DNA of 64,000 bases from an uncultured Selenomonadales bacterium (GTDB lineage: Bacteria > Bacillota > Negativicutes > Selenomonadales > Selenomonadaceae): assembly GCA_946408355.1 (NCBI GenBank), contig CAMJRX010000009.1, positions 1-64,000 of the forward strand. The letters are read 5' to 3'. Shown here one piece after another: positions 1 to 64,000 of the stretch. Within the stretch, counting starts at the first letter, position 1, and each line of letters begins with the position of its first letter. The position numbers were made by a program, and so were the translations under genes. The notes under the pieces are model-generated. The model ran no database searches and was not told the origin of the DNA. It worked only from the letters and a program-made list of their open reading frames with translations.

Positions 1-3000
1 CAGCGGCGCACTTTGACGGCTTAACGTACAAGTCGGCGAGCAACACCGAAGGTTATGTAGCAGACGGACAAACTATCACATACACGGCGGCAAAACCTGC
101 AAGCGACCTGTTCACGTTGAATGGTGTTAAGTCCACCGACGGAATTACAGTTAGCGATAAAAATGTAATTACACTCGGTGCGGCGAACCTCAATAAAGCT
201 GATGTCACAATCAACAATAATGATTACACGCTTAAGCTTGGCTCTGATGTGTCCGCGCCGCAGAAAGAAAAGAGCGGCTCTTGGAGCAACTTAAAGAATA
301 ATAAAGCTACTTATTACGCCGCGGGCACTACTGCAGGTTATGAACTTAGCGACAATAAAGTTACCTATAGCGCGGCTGTTAAGGGCGACCAGTTAATCAC
401 AGCAAGCGGCGTTAAATCGACTGACGGCATCAAGGTTACGAGCAATGCTATAACTATCGACACTGCCGCGGCTAAAGTTGATGAGGATACGGCGGTTGCT
501 ATTAATGTTACCAATATTCAAAATAAGGCTTACACTATTTCTGGCGCAGAAAAAATTACCGGTTTCAACGCGAAGAAACACACACTGGCTGGTACGCCCA
601 CAGACGCTAAAGTCGAAGGCAAGAACTTAGTATTGGTCTTGACCGACGGAGACGTTACTATCAATGGCGCGGCAACTTCTACTATTAAAGTCGCTGGCGA
701 TTCCATTACGTATTCTGCCACTGCTGATTTGCTGACTGCTGGCGACAGTGCAACAATAACTTCTAACTACGACACTTCTAAAGAATTTACCGTCGCAAAA
801 GATGTTAAAGAAGTCATCGGAACTAATGCAACCGGTGGTCTCATAGTTAACAGCGAGGAAGCTTCTGGCGTAATACTTGTTGGTAGTGCAAATGCCGACC
901 AATTAACCGGTAGCGCAGGCAATGATTCCATTAACGGTGCCAAAGGTAACGATACACTTAACGGCGGCGCAGGCAAGGATACACTTAATGGCGGCGCAGG
1001 TAATGATTTACTCAACGGCGGCACAGGTAACGATAACCTTAGCGGTGGTGTAGGTAAAGATACGCTTGTCGGCGGGGCTGGTAATGATTTACTCTACGGC
1101 AGAGAAGGCGACGATTCCCTCAGCGGCGGTGCGGGTAATGATACACTTCACGGCGGTATAGGTGATGATATACTCACTGGCGGCAAAGGAAACGATTTGT
1201 TCATCTACAACGATGGCAATGATGTTATAACTGATTACAAAGCCGGCGAAGATACACTTCGTCTCACAAACTCCTACTCCGGCGTTTCGTTCGATAACAA
1301 CGACGTTATTCTTTCCTTCGACGAGGGCGAACTTGTTATCAAAGACGCTAAGAAGAAAGAAGTTACCTTCTCGGACGGCACAGTTCAGATTTTCCAAGAA
1401 AAACCGATTATCAATGGCAAGGTTGCTATTTTGCCCGCTGGTTTCGACGATGATTATACTGTTCCTAAAGGCGTTAGACACGTTAACGCTTCGTCTACTT
1501 CTGCCGACATTAATATCACTGGCGACGGCTCAGCAAATTCACTCGTTGGCGGCTCCGGCAGTAACGAGATAACCGGCAACTCTGGTAAAGATACGCTTGT
1601 AGGTAATGCTGGCGATGATATGCTCTATGGCGGTGCTGGTAATGATATACTCCGCGGCAACGCTGGTAGAGATTATTTACTCGGTGAAGCCGGCGATGAC
1701 ACCCTCGAAGGCGGCAACGGTGACGATACACTTGACGGCGGTGCGGGTAATGATTATCTCGTTGGCGGCAACGGTAAAGATAATTTCATCTATAGCGGCG
1801 GCAACGACACCATTAAGACGTTCAATATCAAAGAAGATTCGCTGGAAAATGCCTTCAGCGTTCCATACGCTGGCGCACTCACCTCTAGTGAGGACGGCTT
1901 AGTTCTCCAGTTCAACAACAGTAACAGCCTCAAGATTGAAAAACTTGCTGGCGGTTCTTCGTTCGACATTACGGTGGGTGACGAGGTTTATACCTATACG
2001 AAGAATTATGTCACAGACAACGATACTGCCGTCACGCTTTATCCCGACGCAACAAATTACAAGAGCACAGATAACATCATCTCGATTGACGGCTCGTTGA
2101 CTACTAATTCCGTCACAATTACTGGCAACAGCAACGACAACGTAATCGTCTTGGGTAGCGCAGGCGGTTCTATCAACGCTGTAGCGGGCGATGATACTGT
2201 ATATGCTGGCGACGGCTCCGACACTATTATTGTAAGCAAGGGCGACGACGTTATCTATGGTTTCGACTCGACAAACGATAAGCTCGGACTTGGTAGTTTC
2301 AGGTTAGACGATATAAGCGATTTGGAATACACCTCAAGGGCAACAACGCTAACCATTGATGATAATACAGTTCAACTTAACGGTCTTGCAAAAGACGCGG
2401 TTATAGGTTTCGCCAATGCCAGAGGCAAATATGCGGGCGGCATAACAACTTCCGGCATAATAGACGCCAAAGGAAATTACGTGCTGAATGCGTTGGCAAA
2501 GGGCACTTACGAAGGTAGCGACGAAATCAAATCAATCGATGCCTCTATGACAACAAATAAAGTCACGTTAGTTGGCGGAGCGTCGGGTGGCACTCTCACG
2601 GGCGGCGAAGGTAAAGATACGTTCGAGTACACCGGCGGCAACCTCACCATTAATGATTATGCGACAGGCGAAACAGTTAAGACCGGCGATTACAGCATCA
2701 TTAAAGACGTTGTTGTTAGAGGGCAAGATGTAACGCTGACTATGACGGACGGCATCACTGACGGTACAATCAAACTTACTGACACTAGGGGCGAAACTAT
2801 CAATTTGAATGGCAAGAACATGCTCTTCACGGAAAGCGGCAGAATTTACAACAAGGTAAAGAATCCGACTGCCGTAATGCTCACTTCGTCCAGCGGCAAT
2901 TACGACGCAAACAACGACGAAAACGCTGCAAAGATTAAGACAATCGACGCAACACTTAACGAAAAAACCATTAGCATAAAAGGCAACGGCAACAACAATG

Positions 3001-4043
3001 TCATAATCGCAGGTAGCAACTCCACGACACTTAACGGCGGCGACGGTGGCAAGAGTACGCTCACGGGCGGCGAAGGTAAAGATACGTTCGTGCACAACGG
3101 CGGCAATACCACGATTGAAGATTATAGCTTGGAAAGCGGCGATGTTATTTCCGTCACGGGTCTTACGAAGCGGAATCTCAACGAAAATATCTCGAAAGTA
3201 TCGCTCAACTCCATGTCGAATAGTGGCACACTTAAGGTTGAATTGGCGGACGGCTCCAAAGTTGAAATAAACAGCGACGAATACAGCAAGACTGCACTCA
3301 ACAACGGAGATAAAGCTACGGTTAACTTCTCCGGCGTTGGTCAAGTCGTTATGGACAACGACGCTATTTATGGTACTAAATCTGCAACGCTCCTTAGCAG
3401 TTTCAGCGGCAAATACGATGCGTCGGCTAAATTCGATACGACTGGCGTAACGGTTGATGCGTCTAATGTCGCAGGCAAGAAGAGTTCGATTAACTTGATT
3501 GGTACCAGTGGCAAAGACACTCTCAAGAGCGGCGGCACGAATGGTTCTGCAACACTTCAAGGCGGCGCAGGTAATGATAAACTCTACGGTGCCGTTGGCG
3601 TTAAGGACACCTTCTACTACGCTAAAGGCGACGGCAATGACGTTATCGCAGACTTCACCAGCAAAGAAGATGTTGTCAAGATTGCTACGAAGAACACTCT
3701 TGACTCTGTCAAAGAAAACAGGGGCAATCTCAACTTTAACATGAGCGACAAAGGTTCGATTAAGGTTAATGGTCTCTCCGCCAATAATGTCTTCATTAAG
3801 AACAGCAACAAACTTTACTGGTTTGAAGACGTTGACGGCGACAAGAAGGGCGAATGGGTCACTGGCACAGATTCGGCTACGAAGAGTGCTCTCAAGACGA
3901 TAATGAAGAGCAACGACTACGCAATAGTTGACGTTAGCTATTCTGATTGGAGCAAACTTTCGCAGTCGGTCAAGTTCGGTGTCAAGAGTGCTTATGGCAC
4001 GTCCAAGACGGTCAGCGACTTCAGCAGCTACAAAACGAAATAA
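1..4043 (+). CDS. RTX (hemolysin-type calcium-binding repeat) protein, 5' end outside window
   Basis: The reading frame is open from base 3, so the TTG at 117 is not the start and the gene begins upstream of the window. The first ~700 bases hold degenerate repeats (VTYSA / GVKSTDGI-type units at about 40-160 and 360-470). Then come blocks of glycine- and aspartate-rich nonapeptides of the GGxGxDxLx type at about 890-1200, 1560-1790, 2130-2260, 2580-2650, 3010-3100 and 3480-3600. Each block is followed by an FxYxxGNDxI-type segment, the usual end of a calcium-binding parallel beta-roll. RTX proteins are typically exported by type I secretion through a C-terminal signal and act as adhesins, S-layer-like proteins or toxins; no secretion genes are seen here. 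No catalytic domain is recognised in the visible 1347 codons, so its role stays open. Confidence 0.85.
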   Translation, partial: AAHFDGLTYKSASNTEGYVADGQTITYTAAKPASDLFTLNGVKSTDGITVSDKNVITLGAANLNKADVTINNNDYTLKLGSDVSAPQKEKSGSWSNLKNNKATYYAAGTTAGYELSDNKVTYSAAVKGDQLITASGVKSTDGIKVTSNAITIDTAAAKVDEDTAVAINVTNIQNKAYTISGAEKITGFNAKKHTLAGTPTDAKVEGKNLVLVLTDGDVTINGAATSTIKVAGDSITYSATADLLTAGDSATITSNYDTSKEFTVAKDVKEVIGTNATGGLIVNSEEASGVILVGSANADQLTGSAGNDSINGAKGNDTLNGGAGKDTLNGGAGNDLLNGGTGNDNLSGGVGKDTLVGGAGNDLLYGREGDDSLSGGAGNDTLHGGIGDDILTGGKGNDLFIYNDGNDVITDYKAGEDTLRLTNSYSGVSFDNNDVILSFDEGELVIKDAKKKEVTFSDGTVQIFQEKPIINGKVAILPAGFDDDYTVPKGVRHVNASSTSADINITGDGSANSLVGGSGSNEITGNSGKDTLVGNAGDDMLYGGAGNDILRGNAGRDYLLGEAGDDTLEGGNGDDTLDGGAGNDYLVGGNGKDNFIYSGGNDTIKTFNIKEDSLENAFSVPYAGALTSSEDGLVLQFNNSNSLKIEKLAGGSSFDITVGDEVYTYTKNYVTDNDTAVTLYPDATNYKSTDNIISIDGSLTTNSVTITGNSNDNVIVLGSAGGSINAVAGDDTVYAGDGSDTIIVSKGDDVIYGFDSTNDKLGLGSFRLDDISDLEYTSRATTLTIDDNTVQLNGLAKDAVIGFANARGKYAGGITTSGIIDAKGNYVLNALAKGTYEGSDEIKSIDASMTTNKVTLVGGASGGTLTGGEGKDTFEYTGGNLTINDYATGETVKTGDYSIIKDVVVRGQDVTLTMTDGITDGTIKLTDTRGETINLNGKNMLFTESGRIYNKVKNPTAVMLTSSSGNYDANNDENAAKIKTIDATLNEKTISIKGNGNNNVIIAGSNSTTLNGGDGGKSTLTGGEGKDTFVHNGGNTTIEDYSLESGDVISVTGLTKRNLNENISKVSLNSMSNSGTLKVELADGSKVEINSDEYSKTALNNGDKATVNFSGVGQVVMDNDAIYGTKSATLLSSFSGKYDASAKFDTTGVTVDASNVAGKKSSINLIGTSGKDTLKSGGTNGSATLQGGAGNDKLYGAVGVKDTFYYAKGDGNDVIADFTSKEDVVKIATKNTLDSVKENRGNLNFNMSDKGSIKVNGLSANNVFIKNSNKLYWFEDVDGDKKGEWVTGTDSATKSALKTIMKSNDYAIVDVSYSDWSKLSQSVKFGVKSAYGTSKTVSDFSSYKTK

Positions 4044-4077
4044 AATCAACCAATAAACAGAATAACGATTAGCTTTA

Positions 4078-4115
4078 GAGCTTGTGCAAGAAATTTTGCA
4101 CAGGCTCTTTTTTTT
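4078..4115 (+). terminator. Rho-independent terminator of the RTX gene
   Basis: A 12-bp stem (4078-4089 with 4096-4107, one G-T pair) closes an A/T loop and is followed by eight T. It lies 35 bases after the RTX stop codon. Its 3' arm doubles as the -35 box of the guaA promoter. Confidence 0.85.
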
Positions 4116-4124
4116 GGCTATAAT
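4096..4124 (+). promoter_or_regulatory. Putative sigma-A-type promoter of guaA
   Basis: TTGCAC at 4096-4101, a 17-base spacer and a perfect TATAAT at 4119-4124, placed 30 bases before the guaA start. The -35 is inside the 3' arm of the preceding terminator, so the two signals share bases. Confidence 0.7.
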
Positions 4125-4154
4125 GGGCAGGAAAAAATTTCGGAGGTGTTGGCA

Positions 4155-5666
4155 ATGATTTTAGTATTGGATTTCGGCGGGCAATATAATCAGCTGATAG
4201 CGCGGCGCGTTCGCGAAAATAATGTTTATTGCGAAGTACACACGGCACTTTCTATTGAAAAAATTCGCGAACTCAATCCGGAAGGAATTATTTTGACGGG
4301 CGGACCTCAGAGCGTTTATAAAGAGGATTCGCTTCTGCCGCCAATGGAAATTTTTAATTTAGGCGTGCCGATTCTCGGAATTTGCTACGGTGCACAGGCA
4401 ATGGCTAACGTGCTCGGCGGCGAAGTCAAGCCTGCGCAGGTCAGCGAATACGGCAAAACGGAAATTGAAGTCGTCAGCGCGTCAAGACTTTTTGCGGGCG
4501 TTAATAAAAAATTCGTTGCATGGATGAGCCACACGGACAAAATTTTTACTGCGCCTGAAAATTTTATAGTTACTGCTACCAGTCGCGATTGTCCGATTGC
4601 TGCTATGGAAAATCCTGCAAAAAATTTCTACGCTGTGCAATTCCACCCCGAAGTTGTGCATACCGTCGAGGGCGCGAAAATCTTTTCAAACTTCGTGGAC
4701 ATCTGCGGTTGTAAGCGCGATTGGAAGATGAGCTCGTTTGTTGCCGGCACGATTAATCAGCTCAAAAATAAAATCGGCGACGGAAAAGTTTTGTGTGCGT
4801 TAAGCGGCGGCGTCGATTCAAGCGTCGCGGCAGTTCTGCTTAGTAAGGCGGTCGGAAAAAATTTAACGTGCGTGTTTGTTGATCACGGACTTTTACGCAA
4901 AAATGAGGCGGCGGAAGTCGAAGAAGTTTTCAGCAAGTTTGACTTGAATTTTATAAAAGTTGACGCTGGTGCAAGATTTTTAGGTAAACTGCGCGGCGTT
5001 GTGGAACCTGAACGTAAACGCAAAATTATTGGCGAAGAATTTATCCGCGTGTTCGAGGAAGTTAGCAAAAAAATTGGCGCGGTTGATTATCTCGTTCAAG
5101 GCACGATTTATCCCGACGTGATAGAAAGCGGGTTGGGAAAATCCGCCGTTATAAAATCGCATCACAACGTTGGCGGCTTGCCCGATTTTGTCGACTTTAA
5201 AGAAATTGTTGAGCCGTTGCGTTTGCTGTTTAAAGATGAAGTTCGTCAAGCTGGGCGCGAGCTTGGTTTGCCGGAAAATATTGTAAGCCGTCAACCGTTT
5301 CCTGGTCCGGGTCTTGGAATTCGGATTATTGGTGAGGTCACAGCAGAAAAAATTAAAATCGTGCAAGATGCTGACGCCATTTATCGCGAGGAAATTTCTA
5401 AAGCAGGTGTGAAAAATTTGGCGCAATATTTCGCCGCACTAACTAATATGCGTTCGGTTGGTGTTATGGGCGACGGCAGAACTTATGATTATGCGATTGC
5501 CCTACGTGCGGTGTTGACAAGTGATTTCATGACAGCGGAGGCGGCGCAAATTCCTTGGGAAGTTTTGAGCGTTGTCGCCAATCGTATCGTCAACGAAATC
5601 AAAGGCGTCAATCGCGTGCTGTATGATTGCACTAGCAAACCGCCTGCTACGATTGAATTCGAGTGA
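4155..5666 (+). CDS. guaA: GMP synthase (glutamine-hydrolysing)
   Basis: Converts XMP to GMP using ATP and glutamine, the last step of de novo guanine nucleotide synthesis. An N-terminal class I glutamine amidotransferase domain starts with [20 protein letters not shown], has the nucleophile in GICYGAQ and the FHPEV histidine near residue 170. It is followed by the ATP pyrophosphatase domain (P-loop LSGGVDSS near residue 220) and the C-terminal dimerisation domain ending in the typical KPPATIEFE. The ATG at 4155 is chosen over the in-frame GTG at 4146 because a GGAGG at 4142-4146 overlaps that GTG and lies 8 bases before the ATG. Length (503 aa) is normal. mqnA follows after 12 bases, so the two are probably co-transcribed. 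Confidence 0.97.
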
Positions 5667-5678
5667 GGAGGCGAGCGC

Positions 5679-6503
5679 GTGAATTCTAAAATTGGTCACA
5701 TAAATTTTTTGAACGTCTTGCCGCTCAATTACGGCTATCAAAACACCGCGCACGATTTGCAGATTATTTATGGCGTTCCGACATTTTTAAACGATGAACT
5801 TAAAGCAGGACGCATTGACATTAGCAATATTTCTTCGATTGAGTATGCACGTCAAAGCAACGAACTTTTGATTCTGCCGAAAATTTGCGTCCGCGCAGAT
5901 GAAGACGTTACGAGTATTGTTTTGGTGTCGCGCAAGCCGATTGAACAAATTCGCGACGATAAAGTTATTCTAACGTCGAAGTCGGCAACTGCTCAAAGAT
6001 TGCTAAAAATTATTTTGCATGAAAGCTACGACGCCGCTCCAAATTACGAGACGCGAACAGTTACGGCTGAAAATCCCGTCGACGAGGATGCAACTGCTGC
6101 GCTGTTAATTGGCGACGACGCACTTTATATTTACTTGCATCGCCCGAAAAATTTTTACGTGTACGATTTAGGTAAGGAATGGCACAAGCTAACGGGGCGG
6201 CAAATGGTTTACGCATTGTGGGCTGTAAGAAAAAAATTCGCCACCAAAAATCCCGAACTTTTTAAGTCGACGTATGAAAAAATTCTTCGCGCATTTAAAT
6301 TCGGCATAGAACATAAAGCAGACGCGATAAAATCCGTGCTTGATAAAAAGCCGTTCACCTTCAACGAGCTGGATAAATATTTGGGCGGCGTTATCAAATG
6401 GGATTTAACATTGGAGAGTTTGGAGGCGTTGAAACTTTATTATAAAAAAGCACACGCACTTAAACTAATTGATGTCGAGCCTGATTTGAAATTTACCGAA
6501 TAA
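5679..6503 (+). CDS. mqnA: Chorismate dehydratase-like menaquinone biosynthesis protein (MqnA family)
   Basis: MqnA dehydrates chorismate to 3-[(1-carboxyvinyl)oxy]benzoate, the first step of the futalosine route to menaquinone. The protein opens with KIGHINFLNVLPLNYG, the N-terminal signature of the family, and has the DISNISSIEYA and LLIGDDAL segments expected of this periplasmic-binding-protein-like fold. Length is 274 aa. The GTG start is supported by AGGAGG about 7 bases upstream. It sits 12 bases after guaA. No other futalosine gene is in the window; cytochrome bd at 41-44 kb is a plausible user of the quinone. The related MqnD is the main alternative assignment. Confidence 0.8.
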   Translation: MNSKIGHINFLNVLPLNYGYQNTAHDLQIIYGVPTFLNDELKAGRIDISNISSIEYARQSNELLILPKICVRADEDVTSIVLVSRKPIEQIRDDKVILTSKSATAQRLLKIILHESYDAAPNYETRTVTAENPVDEDATAALLIGDDALYIYLHRPKNFYVYDLGKEWHKLTGRQMVYALWAVRKKFATKNPELFKSTYEKILRAFKFGIEHKADAIKSVLDKKPFTFNELDKYLGGVIKWDLTLESLEALKLYYKKAHALKLIDVEPDLKFTE

Positions 6504-6552
6504 CTATTGATATTACAAATTCACTTGTCAAGGATTAAACGATAAAATTTTC

Positions 6553-6586
6553 GTGTATCGTCTCAAGTGAGGCGGTACACTTTTTT
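6553..6586 (+). terminator. Rho-independent terminator after mqnA
   Basis: A 12-bp stem with two wobble pairs around an AAGT tetraloop (6553-6580) followed by six T, 50 bases after the mqnA stop. Confidence 0.8.
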
Positions 6587-6614
6587 ATTTTTTCGATCAC
6601 TTTTCAAGTATTAG

Positions 6615-6642
6615 TTGCGTCGAAGAAATTTTTTGATATAAT
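6615..6642 (+). promoter_or_regulatory. Putative promoter of the lipoprotein gene pair
   Basis: TTGCGT at 6615-6620, 16-base spacer, TATAAT at 6637-6642. The ATG of the first lipoprotein is 27 bases further on behind a GGAGGGAGG ribosome site. Confidence 0.65.
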
Positions 6643-6669
6643 GCGCTTGAATGGAGGGAGGATTTCTTT

Positions 6670-7326
6670 ATGTTCAGAAAAATTCTGGTCTGTGCATTAA
6701 CGTTAGTGGCGTTGTTGATTGTCGGTTGTGGCGAGGAAAAAGTTGTAGGCACGCCCGATAAGGCAATTCTTGCATACTGCGAAATAATTACGATGGGCGA
6801 ATCGCCGAATATGGAGGCGGCTGGTTTTACTGATAAGGATAATAAAAATCTTCGCAACGTGCTGACTAAAGTTTTTGCGGAATCATTCGACTCGATTGTC
6901 CCGTTAAGCGACGCAAGCGCGGACGCTATAGCTAACAGTTTCTACGAAAACAGCAAGGCAAAAATGACCTTCCAAGTCAAAATCAAAAGCGAAGACGGCG
7001 AAAAGCCCGTTGTTGAGCTGACGACGACACCGCTTGATATGTCAAAAGCAGTCGGTGCTTTCGGCGTAAATGACAAACTTATTGCGCTAATCGGCATGGT
7101 CGGCAAGCTCAAATCCGACGGCATGAATGACGATCAACTTAAAAACAATCCCGAAGTTCAGAAATTGGCAGTTGAGGCGTGCGGAAAAAGTATTGAAGAA
7201 ATCCCAATGCAACCGGAGAAAACTTTAGAAGTAGCTTGCGAAAAAGTCACCGGCACCGACGGAAATATTCATTGGGCACCCGCTGATGTCAATTCGCTCG
7301 TAAATTTTATCATGGGCAAAAATTAA
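6670..7326 (+). CDS. Small lipoprotein of unknown function (paralogue 1)
   Basis: A 218-aa protein with a lipoprotein signal peptide (short basic start, hydrophobic stretch, lipobox LIVGC with Cys near residue 19). After processing it begins GEEKVVGTPDKAILAY and shares most landmarks with the next gene: PDKA..AY, a TDKD segment, PLSD, KP.VELT, and a C-terminal I.C..V.G.DG..WAP region. This marks a tandem gene duplication. The shared fold resembles small DUF5105-like or NTF2-like lipoproteins, but I cannot assign a function. It is probably exposed at the outer face of the inner membrane or in the outer membrane. The next gene starts 27 bases after the stop. Confidence 0.85.
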   Translation: MFRKILVCALTLVALLIVGCGEEKVVGTPDKAILAYCEIITMGESPNMEAAGFTDKDNKNLRNVLTKVFAESFDSIVPLSDASADAIANSFYENSKAKMTFQVKIKSEDGEKPVVELTTTPLDMSKAVGAFGVNDKLIALIGMVGKLKSDGMNDDQLKNNPEVQKLAVEACGKSIEEIPMQPEKTLEVACEKVTGTDGNIHWAPADVNSLVNFIMGKN

Positions 7327-7353
7327 TATAAATTTTTTATGGAGGTTTTATTT

Positions 7354-8076
7354 ATGTTAAGGAAAGTTTTGTTTGGCGCGTTGACGCTTTTGTTGGCGTT
7401 TTGTTTAGTTGGTTGCGGCGGCAAGAAAGACGCGGCTGGTAGCGACGCTAAAAAAGACGAGGCGAAAACTGAAGAGGCTGTCAAGGCTCCCGAAGGTAGT
7501 CCCGATAAGGCAGTCGTTGCTTACGCGCAACTCTACGCTTACGGCATTATTGAAGATGAGAACATGAAGGCGGCGGGCATGACAGATAAGGACGTCGAAA
7601 AAGTTCAGGATCAAGTTATCGCCCCGCTCGTCGAAGCTTTCAAACAATATCCGCTAAGCGACGAAAGTGTTGCCGAAATGACAGCAGAATATATTGCTAA
7701 ACTTCATAAGGCAATGGAAATTAAAGCAACCGTCAAAAAAGACGACAAAACAAATCCCGTTGTTGAATTAACTGCTACGACAATCAATCAAGCAGGCGCG
7801 GCTAAAGTTGCAGAGAACAATGAAGACTTAGTTGCACTCGGCACGGCTTACGGCGAATTACAAGCGCAAGGCCTGACGGAAGAACAGCTTAAAGCCAGTC
7901 CCGAATTCCAAGAATTTGCGCTTGAGTCGATTGACAAATTCATTAACGAGTTCCCGCTCAACCCCGAATCCAGCATTGAGATTACTTGCGAGGCTGTCGA
8001 AGGTTCGGACGGAAAAATGTATTGGGCACCGAAAAACCCCGAAGAAGTTGCAAAATTTGTTACCGGTCAAAAATAA
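7354..8076 (+). CDS. Small lipoprotein of unknown function (paralogue 2)
   Basis: A 240-aa paralogue of the preceding protein, with lipobox LVGC followed by a Lys/Ala/Glu-rich tether (about residues 20-45) that paralogue 1 lacks. The ATG at 7354 is chosen over 7339 because the GGAGGT ribosome site at 7341-7346 lies within the longer reading. Conserved landmarks with its neighbour are SPDKAVVAYAQLY, MTDKDVEK, NPVVELTAT and the terminal GSDGKMYWAPKNPEEV. Function unknown. The added charged linker suggests its globular domain sits further from the membrane than that of its neighbour. Confidence 0.85.
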   Translation: MLRKVLFGALTLLLAFCLVGCGGKKDAAGSDAKKDEAKTEEAVKAPEGSPDKAVVAYAQLYAYGIIEDENMKAAGMTDKDVEKVQDQVIAPLVEAFKQYPLSDESVAEMTAEYIAKLHKAMEIKATVKKDDKTNPVVELTATTINQAGAAKVAENNEDLVALGTAYGELQAQGLTEEQLKASPEFQEFALESIDKFINEFPLNPESSIEITCEAVEGSDGKMYWAPKNPEEVAKFVTGQK

Positions 8077-8101
8077 TCTGACAGCGTAGAAAATTTTTTT
8101 C

Positions 8102-8128
8102 GCCGCAAGTAAAGCGGCAATTTTTTTT
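8102..8128 (+). terminator. Rho-independent terminator after the lipoprotein pair
   Basis: GCCGC at 8102-8106 pairs with GCGGC at 8114-8118, followed by AA and eight T. The stem is short (5 bp), so termination may be partial. Confidence 0.65.
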
Positions 8129-8146
8129 AACAAAGGAGTTGAGGAC

Positions 8147-10171
8147 ATGCAAAAGTTTCGACGGTTTTTCATGTTGGCAATTTTTTTGATAGCGGCGTTA
8201 ACAGCAACGGCTTGCGGCGACGACACTCCTAAAGGCGCAACTCAAACTAAATCTGCTAAGACCGCGAATTTTACCGACACTTACAAAGCTGAAGACACGT
8301 GGTTGATTCAATGGTACTTGTGCGGCACGGATTTAGAAACCGGTAACGGCGCGGCATCTGCTGACTTACAGGAGCTGTTGGAAGTTAAACTCCCCGCCAA
8401 CGTTAAAATTTTGATTCAGACGGGCGGAACTAATCAGTGGCAAAATAACGTTGTCTCAAGTTCAGCGGTTGAGCGTTTTATTTACACTTCGGACGGACTT
8501 GAGCGTATTGCGACTTTGCAAGATGCCGACATGGGCGACGTTAACACGCTGGCGGATTTCGTTCGCTTTGGTAAGGAAAATTACACCGCCGACCACAGAG
8601 TTTTTGTATTTTGGGATCATGGCGGCGGCTCGGCTGTCGGTATCTGCTTAGACGAACGGACAGGCAATATGCTAAGCTTAAACGACCTGCGAACCGCGTT
8701 TACTGCCGCTTATGAACCTTCCGCCGATAATCCGCCGTTTGAGCTTATTGGCTTTGATGCTTGCTTAATGGCGACTTATGACACGGTTAACACGCTTGAC
8801 GGCTTAGCGCGCTATGTTACGGCGTCGGAGGAAGTTGAACCTGGTATTGGTTGGAATTACACGGGCTGGGTTGGAGCACTCGCCAAAAATCCCGCTATGG
8901 GCGGAGCGAAACTCGGCAAGGAAATTTGCGATACTTACATGGAGGCTTGCGAAAGTTATTGGGTTGACGACACGGCGACGCTTTCTGTTATAGACTTAGC
9001 TAAGTTGCCGTATCTGCGCAACGCTTATGAATCGTTCGGGCTTGAAGCTTTGCGGGCGGCTCATAAAAATCCGCGCAACTTCTTTGCAAAATTTGGACGC
9101 GGCGCAAAGCAGGCTGAAAATTACGGCGGCAATACGCGACGCACCGGCTATACGAACATGGTTGATATTGTTGACCTCGCAAAAGGCAACAAGGACATTC
9201 TCCCTAACACTTCGGATAAATTAATCAGCGCGGTTGATGACGCTGTTATTTATAAAGTCAACGGCGAATATCGCAATCGCGGCGGCGGCTTGTCGAGTTT
9301 CTATTCTTACAGCGGTGACGAGCAAACTTTAGTTAATTATCTCAATCAAGACGGCGCACCTATTCCGCAAAAACTTTTGTATTACTACCTGATTTACGGC
9401 GAACTTCCTGCAGATGTTGTTCCGCTTTTGGACGACGATTCACTTGTTACGCCTGCACCGACGACGCCTCCGCCCCAACGTCAAGAGATTTTCCAAATTT
9501 CGCAACTGGAAGATTTCACCGTTCAATTAGACAAGGACGGCAATGCATTCGTGCAACTTAATCAGGAGCAAATGGATTTACTCTCAAGCGTTCATTGTCA
9601 GTTGGTTTACATGGATATTGAAGAGGATATAATCCTTTACTTAGGTAGCGACGCCGATATTAGAGCCGATTGGGACACGGGCATTTTTACTGATAATTTT
9701 CGCGGCGTGTGGCCTATGCTTGACGGGCACCCCGTTTACGTCGAAATTACAGAAGAAAACGACGGCTACAATCTCTACTCAATCCCGATTAAACTTAACG
9801 GCGTCGAATGCAATTTGCAAGTTGCCTACGTTTACGCCGAAGAAAAATATTATATTCTCGGCGCACGCAAAGGACTTGACAATCACGGCATGAGTAGCCG
9901 CGAACTTATCAAGCTTAGGGCGGGCGACGAAATTACAACGCTCCATTACGGCATGACGATTTCCGGCGAAGACGAAGATTTTACGCAAGTTGAAGTTGAC
10001 ACATTTACAATCGGCGACAATCCGAAGATTACAGACGAGGAACTTGGCGACGGCAATTACGGCTATTGCTTTGAGTTCATGTCACCGACGGCGGAGGAAA
10101 GCGCGTTGTCTAACTTTATCCTGTTTACAGTTGCTAATGGACAAATTACCACAGACGTTAGTGTACAATAA
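8147..10171 (+). CDS. Clostripain-family (peptidase C11) lipoprotein
   Basis: A 674-aa predicted lipoprotein (signal peptide, lipobox TATAC with Cys23). The C11 domain spans about residues 48-425. It begins with DTWLIQWYLCGTDLE and carries the catalytic His in FVFWDHGGG (His158) and the nucleophile in GFDACLMAT (Cys206), the standard clostripain His-Cys dyad. C11 peptidases are cysteine proteases that usually cleave after basic residues. A Thr/Pro-rich linker near residues 432-445 joins a C-terminal beta-rich domain of unknown function, as in other bacterial C11 lipoproteins. The strong AAAGGAG ribosome site sits 10 bases before the ATG. It probably processes envelope or extracellular proteins; the substrate is not indicated. 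Confidence 0.9.
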   Translation: MQKFRRFFMLAIFLIAALTATACGDDTPKGATQTKSAKTANFTDTYKAEDTWLIQWYLCGTDLETGNGAASADLQELLEVKLPANVKILIQTGGTNQWQNNVVSSSAVERFIYTSDGLERIATLQDADMGDVNTLADFVRFGKENYTADHRVFVFWDHGGGSAVGICLDERTGNMLSLNDLRTAFTAAYEPSADNPPFELIGFDACLMATYDTVNTLDGLARYVTASEEVEPGIGWNYTGWVGALAKNPAMGGAKLGKEICDTYMEACESYWVDDTATLSVIDLAKLPYLRNAYESFGLEALRAAHKNPRNFFAKFGRGAKQAENYGGNTRRTGYTNMVDIVDLAKGNKDILPNTSDKLISAVDDAVIYKVNGEYRNRGGGLSSFYSYSGDEQTLVNYLNQDGAPIPQKLLYYYLIYGELPADVVPLLDDDSLVTPAPTTPPPQRQEIFQISQLEDFTVQLDKDGNAFVQLNQEQMDLLSSVHCQLVYMDIEEDIILYLGSDADIRADWDTGIFTDNFRGVWPMLDGHPVYVEITEENDGYNLYSIPIKLNGVECNLQVAYVYAEEKYYILGARKGLDNHGMSSRELIKLRAGDEITTLHYGMTISGEDEDFTQVEVDTFTIGDNPKITDEELGDGNYGYCFEFMSPTAEESALSNFILFTVANGQITTDVSVQ

Positions 10172-10185
10172 TTGGAGGAATAAAA

Positions 10186-10731
10186 TTGGCTGACGATAAA
10201 AAAATTGACGAAAGCAAAGACAAAGATTTTTCAAAACGGACGAATCAATTAATCGCGTTGACGGCTTTGGTTTTGGCAATCTGCGCGACGTTCGCCTCAC
10301 TGTATGCCGGCGCAAATGCAAGCAAAGGAATTTTGGCGCAGAATCAAGTTTCTGACGGTTGGGCTTACTATCAGGCTAAAGGTATCAGGCAAACGATTTA
10401 CTCCAGTCAACTGGAAATGTTGGAAATTGACCCGCCCTCTAATCCCGATCCTGCCAAGCTTGAGGAGTTGAAAAAAGATTATATTGAGACAATCGAACGC
10501 TACGACAAAGAACGCGACGAAATTAAAGCTGATACTCAAGCTAAGGAAAAAGAGCGCGACCATTTCCTCGAATTAAATAAAGGCTTTGCGGGTTCGTTGA
10601 CGTATTTGCAAATCGCAATCCTTTTAGTCTCGTTGGCGGGGCTTATGAAGCAAATTTATTTTTGGTACGCGGGAATAGCAATCGGTGCGTTCGGAGTATT
10701 TAATTTCGTTCAGGCAATGATGATTGTATGA
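10186..10731 (+). CDS. DUF4337-like membrane protein
   Basis: A 181-aa protein starting at TTG behind a GGAGG. It has a charged N-terminus, one transmembrane segment at about residues 22-44, an amphipathic charged helical region (about 85-125), and two more hydrophobic segments at about 133-180. The motif region around WAYYQAKGIRQTIY after the first transmembrane helix is characteristic of the DUF4337 family, whose function is not known. It begins 14 bases after the clostripain-like gene and its stop overlaps the start of the carboxypeptidase gene, so the three form one operon. Confidence 0.8.
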   Translation: MADDKKIDESKDKDFSKRTNQLIALTALVLAICATFASLYAGANASKGILAQNQVSDGWAYYQAKGIRQTIYSSQLEMLEIDPPSNPDPAKLEELKKDYIETIERYDKERDEIKADTQAKEKERDHFLELNKGFAGSLTYLQIAILLVSLAGLMKQIYFWYAGIAIGAFGVFNFVQAMMIV

Positions 10732-11873
10732 AAAAACTTTTTACAACAATAATTTTTTGCGTCGTCTTAGCAATGGATTCGTTTGCAATGGCGGCGGAAG
10801 AGCCGAAAATTTTAGCGGATTCGGCGATATTAATTGAGGCGACGACGGGGCGAATTATCTGGGAAAAAAACGCTGACCTTCGACACGAGCCGGCTAGTAT
10901 GACAAAAATGTTGACGTGTGTTTTAGCTTTGGAGAAACTTAATCCGCCCGATGAAGTTTACATGAACCAAGCGGCAGTCGCGACGGAAGATAATACGTTG
11001 AACTGGACGTCACTGGATTCTATATCTGCGCGAGATATGATAACTGCTGTCATGCTCGTTTCGGAAAATGGCGGCGCATTGGCTCTTGCGCAAACTATCG
11101 CGGGCAGTGAATTGGAATTCGCCGAAATGATGAATGACAAGGCTAAATTAATCGGTTGCAAAGATTCGCACTTCGCTAATCCAAACGGTTTGCCCAATCC
11201 GAATCATTACTCGACGGCGGCGGATATGGCACGCATTGCGGTTTACTGCATGAAAAATCCTGCCTTCCGCGAAATCGTCAACACGCGGCGCACTTCGATT
11301 CACTGGATTTATCCAAAAGAAAAATGGTCGGAGCTTAATAATACCAACGAGCTTTTGGGCAAGTACAAGGGCGCGAACGGCATTAAAACCGGTTGGACAC
11401 GTGCGGCGGGCGGTTGCTTAGCGGCTAGTGCTAAACGCGGCGAAATTGAGCTTATCGCGATTGTAATGAATTCGCCTGACCAAGATACGCGCTTTGACGA
11501 CGCGGCTAATCTTTTGAATTACGGCTTTGAGCGCGTCCGCATGGTTAACGGCATTAATAAGGAACGTTTGGAGAAAAGAGTTTTCGTTAGCGGCGGCAAA
11601 AAACCTACTCTGCGCGTCGCGCCTAAAGAGAATTTAGATTTTCCGCTAATGGCGGGCGAAGACTCCAAACTTTTAAAAGTTACTTACGACTTGCCGAAAA
11701 TCGTCGACGTGGGCAAGGGCATTGACAAGGGACAAGTTCTCGGCGAAGCTGTTCTGCGCTACGACGGCAAACCCGTTGCGAGAGTTCCGCTCGTCGCCCG
11801 CAGTCATGTCGACGCAGGGTTTAGCTTAGGTTCGTTATTAGTGAGTATTATTGAGCCTTTCCTTAGCAAATAA
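10728..11873 (+). CDS. D-alanyl-D-alanine carboxypeptidase (peptidase S11, DacA/DacF type)
   Basis: A 381-aa penicillin-binding protein with a signal peptide cleaved near AMA-AEE (residue 22). It has the active-site SxxK motif as SMTK (Ser57, Lys60), the second motif as SEN rather than the usual SGN, and the KTG triad in GIKTGWT near residue 223. A C-terminal beta domain follows, then a hydrophobic tail that could anchor it to the membrane. The enzyme trims the terminal D-Ala from peptidoglycan pentapeptides. Its ATG overlaps the preceding stop (ATGA), showing translational coupling. Confidence 0.93.
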   Translation: MKKLFTTIIFCVVLAMDSFAMAAEEPKILADSAILIEATTGRIIWEKNADLRHEPASMTKMLTCVLALEKLNPPDEVYMNQAAVATEDNTLNWTSLDSISARDMITAVMLVSENGGALALAQTIAGSELEFAEMMNDKAKLIGCKDSHFANPNGLPNPNHYSTAADMARIAVYCMKNPAFREIVNTRRTSIHWIYPKEKWSELNNTNELLGKYKGANGIKTGWTRAAGGCLAASAKRGEIELIAIVMNSPDQDTRFDDAANLLNYGFERVRMVNGINKERLEKRVFVSGGKKPTLRVAPKENLDFPLMAGEDSKLLKVTYDLPKIVDVGKGIDKGQVLGEAVLRYDGKPVARVPLVARSHVDAGFSLGSLLVSIIEPFLSK

Positions 11874-11890
11874 GAATTTTAATCAGGTAG

Positions 11891-12028
11891 TTTTACTTCT
11901 ATTTTCGTAAGGAGTAAAATCATTTTTGTTATATCTGCGACTCAAGCCAATTGTTTTTCAGTTAAATATCTCTTTATAGAAAAAACCTCCATAGTAATTA
12001 TTTTACCGCAGGAGGCTTTTCTTTTTTT
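11891..12028. terminator. Convergent-gene intergenic region with two terminator-like hairpins
   Basis: The gap lies between two convergent genes. TTTTACT (11891-11897) pairs with AGTAAAA (11913-11919), followed by CATTTTTG, a likely terminator for the carboxypeptidase operon. AAAACCTCC ending at 11990 pairs with GGAGG-C-TTTT at 12011-12020 followed by CTTTTTTT, usable in either direction. No gene is seen in the 202-base gap. Confidence 0.5.
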
Positions 12029-12075
12029 GCACTTATTTCTGACTTCTATCCAAATTAACGGGCGGTCTTTTGTTT

Positions 12076-14586
12076 TTAATGATTAAGCAACGCTCGGAAC
12101 TCCGTATCAAAATTTTTAGCGTCGTTATGATTGTAAAACGGCAAGCCCCAAATTTTATAATCGCCGTCGTCGACAAGAACTTTCGACTTTAATTCAAGCA
12201 AAAATTTTTCTTTCCACGAATCATTTGCCGCTAAGTGTTCGCCCTTAGGTTCGATAAAAATTTGAAACTGTTCAAAGCTCGTAGAATTTTCTTTTCGCAA
12301 GAACAACACATAATCCGGTTCAAAGCGTGCGCCGTCGTCAAACGAAAATATTTTAAACTCGCGCTCGTTGCGAATCAAATAAATTTTGCTGTAAATTTTC
12401 TTAAGCTCGTCGATACGCGCTTTGAAATACGCGACGAACGATTTCTCCTCCGACGTGCCAAAATTGTCGTTGTAAGCAAACCAATCTTCCGCCGCCAAAT
12501 TAATATCATCTTGAGATTCACCGATGCCGCCTTCGCGCACTTCCGAATAGTTTACAACTTTATTGTGGAAAATTTTGTTTATGTTCTGCGGATTAAATTC
12601 CGTCGTGCCGCGATAAATTTTTACGGGCTTATCAAGTTCTATTGCAATTTTACCCAACACGTCGAAAGCGGCGGCGTATAAAGTTTCAACGCTCGGTTCA
12701 GGCTCGTTGCTCGTAATGTCAATGCCAATGTCGCCAAGATATTCCGCGTCGGTGATAAATTGCCGCGTCGATTTCAAATTCTTAAAGCGTGTCTTCAACT
12801 TAGCGAACTCGTAAATCGGAAATTTCATCAGGGCTTTGTGAACGATTGCATAATTTTTCGCGGCGATTTCTCCAAGCGTCTTGTGCCTCAAATAAAATTT
12901 ATCTGCGCGGCTCTCGAAATTTTCCGCCATAACTTTATCACGGCCAACTTTGCCGATAAGCCGCTCGAAACGGTAAAACTTTTCGGGAATGATTTCGCGG
13001 AACTCTTGATTAACTTCCTCTCTGGCGTTTAGGAAAATCACGCCGTGTTGATAAAGTTCGTCGCGCTTAAAACTTTCCTTGAGCTTGTACTCGCAACGCA
13101 CAACTTTTTTATTCGCGCCCATTCCGATTTTACGCAAGGCATTATGCAAATCATTAATATAACGGCGGTCGTTTTGACAATGATAATACAGCGTCTCACA
13201 TACGCGCAAATCCTCTTCGGCGGCTCGGTCGTATTTGCGTTGGAATTTTGGTTGCTCGTCGTTAATTTGGAACGGACAATATCTCGCGCCGCGCCCGATA
13301 AGTTGCGCCTCTGTAATGGTGTCGTTGCTCGACCGCGTTTCATAAAGCCGCACAATGTCAAACAAATTCAAAACGTCCCAGCCCTCGTCCAGCTTTTTAA
13401 CCTCGAACACCGCACGATATGGATTGCTCGAATCTTCCAACGTGTTGAGCAAAATTTGATTCTTTTCGGCGTCCTTGTCGTCATTCGCCGATATGCAACG
13501 CTCTGCAGAAAATTCATCGCGCAATTCGGCGGCTAGCCCGTCAAATGTAATTCCCTTGCTTGCAAAATATTCAAACGCTCGCCGAATAATTTCATCAGAA
13601 TTTTTTTCGGACAACGCTCGCAAATCTTCGCCGCGCAGATTTTTTACCCGCTCGATAAAATTTTTCATAAAAGATTCGCTGTCTTTGATTTTTGCCGCCT
13701 TGAATAAAATTACTGGCTTAATGCTCAATCGGTGCTCTTGGAAAATTTTTAAGCGGTATTGGCTCAACACAAGCGCGAAAAATATTCTGTCGTCAAGCTC
13801 GGCTCGCAACGTCATAATCTCTTTTGAATAGCCGTCGTTATAAAATTCTACAAGCGGATAATTGAAGACAATCAGCGGCTCATATTTCTTTTTGATTGAC
13901 GGGTTGTCAAGGTCGCACGTCGCTGTAAATTCCAACAGAACATTAGCGGAATTCATGCCGAAAATTTTTTCTACGGTATCTTCCCACGTCTCGCGGTGCT
14001 CCTCTTCCGTCGCTGAAAGTTTTTTCTTAGTGACAACGTTCAAATGGTGCGCCTCGTCCGAAATTAAAACAACTTCGCGCTCGGTAAAGTCTTCGGGCGT
14101 CATTCCATTTTCCTTTGCAAAGTTCATCGTCATATGCAAGCCTTGCGTCGTCGAAAAGCAAATATTTATCGCGTCGTCGTCAGCGTATTGAAAATTTTCT
14201 ACCTCGTTGATTCGCACGCGCTCGCCGTCTAAAATTATTTCGTCGGCAAAAAGATATTTCGTCGACTGCGGATTTAAAAAATTTTCCCGCGTCTTGTCCA
14301 CGATATTTGTTAGGTTAACGAAGAATAAAAAATTTCGATAACCGCGCTTGTACAGATAAAGAATCAGCCCCGCCATTATTAAAGTCTTGCCGCTGCCCGT
14401 CGCCATATGGAATAAAATTTGCGTAGGTTGAGGGCAGGTCTCGCTTTCAAAGTGCGTGATAAAATTTTCAAACGCCTCGCGCTGATACGGGCGCAACTCA
14501 AAATTCAAATTCGCCGCAATGTATTTGGGCACGGGCTTAATAATTTTGTCCTCGCGCCTTACGTCCATTTTATCGTAAAGATACAC
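12076..14586 (-). CDS. Type III restriction endonuclease, Res subunit
   Basis: An 836-aa helicase-nuclease. The DEAD-like ATPase has Walker A MATGSGKT (residues 61-68) and DEAH (177-180), a helicase C-terminal half containing QLIGRGARYCPF, and a C-terminal PD-(D/E)xK nuclease formed by EPDYVLFL and IFIEPKGE (Asp758, Glu779, Lys781). This is the layout of type III Res subunits, which translocate or slide on DNA after site recognition by Mod and cut when two head-to-head complexes meet. The GTG at 14586 is preferred over the ATG at 14568 because GGAAG lies just upstream at the end of mod. It follows mod by 6 bases, so the pair is one minus-strand operon, opposite in direction to the flanking genes. 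Confidence 0.9.
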   Translation of the reverse strand: MYLYDKMDVRREDKIIKPVPKYIAANLNFELRPYQREAFENFITHFESETCPQPTQILFHMATGSGKTLIMAGLILYLYKRGYRNFLFFVNLTNIVDKTRENFLNPQSTKYLFADEIILDGERVRINEVENFQYADDDAINICFSTTQGLHMTMNFAKENGMTPEDFTEREVVLISDEAHHLNVVTKKKLSATEEEHRETWEDTVEKIFGMNSANVLLEFTATCDLDNPSIKKKYEPLIVFNYPLVEFYNDGYSKEIMTLRAELDDRIFFALVLSQYRLKIFQEHRLSIKPVILFKAAKIKDSESFMKNFIERVKNLRGEDLRALSEKNSDEIIRRAFEYFASKGITFDGLAAELRDEFSAERCISANDDKDAEKNQILLNTLEDSSNPYRAVFEVKKLDEGWDVLNLFDIVRLYETRSSNDTITEAQLIGRGARYCPFQINDEQPKFQRKYDRAAEEDLRVCETLYYHCQNDRRYINDLHNALRKIGMGANKKVVRCEYKLKESFKRDELYQHGVIFLNAREEVNQEFREIIPEKFYRFERLIGKVGRDKVMAENFESRADKFYLRHKTLGEIAAKNYAIVHKALMKFPIYEFAKLKTRFKNLKSTRQFITDAEYLGDIGIDITSNEPEPSVETLYAAAFDVLGKIAIELDKPVKIYRGTTEFNPQNINKIFHNKVVNYSEVREGGIGESQDDINLAAEDWFAYNDNFGTSEEKSFVAYFKARIDELKKIYSKIYLIRNEREFKIFSFDDGARFEPDYVLFLRKENSTSFEQFQIFIEPKGEHLAANDSWKEKFLLELKSKVLVDDGDYKIWGLPFYNHNDAKNFDTEFRALLNH

Positions 14587-14592
14587 CGCTCA

Positions 14593-16446
14593 TCACTTCC
14601 CATAAAAACTGCGCGTGAATTTTTTATCGACGTCGCTTATCGCAAATTCCTCGTCATCAAGGTCGCACAAATTCACGTACAGCAAATTTTTATCCAGCAA
14701 CTCAAGCAAGAAACGTTTTTGATTTTCTATCGTCAACGCGGAAAAATCTTTAATATTTTCCTTAATCTGCGCGGGGTCGACTTTGTGACTGATAAAGCCC
14801 GTCGAAATAATTTTCTTGCGCAGGTCGTCAAGCGTCGCCGAATCTGTCGCCTTTTCGATTTCGTCTACAAAATTTTGATTCAGCTTGGCAAGTTCACAGT
14901 ACACGAACGAGCCGCCGCCTTTCCAACCGATTTTTTCCGATATGCCGCCGCGTTCCCCGCCGATTACTTTTTTTAACCGCTCAACCGTCAACGTCTCGAT
15001 ATAATCCATTTGCTCAATGCCAATATATCGCCGCTCCATTTTGTGCGCAACCGCCGCCGTCGTGCCGCTGCCAACGTGATAATCCATTACCAAATCGCCC
15101 GCCCGCGTCGCCAATGTCAATATCCGCTCAAGCAAGCGTTCCGGCTTCGGCGTCCCAAAAAGTAAATTAAGCTCCCGCATTTCCCGCTTGCCGTCTTGAT
15201 TATCGCCAACTTCGTCACGTTTCCAAATTGTCGTTGGAACAAAGCCGTCTTTTACTTCCGATAAAAATTTTTTATAACGCGGTACGTTTTTTCCGTCTTC
15301 GCCAAACCAAATTCGATTATCGCGTTCAAGTTCCGTTAATGATTCATGCGAAAACGCAGAAAATCTTCCTAACGGCGGCGACCACTTTACGCCATTTGAA
15401 AAAATATGTTCAAAGTTTGAATCCGTTCCGCTTTTTGCTTGCAAAGGTAACGACTGCCATGCACCACGCGGGTCATTATCTGGATTGGAATAATTGCTTT
15501 CACTTTCTTTAGAGCGTGGCAAAAGATTAGGACGCCAAATTGATTTATCCTTCGCGTAAACCAAAATAAAATCGTGATTATCAGAGAACCATTGCGCGTC
15601 GTTACTGCGCGTATGTTTTTTTTGCCAAATAACGGTAGCGACGAAATTATCACGCCCAAAAATTTCATCGGCGAGAACTTTCAAGTAATGCCCTTCGTCG
15701 TCGTCAATGGAAATCCAAATGGAGCCGTCGGGCTTAAGAAGTTCGCGGGCGAGCGTTAAACGATTTTTCATAAAAGTAAGCCAGGTTGAGTGTCTAAACT
15801 TATCGTTATAGCCGAAACTGTCGGAGCCGGTATTAAAAGGCGGGTCGATATAAATGCATTTGACTTTAGCGGCGAAAACTTTTTTAAAGGAGGCGAGCGC
15901 GAGCAAATTATTGCCCTTGATGATTAAATTGTCGTCGGAAAAATTATCAGCGGGCTTTGCGCCGTCGGCAGAGTAGCGCATTGCCTTGACGAAAACTTTT
16001 GGCGCGAGCAAACGGTCAACTTCGTCGCGGGCAAGTGTCGTGTTGTAAAAAATTTCGTCGCGCTTTTGGTCGTCTTTAGTCTGCCCGCCTTCAAGCACGC
16101 AATCTTTGTAGGGAAAAACGAGCGCGATTTTATCAGAGGCGGAAATAAAATTATCGTGTTCGTCGACAAGCCCGATTTTATTTGCAAAGCGGGTGTAGCT
16201 GTCGGGCAAGAATTGTCGGTTGTTAATCGTCCAGGCGAATTTAATTTTGTCGAAGACTTTAACGCCAGCCGCGTCGGAGAAAAATTTATCGGCAATATCA
16301 TTTTCGGACAAGAGCAGTTGCAAAAGTTTTTCGTCCAAGTTCATAGCCGCCTCGTAAACGGCATTGCGCAAAAAAGTTCCGTCGTCGGCAACAAATCTTT
16401 TATCGCGTTTCAAAACGTCAATCAGTCTGTCGAAGAAAATTCTCAC
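14593..16446 (-). CDS. Type III restriction-modification DNA methyltransferase, Mod subunit
   Basis: A 617-aa beta-class N6-adenine methyltransferase. The catalytic motif IV is IDPPFNTG (DPPF, residues 201-204). The AdoMet motif I is DYHVGSGTT (about 455-463), downstream of motif IV as in beta-class enzymes, and the region between them is the target-recognition domain. The GTG start is fixed by GGAGG 8 bases upstream; an ATG between them runs into a stop after two codons. Mod both methylates the host sites and gives Res its specificity. No simple-sequence repeat of the kind that makes many type III mod genes phase-variable is seen in it. Confidence 0.92.
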   Translation of the reverse strand: MRIFFDRLIDVLKRDKRFVADDGTFLRNAVYEAAMNLDEKLLQLLLSENDIADKFFSDAAGVKVFDKIKFAWTINNRQFLPDSYTRFANKIGLVDEHDNFISASDKIALVFPYKDCVLEGGQTKDDQKRDEIFYNTTLARDEVDRLLAPKVFVKAMRYSADGAKPADNFSDDNLIIKGNNLLALASFKKVFAAKVKCIYIDPPFNTGSDSFGYNDKFRHSTWLTFMKNRLTLARELLKPDGSIWISIDDDEGHYLKVLADEIFGRDNFVATVIWQKKHTRSNDAQWFSDNHDFILVYAKDKSIWRPNLLPRSKESESNYSNPDNDPRGAWQSLPLQAKSGTDSNFEHIFSNGVKWSPPLGRFSAFSHESLTELERDNRIWFGEDGKNVPRYKKFLSEVKDGFVPTTIWKRDEVGDNQDGKREMRELNLLFGTPKPERLLERILTLATRAGDLVMDYHVGSGTTAAVAHKMERRYIGIEQMDYIETLTVERLKKVIGGERGGISEKIGWKGGGSFVYCELAKLNQNFVDEIEKATDSATLDDLRKKIISTGFISHKVDPAQIKENIKDFSALTIENQKRFLLELLDKNLLYVNLCDLDDEEFAISDVDKKFTRSFYGK

Positions 16447-16614
16447 GTCATTTGCCTCCCAAATTTTTTGAAAGCAAATTCGATTTTGAAGGGGAAAAAT
16501 CCTTGCACGTAATGAAATAAAAAAATTTTGTCGTAAACGTGGCGTCGTTACTTATCAGCTTGTCAAGAAAAGTGCGCCTTTACAAGTCAAAGAATCATTG
16601 ATAAAATTTATCGC

Positions 16615-17403
16615 ATGAAAAACAGGATAAAAAATTTCGACGCTGCGCCATTTGACTTGACAAAATTGTTTGATTCGGTACAATCATTGCACTTGACTAA
16701 TTCGGCGCGAGAAAAGCTCGTAGTGATTTTGGGAGCAACGTCGACGGGCAAAAGTTCATTGGCATTGACGCTTGCAGAAAAATTCGGGACGGAAATAATT
16801 TCGGCGGACTCAATGGCGGTCTATAAAAATTTCAACGTGGGGACAGCCAAGCCGACGCAAGCAGAATTGGAGTGCGTGCCACATCACTTGATAAATATAT
16901 TAAACGCGGAAGAAAAATTTAGCGTCGGGGAATTCGTTAGACGGGCGCGACCGATAATTTCCAAACTGAATCTGCGCGGGAAAATTCCAATCGTGGCGGG
17001 CGGCACGGGACTTTATATTCAAGCCCTCGTCGAAGGTTACGAATTGAGCGCAGGCAAAAGTTTAATCAGTCACTACAAGCAGACGGGTGAATTGATTTAC
17101 GAGGCATTGATTTACGGATTGACAAGCGACCGCGCAGAGCTTTACGACAGAATAAATCAGCGGACGGAAAAAATGTTTGTTGACGGCTTGATTGACGAGG
17201 TAAAAAATTTATTAGCAAGCGGCACAAGTTCAAACGCTCAAGCAATGCTCGGTATCGGATATAAAGAGGTAGTCGAATATCTTCAGGGCGGCGCAACGCT
17301 CGAAGAAACAATTTCAAAAATCGCTCAAGCCACAAGAAATTTCGCCAAACGCCAGCTCACGTGGTACCGGCGGATGAAATATATAACGTGGTTGAAAATT
17401 TAA
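16615..17403 (+). CDS. miaA: tRNA dimethylallyltransferase (MiaA), internally shortened
   Basis: Adds a dimethylallyl group to A37 of tRNAs reading UNN codons. Visible motifs are the P-loop GATSTGKSS, SADSMAVYKNFNVGTAKP (catalytic Asp), PHHLI, VAGGTGLYIQ, INQRTEKM and the C-terminal AMLGIGYKE and FAKRQLTWYRR. At 262 aa it is short. About 55 residues normally found between GYxx and the GK.(I/M)S.H segment are absent, including the DP..A..I...(N/D).RR.IRALE block. The first ~33 residues before the P-loop region are unusually long and no ribosome site precedes the ATG at 16615, so the true start may be the TTG at 16693. hfq follows after 25 bases, the classic miaA-hfq arrangement. Confidence 0.88.
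   Translation: MKNRIKNFDAAPFDLTKLFDSVQSLHLTNSAREKLVVILGATSTGKSSLALTLAEKFGTEIISADSMAVYKNFNVGTAKPTQAELECVPHHLINILNAEEKFSVGEFVRRARPIISKLNLRGKIPIVAGGTGLYIQALVEGYELSAGKSLISHYKQTGELIYEALIYGLTSDRAELYDRINQRTEKMFVDGLIDEVKNLLASGTSSNAQAMLGIGYKEVVEYLQGGATLEETISKIAQATRNFAKRQLTWYRRMKYITWLKI
16657..16684 (+). promoter_or_regulatory. Promoter-like sequence inside the 5' end of the miaA reading frame
   Basis: TTGACA at 16657-16662, 16-base spacer, TACAAT at 16679-16684. This is close to consensus but lies 42-69 bases inside the longest miaA frame. If active, transcripts would start near 16691 and translation would use a later codon, such as the in-frame TTG at 16693. Confidence 0.45.
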
Positions 17404-17428
17404 TGATTTGCAAAGGAGAGAATGCTAA

Positions 17429-17725
17429 ATGGCAGTAAAATTAATCAATCTGCAGGAAAATTTCTTGAATCAGGCGCGCAAGGAAAATGTCCCCGTGACG
17501 ATTCATCTTGTGAACGGCTTCCAGATTAAGGGCATGATTCGCGGTTTCGACCAGTTCACGGTAGTTATCGACGCAATGGGACGCCAGCAAATGGTCTTCA
17601 AACATGCGATTTCGACAATCACGCCTGCAAGACCGCTGGGCGGAACCAAACCGCAGGAAGAAAAGGAAAAGTCTGAGGAAGTTGCCGCACCTGCTGAGGA
17701 AAAGGCAGAGGTCAAAGCGGAATAA
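17429..17725 (+). CDS. hfq: RNA chaperone Hfq
   Basis: A 98-aa Sm-like protein that forms hexamers and helps small RNAs pair with mRNAs. The Sm1 region ([25 protein letters not shown], residues 7-31) and Sm2 motif FKHAIST (about 57-63) are intact. After residue 70 there is a Glu/Lys/Ala-rich acidic tail rather than the glycine-rich tail of enterobacteria. The start has a clear AAAGGAG site. Downstream of miaA and upstream of dut, all on the same strand with short gaps. Confidence 0.95.
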
Positions 17726-17751
17726 AATTTCTTTTCGGCGAGGCAGATAAA

Positions 17752-18177
17752 ATGATTCGAGGCTTTGAGATTCTCGGAGGATACGACGGAATTCACCTTC
17801 CGACACGCAAAACAGCTTTCAGTGCAGGTTATGACTTGGAGGCGGCAGAAAATATTCGTGTGACGGATAAAAAAATTTCGCTCGTGCCGACGGGTCTCAA
17901 GGCCTTTTTTCCTGCCGATGAGGTTCTGTTGATTTATTTGCGCTCAAGTCTTGCCGTCAAACACAATTTATTTTTGGCTAACGGCGTCGGCGTGATTGAT
18001 GCGGATTATCGCGACCATATTATCTTGCCGGTGATAAGTTTAAGCGGCGAATTTGAAATTAAACGCGGCATGCGGATTGCGCAAGGCATTTTCCAAAAAT
18101 ATTTGACGGTTGACGGAGATAAAATCGGCGTCGGAGAGGTTAGGCGAGGGCGTTTTGGCTCTACAGGTGAGTTTTAA
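17752..18177 (+). CDS. dut: dUTP diphosphatase (dUTPase)
   Basis: Hydrolyses dUTP to dUMP and pyrophosphate, keeping uracil out of DNA and supplying dTMP synthesis. A 141-aa homotrimeric-type enzyme with the five motifs: AGYDLEAAE (I), LRSSLAVK (II), GVIDADYRD (III, uracil-binding hairpin), RIAQGIF (IV) and RRGRFGSTGEF (V, flexible arm). Motif V has Arg where the common form has Gly-Gly, a small deviation. It ends 16 bases before aroA, whose ribosome site lies just past the dut stop. Confidence 0.92.
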   Translation: MIRGFEILGGYDGIHLPTRKTAFSAGYDLEAAENIRVTDKKISLVPTGLKAFFPADEVLLIYLRSSLAVKHNLFLANGVGVIDADYRDHIILPVISLSGEFEIKRGMRIAQGIFQKYLTVDGDKIGVGEVRRGRFGSTGEF

Positions 18178-18193
18178 AGGTTTGGGGAGTTTT

Positions 18194-19474
18194 ATGAAGA
18201 AGATTTTACCATTGAATCACGGATTGCGCGGCGATATTGAGATTCCAGGCGATAAATCAATCTCGCACCGCGCTATAATTTTGTCTAGCTTGGGAAATAC
18301 GCCCGTTGAAGTGTCAAATTTTTTAGCAGGCGCAGATTGTTTATCAACTGTTGCTTGCATGAGGGAATTGGGCGCGGAAATTGAACAATCAGGCGGAAAT
18401 TTTTTAATAAAAGGTCACGGACTTAACGGATTGCGCGAACCAGAAAATGTTTTGGACGCGGGTAACTCTGGCACGACGTTAAGATTGTTAATGGGCTTGC
18501 TTGCATCGCAAAAATTTTTATCGACGTTCACTGGCGACGTTTCATTAAGGCGGCGTCCAATGGCACGAGTTATAAAGCCTCTGTCACAAATGGGCGCAAC
18601 AATTTTCGGGCGCAACTCAAATAAAAATTTACCGATAACAATTTTACCCGCTGAAAAAAATCTGCGCGGAATAACTTATGAAATGCCAATCGCCTCCGCG
18701 CAAGTCAAATCGGCGTTGCTTTTAGCGGGACTTTATGCAGAGGGCGCGACGACCGTCATTGAACCCGCGCCTTCACGCGACCATACCGAAAAAATGTTGG
18801 AGGCATTCGGAGCGAACCTTGAAATTTCAGGAAACGCAGTAAAAATCTTCCCAACAGAAAAATTTACCGCTCCAGAAACAATTTCCGTGCCCGGTGATAT
18901 ATCTTCGGCAACTTATTGGCTCGTGCTCGCTACTATTCTCGAAAATTCCGACGTTATTATCGTAAATGTCGGCGTAAATGACACGCGAACCGGAATTTTG
19001 GACGTACTAAAAAATATGGGCGCAAAAATCCAAATTTTAAATAAAAGAACTTCCGGTGGCGAACAAATTGCCGATTTAAAAGTTATTTCGTCGAATCTAC
19101 GCGGAATTGAGTTCGGAGGAGAAATTATTCCACGTTTGATTGATGAAATTCCCGCCCTTGCCGTTGCCGCCGCTTTTGCCGAAGGTACAACCATTATTCG
19201 CGACGTTAGCGAATTGCGTGTTAAAGAAACTGACAGATTAGCCGCCATTGTCGCCGAGTTTAACAAAATATCGCCCGAAACTTTTACAGCGACGGACGAT
19301 AGCTTAATTATTAGCGGCGGTCGTGAAAAATTTTTTGCCGAATGTAACACCCGCTCAGATCATCGTATGGCAATGTCACTTTCAATTTTCGGCGCGGCGG
19401 CTAAGGGCGTTTTAATCGACAACGCCGACTGCGTTAAAATTTCTTATCCAAATTTCTTTGATATGTTAGCTTAA
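18194..19474 (+). CDS. aroA: 3-phosphoshikimate 1-carboxyvinyltransferase (EPSP synthase)
   Basis: Transfers enolpyruvyl from PEP to shikimate-3-phosphate, the sixth shikimate-pathway step. A 426-aa protein with the two-domain inside-out barrel signatures: PGDKSISHRA near the N-terminus, LDAGNSGTTLRLLMGLLAS, RRRPMARVIKPL, SAQVKSALLLAGL, and a C-terminal RVKETDRLA and DHRMAMSL. The ATG at 18194 has GGGGAG upstream and gives the standard MKKILPLNHGLRGDIEIPGDKS-type beginning; the longer frame from 18110 would overlap dut and is rejected. Last gene of the miaA-hfq-dut-aroA run, followed by a terminator. Confidence 0.96.
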   Translation: MKKILPLNHGLRGDIEIPGDKSISHRAIILSSLGNTPVEVSNFLAGADCLSTVACMRELGAEIEQSGGNFLIKGHGLNGLREPENVLDAGNSGTTLRLLMGLLASQKFLSTFTGDVSLRRRPMARVIKPLSQMGATIFGRNSNKNLPITILPAEKNLRGITYEMPIASAQVKSALLLAGLYAEGATTVIEPAPSRDHTEKMLEAFGANLEISGNAVKIFPTEKFTAPETISVPGDISSATYWLVLATILENSDVIIVNVGVNDTRTGILDVLKNMGAKIQILNKRTSGGEQIADLKVISSNLRGIEFGGEIIPRLIDEIPALAVAAAFAEGTTIIRDVSELRVKETDRLAAIVAEFNKISPETFTATDDSLIISGGREKFFAECNTRSDHRMAMSLSIFGAAAKGVLIDNADCVKISYPNFFDMLA

Positions 19475-19487
19475 TCGAAAAAATTTT

Positions 19488-19514
19488 ATCGACTCATTAC
19501 GAGCCGATTTTTTT
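19488..19514 (+). terminator. Rho-independent terminator after aroA
   Basis: ATCGACTC and GAGCCGAT (19488-19507) form an 8-bp stem with one internal mismatch, followed by seven T. It reaches the stop of the small minus-strand gene at 19513. Confidence 0.7.
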
Positions 19515-19725
19515 ATTCCGTCTCAATGTTGCTCGCCGATAAAATTTCGGCGATTTTTACTTTGTCGGAAGGCTTTTTATCGCTCAAAAACTTTATAAGC
19601 GCGATTATTCGCTCTAACGCTTCCATATCCGCGTATGTCGTGAAAAATATGTCGTCGTGATGTGCTCCAACTAATCGGTCTTCTTTTATTATATCTAATT
19701 GCCTTTGAATTTCTTTTATCGTCAT
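19513..19725 (-). CDS. Small hypothetical protein (70 aa)
   Basis: A 70-aa soluble, charged, mainly helical protein, beginning MTIKEIQRQLDIIKED. It has a plausible ribosome site (AAAGGGG, 6 bases before ATG), lies in the gap between aroA and the DASS transporter on the opposite strand, and ends within the aroA terminator. I do not recognise the family. The ribosome site and codon use like its neighbours argue that it is a real gene. Confidence 0.6.
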   Translation of the reverse strand: MTIKEIQRQLDIIKEDRLVGAHHDDIFFTTYADMEALERIIALIKFLSDKKPSDKVKIAEILSASNIETE

Positions 19726-19742
19726 GAAAATTCCCCTTTGCG

Positions 19743-19771
19743 TTGAAAATTTGCGTGCTATTTGTTAAACT
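19743..19771 (+). promoter_or_regulatory. Putative promoter of the DASS transporter gene
   Basis: TTGAAA at 19743-19748, 17-base spacer, TAAACT at 19766-19771. It is followed by an AAAGGAGGCG ribosome site before the ATG at 19797. Confidence 0.55.
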
Positions 19772-19796
19772 TTAGCATAAAAGGAGGCGAATTTCA

Positions 19797-21341
19797 ATGC
19801 AAGATAAAATTTCCACAGCAAAGAAAATAAAAGACGCCGAATTAGCATTTGACAGAAAACGACGGACTTTCGGACTGATTTTCGGACCACTGCTCGCGAT
19901 TATTGTAATTTTAACGCCGATTGACGCCTTAACGCTCGAAGCCCACAAACTTTTAGCAATTATGGTACTCGTCGCGCTGTGGTGGATTACTGAACCAGTT
20001 CCAATACCCGTAACGTCGCTACTAGGACCAACACTCGCCGTAATCACCGGCGCAATCCCTGCAAGCGCGTCATTTTCTGCATTTTCCAACCCGATGATAT
20101 TTTTATTTATGGGCGGATTCATTTTGGCTAAGGCGATGATGATGCACGGACTTGATAAACGCTTTGCATATTGGTTGTTGTCGCGTTCGTGGGTCGGTTC
20201 CAATCCGCGCAGGATTTTTTTAGCAATCGGACTTGCAACTGCGCTTTGTTCGGGCTGGGTAAGTAATACTGCGACCGCCGCGATGATGTTTCCAATTTGT
20301 TTGGGACTTTTGAACTCGATTAAAGATATGATGGCGGCTAATGGGCGCGAAATTGACCTCTCCGAATACAAATACGCGACAGGTTTAATGCTAATGACTG
20401 CTTATTCCGCGTCAATCGGCGGCGTTTTAACTCCAATCGGCACGCCTCCAAATTTAATTATGCTTGGTTTCCTCGATTCAATGCAAAACATTCATATTTC
20501 CTTTTTTGAGTGGATGATTTGGGGATTTATCGCAATGGTTTGTTATTTTATAATCGCGTATATCGTTTTATCGAAAATGTTCCCGCCTGACGTTGATAAA
20601 ATTGACGGCACGGAAGAATTCATACGCGCAAAAATAAATGAACTCGGAAGTTGGACTAAAGCGCAAAAAAATACTTTGATTGCGTTCATGATTGCGGTTG
20701 CGCTGTGGATAATTCCCGGATTTTTGAATATGTTTTTAGGCTCAACGAGTCCGATTTTAAAAATTTACAATCAACTTTTCCCTGAAGCGATAGCGGCTAT
20801 GGTGGGCGCATTATTACTTTTTATTTTGCCCGTGAACTTTTCTAAACGCGAATTCACAATCACTTGGAAGGAAGCGGCAGTCGGCATTGAGTGGGGCACG
20901 CTAATTTTATTCGGTGGCGGCTTGGCAATGGGCGGAATGATGTACAAAACGGGATTATCGAAATGGCTCGGCGATTTAATCGTTGGTGCAATGGGCGGCG
21001 CGGCGTCGCAAGTCGTTTTAGTCGCGGTGTTCTCGGTTTTAGCGTTGCTTTTGTCTGAATTAACTTCACACACGGCGGCAACTAATATGATTGGACCTTT
21101 GGCGATAACGATTGCAGTTTCGGCGGGCTTAAGTCCGGTGCCGGTGTCAGTAGGAATTGCGTTGAGTGCCTCGCTCGGATTTATGTTGCCGGTGTCGACG
21201 CCACCCAACGCGATTGTTTACGCCAGCGGTTACGTCCCGATTACCAAAATGATTAAGACGGGCGTTTACATTGACTTTATCGGGATTGCGTGCGTGACGA
21301 TTCCGCTTGCGATTTGGCTCGTCGGTTTAATCGTCGGCTGA
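19797..21341 (+). CDS. DASS-family (SLC13-type) anion symporter
   Basis: A 514-aa polytopic membrane protein (about 11-12 hydrophobic segments) of the divalent anion:sodium symporter family. It has the two SNT-type signature loops that bind carboxylate and sodium, SGWVSNTATAAMMFP (about residue 140) and the second-half SHTAATNMIGP (about 423). ITEPVPIPVTSLLGP near the start and LPVSTPPNAIVYASGY near the end are also typical. Family members import succinate, malate, fumarate, citrate or sulfate; the substrate cannot be fixed from sequence alone. A terminator follows, so it is probably a single-gene unit. Confidence 0.9.
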   Translation: MQDKISTAKKIKDAELAFDRKRRTFGLIFGPLLAIIVILTPIDALTLEAHKLLAIMVLVALWWITEPVPIPVTSLLGPTLAVITGAIPASASFSAFSNPMIFLFMGGFILAKAMMMHGLDKRFAYWLLSRSWVGSNPRRIFLAIGLATALCSGWVSNTATAAMMFPICLGLLNSIKDMMAANGREIDLSEYKYATGLMLMTAYSASIGGVLTPIGTPPNLIMLGFLDSMQNIHISFFEWMIWGFIAMVCYFIIAYIVLSKMFPPDVDKIDGTEEFIRAKINELGSWTKAQKNTLIAFMIAVALWIIPGFLNMFLGSTSPILKIYNQLFPEAIAAMVGALLLFILPVNFSKREFTITWKEAAVGIEWGTLILFGGGLAMGGMMYKTGLSKWLGDLIVGAMGGAASQVVLVAVFSVLALLLSELTSHTAATNMIGPLAITIAVSAGLSPVPVSVGIALSASLGFMLPVSTPPNAIVYASGYVPITKMIKTGVYIDFIGIACVTIPLAIWLVGLIVG

Positions 21342-21375
21342 ATTGACATAAAAAGTTTTGAAAGGTAAAATTCAA

Positions 21376-21403
21376 TCACCCTTGCTAACGGGTGAAATTT
21401 TTT
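21376..21403 (+). terminator. Rho-independent terminator before the phosphoethanolamine-transferase-like gene
   Basis: TCACCC and GGGTGA (21376-21395) around an eight-base loop, followed by AA and seven T. The ribosome site of the next gene starts within 5 bases of the T run, so this element is also in the 5' region of that gene. Confidence 0.7.
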
Positions 21404-21418
21404 TGTAAAGGATTATTC

Positions 21419-23266
21419 ATGTCGGATAAAAAAATTTTTCTAGCTCAAGCGGCGTTGTATTATTATCTCGGCGAAGTTTTTTATATAGACATAGGACAAC
21501 CCGCCGCGCCGCAATATTTTTTGCCGCCAATCCCAATCACAATCGCGCTGTTGTGGCTGATTCAATTCGCGTCGGGCAAAAAATTATTTTCTAAAGCTCA
21601 TTTGCCGAATTTATTAACGGGAATTGCTTGGCTATTAATGTTTCCACTCTTGTACACGTGGACTTATCAGCGGCAATGGTTTATGTCGCTAATTTATTAT
21701 GACTTCGCGGTTGGTACGGCGATTTTTATTTTTTTGACAGGTGCGCTGATAGTTTTTCGTTCGCCGCTGATAATTTGCGCGTTGAGTTTAATTTTCTGGA
21801 TAATTCCGTTGGTTGAGCTGATTTATTATTGTATGACGTGGCATTGTTTATCGCCGGCGTCACTTATGGCGATTTATTTAACGAATTGGCACGAGGCGGG
21901 CGAATTTATCCGCGCAATGATAGGTTTGCCGACTGCCGCAATAATTCTGTTGCTGATTGGAATTTTTTTGCGGCTAATTTATAAATCTCACAAGAAATTT
22001 CTAACCACGAACCACCAACCACCAACCACTAAAATAGCGTCGGCGGCGATTGCATTAATTTTAAGTTTTTGTGCACTGATTTATTACGTTCCTAAAACTT
22101 CAATGGCGGGCTTATATAAAACTGTAACCGAATACGCCGCGCAGACTCAACTTTACAATCAAAACCGCGCTGAACGTCTTGCAGATTTAAAAATTTCTAC
22201 AGAAAATAATTTAAACGGAACAATAATTTTAGTTATCGGCGAAAGTGCGAGCCGCGACTACATGCACGCCTATAATCCAGATTTTCCGTTCGATGACACC
22301 CCTTGGCTAGATTCAAAGCTAGAGAAAAATTTTCCAGTAAAAAATTTGCCTGAAGACGCAAAAATTAATCCAGATTATACAGTTACAGAAGATAATATTC
22401 CATGCTTGACAGCAATGACAGGAAAGTTTATTATTTTTGACAATGTTTATGCTTCATGGACGCAAACAGTGCCAGTTTTGCAACGCGCACTAACTGAACA
22501 GAGCCAATACAATGACAAAGAATTTTTCGAGTCGGTTTCGATAATCGACGTGGCGAGAAAGGCGGGATATAAAACATATTGGTTTAGCAATCAAGGTCGT
22601 TACGGCGAATTTGACAGCGCGATAACGTTGGTAGCTAAAACAGCTGACGTTTCGGAATGGACAGACGACACCTTTGATTTTTCCGAGCTTGAAGACGAGA
22701 TTTTACTCAAATTCTTTGAGTGCGTCGACCCAAGCGAGAAGAATTTTATCGTATTTCACATAATGGGCAGTCACATTTATTATAACAGCCGTTATCCGCG
22801 CAGATTTAAAAAATGGGTGACGAAAGACGGTACCGGAATGATGTTGGCGGCTCCGAGCTATGCGAATTCGATTTTGTACACGGATTTTGTCCTGTCGAAA
22901 ATTTTTGATTACGCCGCGCAGAATTTGAATTTGCAGGCGATGATTTATTTTTCGGATCACGGCGAAGACTTGGAAATTTCGCACAATCCGGACGTTTTTC
23001 GCTTTGAAATGCTTAGAATTCCAATGTTCATGTATTTTTCGCCGGAATATGAAGAAAATTTCCCTGACAAAACGGCGACGCTTGAAAATCACCGCGAAAA
23101 ATATTTTACAAACGATATGTTCTACGATACATTTTGCGGGATAATTAATGCGCCGTCTAACCGCTATGATGCCGGGCAAGATTTTTCCTCCGCCGAATAC
23201 AAATTTAACCGTGAAACCTTGACGACTATGCTTGGTCAACACAAATTAACCGAAGATAAGGAGTGA
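21419..23266 (+). CDS. Phosphoethanolamine-transferase-like sulfatase-fold membrane enzyme (EptA/CptA type)
   Basis: A 615-aa protein with about five or six transmembrane helices in the first ~200 residues and a periplasmic alkaline-phosphatase/sulfatase-fold domain from about residue 255. The domain starts with VIGESASRDYMHAY (metal ligand Glu) and has SWTQTVPVLQRALTE (nucleophile Thr region), HIMGSHIYY and FSDHGEDL (metal-binding Asp/His). Relatives move phosphoethanolamine from phosphatidylethanolamine to lipid A, core sugars or surface glycans. The ATG at 21419 is chosen for its AAAGGA site; the longer frame runs back into the terminator. It ends 4 bases before the giant glycosyltransferase gene, suggesting a shared role in decorating a surface glycan. 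Confidence 0.85.
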   Translation: MSDKKIFLAQAALYYYLGEVFYIDIGQPAAPQYFLPPIPITIALLWLIQFASGKKLFSKAHLPNLLTGIAWLLMFPLLYTWTYQRQWFMSLIYYDFAVGTAIFIFLTGALIVFRSPLIICALSLIFWIIPLVELIYYCMTWHCLSPASLMAIYLTNWHEAGEFIRAMIGLPTAAIILLLIGIFLRLIYKSHKKFLTTNHQPPTTKIASAAIALILSFCALIYYVPKTSMAGLYKTVTEYAAQTQLYNQNRAERLADLKISTENNLNGTIILVIGESASRDYMHAYNPDFPFDDTPWLDSKLEKNFPVKNLPEDAKINPDYTVTEDNIPCLTAMTGKFIIFDNVYASWTQTVPVLQRALTEQSQYNDKEFFESVSIIDVARKAGYKTYWFSNQGRYGEFDSAITLVAKTADVSEWTDDTFDFSELEDEILLKFFECVDPSEKNFIVFHIMGSHIYYNSRYPRRFKKWVTKDGTGMMLAAPSYANSILYTDFVLSKIFDYAAQNLNLQAMIYFSDHGEDLEISHNPDVFRFEMLRIPMFMYFSPEYEENFPDKTATLENHREKYFTNDMFYDTFCGIINAPSNRYDAGQDFSSAEYKFNRETLTTMLGQHKLTEDKE

Positions 23267-23270
23267 TTTA

Positions 23271-26200
23271 ATGGGAAATTCTGCAATCTCCGTAATAATT
23301 CCGCTATACAATGCCGAAAATTATATAGGCGAATGTTTGGACAGTCTTTTAGCGCAAACTTTTAAAGATTTTGAAGTTATTGTCGTTGATGACTGTTCAA
23401 CTGATGACAGCGTTGAAATTGTCGAGAGTTATAAAGAAAAATTTAACGAACGACTTACAATTTCTAAGACGGAAGAAAATTCAGGTGGCGCAGGCTACGT
23501 TCCGCGAAATATCGGATTTAATTTAGCGAGTGGCGAATATATTTTCTTTGTAGACGCCGAAGATTATCTTTTGGATAGTGCATTAGAGACTTTGTATAAA
23601 TCGGCAAAAAAATATGATGCGGAAGTCGTTTATACAGGCGTTCGCTATCAATTTGATGATCCCGATGAAATTCGCACGGTAAAAGATGGCGAAGGTGAAC
23701 GATTAATTAAGAACAGGCGCGAAGATAAAACTACTTTGCTAGATGATATGCCGAATGAAAGTCTTAAACAGCTTTCTTTGGCGGGAAATTTTCTTGAGGC
23801 CTCCTCAAAATTTATTAGGAAAGATTTTTTAATTAAAAACGAAATTACTTTCCCAGAAACAATTACTGGTAGCGAATTTCTTTGGACGGTTAATATTTAT
23901 TGTCATGCAAAAAAATTCTTACGTCTTATTACGCCGATTTATTTTTATAGAGTTCGTGACGAGTTTGTAGCATCTAAAGAGCAACCGAACGAAGAAATTT
24001 CCGCTCATGTTTCGGAATTTATTGCATTTTTAAAGGCTCTAAACTACATTGTAAATAGAAATCCAATCTTAAAAGAAAATCCGGTTTACTCTTACAAACT
24101 ATTGAGTATTGCTTTTAATTATCACTTTAAATCGTTATCCGAAGCATTAAATAACTTAAGTAGCCAAGAAGTTTACGAAAATTTAATTCGCGAATTTGAA
24201 GATAAAAGCGATTCTTCCGAGCTATCTGTACCGTTCTTCTTCAGCCAAATCGTTAATCGTAAAAAACGCATGCTTAAAAGTCCGGATCCTATTGTCGCAC
24301 CGAAAGTTCAGGATATAGCACTACCTTTTGAGTCTGAAACTGTTACTCCCGACGATGAGCAACACCCTGCAGTTTCCGTAATTATTCCAATGTTCAATGT
24401 GGAAAAATATATCGGCGAATGTTTGGAAAGTATCCTCTTGCAGACTTTTCAAGACTTTGAAGTTATCGTAGTCGACGACTGCTCCACTGATTCGAGTTAT
24501 AAAGTTGTAGAAAGTTACATTCCCAAATTTGATGGACGGCTTAAACTTGCGCAGACTGAAAAAAATTCGGGCGGCGAAACTATGCCGCGAAATATCGGAT
24601 TCAATATAGCTAAGGGAGAATATATTCTCTTTGTTGACAGTGACGATTTTATCCTTTTGACTGCGTTAGAAAATCTATACAAAGCGGCCAAAAAATATAA
24701 TGCCGATGTTGTTTATACTTGTGAATATTATCGTTCAGATAAACAAAATGAAGTTTATAAGTTGTTAGATGGCAGAGGAAATACGCTTTCCAAAAAGGGA
24801 ATTGAAGATACGACGACTTTGAGAATTAATAAACCCTATGAAAATTTATATCAACTTATTTTTAAAAACGAATTTCCTAACGTATGGACAAAATTTGTTC
24901 GTCGTGAATTCTTGATTGAAAACAAAATTTTCTCGCCGCTAGGTTTGCCTATCAGTGGGGATTTTATTTGGGTTATTGAAGTTTTCGCTCATGCAAAAAA
25001 TTTAGTTCGCATGCCTTTCCCGTTTTATTTTTACAGACATTATCGCGTAGGCTCCGTTGTAACGACGAAAAGGAAACCGGAAGAACAAATTTCCCATTGG
25101 GTATCAGCTTTTATTCCTTGGCTAGGGGCTTTAAGCAACTTATACAAAAGAATTGAAATGTTGCATGAAAATCCTGCCTATTGCTACAAAGCTTTGTTCA
25201 ATCATTTTTCTTGGTGCCTCCGCTGTTTATCTGAAGAGCTTAAAGATTTTTCGGACGAAAATATTTACGAGATTTTATACAAAAAATTTACTAAGGAAGA
25301 TGGCTCCGCTGATTTAATAGTTCCATTTTTCTTCAGCCAAATTGTTAATTTCGAAAGACTTCCTGCAAAGTTGGCTGCTATAAGTTCTGCTAAAAAACAT
25401 TTTAGAGCTTCTAAACTGAAAGCTTTGGTAACACATTTTCCTGCTATCTCGGTTATTATTCCCATGTACAACAGGAAAAAATATATCGGCGAATGTCTCG
25501 ATTGTCTCCTCGAACAAACTTTTCCGTATTTTGAAGTTATAGTGATTGACGACTGCTCGACTGATAATAGCGTTGAAATTGTCGAAGGTTATAAAGAAAT
25601 ATTCGGCGAGAGACTTAAGCTTATCAAGCTAGAAAAAAATACAGGGCATCCGGGCGAGCCGCGTAACAGAGGAATTGCCATTGCGCAAGGCGAATATATT
25701 TATTGTCTGGACAGTGACGACATTATTACCGAAACTGCGCTTGAGGAAATGTACACTCTTGGCAAGAAATTTGATGCTGACGTTGTTTATTGTGAAAAAT
25801 ATTTTATGTCGGAAGGCACTGGACAAGATTTAAAAAATAATATTCGTGTTGCCAACAATCGCCTTCAAAAGCCGCCGTTTGTTGATGAGCCTACACTTGA
25901 ATCAGACGATTTGGGAGAACGAGTTAAAAAGTTCCTGAATTGGAATTATTGGATGTCGCCCGCTCTTAAAATTGTAAAACGCGATTTGTTGATTGGTAAC
26001 GACATAACATTTCCTTCGCTGGTTGGTTCGGAAGATGACGTTTGGTCTTTGAAGGTTACCTTCTGTTCCAAAAGATTTTTGCGCATACCTAACATTTGCT
26101 TTATAAGAAGAATGCACGACGAGGGCATTTCTTTTGGTGAATATACCACTCCCGACCACGTTCAAAGATGGATGGACGTTACAATCCGTTCTTTAAAAAA

Positions 26201-29200
26201 TGTGGATAACTTCCTTAAGAAGATAGACTTCTTTAAAGAAAATCCCATTCATCGCTACGAACTACTTGAACGTTTAGTAAATGCAAGTTTTGGTAATGCT
26301 TTTGGCAGATTAGCAAATGAATCTTCTTTTGAAATTTACAATATCTTCAATGAGAAATTTGGCGACTCTCTAGGTGAATATGATATTTTGATTACTCTTC
26401 TCTGCACCCAAATAATTAATCAAAGAAAAGTATTGTCACAACAGAAAAAAAATCCCGCTGACGAGGCTAAACAACTCATTGCGGAAAAAGTTGCCACGAT
26501 TAATAAAATTGCAAAAAATATTGATTCTGTACCTACTCTTCCCGTTCCAAGTTCAAATGTTCCGCCAATTTCCGTAATTATCCCGATGTATAATGCAGAC
26601 GAATATATTGGCGAATGCTTAACAAGTCTTTTAATGCAGACGTTTAAAGATTTTGAAGTTATCATAGTTGATGACGCCTCAACCGACGGTAGCGTAGCCA
26701 TTGTCGAATATTTAGCAGAAAAATTTAACGGGCGGCTCAAGTTTGCAAGTACGGAAAAAAATTCTGGTGGCGGTGGCTACATTCCGCGAAATATCGGACT
26801 TGAACTCGCACACGGCGAATATATTTTCTTCTTAGACGCTGACGACATTATTTTAGATAACACATTGGAGACCTTGTATAAGGCGACAAAAGATTATGAT
26901 GCTGATGTCGTTTATATGAGTGCTTATTACGATTACAGTAGCAACGGGAAATTTGTATTAAAGGGCGTAGAAGACAATACAACTTTAGCAATCGACAATC
27001 CGAGTAAAAATCTTAATAGGCTGCTGTTTAATGGAGAAGCTCGCAATTCGTGGACAAAATTTGCTCGTCGAGAATTTCTGTTAAAAAATGAAATTACTTT
27101 CCCTGAAATAATGTCTGGTGGCGACTTTATATGGACGATGCATGTTTACTGCTGTTCAAAGAGATTTTTGCGTTTGCCAAGCCCGCTTTATATCTATAGA
27201 AATTATTCCGACAAATCTATTCTTAGAAAGAAAAAGGCTCCAGCGGAACAAAGTTTTTATTGGGCGTCGGCATTTGTTACTTGGGCAAAAGCCTTTAACA
27301 AACTTATCAATGAAAACGAAATTTTACAAAAAAATCCTTCTTATTGTAGACAGGCTTTGACTCTTCATTTTGATTATTGCCTTGCATGTTGTTTTGAAGC
27401 CCGAAATAAATTAAATGCGCAAGAGCTTTACGATGTTTTACAGAAAGAATTTTCAAAGGATTATACTGATTCCGCGCTCCCGTTCCTCTTAAGCTTTATC
27501 AGCGAACAACAGAAAAAATATGACGGAGATTCTTATTTGATTGATAAGTTGAGTCTGTATATTACGGCGCGTGTAGACATTAAGCTTATAACAAATATGG
27601 GTAAAGGCGATTTAAAAATCCTTTCCGTGTCTGATAATAAAGCTAGCGTTAGTAAGCCTGATTGGTTGCAAAAAGACGGCGTTGGTTATACAATTCAGTC
27701 TCATGCTGGGAAAATAGAGTTCGTTGCCAAAGCCACTACAAACGGAAAAATTAATTTAAATCTTAGGAGTCTAGATATTCGCGATCCAGCGGACAAATCT
27801 AAGCGAGTTCCCTATTGGATAGATTACACTAAGTTGACAGTAAAAGGTAATACAATATTCAACAAACTTACACCCGCTTGGCATGATAAAGCTTATCGCT
27901 ACGACATAGACGTAAAAGCTAACGAGGCAGTCAAAATACAAATCGAGTGGCTTCCGCACAGAGGCGACATTTTACCGCCGCCTAAACCTGTAGAAATACC
28001 TAAACTCGTGGAAAAACCCGTTGAATTTCTGCCGAATCTAACAGCACGATTGGAAGTTCAAATGGTATCCGATACGGGCGAGGGCGATTTTAAAATTCTT
28101 TCTGTGTCTGATAAGATAGCTAAAACGATTAAGCCTGACTATTTAAACAGGGAAGGCATAGGCTACCAGATTCAATCTTATGTCGGAAAAATGGCATTCA
28201 TTGCTAAATCCACTACGGACGGGAAAGTAACCTTGAAGCTTAAAGGTATGAACGTTCATGACCCAGAGGATAAATCTAAACTCGTGCCCTATTGGATAGA
28301 CTATACGAAGTTAACGGTAAACGGCAAGACGATAATCGACAAACTCACACCCGCTTGGCATGATAAACCTTATCGCTATGACATGGACGTAAAAGCAAAC
28401 GAGGAAGTTAAGGTAGAGGTTGAATGGTTCCCCCACAGAGATGAAGTTGTAGTTGAAGTTCCTAAACCTGTGGAAAAACCAGTTGAATTTTTGCCGAATC
28501 TAACTGCGCGATTAGACGTTCAAATGGTATCAGATACGGGCGAGGGCGATTTCCAAATTCTTTCCGTGTCCGATAAGCGGGCTAGCGTTAACAAACCTGG
28601 TTGGTTGCAAAAAGACGGCATAGGCTATGTTATTCAGTCTTATATAGGAAAAATGGAGTTTATAGCTAAAGCCACTGCGGACGGACAAATAACTTTGAAG
28701 CTTAAGGGTATGGATATTCGCGATCCAGAGGATAAATCTAAACTCGTGCCCTACTGGATAGATTATACGAAGCTGTTGATTAACGGCAAAGCAATAATCG
28801 ATAAACTTACGCCCGCTTGGCATGATAAACCTTATCGCTACGACATGGAAGTAAAAGCAGACGAGGAAGTTAAGGTAGAGGTTGAATGGTTCCCCCACAG
28901 AGATGAAGTCGTGGTTGAAGTTCCTAAACCTGTGGAAAAACCAGTTGAATTTTTGCCGAATCTAACAGCGCGATTAGACGTTCAAATGGTATCAGATACG
29001 GGCGAGGGCGATTTCCAAATTCTTTCCGTGTCCGATAAGCGGGCTAGCGTTAACAAACCTGGTTGGTTGCAAAAAGACGGCATAGGCTATGTTATTCAGT
29101 CTTATATAGGAAAAATGGAGTTTATAGCTAAAGCCACTGCGGACGGACAAATAACTTTGAAGCTTAAGGGTATGGATATTCGCGATCCAGAGGATAAATC

Positions 29201-29837
29201 TAAACTCGTGCCCTACTGGATAGATTATACGAAGCTGTTGATTAACGGCAAAGCAATAATCGATAAACTTACGCCCGCTTGGCATGATAAACCTTATCGC
29301 TACGACATGGAAGTAAAAGCAGACGAGGAAGTTAAGGTAGAGGTTGAATGGTTCCCTCACAGAGATGAAGTCGTGGTTGAAGTTATTAAACCTGTAGAAA
29401 AACCCGTTGAATTTTTGCCGAATTTAACTGCGCGATTGGATCTTCAAATGGTGTCCGATACGGTTGATGGCGAATTTAAAATCCTCTCCATTTCCGATGA
29501 TAAAGCTAAAACGACTAAGCCTGACTATTTGAACAGAGATGGCATTGGCTATGTAATCCAGTCCTTTGCAGGGAAAATGGAGCTTATAGCTAAAGCCAAC
29601 GAAGACGGGCAAGTAATTCTAAAGCTTAAGGGTATGGACATTCGCGACCCAGGCGATAAATCTAGACGTTTACCTTACTGGATAGACTATACGAAGCTGA
29701 CGGTAGATGGCAATACGATATTCGACAAAATAACTCCCGCTTGGCACGATAAGCCTTACCGTTACGACATAGACGCCGAAGCCGACGAAGAAATTAAAAT
29801 ACAAGTTGAATGGCTCGCACATAATAAAGATACGTAA
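23271..29837 (+). CDS. Giant protein with four GT2 glycosyltransferase domains and five C-terminal repeat modules
   Basis: A 2188-aa cytoplasmic-looking protein without transmembrane segments. Four GT-A family 2 domains start near residues 5, 366, 725 and 1100. Each opens with a (S)VIIP(L/M)(Y/F)N motif, has a nucleotide-binding DD(C/A)ST segment and a DxxD-like metal site (FVDAEDY, FVDSDDF, CLDSDDI, FLDADDI), and ends in a ~100-residue helical tail. From about residue 1430 five modules of ~155 residues follow, each with the landmarks VSD, GIGY.IQS, IRDP..KS, PYWIDYTKL and TPAWHDK.YRYD. The modules look beta-rich and are separated by Pro/Val/Glu-rich linkers (EVPKPVEKPVEFLPNLTARL); I infer a glycan-binding or scaffold role. 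Modules 3 and 4 are nearly identical. The Mg-binding motifs look intact in all four GT2 domains, which suggests assembly of a multi-sugar unit. Confidence 0.88.
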   Translation: MGNSAISVIIPLYNAENYIGECLDSLLAQTFKDFEVIVVDDCSTDDSVEIVESYKEKFNERLTISKTEENSGGAGYVPRNIGFNLASGEYIFFVDAEDYLLDSALETLYKSAKKYDAEVVYTGVRYQFDDPDEIRTVKDGEGERLIKNRREDKTTLLDDMPNESLKQLSLAGNFLEASSKFIRKDFLIKNEITFPETITGSEFLWTVNIYCHAKKFLRLITPIYFYRVRDEFVASKEQPNEEISAHVSEFIAFLKALNYIVNRNPILKENPVYSYKLLSIAFNYHFKSLSEALNNLSSQEVYENLIREFEDKSDSSELSVPFFFSQIVNRKKRMLKSPDPIVAPKVQDIALPFESETVTPDDEQHPAVSVIIPMFNVEKYIGECLESILLQTFQDFEVIVVDDCSTDSSYKVVESYIPKFDGRLKLAQTEKNSGGETMPRNIGFNIAKGEYILFVDSDDFILLTALENLYKAAKKYNADVVYTCEYYRSDKQNEVYKLLDGRGNTLSKKGIEDTTTLRINKPYENLYQLIFKNEFPNVWTKFVRREFLIENKIFSPLGLPISGDFIWVIEVFAHAKNLVRMPFPFYFYRHYRVGSVVTTKRKPEEQISHWVSAFIPWLGALSNLYKRIEMLHENPAYCYKALFNHFSWCLRCLSEELKDFSDENIYEILYKKFTKEDGSADLIVPFFFSQIVNFERLPAKLAAISSAKKHFRASKLKALVTHFPAISVIIPMYNRKKYIGECLDCLLEQTFPYFEVIVIDDCSTDNSVEIVEGYKEIFGERLKLIKLEKNTGHPGEPRNRGIAIAQGEYIYCLDSDDIITETALEEMYTLGKKFDADVVYCEKYFMSEGTGQDLKNNIRVANNRLQKPPFVDEPTLESDDLGERVKKFLNWNYWMSPALKIVKRDLLIGNDITFPSLVGSEDDVWSLKVTFCSKRFLRIPNICFIRRMHDEGISFGEYTTPDHVQRWMDVTIRSLKNVDNFLKKIDFFKENPIHRYELLERLVNASFGNAFGRLANESSFEIYNIFNEKFGDSLGEYDILITLLCTQIINQRKVLSQQKKNPADEAKQLIAEKVATINKIAKNIDSVPTLPVPSSNVPPISVIIPMYNADEYIGECLTSLLMQTFKDFEVIIVDDASTDGSVAIVEYLAEKFNGRLKFASTEKNSGGGGYIPRNIGLELAHGEYIFFLDADDIILDNTLETLYKATKDYDADVVYMSAYYDYSSNGKFVLKGVEDNTTLAIDNPSKNLNRLLFNGEARNSWTKFARREFLLKNEITFPEIMSGGDFIWTMHVYCCSKRFLRLPSPLYIYRNYSDKSILRKKKAPAEQSFYWASAFVTWAKAFNKLINENEILQKNPSYCRQALTLHFDYCLACCFEARNKLNAQELYDVLQKEFSKDYTDSALPFLLSFISEQQKKYDGDSYLIDKLSLYITARVDIKLITNMGKGDLKILSVSDNKASVSKPDWLQKDGVGYTIQSHAGKIEFVAKATTNGKINLNLRSLDIRDPADKSKRVPYWIDYTKLTVKGNTIFNKLTPAWHDKAYRYDIDVKANEAVKIQIEWLPHRGDILPPPKPVEIPKLVEKPVEFLPNLTARLEVQMVSDTGEGDFKILSVSDKIAKTIKPDYLNREGIGYQIQSYVGKMAFIAKSTTDGKVTLKLKGMNVHDPEDKSKLVPYWIDYTKLTVNGKTIIDKLTPAWHDKPYRYDMDVKANEEVKVEVEWFPHRDEVVVEVPKPVEKPVEFLPNLTARLDVQMVSDTGEGDFQILSVSDKRASVNKPGWLQKDGIGYVIQSYIGKMEFIAKATADGQITLKLKGMDIRDPEDKSKLVPYWIDYTKLLINGKAIIDKLTPAWHDKPYRYDMEVKADEEVKVEVEWFPHRDEVVVEVPKPVEKPVEFLPNLTARLDVQMVSDTGEGDFQILSVSDKRASVNKPGWLQKDGIGYVIQSYIGKMEFIAKATADGQITLKLKGMDIRDPEDKSKLVPYWIDYTKLLINGKAIIDKLTPAWHDKPYRYDMEVKADEEVKVEVEWFPHRDEVVVEVIKPVEKPVEFLPNLTARLDLQMVSDTVDGEFKILSISDDKAKTTKPDYLNRDGIGYVIQSFAGKMELIAKANEDGQVILKLKGMDIRDPGDKSRRLPYWIDYTKLTVDGNTIFDKITPAWHDKPYRYDIDAEADEEIKIQVEWLAHNKDT
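28418..29370 (+). repeat. Near-identical 462-bp tandem duplication inside the giant glycosyltransferase gene
   Basis: The sequence from about 28418 recurs from about 28880 with a period of exactly 462 bases (154 codons). It carries modules 3 and 4 with only a few base differences, mostly silent. The other modules of the array are clearly diverged, so this is a recent in-frame duplication. Confidence 0.9.
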
Positions 29838-29845
29838 AAATTTTT

Positions 29846-29886
29846 GACAGAGTATGGGCGCGATATTTTACCGCTCATGCTCTGTC
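29846..29886 (+). other. Long hairpin between the two GT2 genes
   Basis: Fifteen-base arms at 29846-29860 and 29872-29886 pair with two mismatched or wobble positions. No T run follows on the plus strand, so it is a weak terminator at best. It may stabilise mRNA or lower downstream expression between 23271-29837 and 29920-30978. Confidence 0.55.
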
Positions 29887-29919
29887 GTTATAAATTTATA
29901 GTTGATGAGGAGGAATTTA

Positions 29920-30978
29920 ATGGCAACTTTTACCTCACAAAATTACCCTGCAATCTCTGTGATTATTCCGATGTATAACGCGGAAAATTACATTGAAGAT
30001 TGCCTTAAAAGTCTCCTAATGCAAACTTTCCAAAACTTTGAAGTTATATTGGTGGACGATTGCTCAACCGATAATAGCGTTGCCGTTGCCCAAAAATTTA
30101 TGGAGAATTTTGAAGGGAATTTTGTAATTCTCACGACGGAAAAAAATTCGGGCAATTTTGGCTACACGGCACGGAACAACGGTTTTGATTTTGCTCGTGG
30201 CGAATACGTTTTCTTCATGGACGCCGACGACGCAATTATCGATAAAGCTTTTCAAGGACTTTACAAGGCGGCAAAAAGTTTAAATGTAGATGTTATCTAC
30301 ACGGGCGCACGCTATCTTTACACGTCTAACGAAGGCGAGAAATTGAAACGCGACAAAGAGGGGCGCATGTGGAAAGATAAAGGCATTGCCGAGAAACCGA
30401 CGCTTATAACCAATGAACCACATAGACTGCTTAAAAATCTTTTGCTTAATGGCGGCGTTTTCTGGACGGCGTGGACAAAATTTGTTCGCCGAAAATTTCT
30501 AATAGAGAAAGACATCAAATTTTATGAAATAATTTCCGGCAGTGATTTTCTTTGGACGATTGAGCTTTTCTGTTGCGCTGAAAGATTTTTACGAATTCCC
30601 AACGCAATTTATTTTTGGCGCAATGACGCTAAAGCATCGGCGACACGTAAAAAGAGATTACCTGACGTTCAAATTAGTACATGGAGCAGAGCATACTTTT
30701 ATCTGGCGCAAGCATTAAAAGACTTGGCTAATCGGCGAGAAATATTAAAAGAGGATCCACTGTATTTGTATTTTGCGCTGAAACGTCATTTGAAATTTTG
30801 CCTTAAAGTTACTTCTGAAGAACGCCTTCAATTTAAATCCAAAGATATTTACGAAATTTTATGGCGCGAGTTTGAAGGCAAAAACGAACTCGATATGTTG
30901 ACAATGTTTTTCCTTAGTTTTATAGACCTTCAGCAAAAAGAAATTGATAGCCTTAAGGACAAAGAGCCTCAAGGTTAA
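29920..30978 (+). CDS. GT2 family glycosyltransferase
   Basis: A 352-aa single-domain relative of the GT2 domains in the preceding giant gene. It has AISVIIPMYNAENYIEDCL at the N-terminus, VDDCSTDNS, and the metal-binding FMDADDAI near residue 98, then the same helical tail ending in FFLSFIDLQQKEIDSL. The ATG at 29920 has GAGGAGG upstream; the 29902 TTG of the longer frame overlaps that site. The acceptor is unknown. Strong similarity to domain 4 of the giant protein suggests it arose from the same expansion and works in the same glycan pathway. Confidence 0.88.
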   Translation: MATFTSQNYPAISVIIPMYNAENYIEDCLKSLLMQTFQNFEVILVDDCSTDNSVAVAQKFMENFEGNFVILTTEKNSGNFGYTARNNGFDFARGEYVFFMDADDAIIDKAFQGLYKAAKSLNVDVIYTGARYLYTSNEGEKLKRDKEGRMWKDKGIAEKPTLITNEPHRLLKNLLLNGGVFWTAWTKFVRRKFLIEKDIKFYEIISGSDFLWTIELFCCAERFLRIPNAIYFWRNDAKASATRKKRLPDVQISTWSRAYFYLAQALKDLANRREILKEDPLYLYFALKRHLKFCLKVTSEERLQFKSKDIYEILWREFEGKNELDMLTMFFLSFIDLQQKEIDSLKDKEPQG

Positions 30979-31011
30979 TCAGCATAAAATGTAGGTTAAA
31001 GGATAGTATTT

Positions 31012-32187
31012 ATGGAAGAAAAAAATAAGCCGACCGCGAAGATTGAAAGCTACGTAATCAGCATAAAGGGCGGCGATAAAGAACGAACAATTAAGCTGTC
31101 GTCGGGCATGTTTAGATTCGGCGTGGCGAGCGTGCTAATCGGCGGGCTGTTGCTTGTCGGTACAGTGGCTTTTTCTTTTTACAGCGCAATGCGTATGCAA
31201 CGCGATGCCTCAACGATTTACGAGGTTGAACAGGCAGCAGAACTTAGGCAGGAACAACTTTTGACGCTCTCAAAAAAGGCGGCAACGTTAAGCGAAACAA
31301 TTCAAAACCTAGCACAACAAGAACAGGAATTGCGAATTCAAGCGGGACTTAATCCGCCCAAAGACGATAAAACGCCTGAAACGCCTCCCGCCGAAGGTCA
31401 ACCTGCAGAGGCTCAACCTGCTGAAAATCAATCGACTGAAACTCAACCCGCCGCCGAAACTCCTGCAGAAAATTCAGCTGAACACAACGGACAAGGTGGT
31501 CCTGTTGAAGAATTGGATATTGCGGAAGTTTCAGAGGCGTTGGACATGTTAGAGGCTAAAGTTAGCACGCGCAAGGAAAGCCTCGATGATTTCCAAACCG
31601 AGCTTAAACAGCAACGCGAACAACTTGCACGCGGCGCGGCAATGGCAAGTGGTTATTCTCCCGGATCGGGCAGTTGGTCGGCTCCTGCTGGCAGTGTTCA
31701 ATTCGACTTTGCGAACGGCTTGCCGATTATCCCTTCAGCCGGTTCGATTCCTGCGCCTGGTTCCTTCCCCTTCGATCCAAGTCTTGTCGGCGGTAGTGGC
31801 GCGGCTGATTCTCGTATTCCGTCAATTTGGCCGACGACAGGTGTTGTAACTTCGCCTTATGGTTTGCGTTGGGGCGGCACTGATTTTCACCCCGGCATGG
31901 ATATTGCTAACGATATGGGCACTCCGATTGTCGCGACGGCTGACGGTGTTGTCGATTACGCGGGTTGGAATTCGGGCGGTTATGGTAACATGGTTGACAT
32001 TGATCACGGCAACGGTATCATGACGCGCTACGGTCACGCCTCGCAAGTTGTAGTTAGCACGGGGCAACACGTCAAGCGCGGGCAACTTATCGCTTATATG
32101 GGTTCGACGGGCTTTAGCACAGGTCCACACGTCCACTACGAAGTTCACGTAAACGGGCAACGCGTCAATCCTATCAGTTATCTCTAA
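31012..32187 (+). CDS. Membrane-anchored M23-family peptidoglycan endopeptidase
   Basis: A 391-aa protein with a cytoplasmic N-terminus, one transmembrane helix (about residues 33-56), a coiled-coil stretch (about 65-105), a Pro/Glu/Ala-rich linker (about 115-160), a second coiled coil and a C-terminal LytM/M23 zinc domain (about 270-391). The zinc ligands are visible in FHPGMDIAND and GPHVHYEV. Such proteins cut peptide cross-links or activate amidases during growth and division. It follows the GT2 gene by 33 bases and is the last gene before the convergent solute-binding protein. Confidence 0.92.
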   Translation: MEEKNKPTAKIESYVISIKGGDKERTIKLSSGMFRFGVASVLIGGLLLVGTVAFSFYSAMRMQRDASTIYEVEQAAELRQEQLLTLSKKAATLSETIQNLAQQEQELRIQAGLNPPKDDKTPETPPAEGQPAEAQPAENQSTETQPAAETPAENSAEHNGQGGPVEELDIAEVSEALDMLEAKVSTRKESLDDFQTELKQQREQLARGAAMASGYSPGSGSWSAPAGSVQFDFANGLPIIPSAGSIPAPGSFPFDPSLVGGSGAADSRIPSIWPTTGVVTSPYGLRWGGTDFHPGMDIANDMGTPIVATADGVVDYAGWNSGGYGNMVDIDHGNGIMTRYGHASQVVVSTGQHVKRGQLIAYMGSTGFSTGPHVHYEVHVNGQRVNPISYL

Positions 32188-32198
32188 GGACAAAAAAA

Positions 32199-32240
32199 TA
32201 GTGGTTAGTGACGAGGACAAAACCTAATCACTAACCACTA
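32199..32240 (-). terminator. Perfect 13-bp inverted repeat, probable terminator of the solute-binding protein gene
   Basis: TAGTGGTTAGTGA (32199-32211) and its exact complement (32228-32240). On the minus strand the stem is followed by seven T, placing it as the terminator of the gene ending at 32256; it may also stop M23 transcripts. The TAACCAC-type wording recurs at 22001-22031 inside a coding region. Confidence 0.65.
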
Positions 32241-32255
32241 ATATTAATCACTAAA

Positions 32256-33128
32256 TTATTTCAACGTCACACCAACGCGGCTGTCCATAAGATAAGGAAC
32301 GGAAACTGCGAAACCTTCGACGTTGTCGAGCGGATAGGGCAGAGCTTTGCCGTCTTGGTCGTAAACACCGATAACCCAGAACAGCGCGTCAACTTGACCG
32401 GAGGACAATGCGGCACTACGAGCACCAGCGTCAACGTCGATAAGCTCAATGTTCTTGTTAATGCGCTTGCTAAGTTCAGAGAGGAATGCAACATTGAAAC
32501 CTGCGGGTTTGCCGTTAGCAGTCATAAAGTCCATAGCGGGCATATCACCGGTTACGGCAACTTTAATCGTCGGCGCACCTTCGATAACGGGCATGGGCAT
32601 TGCGGCGGGTTCACCATTGCCAACATCGGTGATATTTTCTTTAATGATTTTGTCAATGGTTCCGTCGTCTTTCATGGTTTTGATAGCGGTGTTAATCTCT
32701 TCAATCTGCGCGGCGTCTTTCTCAAGCATACCAATCGAGTAACCCAAAATCGGCTTGTAGTTGTTGTCGATAACTTTAAGGGCGTCGTTGTGAGCCGCAA
32801 TATAATTACCAACTCTGCTACTCGTTGAGAAACGGTCGATTTGTTTAGCCTGAAGAGCTGCAATCATAGCGTTCATATTGTCGAAGAAAGTAACCGTGTT
32901 CGGAGCCGTATAGGCTTTTTGCCCTTCAACTTCGGCAATGCTTTTAGTCCAGCGTTTATAGCCTTCTTCGTCCAAACCGATTGGCATGAGTGCACCGATT
33001 TTGCTTGCTTGTTGCTCATTTGCCGCAGGAGCGGGAACCGGTTCCTCTGCTTTCTTATCGCCGCCGCCACAACCCGCGCAAGCCACCAACATAACAAGTG
33101 CTAATAATAACCCAAATATTTTTTTCAT
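32256..33128 (-). CDS. Family 3 solute-binding lipoprotein with apparently permuted lobes
   Basis: A 290-aa lipoprotein (lipobox near LVAC/CAGC, residues 14-20) of the periplasmic amino-acid-binding superfamily. The order of the two halves looks circularly permuted. Residues ~42-165 resemble the second half of a usual protein (TVTFFDNMNAMIAALQAKQID, YSIGMLEKD, INTAIKTMKDDGTIDKI). Residues ~188-290 resemble the first half (TIKVAVTGDMPAMDFMTANGKPAGFNVAFLSEL, AALSSGQVDALFW, VSVPYLMDS). A short Met/Pro-rich linker joins them. No permease or ATPase gene is adjacent. It has its own promoter and terminator. It presumably binds an amino acid or a small organic ligand; which one is unknown. Confidence 0.8.
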   Translation of the reverse strand: MKKIFGLLLALVMLVACAGCGGGDKKAEEPVPAPAANEQQASKIGALMPIGLDEEGYKRWTKSIAEVEGQKAYTAPNTVTFFDNMNAMIAALQAKQIDRFSTSSRVGNYIAAHNDALKVIDNNYKPILGYSIGMLEKDAAQIEEINTAIKTMKDDGTIDKIIKENITDVGNGEPAAMPMPVIEGAPTIKVAVTGDMPAMDFMTANGKPAGFNVAFLSELSKRINKNIELIDVDAGARSAALSSGQVDALFWVIGVYDQDGKALPYPLDNVEGFAVSVPYLMDSRVGVTLK

Positions 33129-33159
33129 GGTGTACCTCCTTTGAAAAATAGTTTATACT

Positions 33160-33207
33160 AGTCATATTGACTGCCTGCATTATACAAGGCGATTGTCAAA
33201 TTTTCAA
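33160..33207 (-). promoter_or_regulatory. Promoter and operator-like palindrome of the solute-binding protein gene
   Basis: On the minus strand TTGAAA (33207-33202), 17-base spacer, TATAAT (33184-33179). The predicted start point falls at the edge of the perfect palindrome AGTCA-TAT-TGACT (33160-33172), well placed for repressor binding. No clear promoter for the divergent ilvN is seen. Confidence 0.55.
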
Positions 33208-33231
33208 TACAAAATTTAGGGAGGTTTTATC

Positions 33232-33732
33232 TTGCAAAAATATTTTCTAGCAGTTCTGGTTGAGAATAAGCCAGGCGTCTTGACGCACGTATCTGGACTT
33301 ATCAGCCGCCGCGCTTTTAACATCGAAAGCATCTCCGCCGGCTACACAGAGGAACCGTCCGTAACGAGGATTAATATCGTCGTCAGCGTCGAGTCCGAAA
33401 ACGAGCTGGATCAAGTCGTCAATCAGCTCAGCAAATTAATCGACGTGATTAAAATCGTCAACCTCAGTAAGTCACCGTCGATTGAGCGCGAACTCGTCAT
33501 GATTAAAGTTAAGGCGAATAAGCAGACCCGAGCAGATTTGGTTAGCGTCGTCGATATTTTCCGTGCCCAAATTGTCGACATTACCAGCGAAAATATTGTT
33601 ATCGAATTGACGGGCAGTCAAAATAAAATCGATGCGATTTGCGAAGTTTTAAGCGATTATGAAATTGTCGAGATTGCGCGAACAGGAACGATTGCCTTAT
33701 CGCGTGGTCCCATTCCCGTTAAAGCTATGTAA
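33232..33732 (+). CDS. ilvN: Acetolactate synthase small (regulatory) subunit
   Basis: A 166-aa regulatory subunit (IlvN/IlvH). An N-terminal ACT domain begins YFLAVLVENKPGVLTHVSGLISRRAFNIESISAG, followed by the second ACT-like half with ELVMIKVKA and the C-terminal EIARTGTIALSRG. It binds valine and controls the large subunit in branched-chain amino acid synthesis. The TTG start has GGGAGG upstream. No large-subunit gene is in the window, which is unusual since the two are normally adjacent. The next gene starts one base after the stop. Confidence 0.93.
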   Translation: MQKYFLAVLVENKPGVLTHVSGLISRRAFNIESISAGYTEEPSVTRINIVVSVESENELDQVVNQLSKLIDVIKIVNLSKSPSIERELVMIKVKANKQTRADLVSVVDIFRAQIVDITSENIVIELTGSQNKIDAICEVLSDYEIVEIARTGTIALSRGPIPVKAM

Positions 33733-33733
33733 C

Positions 33734-34996
33734 ATGAAAAAATTTTTTCTAATTATCTGCGCGGTGATTTTGTTAGTCGGTTGCGGAAATCAAGTTCAAA
33801 CGGTGCCGCCTCTGCCAGGAACGTTACCAAACATTTTAACTGCGCCGGAAAAAGTCGACACGGATATTTATTTTGACGCTACGGTTTCAATGCGGGGCTT
33901 TACGACGCAATCGGCGGGCAATGTTTACTTGACTTTGCCCGATTTATTGGGCGATTTATGCGGCTCAATGGGTACTGTGAATTTTTACGGATTCGGCGAG
34001 CAAATTCGCCCGCTTGACGGCAGAAGTTATCGGCAATTCACTTCGCCCGACGTTTACACCGAAGCGATAACTGCCGTTGCCAACGTCGTCGACCGCGCAG
34101 ATACAAACCACTTGTCAATTATCGTCACGGATTTATTTGAAAGCGAGTCCGATTGGAGCAACGTCGCTCAAAAGATTCGCGATAAATTTTTTGCTAATCA
34201 TCTTGCCGTTGCGATTATCGGGATAAAAAATTCTTTCAGCGGCGAAATTTTTGACGTGGGCTTAAATGCCGCGAAGTTCAATTACAATTCTTTTGACAAT
34301 CCCGACCGCTACCGCCCGTTTTATTTGCTGATTATGGGACGCGACGACGTTGTTAAAAATTTTCTGCGCAAGTTCAATGAGCGGCAGACTTTGCCGAATG
34401 ACACGGGCTATTTGCTGTTGTCGGAGAATTTGACGGAGGTGGCAAGCGATTTTTCTAACTTTGAACTCGGCGACGTGGAAAATTTTTATTCAGACGATAC
34501 ACTTGGTTTAGACAGTCGCGTTAAGGAATTCGGGCTGGATAATTTTAATGAGGTGGCGTCGTTTATGTTTAGTTGGAATTACCAACCGCCGCTTGGAGCT
34601 TGTCCGCTTGACTTGTCGGAAGTCGATACGGATATTGAAAATTTTTCAGTGGCGGGCGAAGAGTGGACGCCTCTTGATAAAAATGACGTTCGTGTCAGCT
34701 TATTAAAAGACGACAGACAGGCGGATATTTTCTTGGTAAAAGTTGCGTTGACGCCGGAAAAAACTTTAGCGGAAGGTAAATTAAATTTTGTGCAAATAAA
34801 AGTTATGCCAACGGAGCAAGGTTATAAATTGCCGGCATGGGTCGAACTTTGGAGCGTGAACGTCGACGGCGCGGCTAAAAATTTCGACGGCTCCAAAACA
34901 GTAAACTTAACTCGCGTGCTCGGTTCGCTGAAAGATTCAATCTTTGCAACGTCGCGTCCCGCGTTAATGAATGTTAATTTTGTCGTAATACCTTAA
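33734..34996 (+). CDS. Lipoprotein with a von Willebrand A-like domain
   Basis: A 420-aa predicted lipoprotein (lipobox LLVGC, Cys16). Residues ~38-215 begin TDIYFDATVSMRGFT, with Asp-x-Thr-x-Ser resembling the MIDAS metal site of von Willebrand A domains, and continue with alternating strands and helices including LSIIVTDLFES. The rest is beta-rich and unassigned. The ATG at 33734 is chosen because it gives a clean signal peptide; the longer frame overlaps ilvN. There is no free-standing ribosome site, so translation is probably coupled to ilvN. I do not know its function; a role in envelope protein assembly or sensing is possible. Confidence 0.75.
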   Translation: MKKFFLIICAVILLVGCGNQVQTVPPLPGTLPNILTAPEKVDTDIYFDATVSMRGFTTQSAGNVYLTLPDLLGDLCGSMGTVNFYGFGEQIRPLDGRSYRQFTSPDVYTEAITAVANVVDRADTNHLSIIVTDLFESESDWSNVAQKIRDKFFANHLAVAIIGIKNSFSGEIFDVGLNAAKFNYNSFDNPDRYRPFYLLIMGRDDVVKNFLRKFNERQTLPNDTGYLLLSENLTEVASDFSNFELGDVENFYSDDTLGLDSRVKEFGLDNFNEVASFMFSWNYQPPLGACPLDLSEVDTDIENFSVAGEEWTPLDKNDVRVSLLKDDRQADIFLVKVALTPEKTLAEGKLNFVQIKVMPTEQGYKLPAWVELWSVNVDGAAKNFDGSKTVNLTRVLGSLKDSIFATSRPALMNVNFVVIP

Positions 34997-35037
34997 GCCA
35001 ATTAAAAGTGATTAAAATCGGCGAAAAGTGATTGTAC

Positions 35038-35091
35038 AATCTCCCTAATTTTGTGGTTTAATGTCACAAAGCAAGTAAGGGAGATTTTTTT
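35038..35091 (+). promoter_or_regulatory. Terminator-like hairpin that includes the ribosome site of the pseudo-receiver gene
   Basis: AATCTCCCT (35038-35046) pairs with AGGGAGATT (35078-35086), which is followed by T to 35091 and directly by the ATG at 35092. Inside the loop TTTGTG and CACAAA can form a second stem. The 3' arm contains the AAGGGAG ribosome site, so the hairpin can both terminate transcription from upstream and hide the start of the next gene. Confidence 0.6.
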
Positions 35092-35397
35092 ATGAACATT
35101 GCCATTGTAAACGACGAGAAAGTAGAGCTGGAGACCGCTGAAACTTTTTTGCGCGTCTACATTAAAAAATTTTTGCCCGAACGTAAATCCGAAATTAATA
35201 TCGAGATTTTTCAGCGCACGGAAGATTTTTTCCAAATTTTCAGCGCGGGATTGTATAACTTTGTAATTATCGGTGCACACATGGAAGAAGTAGCAAATTT
35301 TATTCGTGCCAGTGGCGATTATGATGCTAAAATTCTTTTGTTTAAATTTAACGACAATTCTGGGGGGGGGGGAATTTATGAATATTGCACTCGTTGA
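35092..35397 (+). CDS. Truncated receiver-like protein lacking the phospho-acceptor Asp
   Basis: A 101-aa protein that aligns over its length with the N-terminal receiver domain of the next gene (MNIAIVNDEKVELETAE against MNIALVDDDRIELFAAK). The acidic pocket is weakened (VNDE instead of VDDD) and the phospho-acceptor Asp is replaced: FVIIGAH against LVILDIM, giving Gly61. It stops at 35397 after four Gly codons of an 11-G tract, overlapping the next gene by 20 bases. Removing one G would continue the frame straight into the LytTR regulator. It may be an unphosphorylatable partner, a switchable N-terminal extension, or a decaying duplicate. Confidence 0.7.
   Translation: MNIAIVNDEKVELETAETFLRVYIKKFLPERKSEINIEIFQRTEDFFQIFSAGLYNFVIIGAHMEEVANFIRASGDYDAKILLFKFNDNSGGGGIYEYCTR
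35362..35372 (+). repeat. Homopolymeric tract of 11 G at the junction of two receiver genes
   Basis: Eleven consecutive G, rare in this AT-leaning sequence. It lies in the last codons of the pseudo-receiver frame and 5 bases before the ATG of the LytTR regulator, so it also forms that gene's G-rich ribosome site. Slippage by -1 (or +2) fuses the two frames. Confidence 0.85.
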
Positions 35398-36106
35398 CGA
35401 TGACAGAATCGAATTATTTGCCGCCAAAAATTATCTGTGCGATTTTATAACTAAAAATTGGTCGGAAATAAATTTCACTATTCAAACGTTCTCTTCCGCC
35501 GATGATTTTTTAAAAGTTTTTAAGCCTGGAATTTTTCAGCTCGTAATTTTAGATATTATGATGCCTGAAATTGACGGCTTACAGACCGCGCAGATTATTC
35601 GCGCACGCGGCGACGACGCTGTTAATATCGTTTTTCTTACGAACAATGATAATTTTATTTTAAATGGCTATCGCGTCTTTGCTGTCGGATATTTTCTCAA
35701 GCCAATTTCCAAACACGAGGACGAATTTATTAAAACGTTCAATCATATTTTTCCTAAAATCTGCGAAAAAAATCCTGAAATATCTCTGCTTGTCAACGGA
35801 ATTAAATTTTCCATTTTCACTAGAAATATTCTTTACGTGGACATTGATTATCGTCACAGGCTTTGCGTTTATCTCGCCGACGGTAAAAAATTCGTAACTT
35901 CCAATTCTTACAACGAAATTTTCGAGGTTTTAACTAATGAAGAGCGTTTTTTAGAGTGTTATCACCGAATTATTGTTAACATGGATTATATTAAATCTAT
36001 GGAGCCGGACGATTTTACTTTAATGGACGGCACATCAATTCCCATTAGTAAGCGCAAAAAAAAGGAAGTACAAGTTAAATTTATGCGCTATTTGGCTCAC
36101 AAATAA
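35378..36106 (+). CDS. LytTR-family response regulator
   Basis: A 242-aa two-domain regulator of the AgrA/LytR type. The receiver (residues 1-118) has the acidic triad VDDD, phospho-acceptor Asp59 in VILDIMMPEIDG, and the conserved Lys in YFLKPIS. The LytTR DNA-binding domain spans about 135-238 (ILYVDIDYRHRLCVYLADGK, CYHRIIVNMDYI, ISKRKKKEV). LytTR regulators commonly control secreted or surface products in response to peptides. The ATG at 35378 lies 5 bases after the G tract. Its 3' end overlaps the convergent kinase gene by 10 bases, an arrangement that could allow antisense effects. Confidence 0.9.
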   Translation: MNIALVDDDRIELFAAKNYLCDFITKNWSEINFTIQTFSSADDFLKVFKPGIFQLVILDIMMPEIDGLQTAQIIRARGDDAVNIVFLTNNDNFILNGYRVFAVGYFLKPISKHEDEFIKTFNHIFPKICEKNPEISLLVNGIKFSIFTRNILYVDIDYRHRLCVYLADGKKFVTSNSYNEIFEVLTNEERFLECYHRIIVNMDYIKSMEPDDFTLMDGTSIPISKRKKKEVQVKFMRYLAHK

Positions 36107-37410
36107 TCGTTCCAATACAAATTTACGCGAACTAATCCATTTTCCTGCGAAAAATTTACGAACGCATTATATTTTTTAGTGAAAAGTTCTAACGAACCCA
36201 TTCCGAGTCCGTGACCTATTTGCGTCGTGTAAGGCAGTCCATTTTCTCCGAATTTTATTTTATAATCGTAGCGATTAGTTATTTCCAAAACATATTGTCC
36301 GCTCATGTGACGAATTATTACTGAAATTTCTCGCGCAGAGGGATTTTGTTTTTGGCTTGCTGTTATCGCATTTTCCAGCAAGTTGCTAATTAAAACTGCA
36401 AAATCGCTCTCGTCCGTAGAAAATTTTTCGGGCAAATCTATCGTGTGAGTTATTTTTATTCCAAGCTCCTCTGCTCGCCGAAAATGCATTGATAACGCGG
36501 CATTTATCAGCGGCAATCGGCTAAATTGTTGCAAGCGCGTCGAATCCAAAATTTCAACTTGCCGAGAAATAAAGTTCATCGCTTCATGTATTTTATCCGC
36601 ATTTATTAATTTCTTCAGTTCAGCGTAGTTTTCGGACAGATTTTTTTGCAATTCTGCCACTTCGCGCTGATTTTTTTCCATTAATAAATTATGTTCAGCT
36701 AATGAATTCATTTGTCGCGCTAACAGCCGATTCTTTTGTTCCGTTAAGCGTTTTTCCTCGATTTTCTGCGTCATTATGCTCATTGAACGATATATCAATA
36801 AAAAAAATACCGGAATAAACCAGCGCGAAAATCTTCCGTTCCATGTCGTTAAAAATGTCACTTCGACAATAGGAATTATCGTCCCGATAAATAACGCCAT
36901 CGGCAATATCGATATGCACCATTTTAACGCTTTATCCTCGAAAAATCGTTGTGTCGGCAGTAATTCTATAAAAAATTTCCGTTCAATCGGCAATAATCCA
37001 AAGAAAAATATCAGATAGAATGTAATTTGCAACGGCAAAAATTCTTCCGCCATTGTCCCGCGAATAAAAGCAACTGTCGTTCCCGCAAATGCATGCAACA
37101 TAAAACACCACATAGCTTGCATTCCAAGTACAAAAATGTGTTGCGAGAGTTTACCAATTATTATTAGTGAACTTAAAAAATACGGCAGCCAACCGACCAA
37201 TAATATAACTTTAAACGCAAAATAGCTCAATCCGTTCGATAATATCCATAAATCTAAAACAAAGCTCGCTAAACTTAATAGAATAAACCATTTTTTTAGC
37301 GCGTATAATTTTTCTTCCGAAATTTCGCGGCTAAACGGTAAATATCGCAAGTACGCGCCGGATAATTGAATTATCGTTAATATGACGTCCGAAAATATTA
37401 CTTCAGCCAT
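36097..37410 (-). CDS. GHKL-type membrane kinase lacking the phospho-acceptor histidine
   Basis: A 437-aa AgrC-like protein. About six transmembrane helices fill residues 1-225, followed by a coiled coil (about 228-275) and a C-terminal GHKL ATPase domain with the N box ISNLLENAIT (about 339-350) and the glycine box GHGLGMGSLE. The dimerisation segment that should carry the histidine reads LQKNLSENYAEL, so the histidines of the RHDxRH motif are replaced by Lys and Glu. The membrane domain is paralogous to that of the upstream gene (FKVILLVGWLPYFLSSL against YKAVLMLGWLPYFLISL). Its start overlaps the upstream gene by 13 bases. Inferred role: ATPase half of a two-protein kinase. Confidence 0.85.
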   Translation of the reverse strand: MAEVIFSDVILTIIQLSGAYLRYLPFSREISEEKLYALKKWFILLSLASFVLDLWILSNGLSYFAFKVILLVGWLPYFLSSLIIIGKLSQHIFVLGMQAMWCFMLHAFAGTTVAFIRGTMAEEFLPLQITFYLIFFFGLLPIERKFFIELLPTQRFFEDKALKWCISILPMALFIGTIIPIVEVTFLTTWNGRFSRWFIPVFFLLIYRSMSIMTQKIEEKRLTEQKNRLLARQMNSLAEHNLLMEKNQREVAELQKNLSENYAELKKLINADKIHEAMNFISRQVEILDSTRLQQFSRLPLINAALSMHFRRAEELGIKITHTIDLPEKFSTDESDFAVLISNLLENAITASQKQNPSAREISVIIRHMSGQYVLEITNRYDYKIKFGENGLPYTTQIGHGLGMGSLELFTKKYNAFVNFSQENGLVRVNLYWNDYL

Positions 37411-38261
37411 TCTTCTTGTTTCCTTATGTGTTCGCGAGCCGCCTCGATATTTCCGCTATCTAACATCGCATAAATTAAATTGTAACTGTGCCGCAAATCG
37501 TGCCGAATTACCGAAAATTTTTTCTGATTTTCTATTGTTAAGGCGTTATATTCCTTTAAAACCATTAATCTATCCTCCAAGCGTTGTTTATTTCGCTCCA
37601 GTTTCTGTAAATCGTAAAAATTCCTCGCCGCATTTAAAATATATCGGTAGAAAAAGAAAAATACAAGCGGCAAATAAATCCGAGATAACCTTTCTGCGTC
37701 CGAATGTACTAAAACACTGTCCGCAAGCCTGATTATGTGCGCCGAACTGATTACCAACGGTAAAATCGCAATGTATATTCCTATTGGGCGCATGGCGAAA
37801 AATTCGCGGCTCGGCAGTAAATTTATAAAATATCGCCCGTATATCGGCAAAAATATCGCGAATAATAGCAAATATCCAATCTCTTCAGCTAAAATTATTT
37901 CTGTCGCGTTGTTATATACCCATAGTTTTAAAATTATTATCGTCGAAATTGTATGTTGTACCAGCGAGCAAATTACGTTCATGCTCAAAATAAAAATGTG
38001 TTGCAGTAGCCCGTTTATTTGTTTCAAAGATATTAAAAAATACGGCAACCAACCTAACATCAAAACTGCTTTATAAGTTGCCGCGTTGATTCCGAAACTG
38101 TCGAAGAAAAATTTGTATAAAAAAATGCTCGCGACGCTCCACAGTGCCGAGTACGTGAAAATTTTTGGTTTAAGGTGCGGCGATTCGGATTTAGAAAATG
38201 CCAACCAGCGGATATAAGTGTCGATAAGCTGACCGAGCGAGATTAAAATTGGCAGAGTCAA
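37398..38261 (-). CDS. AgrC-like membrane sensor with histidine box but no ATPase domain
   Basis: A 287-aa paralogue of the downstream kinase. About six transmembrane helices are followed by a coiled coil and an intact phospho-acceptor motif VIRHDLRHSYNLIYAML (His254/His258). The protein stops 29 residues later, so there is no N box, no G box and no ATP-binding domain. The TTG start has GGAGAG upstream. The end overlaps the next gene and no frame of that overlap restores an ATPase domain here, so this is not a simple frameshift. It retains what its partner lost, which suggests the two act as a complex with phosphorylation across subunits. Confidence 0.82.
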   Translation of the reverse strand: MTLPILISLGQLIDTYIRWLAFSKSESPHLKPKIFTYSALWSVASIFLYKFFFDSFGINAATYKAVLMLGWLPYFLISLKQINGLLQHIFILSMNVICSLVQHTISTIIILKLWVYNNATEIILAEEIGYLLLFAIFLPIYGRYFINLLPSREFFAMRPIGIYIAILPLVISSAHIIRLADSVLVHSDAERLSRIYLPLVFFFFYRYILNAARNFYDLQKLERNKQRLEDRLMVLKEYNALTIENQKKFSVIRHDLRHSYNLIYAMLDSGNIEAAREHIRKQEEWLK

Positions 38262-38415
38262 GGCTTTTCTCTCCGATTCAAAAAGTGTTTAAAATTTTTT
38301 GTTGCACGTATCCTTCACGATAGTTTTCTTGTTGGAAAAAATTTTTCCTGCTAAACTCCTCCGCGCAGATTTTTACGGCGGAACGTTCGCTAGAAAAATT
38401 TTGCGACGCTGATAA

Positions 38416-38444
38416 TTGTTGATAATAATTTTTCGTGATATAAT
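38416..38444 (+). promoter_or_regulatory. Putative promoter of the diguanylate cyclase gene
   Basis: TTGTTG at 38416-38421, 17-base spacer, TATAAT at 38439-38444, 30 bases before the ATG. The 213-base gap also separates the divergent kinase operon, for which no clear promoter is picked out. Confidence 0.65.
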
Positions 38445-38474
38445 CTGCCCAAAAATTTTATAAGGACAAAAAGC

Positions 38475-40430
38475 ATGGGTATTAAGTTTGATAAATTTTT
38501 TCTGAAGCTCGCGACAATCTGCGCGGCGGGAATAATTTTAAATGTTATCGGCGTCGCCGTCACGAAGCATTTCAATCTGCCGTTTTACTTCGATTCAATA
38601 GGCACGATTTTTATTGCTGTGCTTGGCGGTTACGTTCCTGGCATTGCCGTCGGATTATTCACGAATTTGATTGGTTTTCTGTTCGATTCAGAAGAAATTT
38701 TTTACGGCATGGTTAGCGTTTTGCTCGCGGTGTTAACAACATTCCTCGCTGGTAAGGGCTATTACGACAAATTTCCAAAAATCCTCTGGACAATCCCCGC
38801 GACCGTTCTGCTAACGAGCGTAAACAGCACGATTATCGAGGAAATGTTAAGCCTCTCCAATTCGTTCAGCTCGTTGGATTACATGCCCAAAATTTTGGAA
38901 CATTTCCTAGACCATTTTTACGTAGAACTGCCCGATAAAACTTTGGCGATTATGGTTGGCTTTTTTGCGCTGAAATTTATTTCGCCCGAAATCAAAGAAA
39001 GATTTAAATTGCTGGGCAAAATGCAAGCTCCCGTTTCTGAAAAAATGCGCCAGGCAATTAACACGAAAAACAGATTTACTAATTCGTTGCGTATGAAAAT
39101 GCTTGTCAACCTTATGGTTATAACAATAGTTATCGCCGTCTTTATTTCTATTGTAAGTTACAATACCTATCAAGATTCAATCATAGAAGACCGCCAGAGA
39201 ATTGCCGACGGAATAATTTCAATGGTAGTTAACGAAATTAATCCAAAGCGCGTCGACGAATTTTTAGAGAAAGGCTATCAAGCGGAAGGCTACAAGGAAG
39301 TGGAGCGAGAACTTTATAAAATTCGCGCTAGCAACTCCGATATAAAATTTATTTACGTCTACAAAATTATGGAGGACGGCTGTCACGTCGTATTTGATTT
39401 GAATACAGCTATGGTTGAAGCCTCCGAGCCTGGCTCTATTGAAGAGTTCGACGAATCATTTGAGCCGCTTTTGCCAGATTTGCTTGCCGGTAGACCGATT
39501 AGACCGATTATAAATGACGATAAATATGGTCACCTGCTGACAATTTATAAGCCTGTCTACAATAGCACTGGACAATGTGTTTGCTACGCGGGCATAGATT
39601 TTTCTATGGATATTCTCTACGACTACGGCAGAATGTTTATTGCTAAAGTTATTGCGCTTTTCTCTGGTGCGCTAATTTTTATTTTAGTGTTGGCTTTGAC
39701 ATTCATTGAGAACAATATTATTTTGCCCGTTAACACTATGGCTTATTGCGCCCGAAATTTTGCCTACGACAGCGACGAGGCTCGCGAACAAAATATCAAA
39801 CACATGCGGAGCTTGGATATAAGGACGAACGACGAGATAGAAAATCTTTATTCCGCTTTCCTGAAGACGACGTCGGACAGCATGCACTCCTTTGAAAATT
39901 TGCGCAAGGCTAAAATTGAAGTCGCCGTAATGGACAAGTTAGCACACACGGATTCATTAACGGGGCTTAAGAATAAAACTTCTTACGTTAAGCGAACGGC
40001 TCAATTCGACGCGGATATTGTCGAGGGCAAGGCGGCGTTCGCGATAATTATGATTGACATAAACTATCTTAAGCGCGTCAACGATACCTACGGGCACGAA
40101 CGCGGCAACGAGTATTTGATTAACGCTGGAAAGTTAATATGTTCGGTTTTCGGCGAGGAAAATATTTATCGCGTTGGCGGCGATGAATTTGTTGCCGTGC
40201 TTGACGAAGAAAATCTTTCTAAAAGTGTGGAGCTTGTCGAAACTTTAAGAGGCAAGATTGATAAATTGCAAAAAGATTCTAAGCTTGAGGCGTGGGAAAA
40301 AGTTTCGGCGGCGGTTGGTGTTGCTTATTATGACAAATTGCGCGACAAGACGGCGGACGAAGTTTTTAAGCGGGCTGATGAGGATATGTATAAAAATAAA
40401 TTAGCGATGAAGGCGGTTAGAACAACGTGA
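38475..40430 (+). CDS. Membrane diguanylate cyclase (GGDEF)
   Basis: A 651-aa protein. Residues ~8-180 form several hydrophobic helices resembling an ECF-transporter S-component-like module. A transmembrane helix near 210-230, an extracytoplasmic sensor domain (about 235-395, Cache-like), another transmembrane helix (about 395-420), a HAMP-like linker and a C-terminal GGDEF domain (about 490-650) follow. The active site is intact (DSLTGLKNK, MIDINYLKRVND, GGDEF at residues 568-572). The RxxD inhibitory site five residues before GGDEF is absent, so product inhibition is not expected. It makes cyclic di-GMP, which usually favours adhesion. Its stop overlaps the start of the next gene. Confidence 0.9.
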   Translation: MGIKFDKFFLKLATICAAGIILNVIGVAVTKHFNLPFYFDSIGTIFIAVLGGYVPGIAVGLFTNLIGFLFDSEEIFYGMVSVLLAVLTTFLAGKGYYDKFPKILWTIPATVLLTSVNSTIIEEMLSLSNSFSSLDYMPKILEHFLDHFYVELPDKTLAIMVGFFALKFISPEIKERFKLLGKMQAPVSEKMRQAINTKNRFTNSLRMKMLVNLMVITIVIAVFISIVSYNTYQDSIIEDRQRIADGIISMVVNEINPKRVDEFLEKGYQAEGYKEVERELYKIRASNSDIKFIYVYKIMEDGCHVVFDLNTAMVEASEPGSIEEFDESFEPLLPDLLAGRPIRPIINDDKYGHLLTIYKPVYNSTGQCVCYAGIDFSMDILYDYGRMFIAKVIALFSGALIFILVLALTFIENNIILPVNTMAYCARNFAYDSDEAREQNIKHMRSLDIRTNDEIENLYSAFLKTTSDSMHSFENLRKAKIEVAVMDKLAHTDSLTGLKNKTSYVKRTAQFDADIVEGKAAFAIIMIDINYLKRVNDTYGHERGNEYLINAGKLICSVFGEENIYRVGGDEFVAVLDEENLSKSVELVETLRGKIDKLQKDSKLEAWEKVSAAVGVAYYDKLRDKTADEVFKRADEDMYKNKLAMKAVRTT

Positions 40431-41278
40431 ACTGCGGCTTGATAATCCCGACGCTCAACGCGGGCGAACAATTTCAGAAATTATTATCACAGCTCGCCGC
40501 GCAGACTTTGATGACAAAAAAATTAATCGTAGACTCGGAATCAACGGACGGCACAGCTAAACTTGCAAAAAATTTCGGCTTAGAAGTCTTGACGATACCG
40601 CGCAAAAGTTTTAATCACGGCGCGACGCGACAGTTTGCATTGGAAAAAATTTTGCCGCTCGACGTGGTAATTTTTTTAACGCAGGATGTTTTACTCCACG
40701 ACGACGAATCACTTGCTAAGCTGGTAAAAATTTTCGACGAGGATAAATCAGTCGGCTTATCGTACGGGCGACAACTTCCGCACTTAAACGCGACGAACGA
40801 GGCGGCAATTTTGCGGGCGTTCAATTACCCTGCGGAAAGTCAGTTGCGTTCTTTTGACGACCGAAAACTTTACGGAATAAAAACGGCGTTCGCGTCGAAT
40901 TCATTTGCGGCTTATCGCGTAGAGGCTTTGCAAAGTATCGGCGGCTTTCCAGATAACGTACCACTTTGCGAGGACATGTACGTTGCGGCTAAAATGCTAA
41001 TGAGCGGCTGGAAAATTTTTTATGCGGCAGAGGCGCAAGTTTATCATTCGCACAACTACACGGCGGCGCAAGAATTTCGTCGCTACATTCAGATTGGGAA
41101 ATTTCATGCACAAGAAAGTTGGATTCGAGAAAATTTTGGTTCAGCAGAGGGCGCAGGCAAAAAATTCGTATTGATGAAACTTTCCATGTTGGCAAAAAAA
41201 AATCCCCTAGATTGTGTTGGGGCAATCTTCAGGGACGCCGCAAAATTTTTTGGTTATCGTATCGGCAGGCTCTTTTGA
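40427..41278 (+). CDS. GT2 family glycosyltransferase (rhamnosyltransferase-like)
   Basis: A 283-aa enzyme starting at a GTG that overlaps the cyclase stop (GTGA), so translation is coupled. It begins NCGLIIPTLNAGEQFQKLL, has VDSESTDGTAKLA for nucleotide binding and KSFNHGATRQFALE as in rhamnosyltransferases. The usual DxD-type segment is read as FLTQDVLLHDD, followed by the acceptor-binding LCEDMYVAAKM. Coupling to a cyclic di-GMP synthase suggests production of an adhesive or surface glycan, by inference only. A terminator overlaps its last codons. Confidence 0.88.
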   Translation: MNCGLIIPTLNAGEQFQKLLSQLAAQTLMTKKLIVDSESTDGTAKLAKNFGLEVLTIPRKSFNHGATRQFALEKILPLDVVIFLTQDVLLHDDESLAKLVKIFDEDKSVGLSYGRQLPHLNATNEAAILRAFNYPAESQLRSFDDRKLYGIKTAFASNSFAAYRVEALQSIGGFPDNVPLCEDMYVAAKMLMSGWKIFYAAEAQVYHSHNYTAAQEFRRYIQIGKFHAQESWIRENFGSAEGAGKKFVLMKLSMLAKKNPLDCVGAIFRDAAKFFGYRIGRLF

Positions 41279-41290
41279 GCCTTATTTTTT
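41268..41290 (+). terminator. Rho-independent terminator overlapping the stop of the GT2 gene
   Basis: GGCTC-TTTT-GAGCC (41268-41281) followed by TTATTTTTTT. The stop codon at 41276-41278 lies in the loop and 3' arm. Confidence 0.8.
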
Positions 41291-41340
41291 TAGCATTTGA
41301 AAATTCCGCGCGCAAGAAAATTGTTTTGGTTCAGCAGAGG

Positions 41341-42354
41341 TCAATGGTAGTGAATATCAGCGGGCGTTACACGCTCCTTGAAAATTCTGTAAGTCCAAGC
41401 TTGATAAATTAAAACAATCGGGACGAAAATCGCCGCGGCAATCGTCATAAGCGTCAAAGTGTGCGGTGTAGAGGCGGCATTGTAAATATTAAGGCTCAAG
41501 TCGGGCGAAATGCTGGAAACCATGATTCGCGGAAAGAGCGCGGTAAAAAATCCGATTGTCAATAAAGCAATGGCGAGCGTCGAGGAAATAAACGCCTTGC
41601 AACCACAGCCCGAAGCCGCCCCTGCACAACTTGCAATCAATGCGGCAACAGTTAGTCCGAGAAAAATTACCGTGCTCAATTTGGCAAGAATATCCGTATC
41701 AGCAAAAGCAAAACCTGCAAACAAAGCAAAGGCAATCAATGACGAAATGCCTAAGCAAACACTTTTCTGTTGAAGTTCATGTAAAAGTTTTTTGTCGGCG
41801 ATTTTTATAAGCAAGAAATTTGCGCCGTGAAAGGCAAACAGCAACATAAAGAAAATTCCGCCGAGTAAAGCGCACGGGCTAAGCAAATCTAAAAACGTTC
41901 CAATGTAATGCATTTGATAATCTATAGGCAAGCCGCGCAGAAGATTAACGACTGCCACGCCCCATAAAAGCGCAGGCACGAAACTTCCAAACATAATTCC
42001 GAAATCCCAAAAATTTGTCCAATCGGAATATTGGAATTTCCCGCGCAGTTCAAACGCCACGCCACGCATAATCAACGCAAGCAACATTAAAAATAGCGCG
42101 ATATAAAATGTGCTGAACATTGTCGCGTAGACGTGCGGAAATGCCGCAAATGTCGCGCCGCCCGCTGTTATCATCCAAACTTCATTGCCGTCCCAAACCG
42201 GACCGATTGCACGGACAAATTGCGAGCGTTCATTTTTCGGACGTCCAAACATCATCATGCCGACGCCATAATCAAAGCCCTCTAGGATAAAAAATCCCGT
42301 AAAGAGTACCATTATCAATATAAACCAAACGATATTTAAATCCACAATCCTCAC
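41341..42354 (-). CDS. cydB: Cytochrome bd quinol oxidase subunit II
   Basis: A 337-aa membrane protein with about eight or nine transmembrane helices, starting at an ATG read as MRIVDLNIVWFILIMVLFTGFFILEGFDYGVGM, the standard CydB beginning with GFDYGVG. The conserved WDGNEVWMI follows near residue 54. It pairs with CydA to reduce oxygen with quinol and is typical of anaerobes that use bd oxidase to remove oxygen. It lies 36 bases after cydA in the same operon. Confidence 0.96.
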   Translation of the reverse strand: MRIVDLNIVWFILIMVLFTGFFILEGFDYGVGMMMFGRPKNERSQFVRAIGPVWDGNEVWMITAGGATFAAFPHVYATMFSTFYIALFLMLLALIMRGVAFELRGKFQYSDWTNFWDFGIMFGSFVPALLWGVAVVNLLRGLPIDYQMHYIGTFLDLLSPCALLGGIFFMLLFAFHGANFLLIKIADKKLLHELQQKSVCLGISSLIAFALFAGFAFADTDILAKLSTVIFLGLTVAALIASCAGAASGCGCKAFISSTLAIALLTIGFFTALFPRIMVSSISPDLSLNIYNAASTPHTLTLMTIAAAIFVPIVLIYQAWTYRIFKERVTPADIHYH

Positions 42355-42390
42355 TCCCTTGCAGAAAAATTTTTCAGTTCGTTGGAAAAA

Positions 42391-43758
42391 TTATTCTTCC
42401 TCCGTGATTTGTGTACGATGAATGAACATGACCGCTGCAAAGACTGCTAACACCGCTAGGAATAAATAAATTGCCGTGAAACCTATTAACGTTATCCAAA
42501 CTTCGCCCGCCGATAAATTCGGGCTGACTGCAACCGCCGTTTTCTGCAAGCCGACGACTATCCACGGTTGACGCCCCGCCTCCGCTATGTACCAGCCCGC
42601 AGAGTTCGCGATAAACGGAATTGGTAATAACAGCGGCATTAATTTTAAGCAACATAAATGCTCTTTAATTTTATCGCGGCAAAAGAAGACGAGACAACCT
42701 GTTACAAAGACGATAAACAACAGTGCACCGCCTGCTCCGACCATTGCCCTAAAACTCCAGAACATACCGCGAACGTCGTTTGGAATGTAATAGCCGCTAC
42801 CGTATTTTTCGACAGCTTCGCGTTGCAAATCGTTAATTCCTTTAACTTCGCCGTCAAAAGAATTGTGAACCATAAAGCTAAACATGTTCGGAATTAAAAT
42901 TTCAAAGTTGTTGCGTCGCGCCTCTTGATTAATATCGGCGACTACTGCAAACGGCGCGGGATTTTCCGTTTCCCACAAAGCCTCGAACGACGCAAGCTTC
43001 ATCGGATTACCTTCAGCTAAATATTGCGCGTGCATATGTCCGGAACCCATTACGCCTAAAACGCCAACCAAAGTATAGAGAACTGCGCGGCGAAGTGTAC
43101 GGACAAAAATTTCACGCGAAACCTCATCAGTTGCAATTTTCCACGCGCTAACGACGATAACCAAAAAACCGCCCGTCGTTATGCCCGCAAAAAATGCATG
43201 AGAATATTCGCCGAAAACGTAAGGATTGGTGACGAGTTCGCCAAAATCTGTCATGACAGCGCGTCCGCCCTCAATCGCGTAGCCAACGGGGTGTTGCATA
43301 AAAGAGTTAGCTACTAAAATCCAGAACGCGGAAAGATTGCTACCGAACGCAACAATCCAAATGCAAAGACAATGAAGTTTTTCGCTAAGCTTGTCCCAAC
43401 CAAAAATCCAAAGCCCAATAAATGTCGACTCAAGGAAAAATGCCGTCAATGCCTCAAGCGCGAGCGGTGCGCCGAAAATATCGCCCATGAATCGCGCATA
43501 TTCCGACCAGTTCATACCGAAATGAAATTCCTGCACGATACCAGTTACGACGCCCATCGCAAAATTTATCAGGAATATTGTCCCGAAAAATTTTACGAGC
43601 TTTTTGAGCTTAATTCGCTCTTCGTAACTGCCGCTGTTGATATACCACGTCTCAAGCAGTGCAACGAATATTGATAAGCCTAAAGTCACGGGTACAAATA
43701 AAAAATGATACACGGTTGTTATTGCGAACTGCAAGCGCGATAGAATCAGTGCGTCCAT
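42391..43758 (-). CDS. cydA: Cytochrome bd quinol oxidase subunit I
   Basis: A 455-aa haem-bearing subunit. It has LSRLQFAITTVYHFLFVPVTLGLS near the N-terminus (haem ligand His), GMNWSEYARFMGDIFGAPLALEAL, FFLESTFIGLW, and WILVANSFMQHPVGY. The quinol-binding loop region is of the short type. Ribosome site AGGAAGTG precedes the ATG. The proposed quinol donor is menaquinol, consistent with mqnA at 5.7 kb. A MITE-like element lies just upstream, so the promoter is probably within or beyond it. Confidence 0.97.
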   Translation of the reverse strand: MDALILSRLQFAITTVYHFLFVPVTLGLSIFVALLETWYINSGSYEERIKLKKLVKFFGTIFLINFAMGVVTGIVQEFHFGMNWSEYARFMGDIFGAPLALEALTAFFLESTFIGLWIFGWDKLSEKLHCLCIWIVAFGSNLSAFWILVANSFMQHPVGYAIEGGRAVMTDFGELVTNPYVFGEYSHAFFAGITTGGFLVIVVSAWKIATDEVSREIFVRTLRRAVLYTLVGVLGVMGSGHMHAQYLAEGNPMKLASFEALWETENPAPFAVVADINQEARRNNFEILIPNMFSFMVHNSFDGEVKGINDLQREAVEKYGSGYYIPNDVRGMFWSFRAMVGAGGALLFIVFVTGCLVFFCRDKIKEHLCCLKLMPLLLPIPFIANSAGWYIAEAGRQPWIVVGLQKTAVAVSPNLSAGEVWITLIGFTAIYLFLAVLAVFAAVMFIHRTQITEEE

Positions 43759-43792
43759 AAAATCACTTCCTGTCTTTAAAAATTTTTATAAT

Positions 43793-44165
43793 GTTCAAGG
43801 TCTCGGCGGAAGGTAAAAATTTCGGCGTCATCTATTTGCCGCCCGCCTTTTTAGCTGATAGCTTTTATCTTTTATCTATCAGAAGGGAGCGACGCAACGA
43901 ATAAGGTTATTTATGCAATTCACCTGTGGAGGCGTGTTTTAGTTTGGTGATATGGCGAGTTAGCAAGTTAAAGAGCTGTCGACTTGTTGAGCTTTTGAAC
44001 GAATGTTTAGCTTGACGAACATATTCTCAAAGCCCAAGAAGGGTGTCTGCCTAAAGTGGTGGCCGACTAGAATTTATCATTGTCAAATTTTTGCGCAGCC
44101 TCTTAGTTCATCAGCGCCTGAACCGACTTCGCTCGAAACTTCTGCCCTCCGCCGAAACCTTGAAC
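43793..44165. mobile_element. MITE-like element with ~32-bp imperfect terminal inverted repeats
   Basis: The left end (43793-43827, starting GTTCAAGGTCTCGGCGGA) and the complement of the right end (44165-44130, starting GTTCAAGGTTTCGGCGGA) match at about 27 of 32 positions, all differences being transitions. The 373-base element has no convincing gene. It contains a hairpin CTGATAG...CTATCAG near 43863-43890. AAAAATTTT occurs just outside both ends (43778-43786 and 44167-44175), a possible but asymmetric target duplication. The gap 43759-44173 otherwise holds only the cydA leader. Confidence 0.5.
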
Positions 44166-44173
44166 GAAAAATT

Positions 44174-44797
44174 TTACTTGCTTACAAAATCCTCAATAAC
44201 TTCCAAATTGCCGGCGCGCATATCAAAGGGCAACTTGTAATTGACGAGCGTTGAGATAAGTGCGGCGTCAATCTCGTTGGAAACTTTATCGGCTTGCACT
44301 TGAATTTTGTCGATAAAATCACGAACACGGTTGCGATCGTAGTCAATCGTCTTTACTCGCTCAATATCATAACGATAAGTTGTCTGGTTGCCTTCCTTGT
44401 TGAAGACGTAGCCGACGCCAGCATTTTTTTCGAGAAGGCTTGAGCTTTTGAATTGCCGAAGTTCGCGCAAAGTTCTAGCCGCTGAATGGCGTTTCTTGTT
44501 AACGTCAACTGCGCTATCCAAATCGAATTGTATAGAACTTTTAGCCGCGTGAATCGCCTTTGCAAGTTTTTCGCGCTCGTCAATCAACATAAGCAAGAAG
44601 TCAATGACTTTATCGGGCGGAAATTTGTTGTCGATAACGATATTAATTTTCTCGTCGGGCTGACCTTCCGCCGCCTTTGAACGCAAATGTTTTTCCGTTA
44701 TGCTGACTAAATTTTTCCCGTCGCCAAGATAGCCGCTCACGAAGTCGAAGAGCTTTTCGATTTTGTTCTGTGCTTGAAACGCTTCCTTAAGATTCAT
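44174..44797 (-). CDS. Hypothetical protein (207 aa)
   Basis: The ATG at 44797 is preceded by AGGAGAGTG at the right distance; the longer frame back to 44923 would run through the lpxI terminator and promoter and is rejected. The protein begins MNLKEAFQAQNKIEKLFDFVSGYLGD, is soluble and charged, with long helices (about 60-140) that may form coiled coils and a TTYRYDIERVKTIDYDRNRVRD segment near 150-175. I do not recognise a family. It has its own promoter (44832-44860) and lies downstream of the lipid A operon on the same strand. Confidence 0.7.
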   Translation of the reverse strand: MNLKEAFQAQNKIEKLFDFVSGYLGDGKNLVSITEKHLRSKAAEGQPDEKINIVIDNKFPPDKVIDFLLMLIDEREKLAKAIHAAKSSIQFDLDSAVDVNKKRHSAARTLRELRQFKSSSLLEKNAGVGYVFNKEGNQTTYRYDIERVKTIDYDRNRVRDFIDKIQVQADKVSNEIDAALISTLVNYKLPFDMRAGNLEVIEDFVSK

Positions 44798-44831
44798 GGC
44801 AATCACTCTCCTAAAAATTTTTGTCACGCTT

Positions 44832-44860
44832 ATTAAAGCATAAATCAAGCCCGTTGACAA
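44832..44860 (-). promoter_or_regulatory. Putative promoter of the 207-aa hypothetical gene
   Basis: Minus strand TTGTCA (44860-44855), 17-base spacer, TTTAAT (44837-44832), immediately after the lpxI terminator. Confidence 0.6.
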
Positions 44861-44872
44861 TGAAATTTGCAA

Positions 44873-44905
44873 CAAAAAAAAGCAGACGCTCAAGCCGTCC
44901 GCTTT
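44873..44905 (-). terminator. Rho-independent terminator of the lipid A operon
   Basis: Ten-base arms 44905-44896 and 44888-44879 with one mismatch, followed on the minus strand by a run of T. It lies 8 bases after the lpxI stop. Confidence 0.85.
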
Positions 44906-44912
44906 AAAATGT

Positions 44913-45716
44913 TTACATTGCAACGATTGAAATGCCCTTCGCGTCGGCGAACGAAATCATTTGCTCGCGCTCAACTAAAAGAGTTTTGCCCGCCTCGATA
45001 GCTAAAGCCGTCGCTCCGAACTGCGCCATTTGCTCAATCGTGTGATAACCGACTGTCGGCACGTCAAAGCGATTATCCTGTTGCGGCTTTGAAACTTTAG
45101 CGACGACTGCCCCGCCATAAGCCAATCGCCCGCCGCGTTCTATGCAAGCGTCCGTTCCCTCGATAGCCTCCAACGCCATGACTGCACGATTTTTAACGAC
45201 GACCGTTTGACCAATGTCGAAACGTCCGAGTTCCTTAGCAATGCGAAAACCGAATTCCATATCTTGCCGTTCTTGCTCCGTTGGTTCGCGCTTAGTGATT
45301 GTTCCTCTGCGCGGCATGAGTTTTCTAATCAGCGCAGTTTGATCGAACGTTTGAATTCCTGCCTTTGCCAGTTCACGCACGAACGCTATCATAATCGTAT
45401 CGTCTTTTCTGTCGGGCAGGCTCATTATCAACTGCAACATTCTTGCATCGGGTTGGACTGCGCCGTTAAATAAAAGTTCCTTCGTGACTTTGCCGATCAT
45501 CGTGACCTTTTGCACCTGATTAGATTTTAAATAGTTCAAAATCGCCTCAAGTTGTGCGACGCTTATAAATTGATAATCCTTAGCGAACTGCGCGATTTGC
45601 GTATCGCTGTTTGCCAGCAAGCCAACAGCGTAAACTTCATAGCCGAGCTTAGAAGCGGCGCGTGCACATTCGACGGGTAATTTTCCCGATCCCGCCAATA
45701 TTCCGAGCTTTTCCAT
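44913..45716 (-). CDS. lpxI: UDP-2,3-diacylglucosamine pyrophosphatase LpxI
   Basis: Hydrolyses UDP-2,3-diacylglucosamine to lipid X in lipid A synthesis; it replaces LpxH in many bacteria. A 267-aa protein (former DUF1009) with the N-terminal GILAGSGKLPVECARAA motif, VTMIGKVTKELLF and the C-terminal catalytic domain with FDVPTVGYHTIEQM, whose Asp matches the essential residue of the family. The second ATG (45716) is chosen because GGAGG lies 8 bases before it, while the first ATG is only 2 bases from it. Last gene of lpxC-fabZ-lpxA-lpxI. Confidence 0.93.
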   Translation of the reverse strand: MEKLGILAGSGKLPVECARAASKLGYEVYAVGLLANSDTQIAQFAKDYQFISVAQLEAILNYLKSNQVQKVTMIGKVTKELLFNGAVQPDARMLQLIMSLPDRKDDTIMIAFVRELAKAGIQTFDQTALIRKLMPRRGTITKREPTEQERQDMEFGFRIAKELGRFDIGQTVVVKNRAVMALEAIEGTDACIERGGRLAYGGAVVAKVSKPQQDNRFDVPTVGYHTIEQMAQFGATALAIEAGKTLLVEREQMISFADAKGISIVAM

Positions 45717-45747
45717 TAGCATGACCTCCGAAAATTTCTAACTACTA

Positions 45748-46557
45748 TTATTTATCTTCAAAATCTCTGCGTTCACGACAAATACCGCGCTCCGCATTTC
45801 TCAAAAATCGCAAGAAGTGTTCGACTTCCTCACAAGAATCAACGTCCTGTTCTATAACGGCAATCGCCTCCGGCAAGCTCAAGCCCGACCGATATAAAAT
45901 TTTATAAGCCTGTTTGATGAGCCGCCGACTTTCAAGCGGAATGCCCGCCCGCGATATTCCGACATTGTTTAAGCCGACGACTTTAGCGGGGTGCCCGTCA
46001 ACCAACGTATACGGCACGACATCTTGAACGAGTTTACTCATACCTCCGACCATTGCATTGCGCCCGATTTTAACGAATTGATGAACGCCCGCCATGCCGC
46101 CGATAACAACTCTGTCCTCAACTATGGCATGTCCCGAACAACTCGCCAAATTGCTCATAATGACGTGATTGCCAAGCGTGCAGTTGTGCGCCACGTGAAT
46201 ATACGCCATTAACAAACAGTCGCTACCGATACGGGTTTCATTACCTTCGCCGGTTGCCCTGTGAATCGTTGCGCCCTCGCGGATTGTCGTCCTATCGCCT
46301 ATAATTGTATAACTTTGCTCGCCCTTAAATTTTAAATCTTGCGGCTCGGCACCCACCGACGCGAATTGAAAAACTCTGCAATCCTTGCCAAGCGTCGTCC
46401 ACTTATCAATAACCGCGTGCGGTCCGATAACAGATCCGTCGCCAATTTCAACCTCGTCGCCAATCACACAGTAAGGACCGATTGTAACGTTCTCGCCGAT
46501 TCGCGCGCTACTTGAGATGACTGCGCTTGGGTGAATTTTGCTTTCCAGTTCTATCAT
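45748..46557 (-). CDS. lpxA: UDP-N-acetylglucosamine acyltransferase LpxA
   Basis: First enzyme of lipid A synthesis, moving a hydroxyacyl chain from ACP to UDP-GlcNAc. A 269-aa left-handed beta-helix trimer-type protein with hexapeptide repeats (SARIGENVTIGPYCVIGDEVEIGDGS and onward) and the catalytic His in MAYIHVAHNCTLGNHV. A C-terminal helical bundle starts near residue 190. The ATG at 46557 is preferred over the GTG at 46566 because the AGGAG site is about 8 bases before it. Located between fabZ and lpxI, as in many Gram-negative genomes. Confidence 0.96.
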   Translation of the reverse strand: MIELESKIHPSAVISSSARIGENVTIGPYCVIGDEVEIGDGSVIGPHAVIDKWTTLGKDCRVFQFASVGAEPQDLKFKGEQSYTIIGDRTTIREGATIHRATGEGNETRIGSDCLLMAYIHVAHNCTLGNHVIMSNLASCSGHAIVEDRVVIGGMAGVHQFVKIGRNAMVGGMSKLVQDVVPYTLVDGHPAKVVGLNNVGISRAGIPLESRRLIKQAYKILYRSGLSLPEAIAVIEQDVDSCEEVEHFLRFLRNAERGICRERRDFEDK

Positions 46558-46603
46558 TTCCTCCACTCCTGTTTAGCTGTTAGCAATTAGCTAAAAGCAA
46601 ACT

Positions 46604-47044
46604 TCAACGCTCGTCTCGTCCTTTGAGCGCGAAAGTAAAATCGGCAACGGCAACAAGTTTGTCGTCAACATAACCGTCAGTGTGAAGTATACCAAACAGC
46701 CCGCGCACTTTAACGATTTCCGCCTTAGTTATAAGTGTGTCGCCAGGCACGACCATTTTTTTAAACTTGATATTGTCCATTGCTCCGAAGAGTGCAATTT
46801 TCCCGCGATGTTCTTCGGGATAAAGCATAGCCACGCCGCCGACTTGCGCCATTGCCTCAAGCTGTAACACACCCGGCATTATCGGGTGACCGGGGAAATG
46901 TCCGGCGAATTGCGGCTCGTTCATTGTTATATTTTTTAAGCCGACTGCCGACTTGAACGGGTCGATTTCTAAAATTCTGTCCACCAACAGCATTGGCGGG
47001 CGATGCGGCAAAATTTTCATAATGTCTTCAATTTCCAATACCAT
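46604..47044 (-). CDS. fabZ: 3-hydroxyacyl-ACP dehydratase FabZ
   Basis: A 146-aa hot-dog-fold enzyme that dehydrates 3-hydroxyacyl-ACP in fatty acid elongation. The active-site stretch FAGHFPGHPIMPGVLQLEAMAQ contains the catalytic His and Glu; LPHRPPMLLVDRI is the typical start. AAAAGGAG precedes the ATG. It overlaps the end of lpxC by 17 bases. FabZ and LpxA or LpxC compete for hydroxyacyl-ACP, so their operon grouping balances phospholipid and lipid A. Confidence 0.96.
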   Translation of the reverse strand: MVLEIEDIMKILPHRPPMLLVDRILEIDPFKSAVGLKNITMNEPQFAGHFPGHPIMPGVLQLEAMAQVGGVAMLYPEEHRGKIALFGAMDNIKFKKMVVPGDTLITKAEIVKVRGLFGILHTDGYVDDKLVAVADFTFALKGRDER

Positions 47045-47888
47045 TTATATCGCTCCTTTTAGCAAAATCTGCGTAGATTTTTTTCGCAAGTTTAGTGTTA
47101 AGCGCATGACCCGACGCCGCCGCCACGATATGACAATTAAAAATTCCGGCAAGCCGCATGTCTCCGATAACGTCCAAAATTTTATGGCGAACGAGTTCAT
47201 CGGGATAATTGAGTTTATTAAGCCAGCCTGCGTCGTTGTAGACGATAACATTTTCAAGCGTGCCGCCAAGCCCCAGCCCCATTTCGCGCAAGGTGTCAAC
47301 TTCTTTTTCGTAAGCAATCGTCCGCGCAGGTGCAATTTCTTTTTTATAAATTTCTTTGGTTATCTCAAAGTCGCCGTATTGAATGCCAATCAGCGGGTGC
47401 GGATTAACCGAAACGAAACTCACACGAAAACCGTCGTAAGGCAACGCCATAACAAATCGTTTACCCTCCTCGCCGTCGACGCGATAAATTTTTTCGAGCC
47501 GAATAGTTTCGCGCTCCTTGTCCTGTTCGATGACTCCCGCCGCTTGAATCATATTAAAAAAGTCAATCGAGTTGCCATTTAAAACGGGCGGCTCCTCCGC
47601 GCTAATTTCAATTTCGCAATTATCGATTTGGCAAGCGTTCAACGCGCTCATCAAATGTTCAATCGTGAAAACTTTTGCGCCATTTTCTGACAACGTCGTC
47701 GCTCTTAGAGTTGCTGTTACATTAGCGGCGGTCGCGTGAATTTTTGGGTGATTTAGCAAATCCGTTCGCAAAAAAATTACTCCGCTGTCAACGTCAGCAG
47801 GCTTCAATTCCAGTTTAACCTCTTTGCCCGAATGCAACCCGACGCCGACGCAAGAAACTTTATTCCTTAAAGTTCGTTGTCTCTGCAA
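47028..47888 (-). CDS. lpxC: UDP-3-O-acyl-N-acetylglucosamine deacetylase LpxC
   Basis: The committed, zinc-dependent step of lipid A synthesis. A 286-aa protein starting at TTG behind GGGGG, beginning QRTLRNKVSCVGVGLHSGKEVKL. Zinc ligands lie in TIEHLMSAL and in RHKILDVIGDM; the catalytic His is in SGHALN. Domains are of normal size, and it is a stand-alone protein rather than the LpxC-FabZ fusion seen in some phyla. First gene of the operon, with a TATAAT promoter upstream. Confidence 0.96.
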   Translation of the reverse strand: MQRQRTLRNKVSCVGVGLHSGKEVKLELKPADVDSGVIFLRTDLLNHPKIHATAANVTATLRATTLSENGAKVFTIEHLMSALNACQIDNCEIEISAEEPPVLNGNSIDFFNMIQAAGVIEQDKERETIRLEKIYRVDGEEGKRFVMALPYDGFRVSFVSVNPHPLIGIQYGDFEITKEIYKKEIAPARTIAYEKEVDTLREMGLGLGGTLENVIVYNDAGWLNKLNYPDELVRHKILDVIGDMRLAGIFNCHIVAAASGHALNTKLAKKIYADFAKRSDINGIGN

Positions 47889-47930
47889 GACCTAGCCCCC
47901 TTTCAGAAAAACTTCTGCCTATTATAGCAT

Positions 47931-47939
47931 TAATGATTT
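47931..47939 (-). promoter_or_regulatory. Extended -10 promoter of the lipid A operon
   Basis: On the minus strand TGC-TATAAT (47939-47931), an extended -10 motif 42 bases before the lpxC start. No good -35 sits at 16-18 bases, consistent with an extended -10 type. Confidence 0.55.
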
Positions 47940-47963
47940 TTAACGTCGACAAAAAATTTAACG

Positions 47964-47990
47964 AAAAAAATCCCCGACGCTTAATCGGGG
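47964..47990 (-). terminator. Rho-independent terminator of the 1926-aa RTX gene
   Basis: On the minus strand CCCCGA and TCGGGG form the stem and seven T follow. It is 18 bases after the RTX stop. An almost identical element follows pyrC at 53905-53931. Confidence 0.85.
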
Positions 47991-48008
47991 AAAAATTTTT
48001 AGAGCAGA

Positions 48009-51000
48009 TTATTGTTTTTTAAAATTGGAGCCGCTGATTTTATAAACATCGTCATTAATATGGAAAGTTGTCGCCGTGAAATCTTTAAACGTAACGGAGC
48101 CGCTGTCTACATTTAATGAAATCGTGCCTTTTGACTTGTTATAAGAGGCGGTGAATTCAAGATTATCAAGCGTGAGGGTGTCCTTGTTGTCGAAACCGTA
48201 GATTATATCCTTGCCATCGCCTTTAGCGTAGAAAAATTTATCTGCGCCGGCATCGCCCCAAAGCGTATCGTTACCTTTGCCGCCCCTTAAGCTGTCATTA
48301 CCCTTGCCACCGTTTAAGTTGTCATTACCTTTGCCGCCGATAATCGTGTTGGCAAGACTATTACCAATAATTTTAACAGCCTTAGTCCTTTTGGAGGCGT
48401 CTGCGATTTTAATCACCTTTTCGAGCGCAACAGTCGCGTTTGAATTGTTATTCAACGTCAAGCTCATTATGTCTTTTTTGTTAATGTTAAGCGAGGGCAA
48501 GTCTACCACGTTATCTAAAGTTACTTTACTCTTGCCGACAGTGAGGATTATATCTTTGTCCGAAATCGTCGTAGAGTAAGTGCCTTTGCCGTTGCCGATA
48601 GAGAGCGTTGAGGTATCGTTGAATCCATAGATATAATCGTTGCCGTCGCCCTTAGCGTATTTAAACTGGACGTTCGCGCCTTCATTGAAAATAATATCGT
48701 CTTCCCCATTGCCGGAAATCAAGTTATTGTCTCCTAAGTTAACAATTATGTCTTCGCCAGTGCCGCCGTAAATCGAATTTTTGGTGCCGAAATTTTCCAT
48801 GTAATCATTGCCGCTACCCAGAGTAATTGAATTGCTGTCGCCAAGATTATTTATTACGTCGTCACTTGCTCCGCAGTCAATCTGGTTTGCTTTACCAAAG
48901 TTTTCGATATAATCTGCGCCTTTGCCAGCGACAATCGAAACGCCGGAAGAAACTCCGTCGTTGATAATGCTGTCATTGCCGTCTGCCGTATTGATTGTGA
49001 CGAAATTGCCGGCTTCATTGACAATGTAATCGTCACCCGCACCCGAATAAACTTTAACCGAATCGCCGACATTTTCTACCGTATCGTTGCCAGCTCCCGT
49101 ATTAATTGATACCAGCAAGCCCATACTATTTATCATGTTATTTCCGCCGGTTATCTCAATCAAATTGAATGAGCCAATATTATCGATATAATCGTTGCCG
49201 TTTTCGGCACGGATTGAAACGTTAAAGCTGTTGAAATTATCGACAGAGTTGTTGCCTTTGCCGGTTTCTATGTTGACATAATCACCGAGATTGTAAATAA
49301 AATCGTTCTTTTTGCCGCCGATAATCTCCACGTTGTCACTGACGAAATTGACGAGCTCGTTATTACCCGCTCCACCAATGATTGTTACGTTGTTTGAAGT
49401 GTAGTTGGCAATGGTGTCGTTGCCGTCGCCTCCGCTGATTGAAACTTGTTCGCGTTCATTATTTACGATACTGTCGTTGCCCGCCCCGCCGATAAGTTTG
49501 GCGATACTATGTTCTGCCGTCGACTCTATAAGCATGTTTAACGACTTCGGAATGTAATTACCTTTACTGAAATCAAAGGGATTAAATTGTTTAACAAAAG
49601 TTTTCCAAAAATCTGCGTCTGAATGTTTAGACTTCAGGTAAACTGTTTTTACAACGGAACCGACAAAGGGAATTGGAACAAAACCGGCTATATCCAAAAC
49701 AAGATTTTCATATTTATCGGGCGCAAGTGCTTCCAATTCAGCATTGAACTCAAGCCATTTATCCCCAAAATTTCCTTCAGTCATTGTTGCTGTTTTCCAT
49801 GCTGTGTTTATGTTGTCCCAATCGTCAACTACGTCGAGTCCGAGAGCGAAAACATTCAGACCCATGCCGATTTTTCCCAGCGATTTTGCGGTCTTTTCGA
49901 GAGCTTTATTATTTTTTTTGAGATCTTTGATTAACTCGTCCGCTTTTTTCAGTTTATTCCAAAGGGAACGATTGCTACCTATGATTTTTTTTATTCTGTC
50001 TATGCCGCTTTGCTTAAACTTTTTGCTGTCGGGCATGTAACTGTGATCCAGAATATCATCTATGGTCATGTCTTCCAAAAACATATCCCGAATCTCAAAG
50101 TAATCTTTCATGGCTTTGCCGTATTCGGCTTTATTTAAAAACGGATGACCAAGATTCCACAAGACATTTAAATCTTGCATTATCTCTACGGGAGTCGCCG
50201 CTATATCAGTTATCTTGCCGGCGAAAGATGTACCGTTTTTCAAGGCGTCTTTGAGTGCGGTTGCAAGATCGGACAAATATTTTCGAGTTTTCTTTTCAAA
50301 AGCTTGAAGGTATTCGCTTTCCGAGCCTTTTTCGAGAATATCCTTAAGTACTTCGTTTTCGTCACACGCTTTAAGAAATTCTTCCTTGTACTTTTCGTAA
50401 AAAATTTTCTGCAGGTACTTTATCTTGTCGATTGTCGCGACGACTTCTTCATTGTATTTGATAGGATCTCCATAAACATTATTAGTTATAATGTCGTCCT
50501 TCTTGCCGCCGTTTACTGTAGGATTAAGCCCGTTGACTTCAACTTTGTTCGGAGCGTCGCCGCAGGTTATAAGGTTGTTTTCGGAGTTGGGGCAAGTATA
50601 AATCGTGTCGCCTATTTTGCTGTTGCTTTTGATTGTCGTGTTGGTGCCGTTGTTATAAACATAATTGGCACCGCCACCGAGTTCAATATAATTGCGGTCG
50701 TTGTCGTTGTTTGTGGTATAAACGCTATCATCGCCTGAACCAGCAATAATCGTTCCGTTGGTTGAGTAACTGGAAATGTAGTTGTTGCCGTTGCCGGCAT
50801 TGATTAAAGCATTTTTTCCCCAGCTGTCAATAGTATCATCCCGATCGCCGCCTTGTATCGTGGCATTGTCGGCGTTGTTTTGTATCTTCGATTTTCTGTG
50901 AGCTTGATTTTTAATCTTGACGACTTGCCCCGGCGTGTTGTTTGAAACTTCGTCGAAACCGAAAAATTTTTCGTAGTTGCCGTTCGTCACAACTTCAACT

Positions 51001-53789
51001 TCAGAGGGGTTGGCGTCTTTGACAGTAATAGAGCCGTTGCCGATTTTAAGGACAGTATCGGAGCCGCTTTTTGTCTTTTTGTCTACCTTTGCGCCGTCAA
51101 TAAGACTGATAATCGCGCCTTTGGAAACAATGTCATTACCGTCGCCTTTGGCATATTCAAAAACGTATTCGGTATTATTGCGCCCAAGACTGAGATTGAC
51201 GGTATCATTACCCGTACCGCCGCGCACGAGATAATCAATACCCTGTACTTCGATAACGTCGTGTCCTTTACCGCCGTCAATCGTGACGTTCTCACTGTTG
51301 CCCTCGCTGATAATTGTATCGTTGTCCGCGCCCGCATTTATGGAAGTATTTTTGCCATTATTGTAAATGGTATCATTACCTGTTCCGCCCAGAGCCGTAA
51401 CGCCCGAAATATTATAATCACCAATGTGGAGGTAATCGTTGCTCGCGCCTGCGTTAATAGAAGAATTTGACGCCTCGTTATAAATTGAATCAATGCCCTT
51501 GCCGCCGATGATTATACTTGCTTCACCGTAGTTACTTATCTTTTGGGTCGCGGTCGCGGAAGATTTGCCGATAACTTTTCTCTGCGCTTTGTTGTGAAGT
51601 ACATTAACCAAATAAGCCGAATACTTGTTGTTTTTGACGACAGTAATTTCTTCGGGTTTGCTGTCTTTAACGGTGATTGACCCTTTGCCGATTTTTAGGA
51701 CAGTATCCGAGCCGCTTGTTATAGTCTCGTTAATTATCGCACCGTTAATCAGATTGATAATCGCGCCTTTGGAGATAATAACATCACTGCCGTCGCCTTT
51801 GGCGTAGGTGAAAATACCGCGAGTGGCACTGCCGAGGTTAATGGTATCATTGCCTTTGCCTCCGCGAATGAAAAGATTTATTCCCCCATAAGCATCAATA
51901 ATGTCATTGCCCGCGCCCGCGTTGACTGTGACATTGTCGCCGTTTCCAGAGGTAATTTTATCGACGTTTGAACCGCCGATAATTGAAACGTCGGAGGCAT
52001 AAGAACGGATTTGGTCGTAACCTCCGCCACCCTTAATCACGACGTTAGAGCCATTGTTATAGATGTCGTCGGTACTTGCACCGCTGTTAATTGTCACTTT
52101 ATCGGCATAATTTCTTATCCAATTTGATGAGACCATACCGTTAACTGCGACGTCCGATTCGTAGTTGCTGATGACATTAACGGGAACAATCCCTTTGATT
52201 GACGTGACGATATTTACCTTAGCGAGGGAGGCGGCACCTTGAAGCGTGATTGTATTTTTGCCGACGTTGACCAGAACATCCGAGCCGCTCTTAAGCGTAG
52301 TAAACTTCGCGCCGTCAATAACGAGTGTCTCCAGCGTTCCGAAACCCGAAATGAAATCATTGCCTTCGCCGGGCTTATAGACGTAAACCATACCCGCCTC
52401 ATTGTTGTAGATAGTGTCGTTACCTTTGCCGCCCATGATTGAGGCGTTGAAGCCGCTGTTGTAAATTAGGTCGTTGCCTTTGTCGCCGTTGATTGAAACG
52501 TTTTCGCCTGCTCTGTAGCCATAAATGTTATTGTTAATTGTATCGTCGCCGTCGCCGCCGTTGATTGTCACGTTGTCGGGGGAGCTGACATAATCCCAAA
52601 TTTGTGTTTCGTCATTCCAATCCATGTGCTCATTCATGTAGATATAATCATTTCCGGATCCTGCGTCGACAAAAGTATTTTCGGCGTAATTGCGAATATC
52701 GTCATTGCCTGCGCCCGCATTGACTGAAGAAAACGGACTGTTATTGTGAATATAATCATCGTCTACACCGCCGTCTAACGTTACTTTCTTACCACTGTAC
52801 CAACTGTAAAGAGAATCTTTGCCTTTACCACCAAAGATTTTGACTTTTGAGCCTATGTTGCCGTCAATTAAGTCGTCGCCCGTGTCGCCGTTGATTGTGA
52901 CGTTATCGGCGTTGTTTTGAATAGTATCGTTGCCGTTGCCAGCGTCAATCTTGACGTGATGAGCGTTGGAGCCCCAGTTACCGACGAAGTCGTTGCCTGA
53001 GCCGCCTTCGATTGTGGCTTCGTAAGCGTTGTTGTGGAAGTAGTCATCACCGTCGCCGCCGTTTACGCTGATGTTGGGGGTTTCATCCCATGTGCGAATG
53101 GTATCGTTGCCCGTGCCCCCGTCAACCGTGTAGTTGCCAGTGCCGGCTTGAAAGATATCGTTGCCTGCGCCCAATTTGATTAAGTTGTTGGAGCCTTTCC
53201 AGCTGCCCACGAAGTCATCGCCCGCGCCGGCGTCGATTGTGACTTGCGAGTTGTTGGTTTCGATGTAGTCGTCGCCCGCCAGTCCGTTCACTTTGACTTT
53301 GTTGCCTTCGTTCCACATGTAATCGTTGCCGCTCGTACCCGTGAAGGTTCGGCTACCGTCGTTCCACATGAGGTTGTAATGTTTGACATCTTTAAGCGAC
53401 GAGACAATTTTTAAGTTATCCTCCCGGCAATCGATTAGGGTTATCGTGCCTTTGCCGCTGACGTTGATTATAACGGTCGAGTCGTCGCTCCTTTGGGAAG
53501 TCCACGCGTCGGCGATGACTAAAGCAGTCGCGTCGTTGTCGTCGAAACCTTTAATCGTATCGTTGCCTGAAGTGTAGACGTAAGCTGCGCCTACGCCCCA
53601 TTCGCGCTTAACAAAGTCGTTGCCCGTGCCGCCGCTGATAGTGACGTTGTGCCCGCCTTCAACAGTTACAGAATCATTGCCCGCTCCTGCGTTAATTGAG
53701 ACGTTGTTTGCATCATGATTAGTGATTTTGTTTGCTGAGGAAGTACCGGAAACTTTCGCGCCTTCAATGTAGTTAGTCTTTACTGCCAT
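48009..53789 (-). CDS. 1926-aa RTX protein with a central non-repeat domain
   Basis: Starts MAVKTNYIEGAKVSGTSSANKITN with no signal peptide, as expected for type I secretion. Residues ~15-1105 and ~1430-1900 are arrays of diverged calcium-binding repeats (INAGAGNDSV, ISGGTGNDFV, VNGGDGDDYF types) interrupted by FxYAKGDGxDxI segments. Close to the C-terminus there are canonical repeats (GGKGNDNLNGGKGNDSLRGG). Residues ~1107-1428 are different: a charged helical stretch (about 1115-1330) followed by a Gly/hydrophobic region (KIGMGLNVFALGLDVVDDW and VLDIAGFVPIPFVGSVVKTVY) that could insert into membranes. AAGGAG precedes the ATG. Possible roles are adhesin, S-layer-like or pore-forming protein. 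The promoter region contains a G tract. Confidence 0.88.
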   Translation of the reverse strand: MAVKTNYIEGAKVSGTSSANKITNHDANNVSINAGAGNDSVTVEGGHNVTISGGTGNDFVKREWGVGAAYVYTSGNDTIKGFDDNDATALVIADAWTSQRSDDSTVIINVSGKGTITLIDCREDNLKIVSSLKDVKHYNLMWNDGSRTFTGTSGNDYMWNEGNKVKVNGLAGDDYIETNNSQVTIDAGAGDDFVGSWKGSNNLIKLGAGNDIFQAGTGNYTVDGGTGNDTIRTWDETPNISVNGGDGDDYFHNNAYEATIEGGSGNDFVGNWGSNAHHVKIDAGNGNDTIQNNADNVTINGDTGDDLIDGNIGSKVKIFGGKGKDSLYSWYSGKKVTLDGGVDDDYIHNNSPFSSVNAGAGNDDIRNYAENTFVDAGSGNDYIYMNEHMDWNDETQIWDYVSSPDNVTINGGDGDDTINNNIYGYRAGENVSINGDKGNDLIYNSGFNASIMGGKGNDTIYNNEAGMVYVYKPGEGNDFISGFGTLETLVIDGAKFTTLKSGSDVLVNVGKNTITLQGAASLAKVNIVTSIKGIVPVNVISNYESDVAVNGMVSSNWIRNYADKVTINSGASTDDIYNNGSNVVIKGGGGYDQIRSYASDVSIIGGSNVDKITSGNGDNVTVNAGAGNDIIDAYGGINLFIRGGKGNDTINLGSATRGIFTYAKGDGSDVIISKGAIINLINGAIINETITSGSDTVLKIGKGSITVKDSKPEEITVVKNNKYSAYLVNVLHNKAQRKVIGKSSATATQKISNYGEASIIIGGKGIDSIYNEASNSSINAGASNDYLHIGDYNISGVTALGGTGNDTIYNNGKNTSINAGADNDTIISEGNSENVTIDGGKGHDVIEVQGIDYLVRGGTGNDTVNLSLGRNNTEYVFEYAKGDGNDIVSKGAIISLIDGAKVDKKTKSGSDTVLKIGNGSITVKDANPSEVEVVTNGNYEKFFGFDEVSNNTPGQVVKIKNQAHRKSKIQNNADNATIQGGDRDDTIDSWGKNALINAGNGNNYISSYSTNGTIIAGSGDDSVYTTNNDNDRNYIELGGGANYVYNNGTNTTIKSNSKIGDTIYTCPNSENNLITCGDAPNKVEVNGLNPTVNGGKKDDIITNNVYGDPIKYNEEVVATIDKIKYLQKIFYEKYKEEFLKACDENEVLKDILEKGSESEYLQAFEKKTRKYLSDLATALKDALKNGTSFAGKITDIAATPVEIMQDLNVLWNLGHPFLNKAEYGKAMKDYFEIRDMFLEDMTIDDILDHSYMPDSKKFKQSGIDRIKKIIGSNRSLWNKLKKADELIKDLKKNNKALEKTAKSLGKIGMGLNVFALGLDVVDDWDNINTAWKTATMTEGNFGDKWLEFNAELEALAPDKYENLVLDIAGFVPIPFVGSVVKTVYLKSKHSDADFWKTFVKQFNPFDFSKGNYIPKSLNMLIESTAEHSIAKLIGGAGNDSIVNNEREQVSISGGDGNDTIANYTSNNVTIIGGAGNNELVNFVSDNVEIIGGKKNDFIYNLGDYVNIETGKGNNSVDNFNSFNVSIRAENGNDYIDNIGSFNLIEITGGNNMINSMGLLVSINTGAGNDTVENVGDSVKVYSGAGDDYIVNEAGNFVTINTADGNDSIINDGVSSGVSIVAGKGADYIENFGKANQIDCGASDDVINNLGDSNSITLGSGNDYMENFGTKNSIYGGTGEDIIVNLGDNNLISGNGEDDIIFNEGANVQFKYAKGDGNDYIYGFNDTSTLSIGNGKGTYSTTISDKDIILTVGKSKVTLDNVVDLPSLNINKKDIMSLTLNNNSNATVALEKVIKIADASKRTKAVKIIGNSLANTIIGGKGNDNLNGGKGNDSLRGGKGNDTLWGDAGADKFFYAKGDGKDIIYGFDNKDTLTLDNLEFTASYNKSKGTISLNVDSGSVTFKDFTATTFHINDDVYKISGSNFKKQ

Positions 53790-53836
53790 AAAACCATCTC
53801 CTTAACTAAAGACCAAAGAAAACAATATTTTCCCGC

Positions 53837-53870
53837 CTATTACCCCCCCCCCTCGCACCCCCTTTGTCAA
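53837..53870 (-). promoter_or_regulatory. Putative phase-variable promoter of the RTX gene (10-G tract in the spacer)
   Basis: On the minus strand TTGACA (53870-53865) is followed by a 22-base spacer ending in ten consecutive G (53852-53843) and a candidate -10 TAATAG (53842-53837). A spacer of 22 is longer than the 16-18 optimum; loss of four to six G would bring it to optimal length. This matches the design of poly-G or poly-C phase-variable promoters known in pathogens. The ATG is 47 bases past the -10. Confidence 0.6.
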
Positions 53871-53904
53871 GCTTTTTTTTTAATTTTTTGGTGTCAACGT
53901 TTGC

Positions 53905-53931
53905 AAAAAAATCCCCGACGTTTAATCGGGG
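53905..53931 (-). terminator. Rho-independent terminator after pyrC
   Basis: CCCCGA/TCGGGG stem with a seven-T run on the minus strand, 10 bases after the pyrC stop. It differs by one loop base from the terminator at 47964-47990. Confidence 0.85.
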
Positions 53932-53940
53932 AAAAATTTT

Positions 53941-55269
53941 TTACCATTGATTGAGTTTCATTAAGTTGCCGTGAACAATCGTAGCGACGACACGCCCTTT
54001 AAGCTCGCGTCCGATAAACGGCGAATGACTTCCTTTAGTGTAGAAATTTTTCGCGTCAACCGTCCAGACTAATTCGGGGTCGATAATCGTAACGTCAGCG
54101 AGAGCGTCAACGGATAAAGTTCCCGCGTTTAAGCCGAAAATCTGCGCGGGCTGGGCTGTCATTTTGCTGATTAAAGTTTTCAAGTCGATTTTATTTTTAT
54201 GATAAAGTTCAGTGAACAGAACGCCAACACTAGTCTCAAGTCCTGGAAAACCGCTCGGCGCATAAATATATTCGCGGTCTTTTTCTTCGGGCGCGTGCGG
54301 TGAGTGGTCTGTAACAATCGCGTCAATCGTGCCGTCAAGCAAGCCCGCTAAGCAAGCGTCGCAATCTTTTTGCGTTCTAAGCGGCGGATTAATTTTCGTG
54401 GAGGCGTCAGCGGGATTAACTAAATCTTCCGTCATAGTCAAATGTTGAGGTGTAACTTCTGCCGTAACTTTGACGCCGCGTTTCTTAGCGTCGCGAACAA
54501 TATCAACCGCACGCGCTGAACTTATATGCGCAATGTGAACGCGACCGCCCGTATATTCCGCTAACAAAACGTCGCGAGCAACGGCAATATCTTCAGCGAC
54601 CGTCGGGCGACCTTTCAAACCCAAAATCGCACTGCGCTTACCCTCGTTCATAACGCCGCCATTGACCAGCGAAGTTTCCTCTTCGTGACAAATGATAAGC
54701 TTGCCGGTGTCGTGCAGATAATCCAGCGCGTTCATAAAAATTTTCGCGTTGTCGTCAAAGTGCCCATCGTCGCTGAAGGCAACCGCACCCGCTGCAATCA
54801 TATCGCGCATTTCGGCAAGCTCCTGCCCTTGTTGATTCTTCGTTACTGCGCCGATAATTTTTATGTTGATAATCCCGACTTCTTCAGCGCGTTTAACCAT
54901 AGACCGAACCAACGCCGCATTGTCGACGACCGGCGAAGTATTCGGCATAGTTGCGACCGTCGTAAATCCTCCTGCTACTGCCGCCTTAGAGCCGCTCAAA
55001 AAATCTTCCTTAGCCTCTTGTCCAGGTTCGCGAAAGTGAACGTGCATATCAATTAAACCGGGCGTAACGATTTTTCCCGTCGCGGCGTACTCGTAATCCG
55101 CAGAAAATTTTATATCGGGCTTAACCGCCGCAATTTTCCCGTCGATAATCAACACGTCTGCAACGCCGTCAAAATTATTGGCAGGGTCAATCACACGTCC
55201 GCCGCGCAGAAGAAGCGTTTTTGAAATATTTGCCGCCAACTTCTGAATCTGCCACGTTTGATTAGTCAT
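53941..55269 (-). CDS. pyrC: Dihydroorotase
   Basis: Cyclises carbamoyl aspartate to dihydroorotate, the third pyrimidine step. A 442-aa class I (long) enzyme with zinc motif MHVHFREPGQE near residue 75, ATMPNTSPVVDN, a second-metal His region ICHEEE and HIAHISSARA, and the catalytic VTDHSPHAPEEK. About 15 extra residues precede the usual start (LLLRGGRVIDP), and an alternative start may lie inside. Its ATG overlaps the stop of the small gene upstream (ATGA). Last gene of the lepB-eamA-pyrB-orf-pyrC run. Confidence 0.95.
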   Translation of the reverse strand: MTNQTWQIQKLAANISKTLLLRGGRVIDPANNFDGVADVLIIDGKIAAVKPDIKFSADYEYAATGKIVTPGLIDMHVHFREPGQEAKEDFLSGSKAAVAGGFTTVATMPNTSPVVDNAALVRSMVKRAEEVGIINIKIIGAVTKNQQGQELAEMRDMIAAGAVAFSDDGHFDDNAKIFMNALDYLHDTGKLIICHEEETSLVNGGVMNEGKRSAILGLKGRPTVAEDIAVARDVLLAEYTGGRVHIAHISSARAVDIVRDAKKRGVKVTAEVTPQHLTMTEDLVNPADASTKINPPLRTQKDCDACLAGLLDGTIDAIVTDHSPHAPEEKDREYIYAPSGFPGLETSVGVLFTELYHKNKIDLKTLISKMTAQPAQIFGLNAGTLSVDALADVTIIDPELVWTVDAKNFYTKGSHSPFIGRELKGRVVATIVHGNLMKLNQW

Positions 55270-55520
55270 TTCGTCCCTCCGTTAAGTTCTTTGACGAGTT
55301 CAGCCAGATAAGCTTGCGCCGCAGAAAAATTTTCGTTCAAGTCGCCTTTATCGAATGTCGCCAAAGTAGCGTTGTAATCGTAAACGGATTCTTTTTCGGA
55401 ATGCGCAACGAGTTCGGCTATTACGCTGACAGCTACGCCATCTTCGCGTTCAATATAAATCGTCTTAACAAACTTGCTGTTGAAAGCCAACGTGCAGTCT
55501 TTGCCAAGTATAAATTTCAT
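55266..55520 (-). CDS. Small hypothetical protein between pyrB and pyrC (84 aa)
   Basis: Begins MKFILGKDCTLAFNSKFVKTIYIERED. The ATG at 55520 has GGAGG 7 bases upstream, lying in the last codons of pyrB, and the stop overlaps the pyrC start, so it is translationally embedded in the pyrimidine operon. It is soluble, with an N-terminal beta-like half and a C-terminal helix (NENFSAAQAYLAELVKEL). It is far shorter than the regulatory subunit PyrI and has no Cys4 zinc motif. I do not recognise it. Confidence 0.7.
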   Translation of the reverse strand: MKFILGKDCTLAFNSKFVKTIYIEREDGVAVSVIAELVAHSEKESVYDYNATLATFDKGDLNENFSAAQAYLAELVKELNGGTK

Positions 55521-55521
55521 A

Positions 55522-56457
55522 TTAATTCCCTCCATTTAATGTTAAGTCAAGTAACGCCATACGAACTGCCACGCCGTTTTGAACTTGTTCTTGAATTGCC
55601 GAGCGCGGGCAGTAGGTGACTTCTGACGAAATTTCTAAGCCTTTATTCTGCGGACCGGGGTGCAAGATTAACACGTCGTCTTTTGCTAATCTCAAGCGGT
55701 CATCGTTTATGCCGAAAACCCGCGCATATTCCCGCGTTGACGGAAATAATCCTGCCTGCTGTCGTTCCAGTTGAATCCGCAAAACGTTTATAACATCAGC
55801 ATTTTTTATCGCGTCGTCAACTTCCTCGTGAACCTTAACGCCGTCGAACTCAAAAAATCTCGGCAGTAAAGTTTTCGGTCCGGCGAGGTGTACTTCAATT
55901 CCGACTTTTGTCATAGCGTAGACATCAGAGCGGGCAACGCGGCTGTGTAAAATATCCCCGATAATTGCGACCTTCAAACCGGCGAGGCGTCCTTTGTGCT
56001 GTTCAATCGTAAATAAATCCAAAAGTGCTTGCGAGGGGTGCGCGTGTGCTCCGTCGCCGGCGTTGATTATCACGGGCTTAACAACTTTGGTTGCGAAATC
56101 AGCCGCGCCCTCCGCTTTGTGCCGCATAACAATCGCGTCGACGCCCATGGCCTCAATTACGCGCAACGTGTCACGAAGACTTTCGCCTTTGACGATAGAA
56201 CTTGTGCCGCTGTTTATGCTGACAACGTCCGCGCCCAAATATTTTCCAGCCAACTCAAATGAAGTCCTCGTCCGCGTCGACGGCTCATAAAATAAATTTA
56301 CAATCGATTTGCCGCGCAGATTAGGCAATTTTTTTTCGCCGCCGTGTCGAATAATTTGTTTCATCTTGCGGGCGGTGTTGAGCACTAATCGAATTTCCTC
56401 CGTCGAAAAATCTTCCATACATACAACATTTTTTCCAAACAAATTCACGACCCCCAA
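55522..56457 (-). CDS. pyrB: Aspartate carbamoyltransferase catalytic subunit
   Basis: Joins carbamoyl phosphate and aspartate at the start of the committed pyrimidine route. A 311-aa protein with the carbamoyl phosphate-binding FYEPSTRTRTSFE, GDGAHAHPSQALLDLFTI, and C-terminal HPGPQNKGLEI. The start is either the TTG at 56457 or the GTG at 56448; neither has a well-spaced ribosome site, and the gene begins 3 bases after the eamA stop, so coupling is likely. The small orf and pyrC follow. Confidence 0.95.
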   Translation of the reverse strand: MGVVNLFGKNVVCMEDFSTEEIRLVLNTARKMKQIIRHGGEKKLPNLRGKSIVNLFYEPSTRTRTSFELAGKYLGADVVSINSGTSSIVKGESLRDTLRVIEAMGVDAIVMRHKAEGAADFATKVVKPVIINAGDGAHAHPSQALLDLFTIEQHKGRLAGLKVAIIGDILHSRVARSDVYAMTKVGIEVHLAGPKTLLPRFFEFDGVKVHEEVDDAIKNADVINVLRIQLERQQAGLFPSTREYARVFGINDDRLRLAKDDVLILHPGPQNKGLEISSEVTYCPRSAIQEQVQNGVAVRMALLDLTLNGGN

Positions 56458-56460
56458 TCG

Positions 56461-57306
56461 TCATTTGTTGATGAAAATTCCTCCGATTATTAAGACAAGA
56501 GCAGGTATCACAGCGAGCGACAATTCCTCGCCGAAAACCAGCGTCGAAATAAATATCGCAAGTACCGGAACCAAATACGCCAGATTAGCCGTCCACGCTA
56601 CGTTTGATGTTTTTTCCAATGCCAACGCCCAAGTCAGATACGCCACCGCGTCAATTAAAACGCCAAGCCACAATAATCCGATAAATTGTCCGACGCTGGG
56701 CAAAGTCCATTGCTCAAAAATATAGCCAGCCGCGAATGAAAAAATTGCCGTCGTCGCCCAGATTATCATCATTGCAAATTTTTGTTCAAGCCGACAAAAT
56801 TTATTCAGCACCGAAAATAATCCGTAACACGCCGCCGCTACTACGCAACTCAATGCGCCCCAAATTTTCTCCGAAGAAAAACTTTCCTCGACGCCGCCGA
56901 ACATAACAAGCACTATTCCGATAAACGACATGCCGATTGCCAACATTTTCCGCCGCGTGAATTTTTCGTCGAGTATTGGGCAGGAAAATAAAACTATCAT
57001 CAGCGGCCACAGATAATTGAGTATGCACGCCTCTTGCGAAGTCATTCGATTTAATCCGTAATAGAAGAATGCCGAATACAAAAATAATCCCAAGAAACCG
57101 AGCCAAGCCGCCGTAAAAATTTTTCCCGCCGATAAATTTTTCAAAGAACGCGCCCGCCAATTAAACGCTAACAAAAATAAAAATGCGAACAAACTGCTAA
57201 TCGCTAATGTTTCAAAAGGCGGCAAGGAATTCAATAAATCTTTGGTTAGCGCGGGCATTGCTCCCCATAAAATTATCGTGACTGCCGCGTAAAAATTACT
57301 GCTCAT
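56461..57306 (-). CDS. EamA/DMT-family transporter
   Basis: A 281-aa inner-membrane protein with ten predicted transmembrane helices in two repeated EamA halves (second half from about residue 150). The first half starts AAVTIILWGAMPALTKDLL and contains YYGLNRMTSQEACILNYLWPLMIVLF, typical of the drug/metabolite exporter superfamily. The substrate is unknown. Its start overlaps the lepB stop by four bases (ATGA), and pyrB follows after 3 bases, so it is part of the operon. Confidence 0.88.
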   Translation of the reverse strand: MSSNFYAAVTIILWGAMPALTKDLLNSLPPFETLAISSLFAFLFLLAFNWRARSLKNLSAGKIFTAAWLGFLGLFLYSAFFYYGLNRMTSQEACILNYLWPLMIVLFSCPILDEKFTRRKMLAIGMSFIGIVLVMFGGVEESFSSEKIWGALSCVVAAACYGLFSVLNKFCRLEQKFAMMIIWATTAIFSFAAGYIFEQWTLPSVGQFIGLLWLGVLIDAVAYLTWALALEKTSNVAWTANLAYLVPVLAIFISTLVFGEELSLAVIPALVLIIGGIFINK

Positions 57307-57854
57307 GGCAACGACGCAATATTATCAATCGGCCAGAAAATCAACGCGGCTTTACCCTTAACAAGTTCTAAAGGTACAAAGCCTACGTCGGGGAAACGCG
57401 AATCCAAAGAATTTCTCCGATTGTCGCCGCAAACAAACAAAGTTCCTTCCGGCACCGTCGCCTTAGGATATTCCGTGCGCGTCTTTTCTGCTATGTAATC
57501 CTCGTTGACAAGTGCGTCGTTAACGTAAACATGCCCGTCTTTAATCTCGATTGTGTCTCCACCGACGGCTATAACTCGCTTAATAAAATCGCGGCTGTGG
57601 TCTCTGGGATAACGGAAGATGACAATTTCGCCTTTGAGCGGGTCGCGCCAATGATATATAAATTTGTTCACAACCAGCCGCTCGCCGTCCTGCAATGTCG
57701 GTTGCATGCTCGGACCGTCCACAACGTACAACTCCACAATAAAAGTCCGAATCAGCAAGGCAACTACCACCGCTGACACGATTGATAATATCCAACTTTT
57801 TGCTTCTTTACCAAATGAACCTTTATTTTTTTCCTCTTTACTAACTGAATTCAT
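57303..57854 (-). CDS. lepB: Signal peptidase I
   Basis: A 183-aa type I leader peptidase that removes signal peptides from exported proteins. One N-terminal transmembrane helix (about residues 22-40) precedes the Ser-Lys dyad: Ser49 in GPSMQPTL and Lys92 in DFIKRVIAVGGD. The C-terminal GDNRRNSLDSR box is present. GAGGAG precedes the ATG. First gene of the minus-strand operon that ends with pyrC. Confidence 0.95.
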   Translation of the reverse strand: MNSVSKEEKNKGSFGKEAKSWILSIVSAVVVALLIRTFIVELYVVDGPSMQPTLQDGERLVVNKFIYHWRDPLKGEIVIFRYPRDHSRDFIKRVIAVGGDTIEIKDGHVYVNDALVNEDYIAEKTRTEYPKATVPEGTLFVCGDNRRNSLDSRFPDVGFVPLELVKGKAALIFWPIDNIASLP

Positions 57855-57949
57855 ATAATAATCTCCTCGTGAATTGCCATTCTCGAAAATTTTTCTGTCG
57901 ACAAAAAAAACACCTCACCGGCAAACATTTTTTATTATGAATTTTTTTC

Positions 57950-57978
57950 ATGATAACACAGCACCTAAGTTTTTGCAA
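57950..57978 (-). promoter_or_regulatory. Putative promoter of the lepB-pyrC operon
   Basis: Minus strand TTGCAA (57978-57973), 17-base spacer, TATCAT (57955-57950) with TGT just before the -10. It lies 96 bases before lepB in the 238-base divergent gap; nothing else certain is seen in the gap. Confidence 0.55.
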
Positions 57979-58092
57979 CAATCGCAAATGGCACGTCTGA
58001 AATTTAAAAAATTTTTTGGCATTTCGACAGGAAAAATCCGCCGCGTATAGAAGATAAAGTTAAATAATTCTTAGTAAAGGAATGTGTAGAGT

Positions 58093-59457
58093 ATGGCGAT
58101 TAACACCTCCGGTTTCGGCTCGTATGATATTCGCGGAGTGTATCCCGAAAGTATTAATCAAGAACTCGCCTATCGCGTCGGCAGAGTTTTTCCTGAACTT
58201 TTTGGCGCAAAAAAAGTTGCCGTCGGGCATGATATTCGCCTGTCAGGCTCAACGCTCTTTGACGCCTTAGCTCGCGGACTCACTGAGGGCGGTTGCGACG
58301 TTTACGACATCGGGCAATGTGGCACCGAAATGATTTACTTCGCGACGGGCTTTCACGACTTCGACGGCGGAATTATGATTACCGCTTCGCACAATCCGAA
58401 AGAATACAACGGCATGAAATTTGTTGGAAAAGGTGTGCGCCCCATGTCGCCGAAAACTGGCTTGTTGGCTATCAAGGCGGCAGTCGAGGACGAAACTCGC
58501 GATTGGTCATTCAGAAAAGCTATGGGCACTGTTCGCCGGATTGATATTCAGCCCGATTATATAAAATGTCTCCTTTCCTATGTTGACGTTAAAAATCTCA
58601 AGCCGCTTAAAGTTGTCATTAACACGGGCAACGGTTCGGCAGGTCCAGTTATCAACGAGATTGAAAAATTTTTGCCCTTCAATATTGTCAAAGTTCACAA
58701 CAACCCCAACGGTTACTTCCCTAATGGCGTTCCAAATCCTTTGCTCCAAGACGCCCGCGCAGAAACTTCTAAAGCTGTCGTGGAAAACGGCGCGGATTGC
58801 GGCATTGCCTTTGACGGGGATTTTGACCGTTGCTTTTTGTTTGACGAGCACGGCGGCTTTATCGAGGGCTATTATATTGTCGGACTTCTCGCTGAAGCTT
58901 TTCTCAAAAAAAATCGCGGCGAAAAAATTATTTACGACTCACGCGACATTTGGAATACGATTGATATTGTCGAAAGTCTTGGCGGCAAACCGATTATGAG
59001 CCGTTCGGGGCATGTTTACATAAAAGAAATGATGCGCGCGGAAAATGCGATTTACGGCGGCGAAATGTCTGCGCATCATTACTTCCGCGATTTTTATTAT
59101 TGTGATAGCGGAATGATTCCCTGGCTCCTCGTCTTGGAATTGTTAAGCAAAACTGATAAGCCGCTCTCTGAACTTGTAGCAGATAGAATTGCTAAATATC
59201 CCGTCAGCGGCGAAATTAATACAAAAGTTTCCGGCGTCGACAAGGTTAAAGAGATTATGTCTAAGATTGAAAAACTCTACGGCGCGGGTGGCAAAGTTTA
59301 TCACATTGACGGCTTGAGCATTGACTTTGACGATTGGCGATTTAATCTGCGCGGCTCGCAAACCGAACCTTATATCCGGCTCAACGTCGAATCACGCGGC
59401 AACAAAACTTTAATGGAGACCAAACGCGATGAGTTGCTTGCCGTTATCCGCGCGTAA
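58093..59457 (+). CDS. Phosphomannomutase/phosphoglucomutase (AlgC/ManB type)
   Basis: A 454-aa alpha-D-phosphohexomutase that interconverts hexose 1- and 6-phosphates, supplying GDP-mannose or UDP-glucose precursors. It has the four expected domains: N-terminal GSYDIRGVYPE, phosphoserine loop MITASHNPKEYNG, metal loop FDGDFDRCF, sugar-binding GGEMSAHHYF and phosphate-binding RGSQTEPYIRLN. The exact substrate preference (mannose or glucose) cannot be told from motifs. A second mutase of the other subfamily lies at 60334. Confidence 0.93.
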   Translation: MAINTSGFGSYDIRGVYPESINQELAYRVGRVFPELFGAKKVAVGHDIRLSGSTLFDALARGLTEGGCDVYDIGQCGTEMIYFATGFHDFDGGIMITASHNPKEYNGMKFVGKGVRPMSPKTGLLAIKAAVEDETRDWSFRKAMGTVRRIDIQPDYIKCLLSYVDVKNLKPLKVVINTGNGSAGPVINEIEKFLPFNIVKVHNNPNGYFPNGVPNPLLQDARAETSKAVVENGADCGIAFDGDFDRCFLFDEHGGFIEGYYIVGLLAEAFLKKNRGEKIIYDSRDIWNTIDIVESLGGKPIMSRSGHVYIKEMMRAENAIYGGEMSAHHYFRDFYYCDSGMIPWLLVLELLSKTDKPLSELVADRIAKYPVSGEINTKVSGVDKVKEIMSKIEKLYGAGGKVYHIDGLSIDFDDWRFNLRGSQTEPYIRLNVESRGNKTLMETKRDELLAVIRA

Positions 59458-59473
59458 GGAGCGATGATTTGTA

Positions 59474-60271
59474 ATGCTGGTGATTTTTATTCTCTTCCTA
59501 TGTGCGATTGCTCTGTTAATGTCTTGGCGGTCAAGAAATAAAAAGAAAAATTTCGTTGCTCCCAGCCCTTCTGCGCCGCCTTCAAAAAAAATTATAAAAA
59601 AACCCATTCGTATTCCTCAGCCTGTCCGTGAGACAAGAAAATCACATGTCAATATTTTTCGACCACTTTCAAAGCCAACAAAATCGCCACCACAAGTTCC
59701 TTCTACAATAATTCCAACACGAGTCAAATCCGAAAGGTTACCAATGGCAGGGAGATTTGCCTCCGTGCTGTTTCCGAGATGTTCAAGAGAATATCATTAT
59801 CTCATGAACAAAGTTCCTGATTTGAAAGTTGGCGACGTTGTCTTGGTTCCGATTCATAAGAAATTAAGTAAAGATGAAATTTTGCTTGCGGACGAAGTAG
59901 GATTAAAAACTAGAGAGACAACTTGCTTGCCGGCAGTGGTGAAATATATCAGTTACCCCGGCGAAGTTTCAGAGTACGCACGGTCTGAAGTTATAAAAAA
60001 AATTAATAGTAGCAGTAATTTCAACTCCCAACCGAATGAGAGATTCGTATCAGTAATATTCAGAAAAGGCGCAAGAAAACGCTACGATTATTTTATCGGT
60101 GAAAATCACGATTTGAAAGTTGGCGATTTCGTTGTTGTTCCCGTCTATGAAAATGTTCCTTCCAAGTTTGACTTGAAAATAGTAAAGATAAAATACGTCA
60201 GCGAGTATGGCGAAACATCGAAACGCGCATACTCTACTGTGATAGGAAAAATTGATAAACATACATGGTAA
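59474..60271 (+). CDS. Membrane-anchored protein with a duplicated ~75-residue domain
   Basis: A 265-aa protein: one N-terminal transmembrane helix (about 2-18), a basic Lys/Arg/Pro-rich linker (about 19-88), and two copies of a small beta-rich domain. Copy 1 begins RFASVLFPRCSREYHYLM with DLKVGDVVLVPI; copy 2 begins RFVSVIFRKGARKRYDYF with DLKVGDFVVVPV. Each ends in a KY(I/V)SxxGExSxxAxSxVI segment. The KVGDxVxVP loop resembles small SH3-like or PriA 3'-DNA-end-binding-like beta barrels, a weak likeness only. Function unknown. AAGGAG is 12 bases before the ATG. Lies between the two phosphohexomutase genes. Confidence 0.75.
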   Translation: MLVIFILFLCAIALLMSWRSRNKKKNFVAPSPSAPPSKKIIKKPIRIPQPVRETRKSHVNIFRPLSKPTKSPPQVPSTIIPTRVKSERLPMAGRFASVLFPRCSREYHYLMNKVPDLKVGDVVLVPIHKKLSKDEILLADEVGLKTRETTCLPAVVKYISYPGEVSEYARSEVIKKINSSSNFNSQPNERFVSVIFRKGARKRYDYFIGENHDLKVGDFVVVPVYENVPSKFDLKIVKIKYVSEYGETSKRAYSTVIGKIDKHTW

Positions 60272-60333
60272 TTTTGCCAACGTCGCTCAAGTGAGCATGT
60301 GATAAATTTTTTCAATTAAAAGGAGGATTTTTT

Positions 60334-61947
60334 ATGGGTAAAAATGTTGTCAACCTTCCGTCCTTAATCAGCGATTACTACACACTGAGACCCGACCCGG
60401 AGAATAAAACTCAAGGCGTCGCGTTCGGTACGAGTGGGCACAGAGGTAGCTCCAAACTTCGTAGTTTCAACGAACAACATATCCTCGCAATCGCGCAAGC
60501 CGTCTACGAATACCGTACGGCTGAAAAGATTCAAGGACCGCTCTACATCGGCGCAGACACCCACGCCCTTTCCGAACCCGCGCTCCGTTCCTGCGTTGAA
60601 GTCCTCGCGGCTAACGGCGTCGACATTATTCTCCAGGAAGATTTTAAACCCGTTCCCACGCCCGTTGTCTCGCGTATTATCCTCGCGCACAACTACGAGC
60701 GCAAAGAAGCTAAACAAGCTGACGGTATCGTTATCACCCCGTCGCACAATCCCCCGACTGACGGCGGCATTAAGTACGATCCGACGACCGGCGGCCCTGC
60801 AAGCGCGGAAACTACTAAGATAATCCAGAATCGCGCCAACGAAATTATTGCTCAAGGCGTCGACAAAGTTGTTAAGCGCGTCCCGTTTGAAAAAGCCATT
60901 AAAATGGATAACGTCCACTTTATGGATTACATGCGCCCCTACGTCGAGGCACTTGACCGCGTTATCGACATGGACGCCGTTATCAATTCCGGCTTGAACG
61001 TCGGCGCAGACCCGCTCGGCGGCTCCGGCATTTTCTACTGGGATTTGATTAACGAAGTTTACAAGATTAAAAATCCGATTAAAGTCGTCAATCCTAACAT
61101 TGATTACACGTTTAGTTTCATGCCGCTTGACCACGACGGCAAAGTTCGTATGGACTGCTCCTCGCCCTATGCAATGGCTAACTTAATTGCTCTCAAGGAT
61201 AAATATGACATTGCATTTGGCAACGACACCGACTACGATCGTCACGGCATTGTTACGCCGCAAGGTTTGATGAATCCAAATCATTATTTGGCAGTCGCGA
61301 TTAAATATTTGTTTACGCACCGCGACGGCTGGAGCAAAGATGCTATGGTTGGCAAAACTTTAGTCTCTAGTTCATTGATTGATAAAGTTGCGGCTGACAT
61401 TGGGCGCAAACTCTGTGAAGTTCCTGTCGGCTTTAAGTGGTTCGTTGACGGCTTGTTTGATGGCTCAATGGGCTTTGGCGGCGAAGAGTCTGCGGGCGCG
61501 TCTTTCCTGTGTAAAGATGCAAGCGTTTGGACGACTGACAAAGACGGAATTATTATGGACTTGCTCGCCGTCGAAATTACCGCGAAGACCGGCAAGAATC
61601 CTTCCGAACACCACAAAGAACTTACTGACAAATTCGGCACGTTTTACTATGCTCGTAAAGATACGCCTGCCACTCCCGACCAAAAAGCCGCTCTCGGCAA
61701 ATTGGCTCCCGAAAATCTTAAAGCTGACACTCTCGCTGGCGCAAAGATTACTGGCAAATTTACCAAAGCTCCCGGCAATGGCGCGTCAATCGGCGGCTTA
61801 AAAGTTGTCACTGATAAAGGTTGGTTCGCGGCACGTCCGAGCGGTACGGAAGATATGTGCAAAGTCTACGCGGAAAGTTTTGTCGACGCAGACCACCTTA
61901 AACAAATTCAACAAGAGGCGCAAGACATTGTCGCTTCTGTTGTGTAA
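60334..61947 (+). CDS. pgm: Phosphoglucomutase (alpha-D-glucose phosphate-specific)
   Basis: A 537-aa enzyme interconverting glucose 1- and 6-phosphate. It begins with [16 protein letters not shown], has [13 protein letters not shown], the phosphoserine loop [16 protein letters not shown], the metal loop [12 protein letters not shown], the sugar loop [11 protein letters not shown] and the C-terminal phosphate-binding [13 protein letters not shown]. This is the Pgm subfamily of the mutase superfamily, distinct from the 58093 gene. AAAGGAGG precedes the ATG. Its last ~60 bases and the following hairpin region are duplicated downstream. Confidence 0.96.
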
Positions 61948-61955
61948 CTAAAAAT

Positions 61956-62095
61956 GTCGCACTCTGTAAGGGGTGTGTGGATTGAAATGCCAGTGCAGAT
62001 AACCTCAAGCAAATTCAAGCAGAGGCGCAAGATATGGTTGCTTCCGTTGTGTAACTAAAAATGTCACACTCTGTAAAGGGTGTGCGGATTGAAAT
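61956..62095 (+). CRISPR. Two type I-C-like CRISPR repeat sequences flanking a 74-base host-derived segment
   Basis: Two 33-base sequences (61956-61988 and 62063-62095) differ at three positions. Copy 1 begins GTCGCACTCT and ends GTGGATTGAAAT, the two most conserved parts of type I-C repeats, with a short palindrome between. The segment between them (61989-62062) is not a foreign spacer but a diverged copy of the pgm 3' end. No cas gene or longer array is present. It may be a relic, an isolated repeat mimic, or a coincidental intergenic hairpin. Confidence 0.5.
61991..62054 (+). pseudogene. Duplicated remnant of the pgm 3' end
   Basis: Translates as SADNLKQIQAEAQDMVASVV and stop, matching the end of Pgm ([20 protein letters not shown]) with several changes. 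It is offset by 107 bases and has no start codon or upstream coding part. Confidence 0.8.
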
Positions 62096-62111
62096 TATTG
62101 GAGGTTTTAAA

Positions 62112-63581
62112 ATGGCTCTTACTTTGAAATCTGGTTTCAGTTTCGATTATGATAATCTTTTCGGCGAAGGCAAAGTTACTCAAGCCGACCTCGACGAATG
62201 CAAAGACGCGCTCAAAGCCGCTCACGAGGCTATGAAGGTTATGCGCGAAACGGGCTTTATCAAAGCTCACCTCAGCAAAGACGGCGCGCCCGAAAAAGTT
62301 TACTTCTCCAAACTGCCCTATATCACCGAAGAAAACGGCAAACTCAATCTCAACTCCCCCGCGTCAATTAAACGTCTGCACGACTTCACGGAGAAAATTC
62401 GCAATAACATTGACGCAGTTGTCTCGTTGGGTATTGGTGGCTCGTTCTTGGGCAATAAAGTTTTGTTCGATATTTTCTGCGGCGAATTCTGGAACACGTG
62501 GACGCCCGAACAGCGCAAGGGCTTGCCCAAAGTTTACTTCAGTGGACAGAACATTGACCCGCGCAGAACCGGCGACATTATCAACCACCTGAAAGCTATG
62601 GCGAATAACAAGCAAACTCATGGCGGCGGCAAGTTCAAAGTTATGTTGATGTGCATGTCTAAGAGCGGCGGCACTCTCGACACTATGAGCAACTTTATGG
62701 TTATCCTCGATGCGCTTAAAAAAGTTGATAACATTGACGTTGAAATCGTTGCCGTAACCGACCCGAACATGGAGAAGAAAACCCTCCTTAAACAAATCGC
62801 GGTTGATAACGGCTGGGAATGCTTTGCTGTTCCCGACGGCGTCGGCGGTCGCTTTACTGTTTTCTGCGAAGTCGGACTTTCTACGGCGGCTGTTATTGGC
62901 ATGGACATTGAACAATTCCTGCAGGGCGCACAAGATATGGATAAGGCTTGCCAGAATGATGACATTTGGCAGAACCCCGCAATGCTCAATGCCGCGCTGA
63001 AAGTTATCGCTTACAAAAAATACGGGCGCAATATCGAAGTCATGATGCCCTATGGCGATTATCTTAAGTCGCTGTCCGAATGGTATATTCAACTTTTGGC
63101 AGAGTCGCTCGGTAAACAATTCGACAAAGAAGGCAAGGAAGTTTGCGAAGGTCGCACGCCGTTGGTCGCAGTTGGTACGACGGATATGCACTCCCAGACG
63201 CAACAACACCAGGAAGGCACGTTGGATAAAGTCGTTCAGTTCATCAAAGTTGACAAATGGGCGAACGATTTAGTTATCCCGAACGTTTTCCCTGACGTAA
63301 AGAAACTTGCGGATATTTCCGGCGTAACTATGGGTGAGGCTTTGGAAGTTGCCCGCCAGTCGAACGCAGACGCGCTCAAGTCTAACAAACGTTTCAACGC
63401 TTGCTTCACGCTGCCCGAAGTCAACGAATATCATCTCGGCGAGCTGATGTATCTGTTGGCAATGTCGGTTGCTTACGAAGGCGAACTTTTGAACGTCGAC
63501 GCATTCAATCAACCCGGCGTCGAGGCTTACAAGCGCATTATGGGACCGAAACTCCAAGAGCTTAAAGCATCCAAAGGATAA
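62112..63581 (+). CDS. pgi: Glucose-6-phosphate isomerase
   Basis: Interconverts glucose-6-phosphate and fructose-6-phosphate. A 489-aa protein with VSLGIGGSFLGNKVLF, MLMCMSKSGGTLDTMSNF, GVGGRFTVFCEVGLSTAAVIG, and a TTDMHSQTQQHQEG active-site region (Glu/His). The ATG at 62112 follows GGAGG; the longer frame from 62061 runs through the CRISPR-like repeat and is rejected. With the two mutases it links glycolysis to sugar-nucleotide supply for the glycans made by the GT genes. Confidence 0.95.
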   Translation: MALTLKSGFSFDYDNLFGEGKVTQADLDECKDALKAAHEAMKVMRETGFIKAHLSKDGAPEKVYFSKLPYITEENGKLNLNSPASIKRLHDFTEKIRNNIDAVVSLGIGGSFLGNKVLFDIFCGEFWNTWTPEQRKGLPKVYFSGQNIDPRRTGDIINHLKAMANNKQTHGGGKFKVMLMCMSKSGGTLDTMSNFMVILDALKKVDNIDVEIVAVTDPNMEKKTLLKQIAVDNGWECFAVPDGVGGRFTVFCEVGLSTAAVIGMDIEQFLQGAQDMDKACQNDDIWQNPAMLNAALKVIAYKKYGRNIEVMMPYGDYLKSLSEWYIQLLAESLGKQFDKEGKEVCEGRTPLVAVGTTDMHSQTQQHQEGTLDKVVQFIKVDKWANDLVIPNVFPDVKKLADISGVTMGEALEVARQSNADALKSNKRFNACFTLPEVNEYHLGELMYLLAMSVAYEGELLNVDAFNQPGVEAYKRIMGPKLQELKASKG

Positions 63582-63612
63582 AACTTAAAAATCAGTTTCC
63601 TTAATAAAAAAT

Positions 63613-63643
63613 CCCCCGCCCATTTTGGTGGGGGAAATTTTTT
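63613..63643. terminator. Bidirectional terminator between pgi and the Hint-like gene
   Basis: Eight-base arms 63613-63620 and 63627-63634 (one wobble pair) followed by AAA and six T on the plus strand, with a run of A before the stem that serves the minus strand. Confidence 0.8.
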
Positions 63644-63648
63644 GTTGT

Positions 63649-64000
63649 TTAATCTTCGCTGTAACCTTCGGCGGCAACGCCGTTGATAAACATGACGTTC
63701 AAGCCTTCGATAACAAAGTCGTAAACTCTTTCGACGCGTTCGGTAACGGTGATTTTTTCGACGGACGCCGAACCACCCGCCTCAAGCAGAGCGCGTTTGT
63801 CGCCCGAATTCATAATGCAAGCATAATCGTCGCCGCCGCAATAGAACCATTGAGTTTCAGTCGTGAGCCATTTTGTACCGTCGGAGAAAATCACTTCGAT
63901 AATCCGTTCGTGGCATTCGGGCAACAATTCAACGACCTTGCCACACGTTTATTGCCCGCCGTGTCTAGGGAAATGACTTCATCGCCAACGCGAATAGTTT
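63649..64000 (-). pseudogene. C-terminal end of a Hint-like (hedgehog/intein-type) domain, split by an apparent frameshift, partial
   Basis: The last 92 codons read RIIEVIFSDGTKWLTTETQWFYC and end VYDFVIEGLNVMFINGVAAEGYSED, resembling the C-terminal strand pairs of Hint domains (V.DF.V.....F.NGV). Upstream a different frame encodes TIRVGDEVISLDTAGNK, which resembles the RVGDEV strand of the same fold. One extra A in the AAA at 63948-63950 would join the two frames, so the gene looks frameshifted, by mutation or sequence error. The 5' part is outside the window. Hint domains often occur in large secreted or toxin-like proteins. Confidence 0.45.

Follow-up and report, generated by a model that had tools for sequence, protein, structure and literature searches.

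Two tandem, overlapping genes in the window (the whole 64,000-nucleotide stretch of DNA analysed here) very probably encode, judging from their sequences, one obligate heteromeric AgrC-like receptor kinase that is split over two membrane proteins, the long subunit phosphorylating a histidine of the short subunit and so feeding an adjacent LytTR regulator. Histidine kinases are normally homodimers, with both halves of the reaction in each chain. With somewhat less assurance, we also consider it rather likely that tandem receptor-kinase duplicates repeatedly become reciprocally dependent, one losing the histidine and the other the ATPase, with either gene in either role; the end of this process would be an obligate one-way heteromer whose acceptor can be reduced to one membrane helix and a phosphoacceptor hairpin of about 100 residues. 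The features of the locus are listed in Table 1.

Table 1. Features of the putative split-kinase locus, in window coordinates.
Feature	Position	Strand	Details
Asp-less pseudo-receiver, upstream of and overlapping the regulator gene	35092..35397	+	
Convergent response regulator	35378..36106	+	Receiver (LVILDIMMPE, Asp kept) and LytTR DNA-binding domain
Putative catalytic subunit	36097..37410	-	437 aa; membrane domain, His-less DHp hairpin, intact Bergerat-fold ATPase domain
ATPase (CA) domain of catalytic subunit	36109..36513	-	Residues 300-434; N box (Asn347) and G box; Pfam, AF2
Degenerate H box QKNLSE of catalytic subunit	36631..36648	-	Lys256 at the His position
Overlap of acceptor and catalytic genes	37398..37410	-	13 bases
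Putative acceptor subunit	37398..38261	-	Membrane domain, signalling helix, complete DHp hairpin, phospho-acceptor His254, without ATPase domain; sequence and AF2
H box RHDLRH of acceptor	37488..37505	-	His254 codon at 37500-37502

An earlier sequence-only reading of the window had described tandem paralogues at these positions, overlapping by 13 bases, and both ORFs and their overlap were confirmed in the window sequence, with the short gene upstream of the long one. The two proteins are 29% identical over 282 amino acids, and the H-box region aligns without a gap. ORF starts were taken mechanically as the first ATG, GTG or TTG, and N-terminal lengths are therefore approximate. The 13-base overlap is common to L044, L045, L046 and L047, the remaining loci of the window clade ranging from an 8-base overlap to a 3-base gap; in the window it suggests translational coupling of the two genes.

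The acceptor is a protein of 287 amino acids that has a TTG start and carries SVIRHDLRHSYN. As had been claimed, RHDLRH is intact, the protein terminates 29 residues past it, and the ATPase domain is absent; scans against Pfam (E ≤ 1) and NCBIfam (E ≤ 0.1) yielded nothing. The AF2 model (mean pLDDT 84.7) has helices at residues 188–268 and 272–286 of 287; when the short protein was searched by fold, nothing matched at E ≤ 0.001. The catalytic subunit likewise agrees with its earlier description, since its N box (SNLLENAITA) and G box (GHGLGMGSL) are intact and both H-box histidines are gone: in the alignment to the acceptor, Lys256 stands at the position of the histidine, Asn257 at that of the aspartate and Glu260 at that of the second histidine. 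It matches HATPase_c_5 (PF14501) at 1e-11, over the cut-off, and the best PDB fold matches of its AF2 model (mean pLDDT 78.1) are the AgrC cytoplasmic kinase structures 6e95, 6e52 and 4bxi; a PDB sequence search with the long protein returned nothing. The proposed six-helix AgrC-like membrane domain needs revision: each protein has a membrane domain, but the models show about seven membrane-type helices, and the resemblance to AgrC is demonstrated for the cytoplasmic part only.

The complementary losses are kept across relatives. Among the fetched loci, 46 of 123 ATPase-bearing family proteins (at least 330 aa; near-duplicates included; L148, L054 and L056 added by hand) lack the histidine. 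A His-bearing family protein is adjacent to 43 of these 46, one of the others being at a contig end and two being exceptions, and in 40 of the 43 loci this neighbour has no usable ATPase (42 and 39 by script, plus L057, in which the overlap with the neighbouring ORF is too large for the script). Where an ATPase-bearing kinase is the sole family ORF, the histidine is kept in 68 of 69 loci, the remaining one (L053) being at a contig end. Within the window clade both the pair and its loss pattern, whose conservation the sequence-only reading had asked to see checked, are kept in all 12 loci in which both genes are visible; in L054 and L056 the contig stops within the ATPase gene. Since the pattern is kept in relatives, it is more than chance. 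The fetched loci are a part of the matches, unlisted and weak matches being left out, and only 12 stretches represent sequences outside the family.

Among family proteins that have the histidine and no ATPase, the R, H, D, R and H of RHDxRH never vary (41 of 41, a number that includes L078, a piece of a broken solitary kinase and not a true acceptor), and the His column holds 10 different residues among 50 His-less long proteins. Forty acceptors, in a listing of 41 with the broken L078, terminate 33–49 residues past the histidine, and acceptor termini coincide with the end of DHp alpha 2 in AF2 models. Two forms of acceptor are observed, one with six transmembrane helices and a mini form of about 100 residues with one; thirteen mini acceptors directly follow His-less kinases, and their membrane helix matches TM1 of the larger downstream acceptors (12/12). 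None of the short proteins scanned matches a Pfam or NCBIfam family over the cut-off.

A number of loci depart from this pattern and count against the split model. Neither copy has the histidine in the tandem pairs of L075 and L149, both copies are complete in L110, and L129/L130 is irregular. L154 (RHDLKE), L119 (NHNF) and L153 are only partly split, and the His-bearing partner in L072, L074 and L152 still has plausible ATPase boxes, with HATPase_c_5 found over the Pfam cut-off in the first two.

Both genes are under purifying selection, with dN/dS values of 0.08–0.27 in 20 comparisons spanning the window clade and two other split clades (0.09–0.25 for the long proteins). The divergence of the two partners is correlated (mirror r 0.89, a value reached in 0 of 10,000 permutations), which lends indirect support to a complex of the two proteins. 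For seven full-length acceptors, the end branches of the ATPase domain are longer than those of their own catalytic partners at all seven loci (0.65–3.69 vs 0.37–0.82). The association between histidine and partner holds in 103 of 107 proteins; corrected for relatedness it yields only 5 independent contrasts, and the sign test falls short of significance (median p 0.25). This test left out 16 loci (near-duplicates, contig-end and broken) as well as L153; in L072, L074 and L152 the partner, whose ATPase may be functional, was assigned manually to the acceptors.

Trees were built from 92 of 129 rows after removal of long-branch outgroups, fragments and near-duplicates. The upstream-gene and downstream-gene clades have support of 100/98 and 99/97, respectively, and a single clade is rejected both for the acceptors (p-AU 4.5e-9) and for the catalytic subunits (3.4e-49). 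The trees show that, after an old tandem duplication, the acceptor is the upstream copy in some lineages and the downstream copy in others; we infer the root and the number of split events. The tree of the ATPase domain alone leaves its backbone unresolved and carries a warning of two long branches meeting, so an old exchange of C-termini between tandem genes could explain some of the polarity reversals.

We propose that a complete kinase was duplicated in tandem long ago and that reciprocal loss followed in several lineages, sometimes leaving the upstream copy as the acceptor and sometimes the downstream copy; in one branch the acceptor would have shrunk to a one-helix protein of about 100 residues. 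The two DHp hairpins would assemble as a heteromer, the ATPase of the long subunit could phosphorylate the histidine of the short subunit only (one-way trans-phosphorylation), and the phosphate would pass from there to the aspartate of the neighbouring LytTR regulator. That both polarities occur strengthens the case for trans-phosphorylation. AgrC, the nearest solved relative, is described as trans-autophosphorylating in the available text of PMC10482373, and such a split is therefore mechanically possible; the sections seen of PMC6755735 mention AgrC dimerisation and autophosphorylation, with no 'in trans' wording.

Alternatively, other kinases might feed the short protein, which would then be a Spo0B- or MaeK-like phosphotransfer protein or regulator phosphatase, with the long protein a pseudokinase exerting allosteric control only. 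MaeK of Lactobacillus casei does act in a two-component system with a SPOB_a-type histidine and without a functional ATP-binding domain (PMC5457438, in part), and the acceptor of L112, from another genus, matches SPOB_a weakly (E 0.0094, 16.0 bits, below the cut-off of 28.1), a match that the Pfam scan did not find in the window, L060 and L111 acceptors. The long proteins, however, keep their N and G boxes at dN/dS values of 0.09–0.25, which makes an ATPase without use unlikely. Of the proteins that bear the histidine and no ATPase, only the broken L078 and, at a contig edge, L055 have no His-less partner in view, in searches that started from the long family and from which a mini acceptor standing alone elsewhere would escape. 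We regard this explanation as unlikely, and more improbable still is a real split with loose pairing, in which a complex would contain several subunits of either kind and the catalytic proteins would also act on the acceptors of other loci. The His-less ATPase-bearing kinases of L075 and L149 have no local acceptor, and genome G169 carries L149 beside two split loci (L150 and L151); adjacency, close spacing and co-divergence nevertheless point to dedicated pairs.

That the pair is a decaying tandem duplicate, a pseudogene in progress that has lost signalling, seems very improbable: broken single kinases with interrupted regulators do occur in the genus (L078, L079), but decay is contradicted by the dN/dS values of all 20 comparisons, by the invariance of RHDxRH in ATPase-free proteins and by the retention of both genes at every visible window-clade locus. 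That a single full-length kinase was broken up by an assembly error or a frameshift is refuted. Nothing was found in favour of this; the records of the nearest relatives are draft metagenome-assembled genomes. Against it, the proteins are paralogues at 29% identity, each with its own membrane domain, the same layout recurs in goat and sheep samples that were assembled separately, and split pairs are present in near-complete genomes of other genera. Full-length single kinases, which the sequence-only reading would have taken, at this locus, as the sign of an assembly error, are present in other lineages of the genus; they form separate RHDxRH-keeping groups and are not an intact version of the window gene, so an assembly error is excluded. 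A missing intact copy was rejected as well.

The principle of a split kinase is already known from CheA3 and CheA4 of Rhodobacter sphaeroides, in which ATP binding and the phosphorylatable histidine lie on two proteins and only the mixture autophosphorylates, neither protein doing so alone (PMC3591291, in the portion available). The window pair is divided in the same way by sequence, with a phosphorylatable histidine and no catalytic domain on the acceptor, and a catalytic domain and no phosphorylatable histidine on the long protein. CheA3 and CheA4 are, however, chemotaxis kinases of the cytoplasm whose acceptor domain is P1, whereas here AgrC-type membrane receptors are concerned, the DHp hairpin itself serves as the acceptor, and the split seems to have occurred repeatedly, from tandem duplicates and in both polarities. 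Hik36–Hik43 of Synechocystis, called a split histidine kinase in the accessible part of PMC7656254, act together on one response regulator; they are of the chemotaxis/pilus type, with HPT on one protein and dimerisation, CA and CheW-interaction domains on its partner, and their genes are at distant loci, whereas the window pair are tandem paralogous membrane receptors. AgrC of Staphylococcus aureus, the best structural match, resembles the long subunit in its GHKL ATPase, polytopic membrane domain and LytTR regulator. With AgrC-type (HPK10) kinases the long protein has in common an ATPase of the HATPase_c_5 type and the cytoplasmic fold, and a LytTR regulator gene is adjacent, but its ATPase chain lacks an H-box histidine of its own; in AgrC a single chain holds both histidine and ATPase, and the protein is described as homodimeric (PMC10482373, in part). 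MaeK is also membrane kinase-like, lacks a working ATPase and carries its acceptor histidine in a domain of the SPOB_a type, but it is a citrate-family sensor that keeps a degenerate CA domain, and the text seen of PMC5457438 describes no dedicated His-less catalytic partner. Limited literature searches found no report of an AgrC-type split receptor or of reversed polarity, and those on heterodimeric sensor kinases with a pseudokinase, phosphoacceptor or ATP domain yielded no papers.

If the proposal is correct, these proteins constitute a family of split membrane-receptor kinases of repeated and polarity-reversed origin, and provide natural intermediates for the transition from homodimeric to asymmetric kinases. 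With a family that would have split several times, in both directions and with half-way stages visible, it becomes possible to ask why kinases dimerise, whether evolution is channelled by cis versus trans phosphorylation, and whether a split is a neutral ratchet or brings switch-like responses of the kind modelled for CheA3/CheA4 (PMC3591291, in part). With one membrane helix and about 100 residues, the mini acceptor would be very small for a natural phosphoacceptor subunit and of use in the engineering of orthogonal signalling pairs, and a function is suggested for short proteins that, in the cases scanned, had no family assignment.

The convergent LytTR regulator is probably the output of the split kinase; a LytTR regulator lies at most 600 bases away in 34 of 45 split loci, and its aspartate is kept in all 34. 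The Asp-less pseudo-receiver is possibly an accessory part. It has no Pfam match of its own, is separate in the window, L044, L048 and L051, is present as a 73-aa piece in L049, and in L045, L046 and L047 forms an in-frame fusion with the regulator. AgrB (PF04647), taken as the marker of an AgrB/AgrD peptide-signal system, was found in 0 of 66 genus genomes, in a search of unproven sensitivity, as 14 controls gave one match only, below the cut-off. Among the ten clade loci compared for gene order, most flanking ORFs have no match within the set, and no clear function therefore emerges from the flanks; the window and L044 have six ORF families in common on the regulator side (window 30001–35427), one of them an ORF antisense to the pseudo-receiver that is probably no gene. 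The window's assembly is 84% complete, and the host is a rumen-type bacterium.

Both open reading frames occur where the sequence-only reading had placed them, with their 13-base overlap, and the proteins they encode are indeed paralogous, sharing 29% identity across 282 residues with the H box aligned gap-free. Motif and Pfam evidence agree that the upstream protein keeps the histidine without an ATPase domain and that the downstream one keeps the ATPase domain (HATPase_c_5 at 1e-11, over the cut-off) without the histidine. A search with the long protein (E ≤ 10) found no family members beyond these two in the window's own genome, which is 84% complete. The complementary losses proposed earlier are conserved: a short His-bearing protein upstream and a His-less kinase downstream are found in 12 of 12 loci of the window's clade that show both, a count including L054 and L056, where the contig ends within the ATPase gene, and excluding the cut loci L053, L055 and L081. 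The gene pair is real, well conserved, correctly read from the start, and of wider extent than the window could reveal.

Features of the kinase pair and the adjacent regulator genes in the window
Feature	Coordinates	Strand	Description
Upstream protein (acceptor)	37398-38261	minus	287 aa; RHDLRH with His254; ends 29 residues past the motif
Downstream protein (catalytic subunit)	36097-37410	minus	437 aa; HATPase_c_5; QKNLSE at the H box
LytTR response regulator	35378-36106	+	Convergent, beside the kinase pair
Short receiver lacking Asp	35092-35397	+	Gly replaces Asp; adjoins/overlaps the regulator gene

Family matches were found in 37 of 66 genomes of the genus (E ≤ 0.001), in 97 of 189 Selenomonadaceae genomes and 16 of 30 genera (E ≤ 1e-20), and in 134 of 380 genomes of the class (E ≤ 1e-25), a set that probably includes the 189. 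We examined 126 stretches besides the window, scoring the H, N and G boxes within one alignment. Where the sole family ORF is an ATPase-bearing kinase, the histidine is kept in 68 of 69 loci (two of the 68 are cut at a contig end); the one His-less solitary kinase, L053, starts at a contig end. Three loci (L079, L080 and L081) hold family fragments only. Family kinase genes are interrupted in L078 (genome G024), L079 (G004) and L197 (G332), and in L078 and L079 the adjoining regulator is apparently interrupted as well.

Complementarity was counted over ATPase-bearing proteins of at least 330 aa (n = 123, near-duplicates included). The histidine is absent from 46, of which 43 have a His-bearing member of the family next to them (42 identified by script, and L057 by eye); the remaining three are L053 and two true exceptions, L075 and L149. 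For 40 of the 43, the His-bearing neighbour lacks a usable ATPase. The neighbour's ATPase in L072, L074 and L152 may still be functional, and HATPase_c_5 is still over the Pfam cut-off in the first two of these. Conversely, 72 of 77 His-bearing proteins have no His-bearing neighbour, the others being in L154, L119, L153 and, with both members, L110. Partner presence and His loss agree in 103 of 107 ATPase-bearing proteins (41 with both, 62 with neither), an association that, once relatedness is allowed for, is left with 5 contrasts and by itself falls short of significance. In 41 ATPase-free His-bearing proteins (including L078, a fragment of an interrupted single kinase), the motif RHDxRH never varies at its R, H, D, R and H, and ten residue types occupy the His column among 50 His-less long proteins. 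In the tandem pairs of L075 (G031), L149 (G169) and L129/L130 (G120, G122; L130 is cut by the contig end), the acceptor histidine is absent or only an atypical SHEL box is present, and one copy keeps the ATPase boxes.

Ten His-less kinases looked solitary at first, and another three were flanked by an atypical short ORF. Directly behind each of these 13 kinases lies an RHDLRH protein of about 100 residues (100-170 for mechanically called ORFs), and a 7-base overlap joins the two genes in six cases. In these mini acceptors a single hydrophobic helix (Kyte-Doolittle 2.1-2.9) leads through a helical linker into a DHp hairpin. A profile made from seven of the 13 sequences (first 22 residues) was run against 12 larger downstream acceptors, and in all 12 its best window is the first membrane helix. 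On this helix profile, the mini form looks like a downstream acceptor stripped of its remaining membrane domain. Since a multi-helix membrane domain remains only in the catalytic subunit of this branch, sensing probably resides there.

Polarity, meaning which tandem gene is the acceptor, varies. The upstream gene is His-bearing and the downstream one carries the ATPase in the window's clade and L126/L152/L153; the reverse holds in the L057/L060/L068/L072/L074 group, in the g3 group, together with L119, L154 and L150, and among the mini-acceptor loci. In genus g8 (L165, L166, L185) and L197, the His-bearing protein is upstream; these loci branch elsewhere in the wider tree. A careful tree was built from 92 of 129 rows, using the membrane and DHp columns and masking the H box. 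It yields an upstream-gene clade of 50 rows (100/98 support), inside which ten solitary complete kinases fall, and a downstream-gene clade of 30 rows (99/97). A single acceptor clade is rejected (p-AU 4.5e-9), as is a single catalytic-subunit clade (p-AU 3.4e-49), and parsimony needs a minimum of 10 changes of His state, 6 of ATPase state and 11 of role. We read these results cautiously as three or more separate splitting events, probably five or six. C-termini may also have been swapped between tandem genes, since the ATPase-only tree has no resolved branching at its base. The ATPase end branch is longer in the full-length acceptor than in its partner in 7 of 7 loci (0.65-3.69 versus 0.37-0.82), as expected for eroding domains.

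Values of dN/dS lie between 0.08 and 0.27 in 20 of 20 comparisons (Nei-Gojobori; 10 locus pairs, both genes). Distances of the two genes over 12 loci correlate at 0.89, a value reached by 0 of 10,000 permutations; for neighbouring genes, such a correlation demonstrates joint inheritance but does not on its own establish contact.

AlphaFold2 models were built from alignments of the window proteins and relatives only. The long protein (mean pLDDT 78.1) is predicted to have a helix at 190-270, a second DHp helix at 274-290 and a complete Bergerat fold from 300 to 434; its top PDB matches (6e95, 6e52, 4bxi) are AgrC cytoplasmic kinase entries. The short protein (mean pLDDT 84.7), with no PDB fold match at E ≤ 0.001, has matching helices at 188-268 and 272-286 and then stops at 287, so that in the models the acceptor terminates cleanly behind a complete DHp hairpin.

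Taken together, the sequence motifs show that the two catalytic half-reactions are assigned to separate proteins conserved as a pair. The DHp hairpins of the two subunits would hetero-assemble, His254 would be trans-phosphorylated in one direction, and the phosphate would pass to the LytTR regulator. AgrC is trans-autophosphorylated according to a staphylococcal review (PMC10482373), which would make splitting its fold mechanically easy. Split kinases are already established: PMC3591291 describes the biochemically shown CheA3/CheA4 and a survey in which 1556 of 42417 HisKA proteins lack HATPase and are candidate split kinases. Hik36-Hik43 is another case (PMC7656254), and the membrane kinase MaeK has an acceptor His but no functional ATPase (PMC5457438). 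A limited open-access search, short of the whole literature, turned up no description of split receptors of AgrC type, of reversed polarity or of a mini acceptor.

Of the 45 loci with His-less and His-bearing members (L129 included), 34 have a LytTR regulator no more than 600 bases away, and all 34 regulators keep the receiver Asp; six of the other 11 loci are clear of contig ends. Solitary kinases have such a regulator in 42 of 68 cases. AgrB had no match in the 66 genus genomes, in a search whose controls show little sensitivity, and an agr-type peptide signal is therefore without support here. Separate Asp-less short receivers also occur in L044 (11471-11758), L048 (6922-7278) and L051 (8968-9306), and L045, L046 and L047 encode in-frame fusions of pseudo-receiver, receiver and LytTR. 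With a degenerate tandem receiver beside or fused to the regulator, the regulator side has thus likewise duplicated and specialised.

The ORF list of the window contains several other features. A 2188-residue ORF (23271-29837, +) has four glycosyltransferase-like repeats and several similar C-terminal repeats. Two adjoining ORFs (12076-16446, -), one helicase-like and the other methyltransferase-like with DPPF, resemble by eye a type III restriction-modification pair. Two very long ORFs (117-4043, +, and 48009-53789, -) are rich in GGxGND-like repeats, which resemble those of secreted calcium-binding RTX-type proteins.
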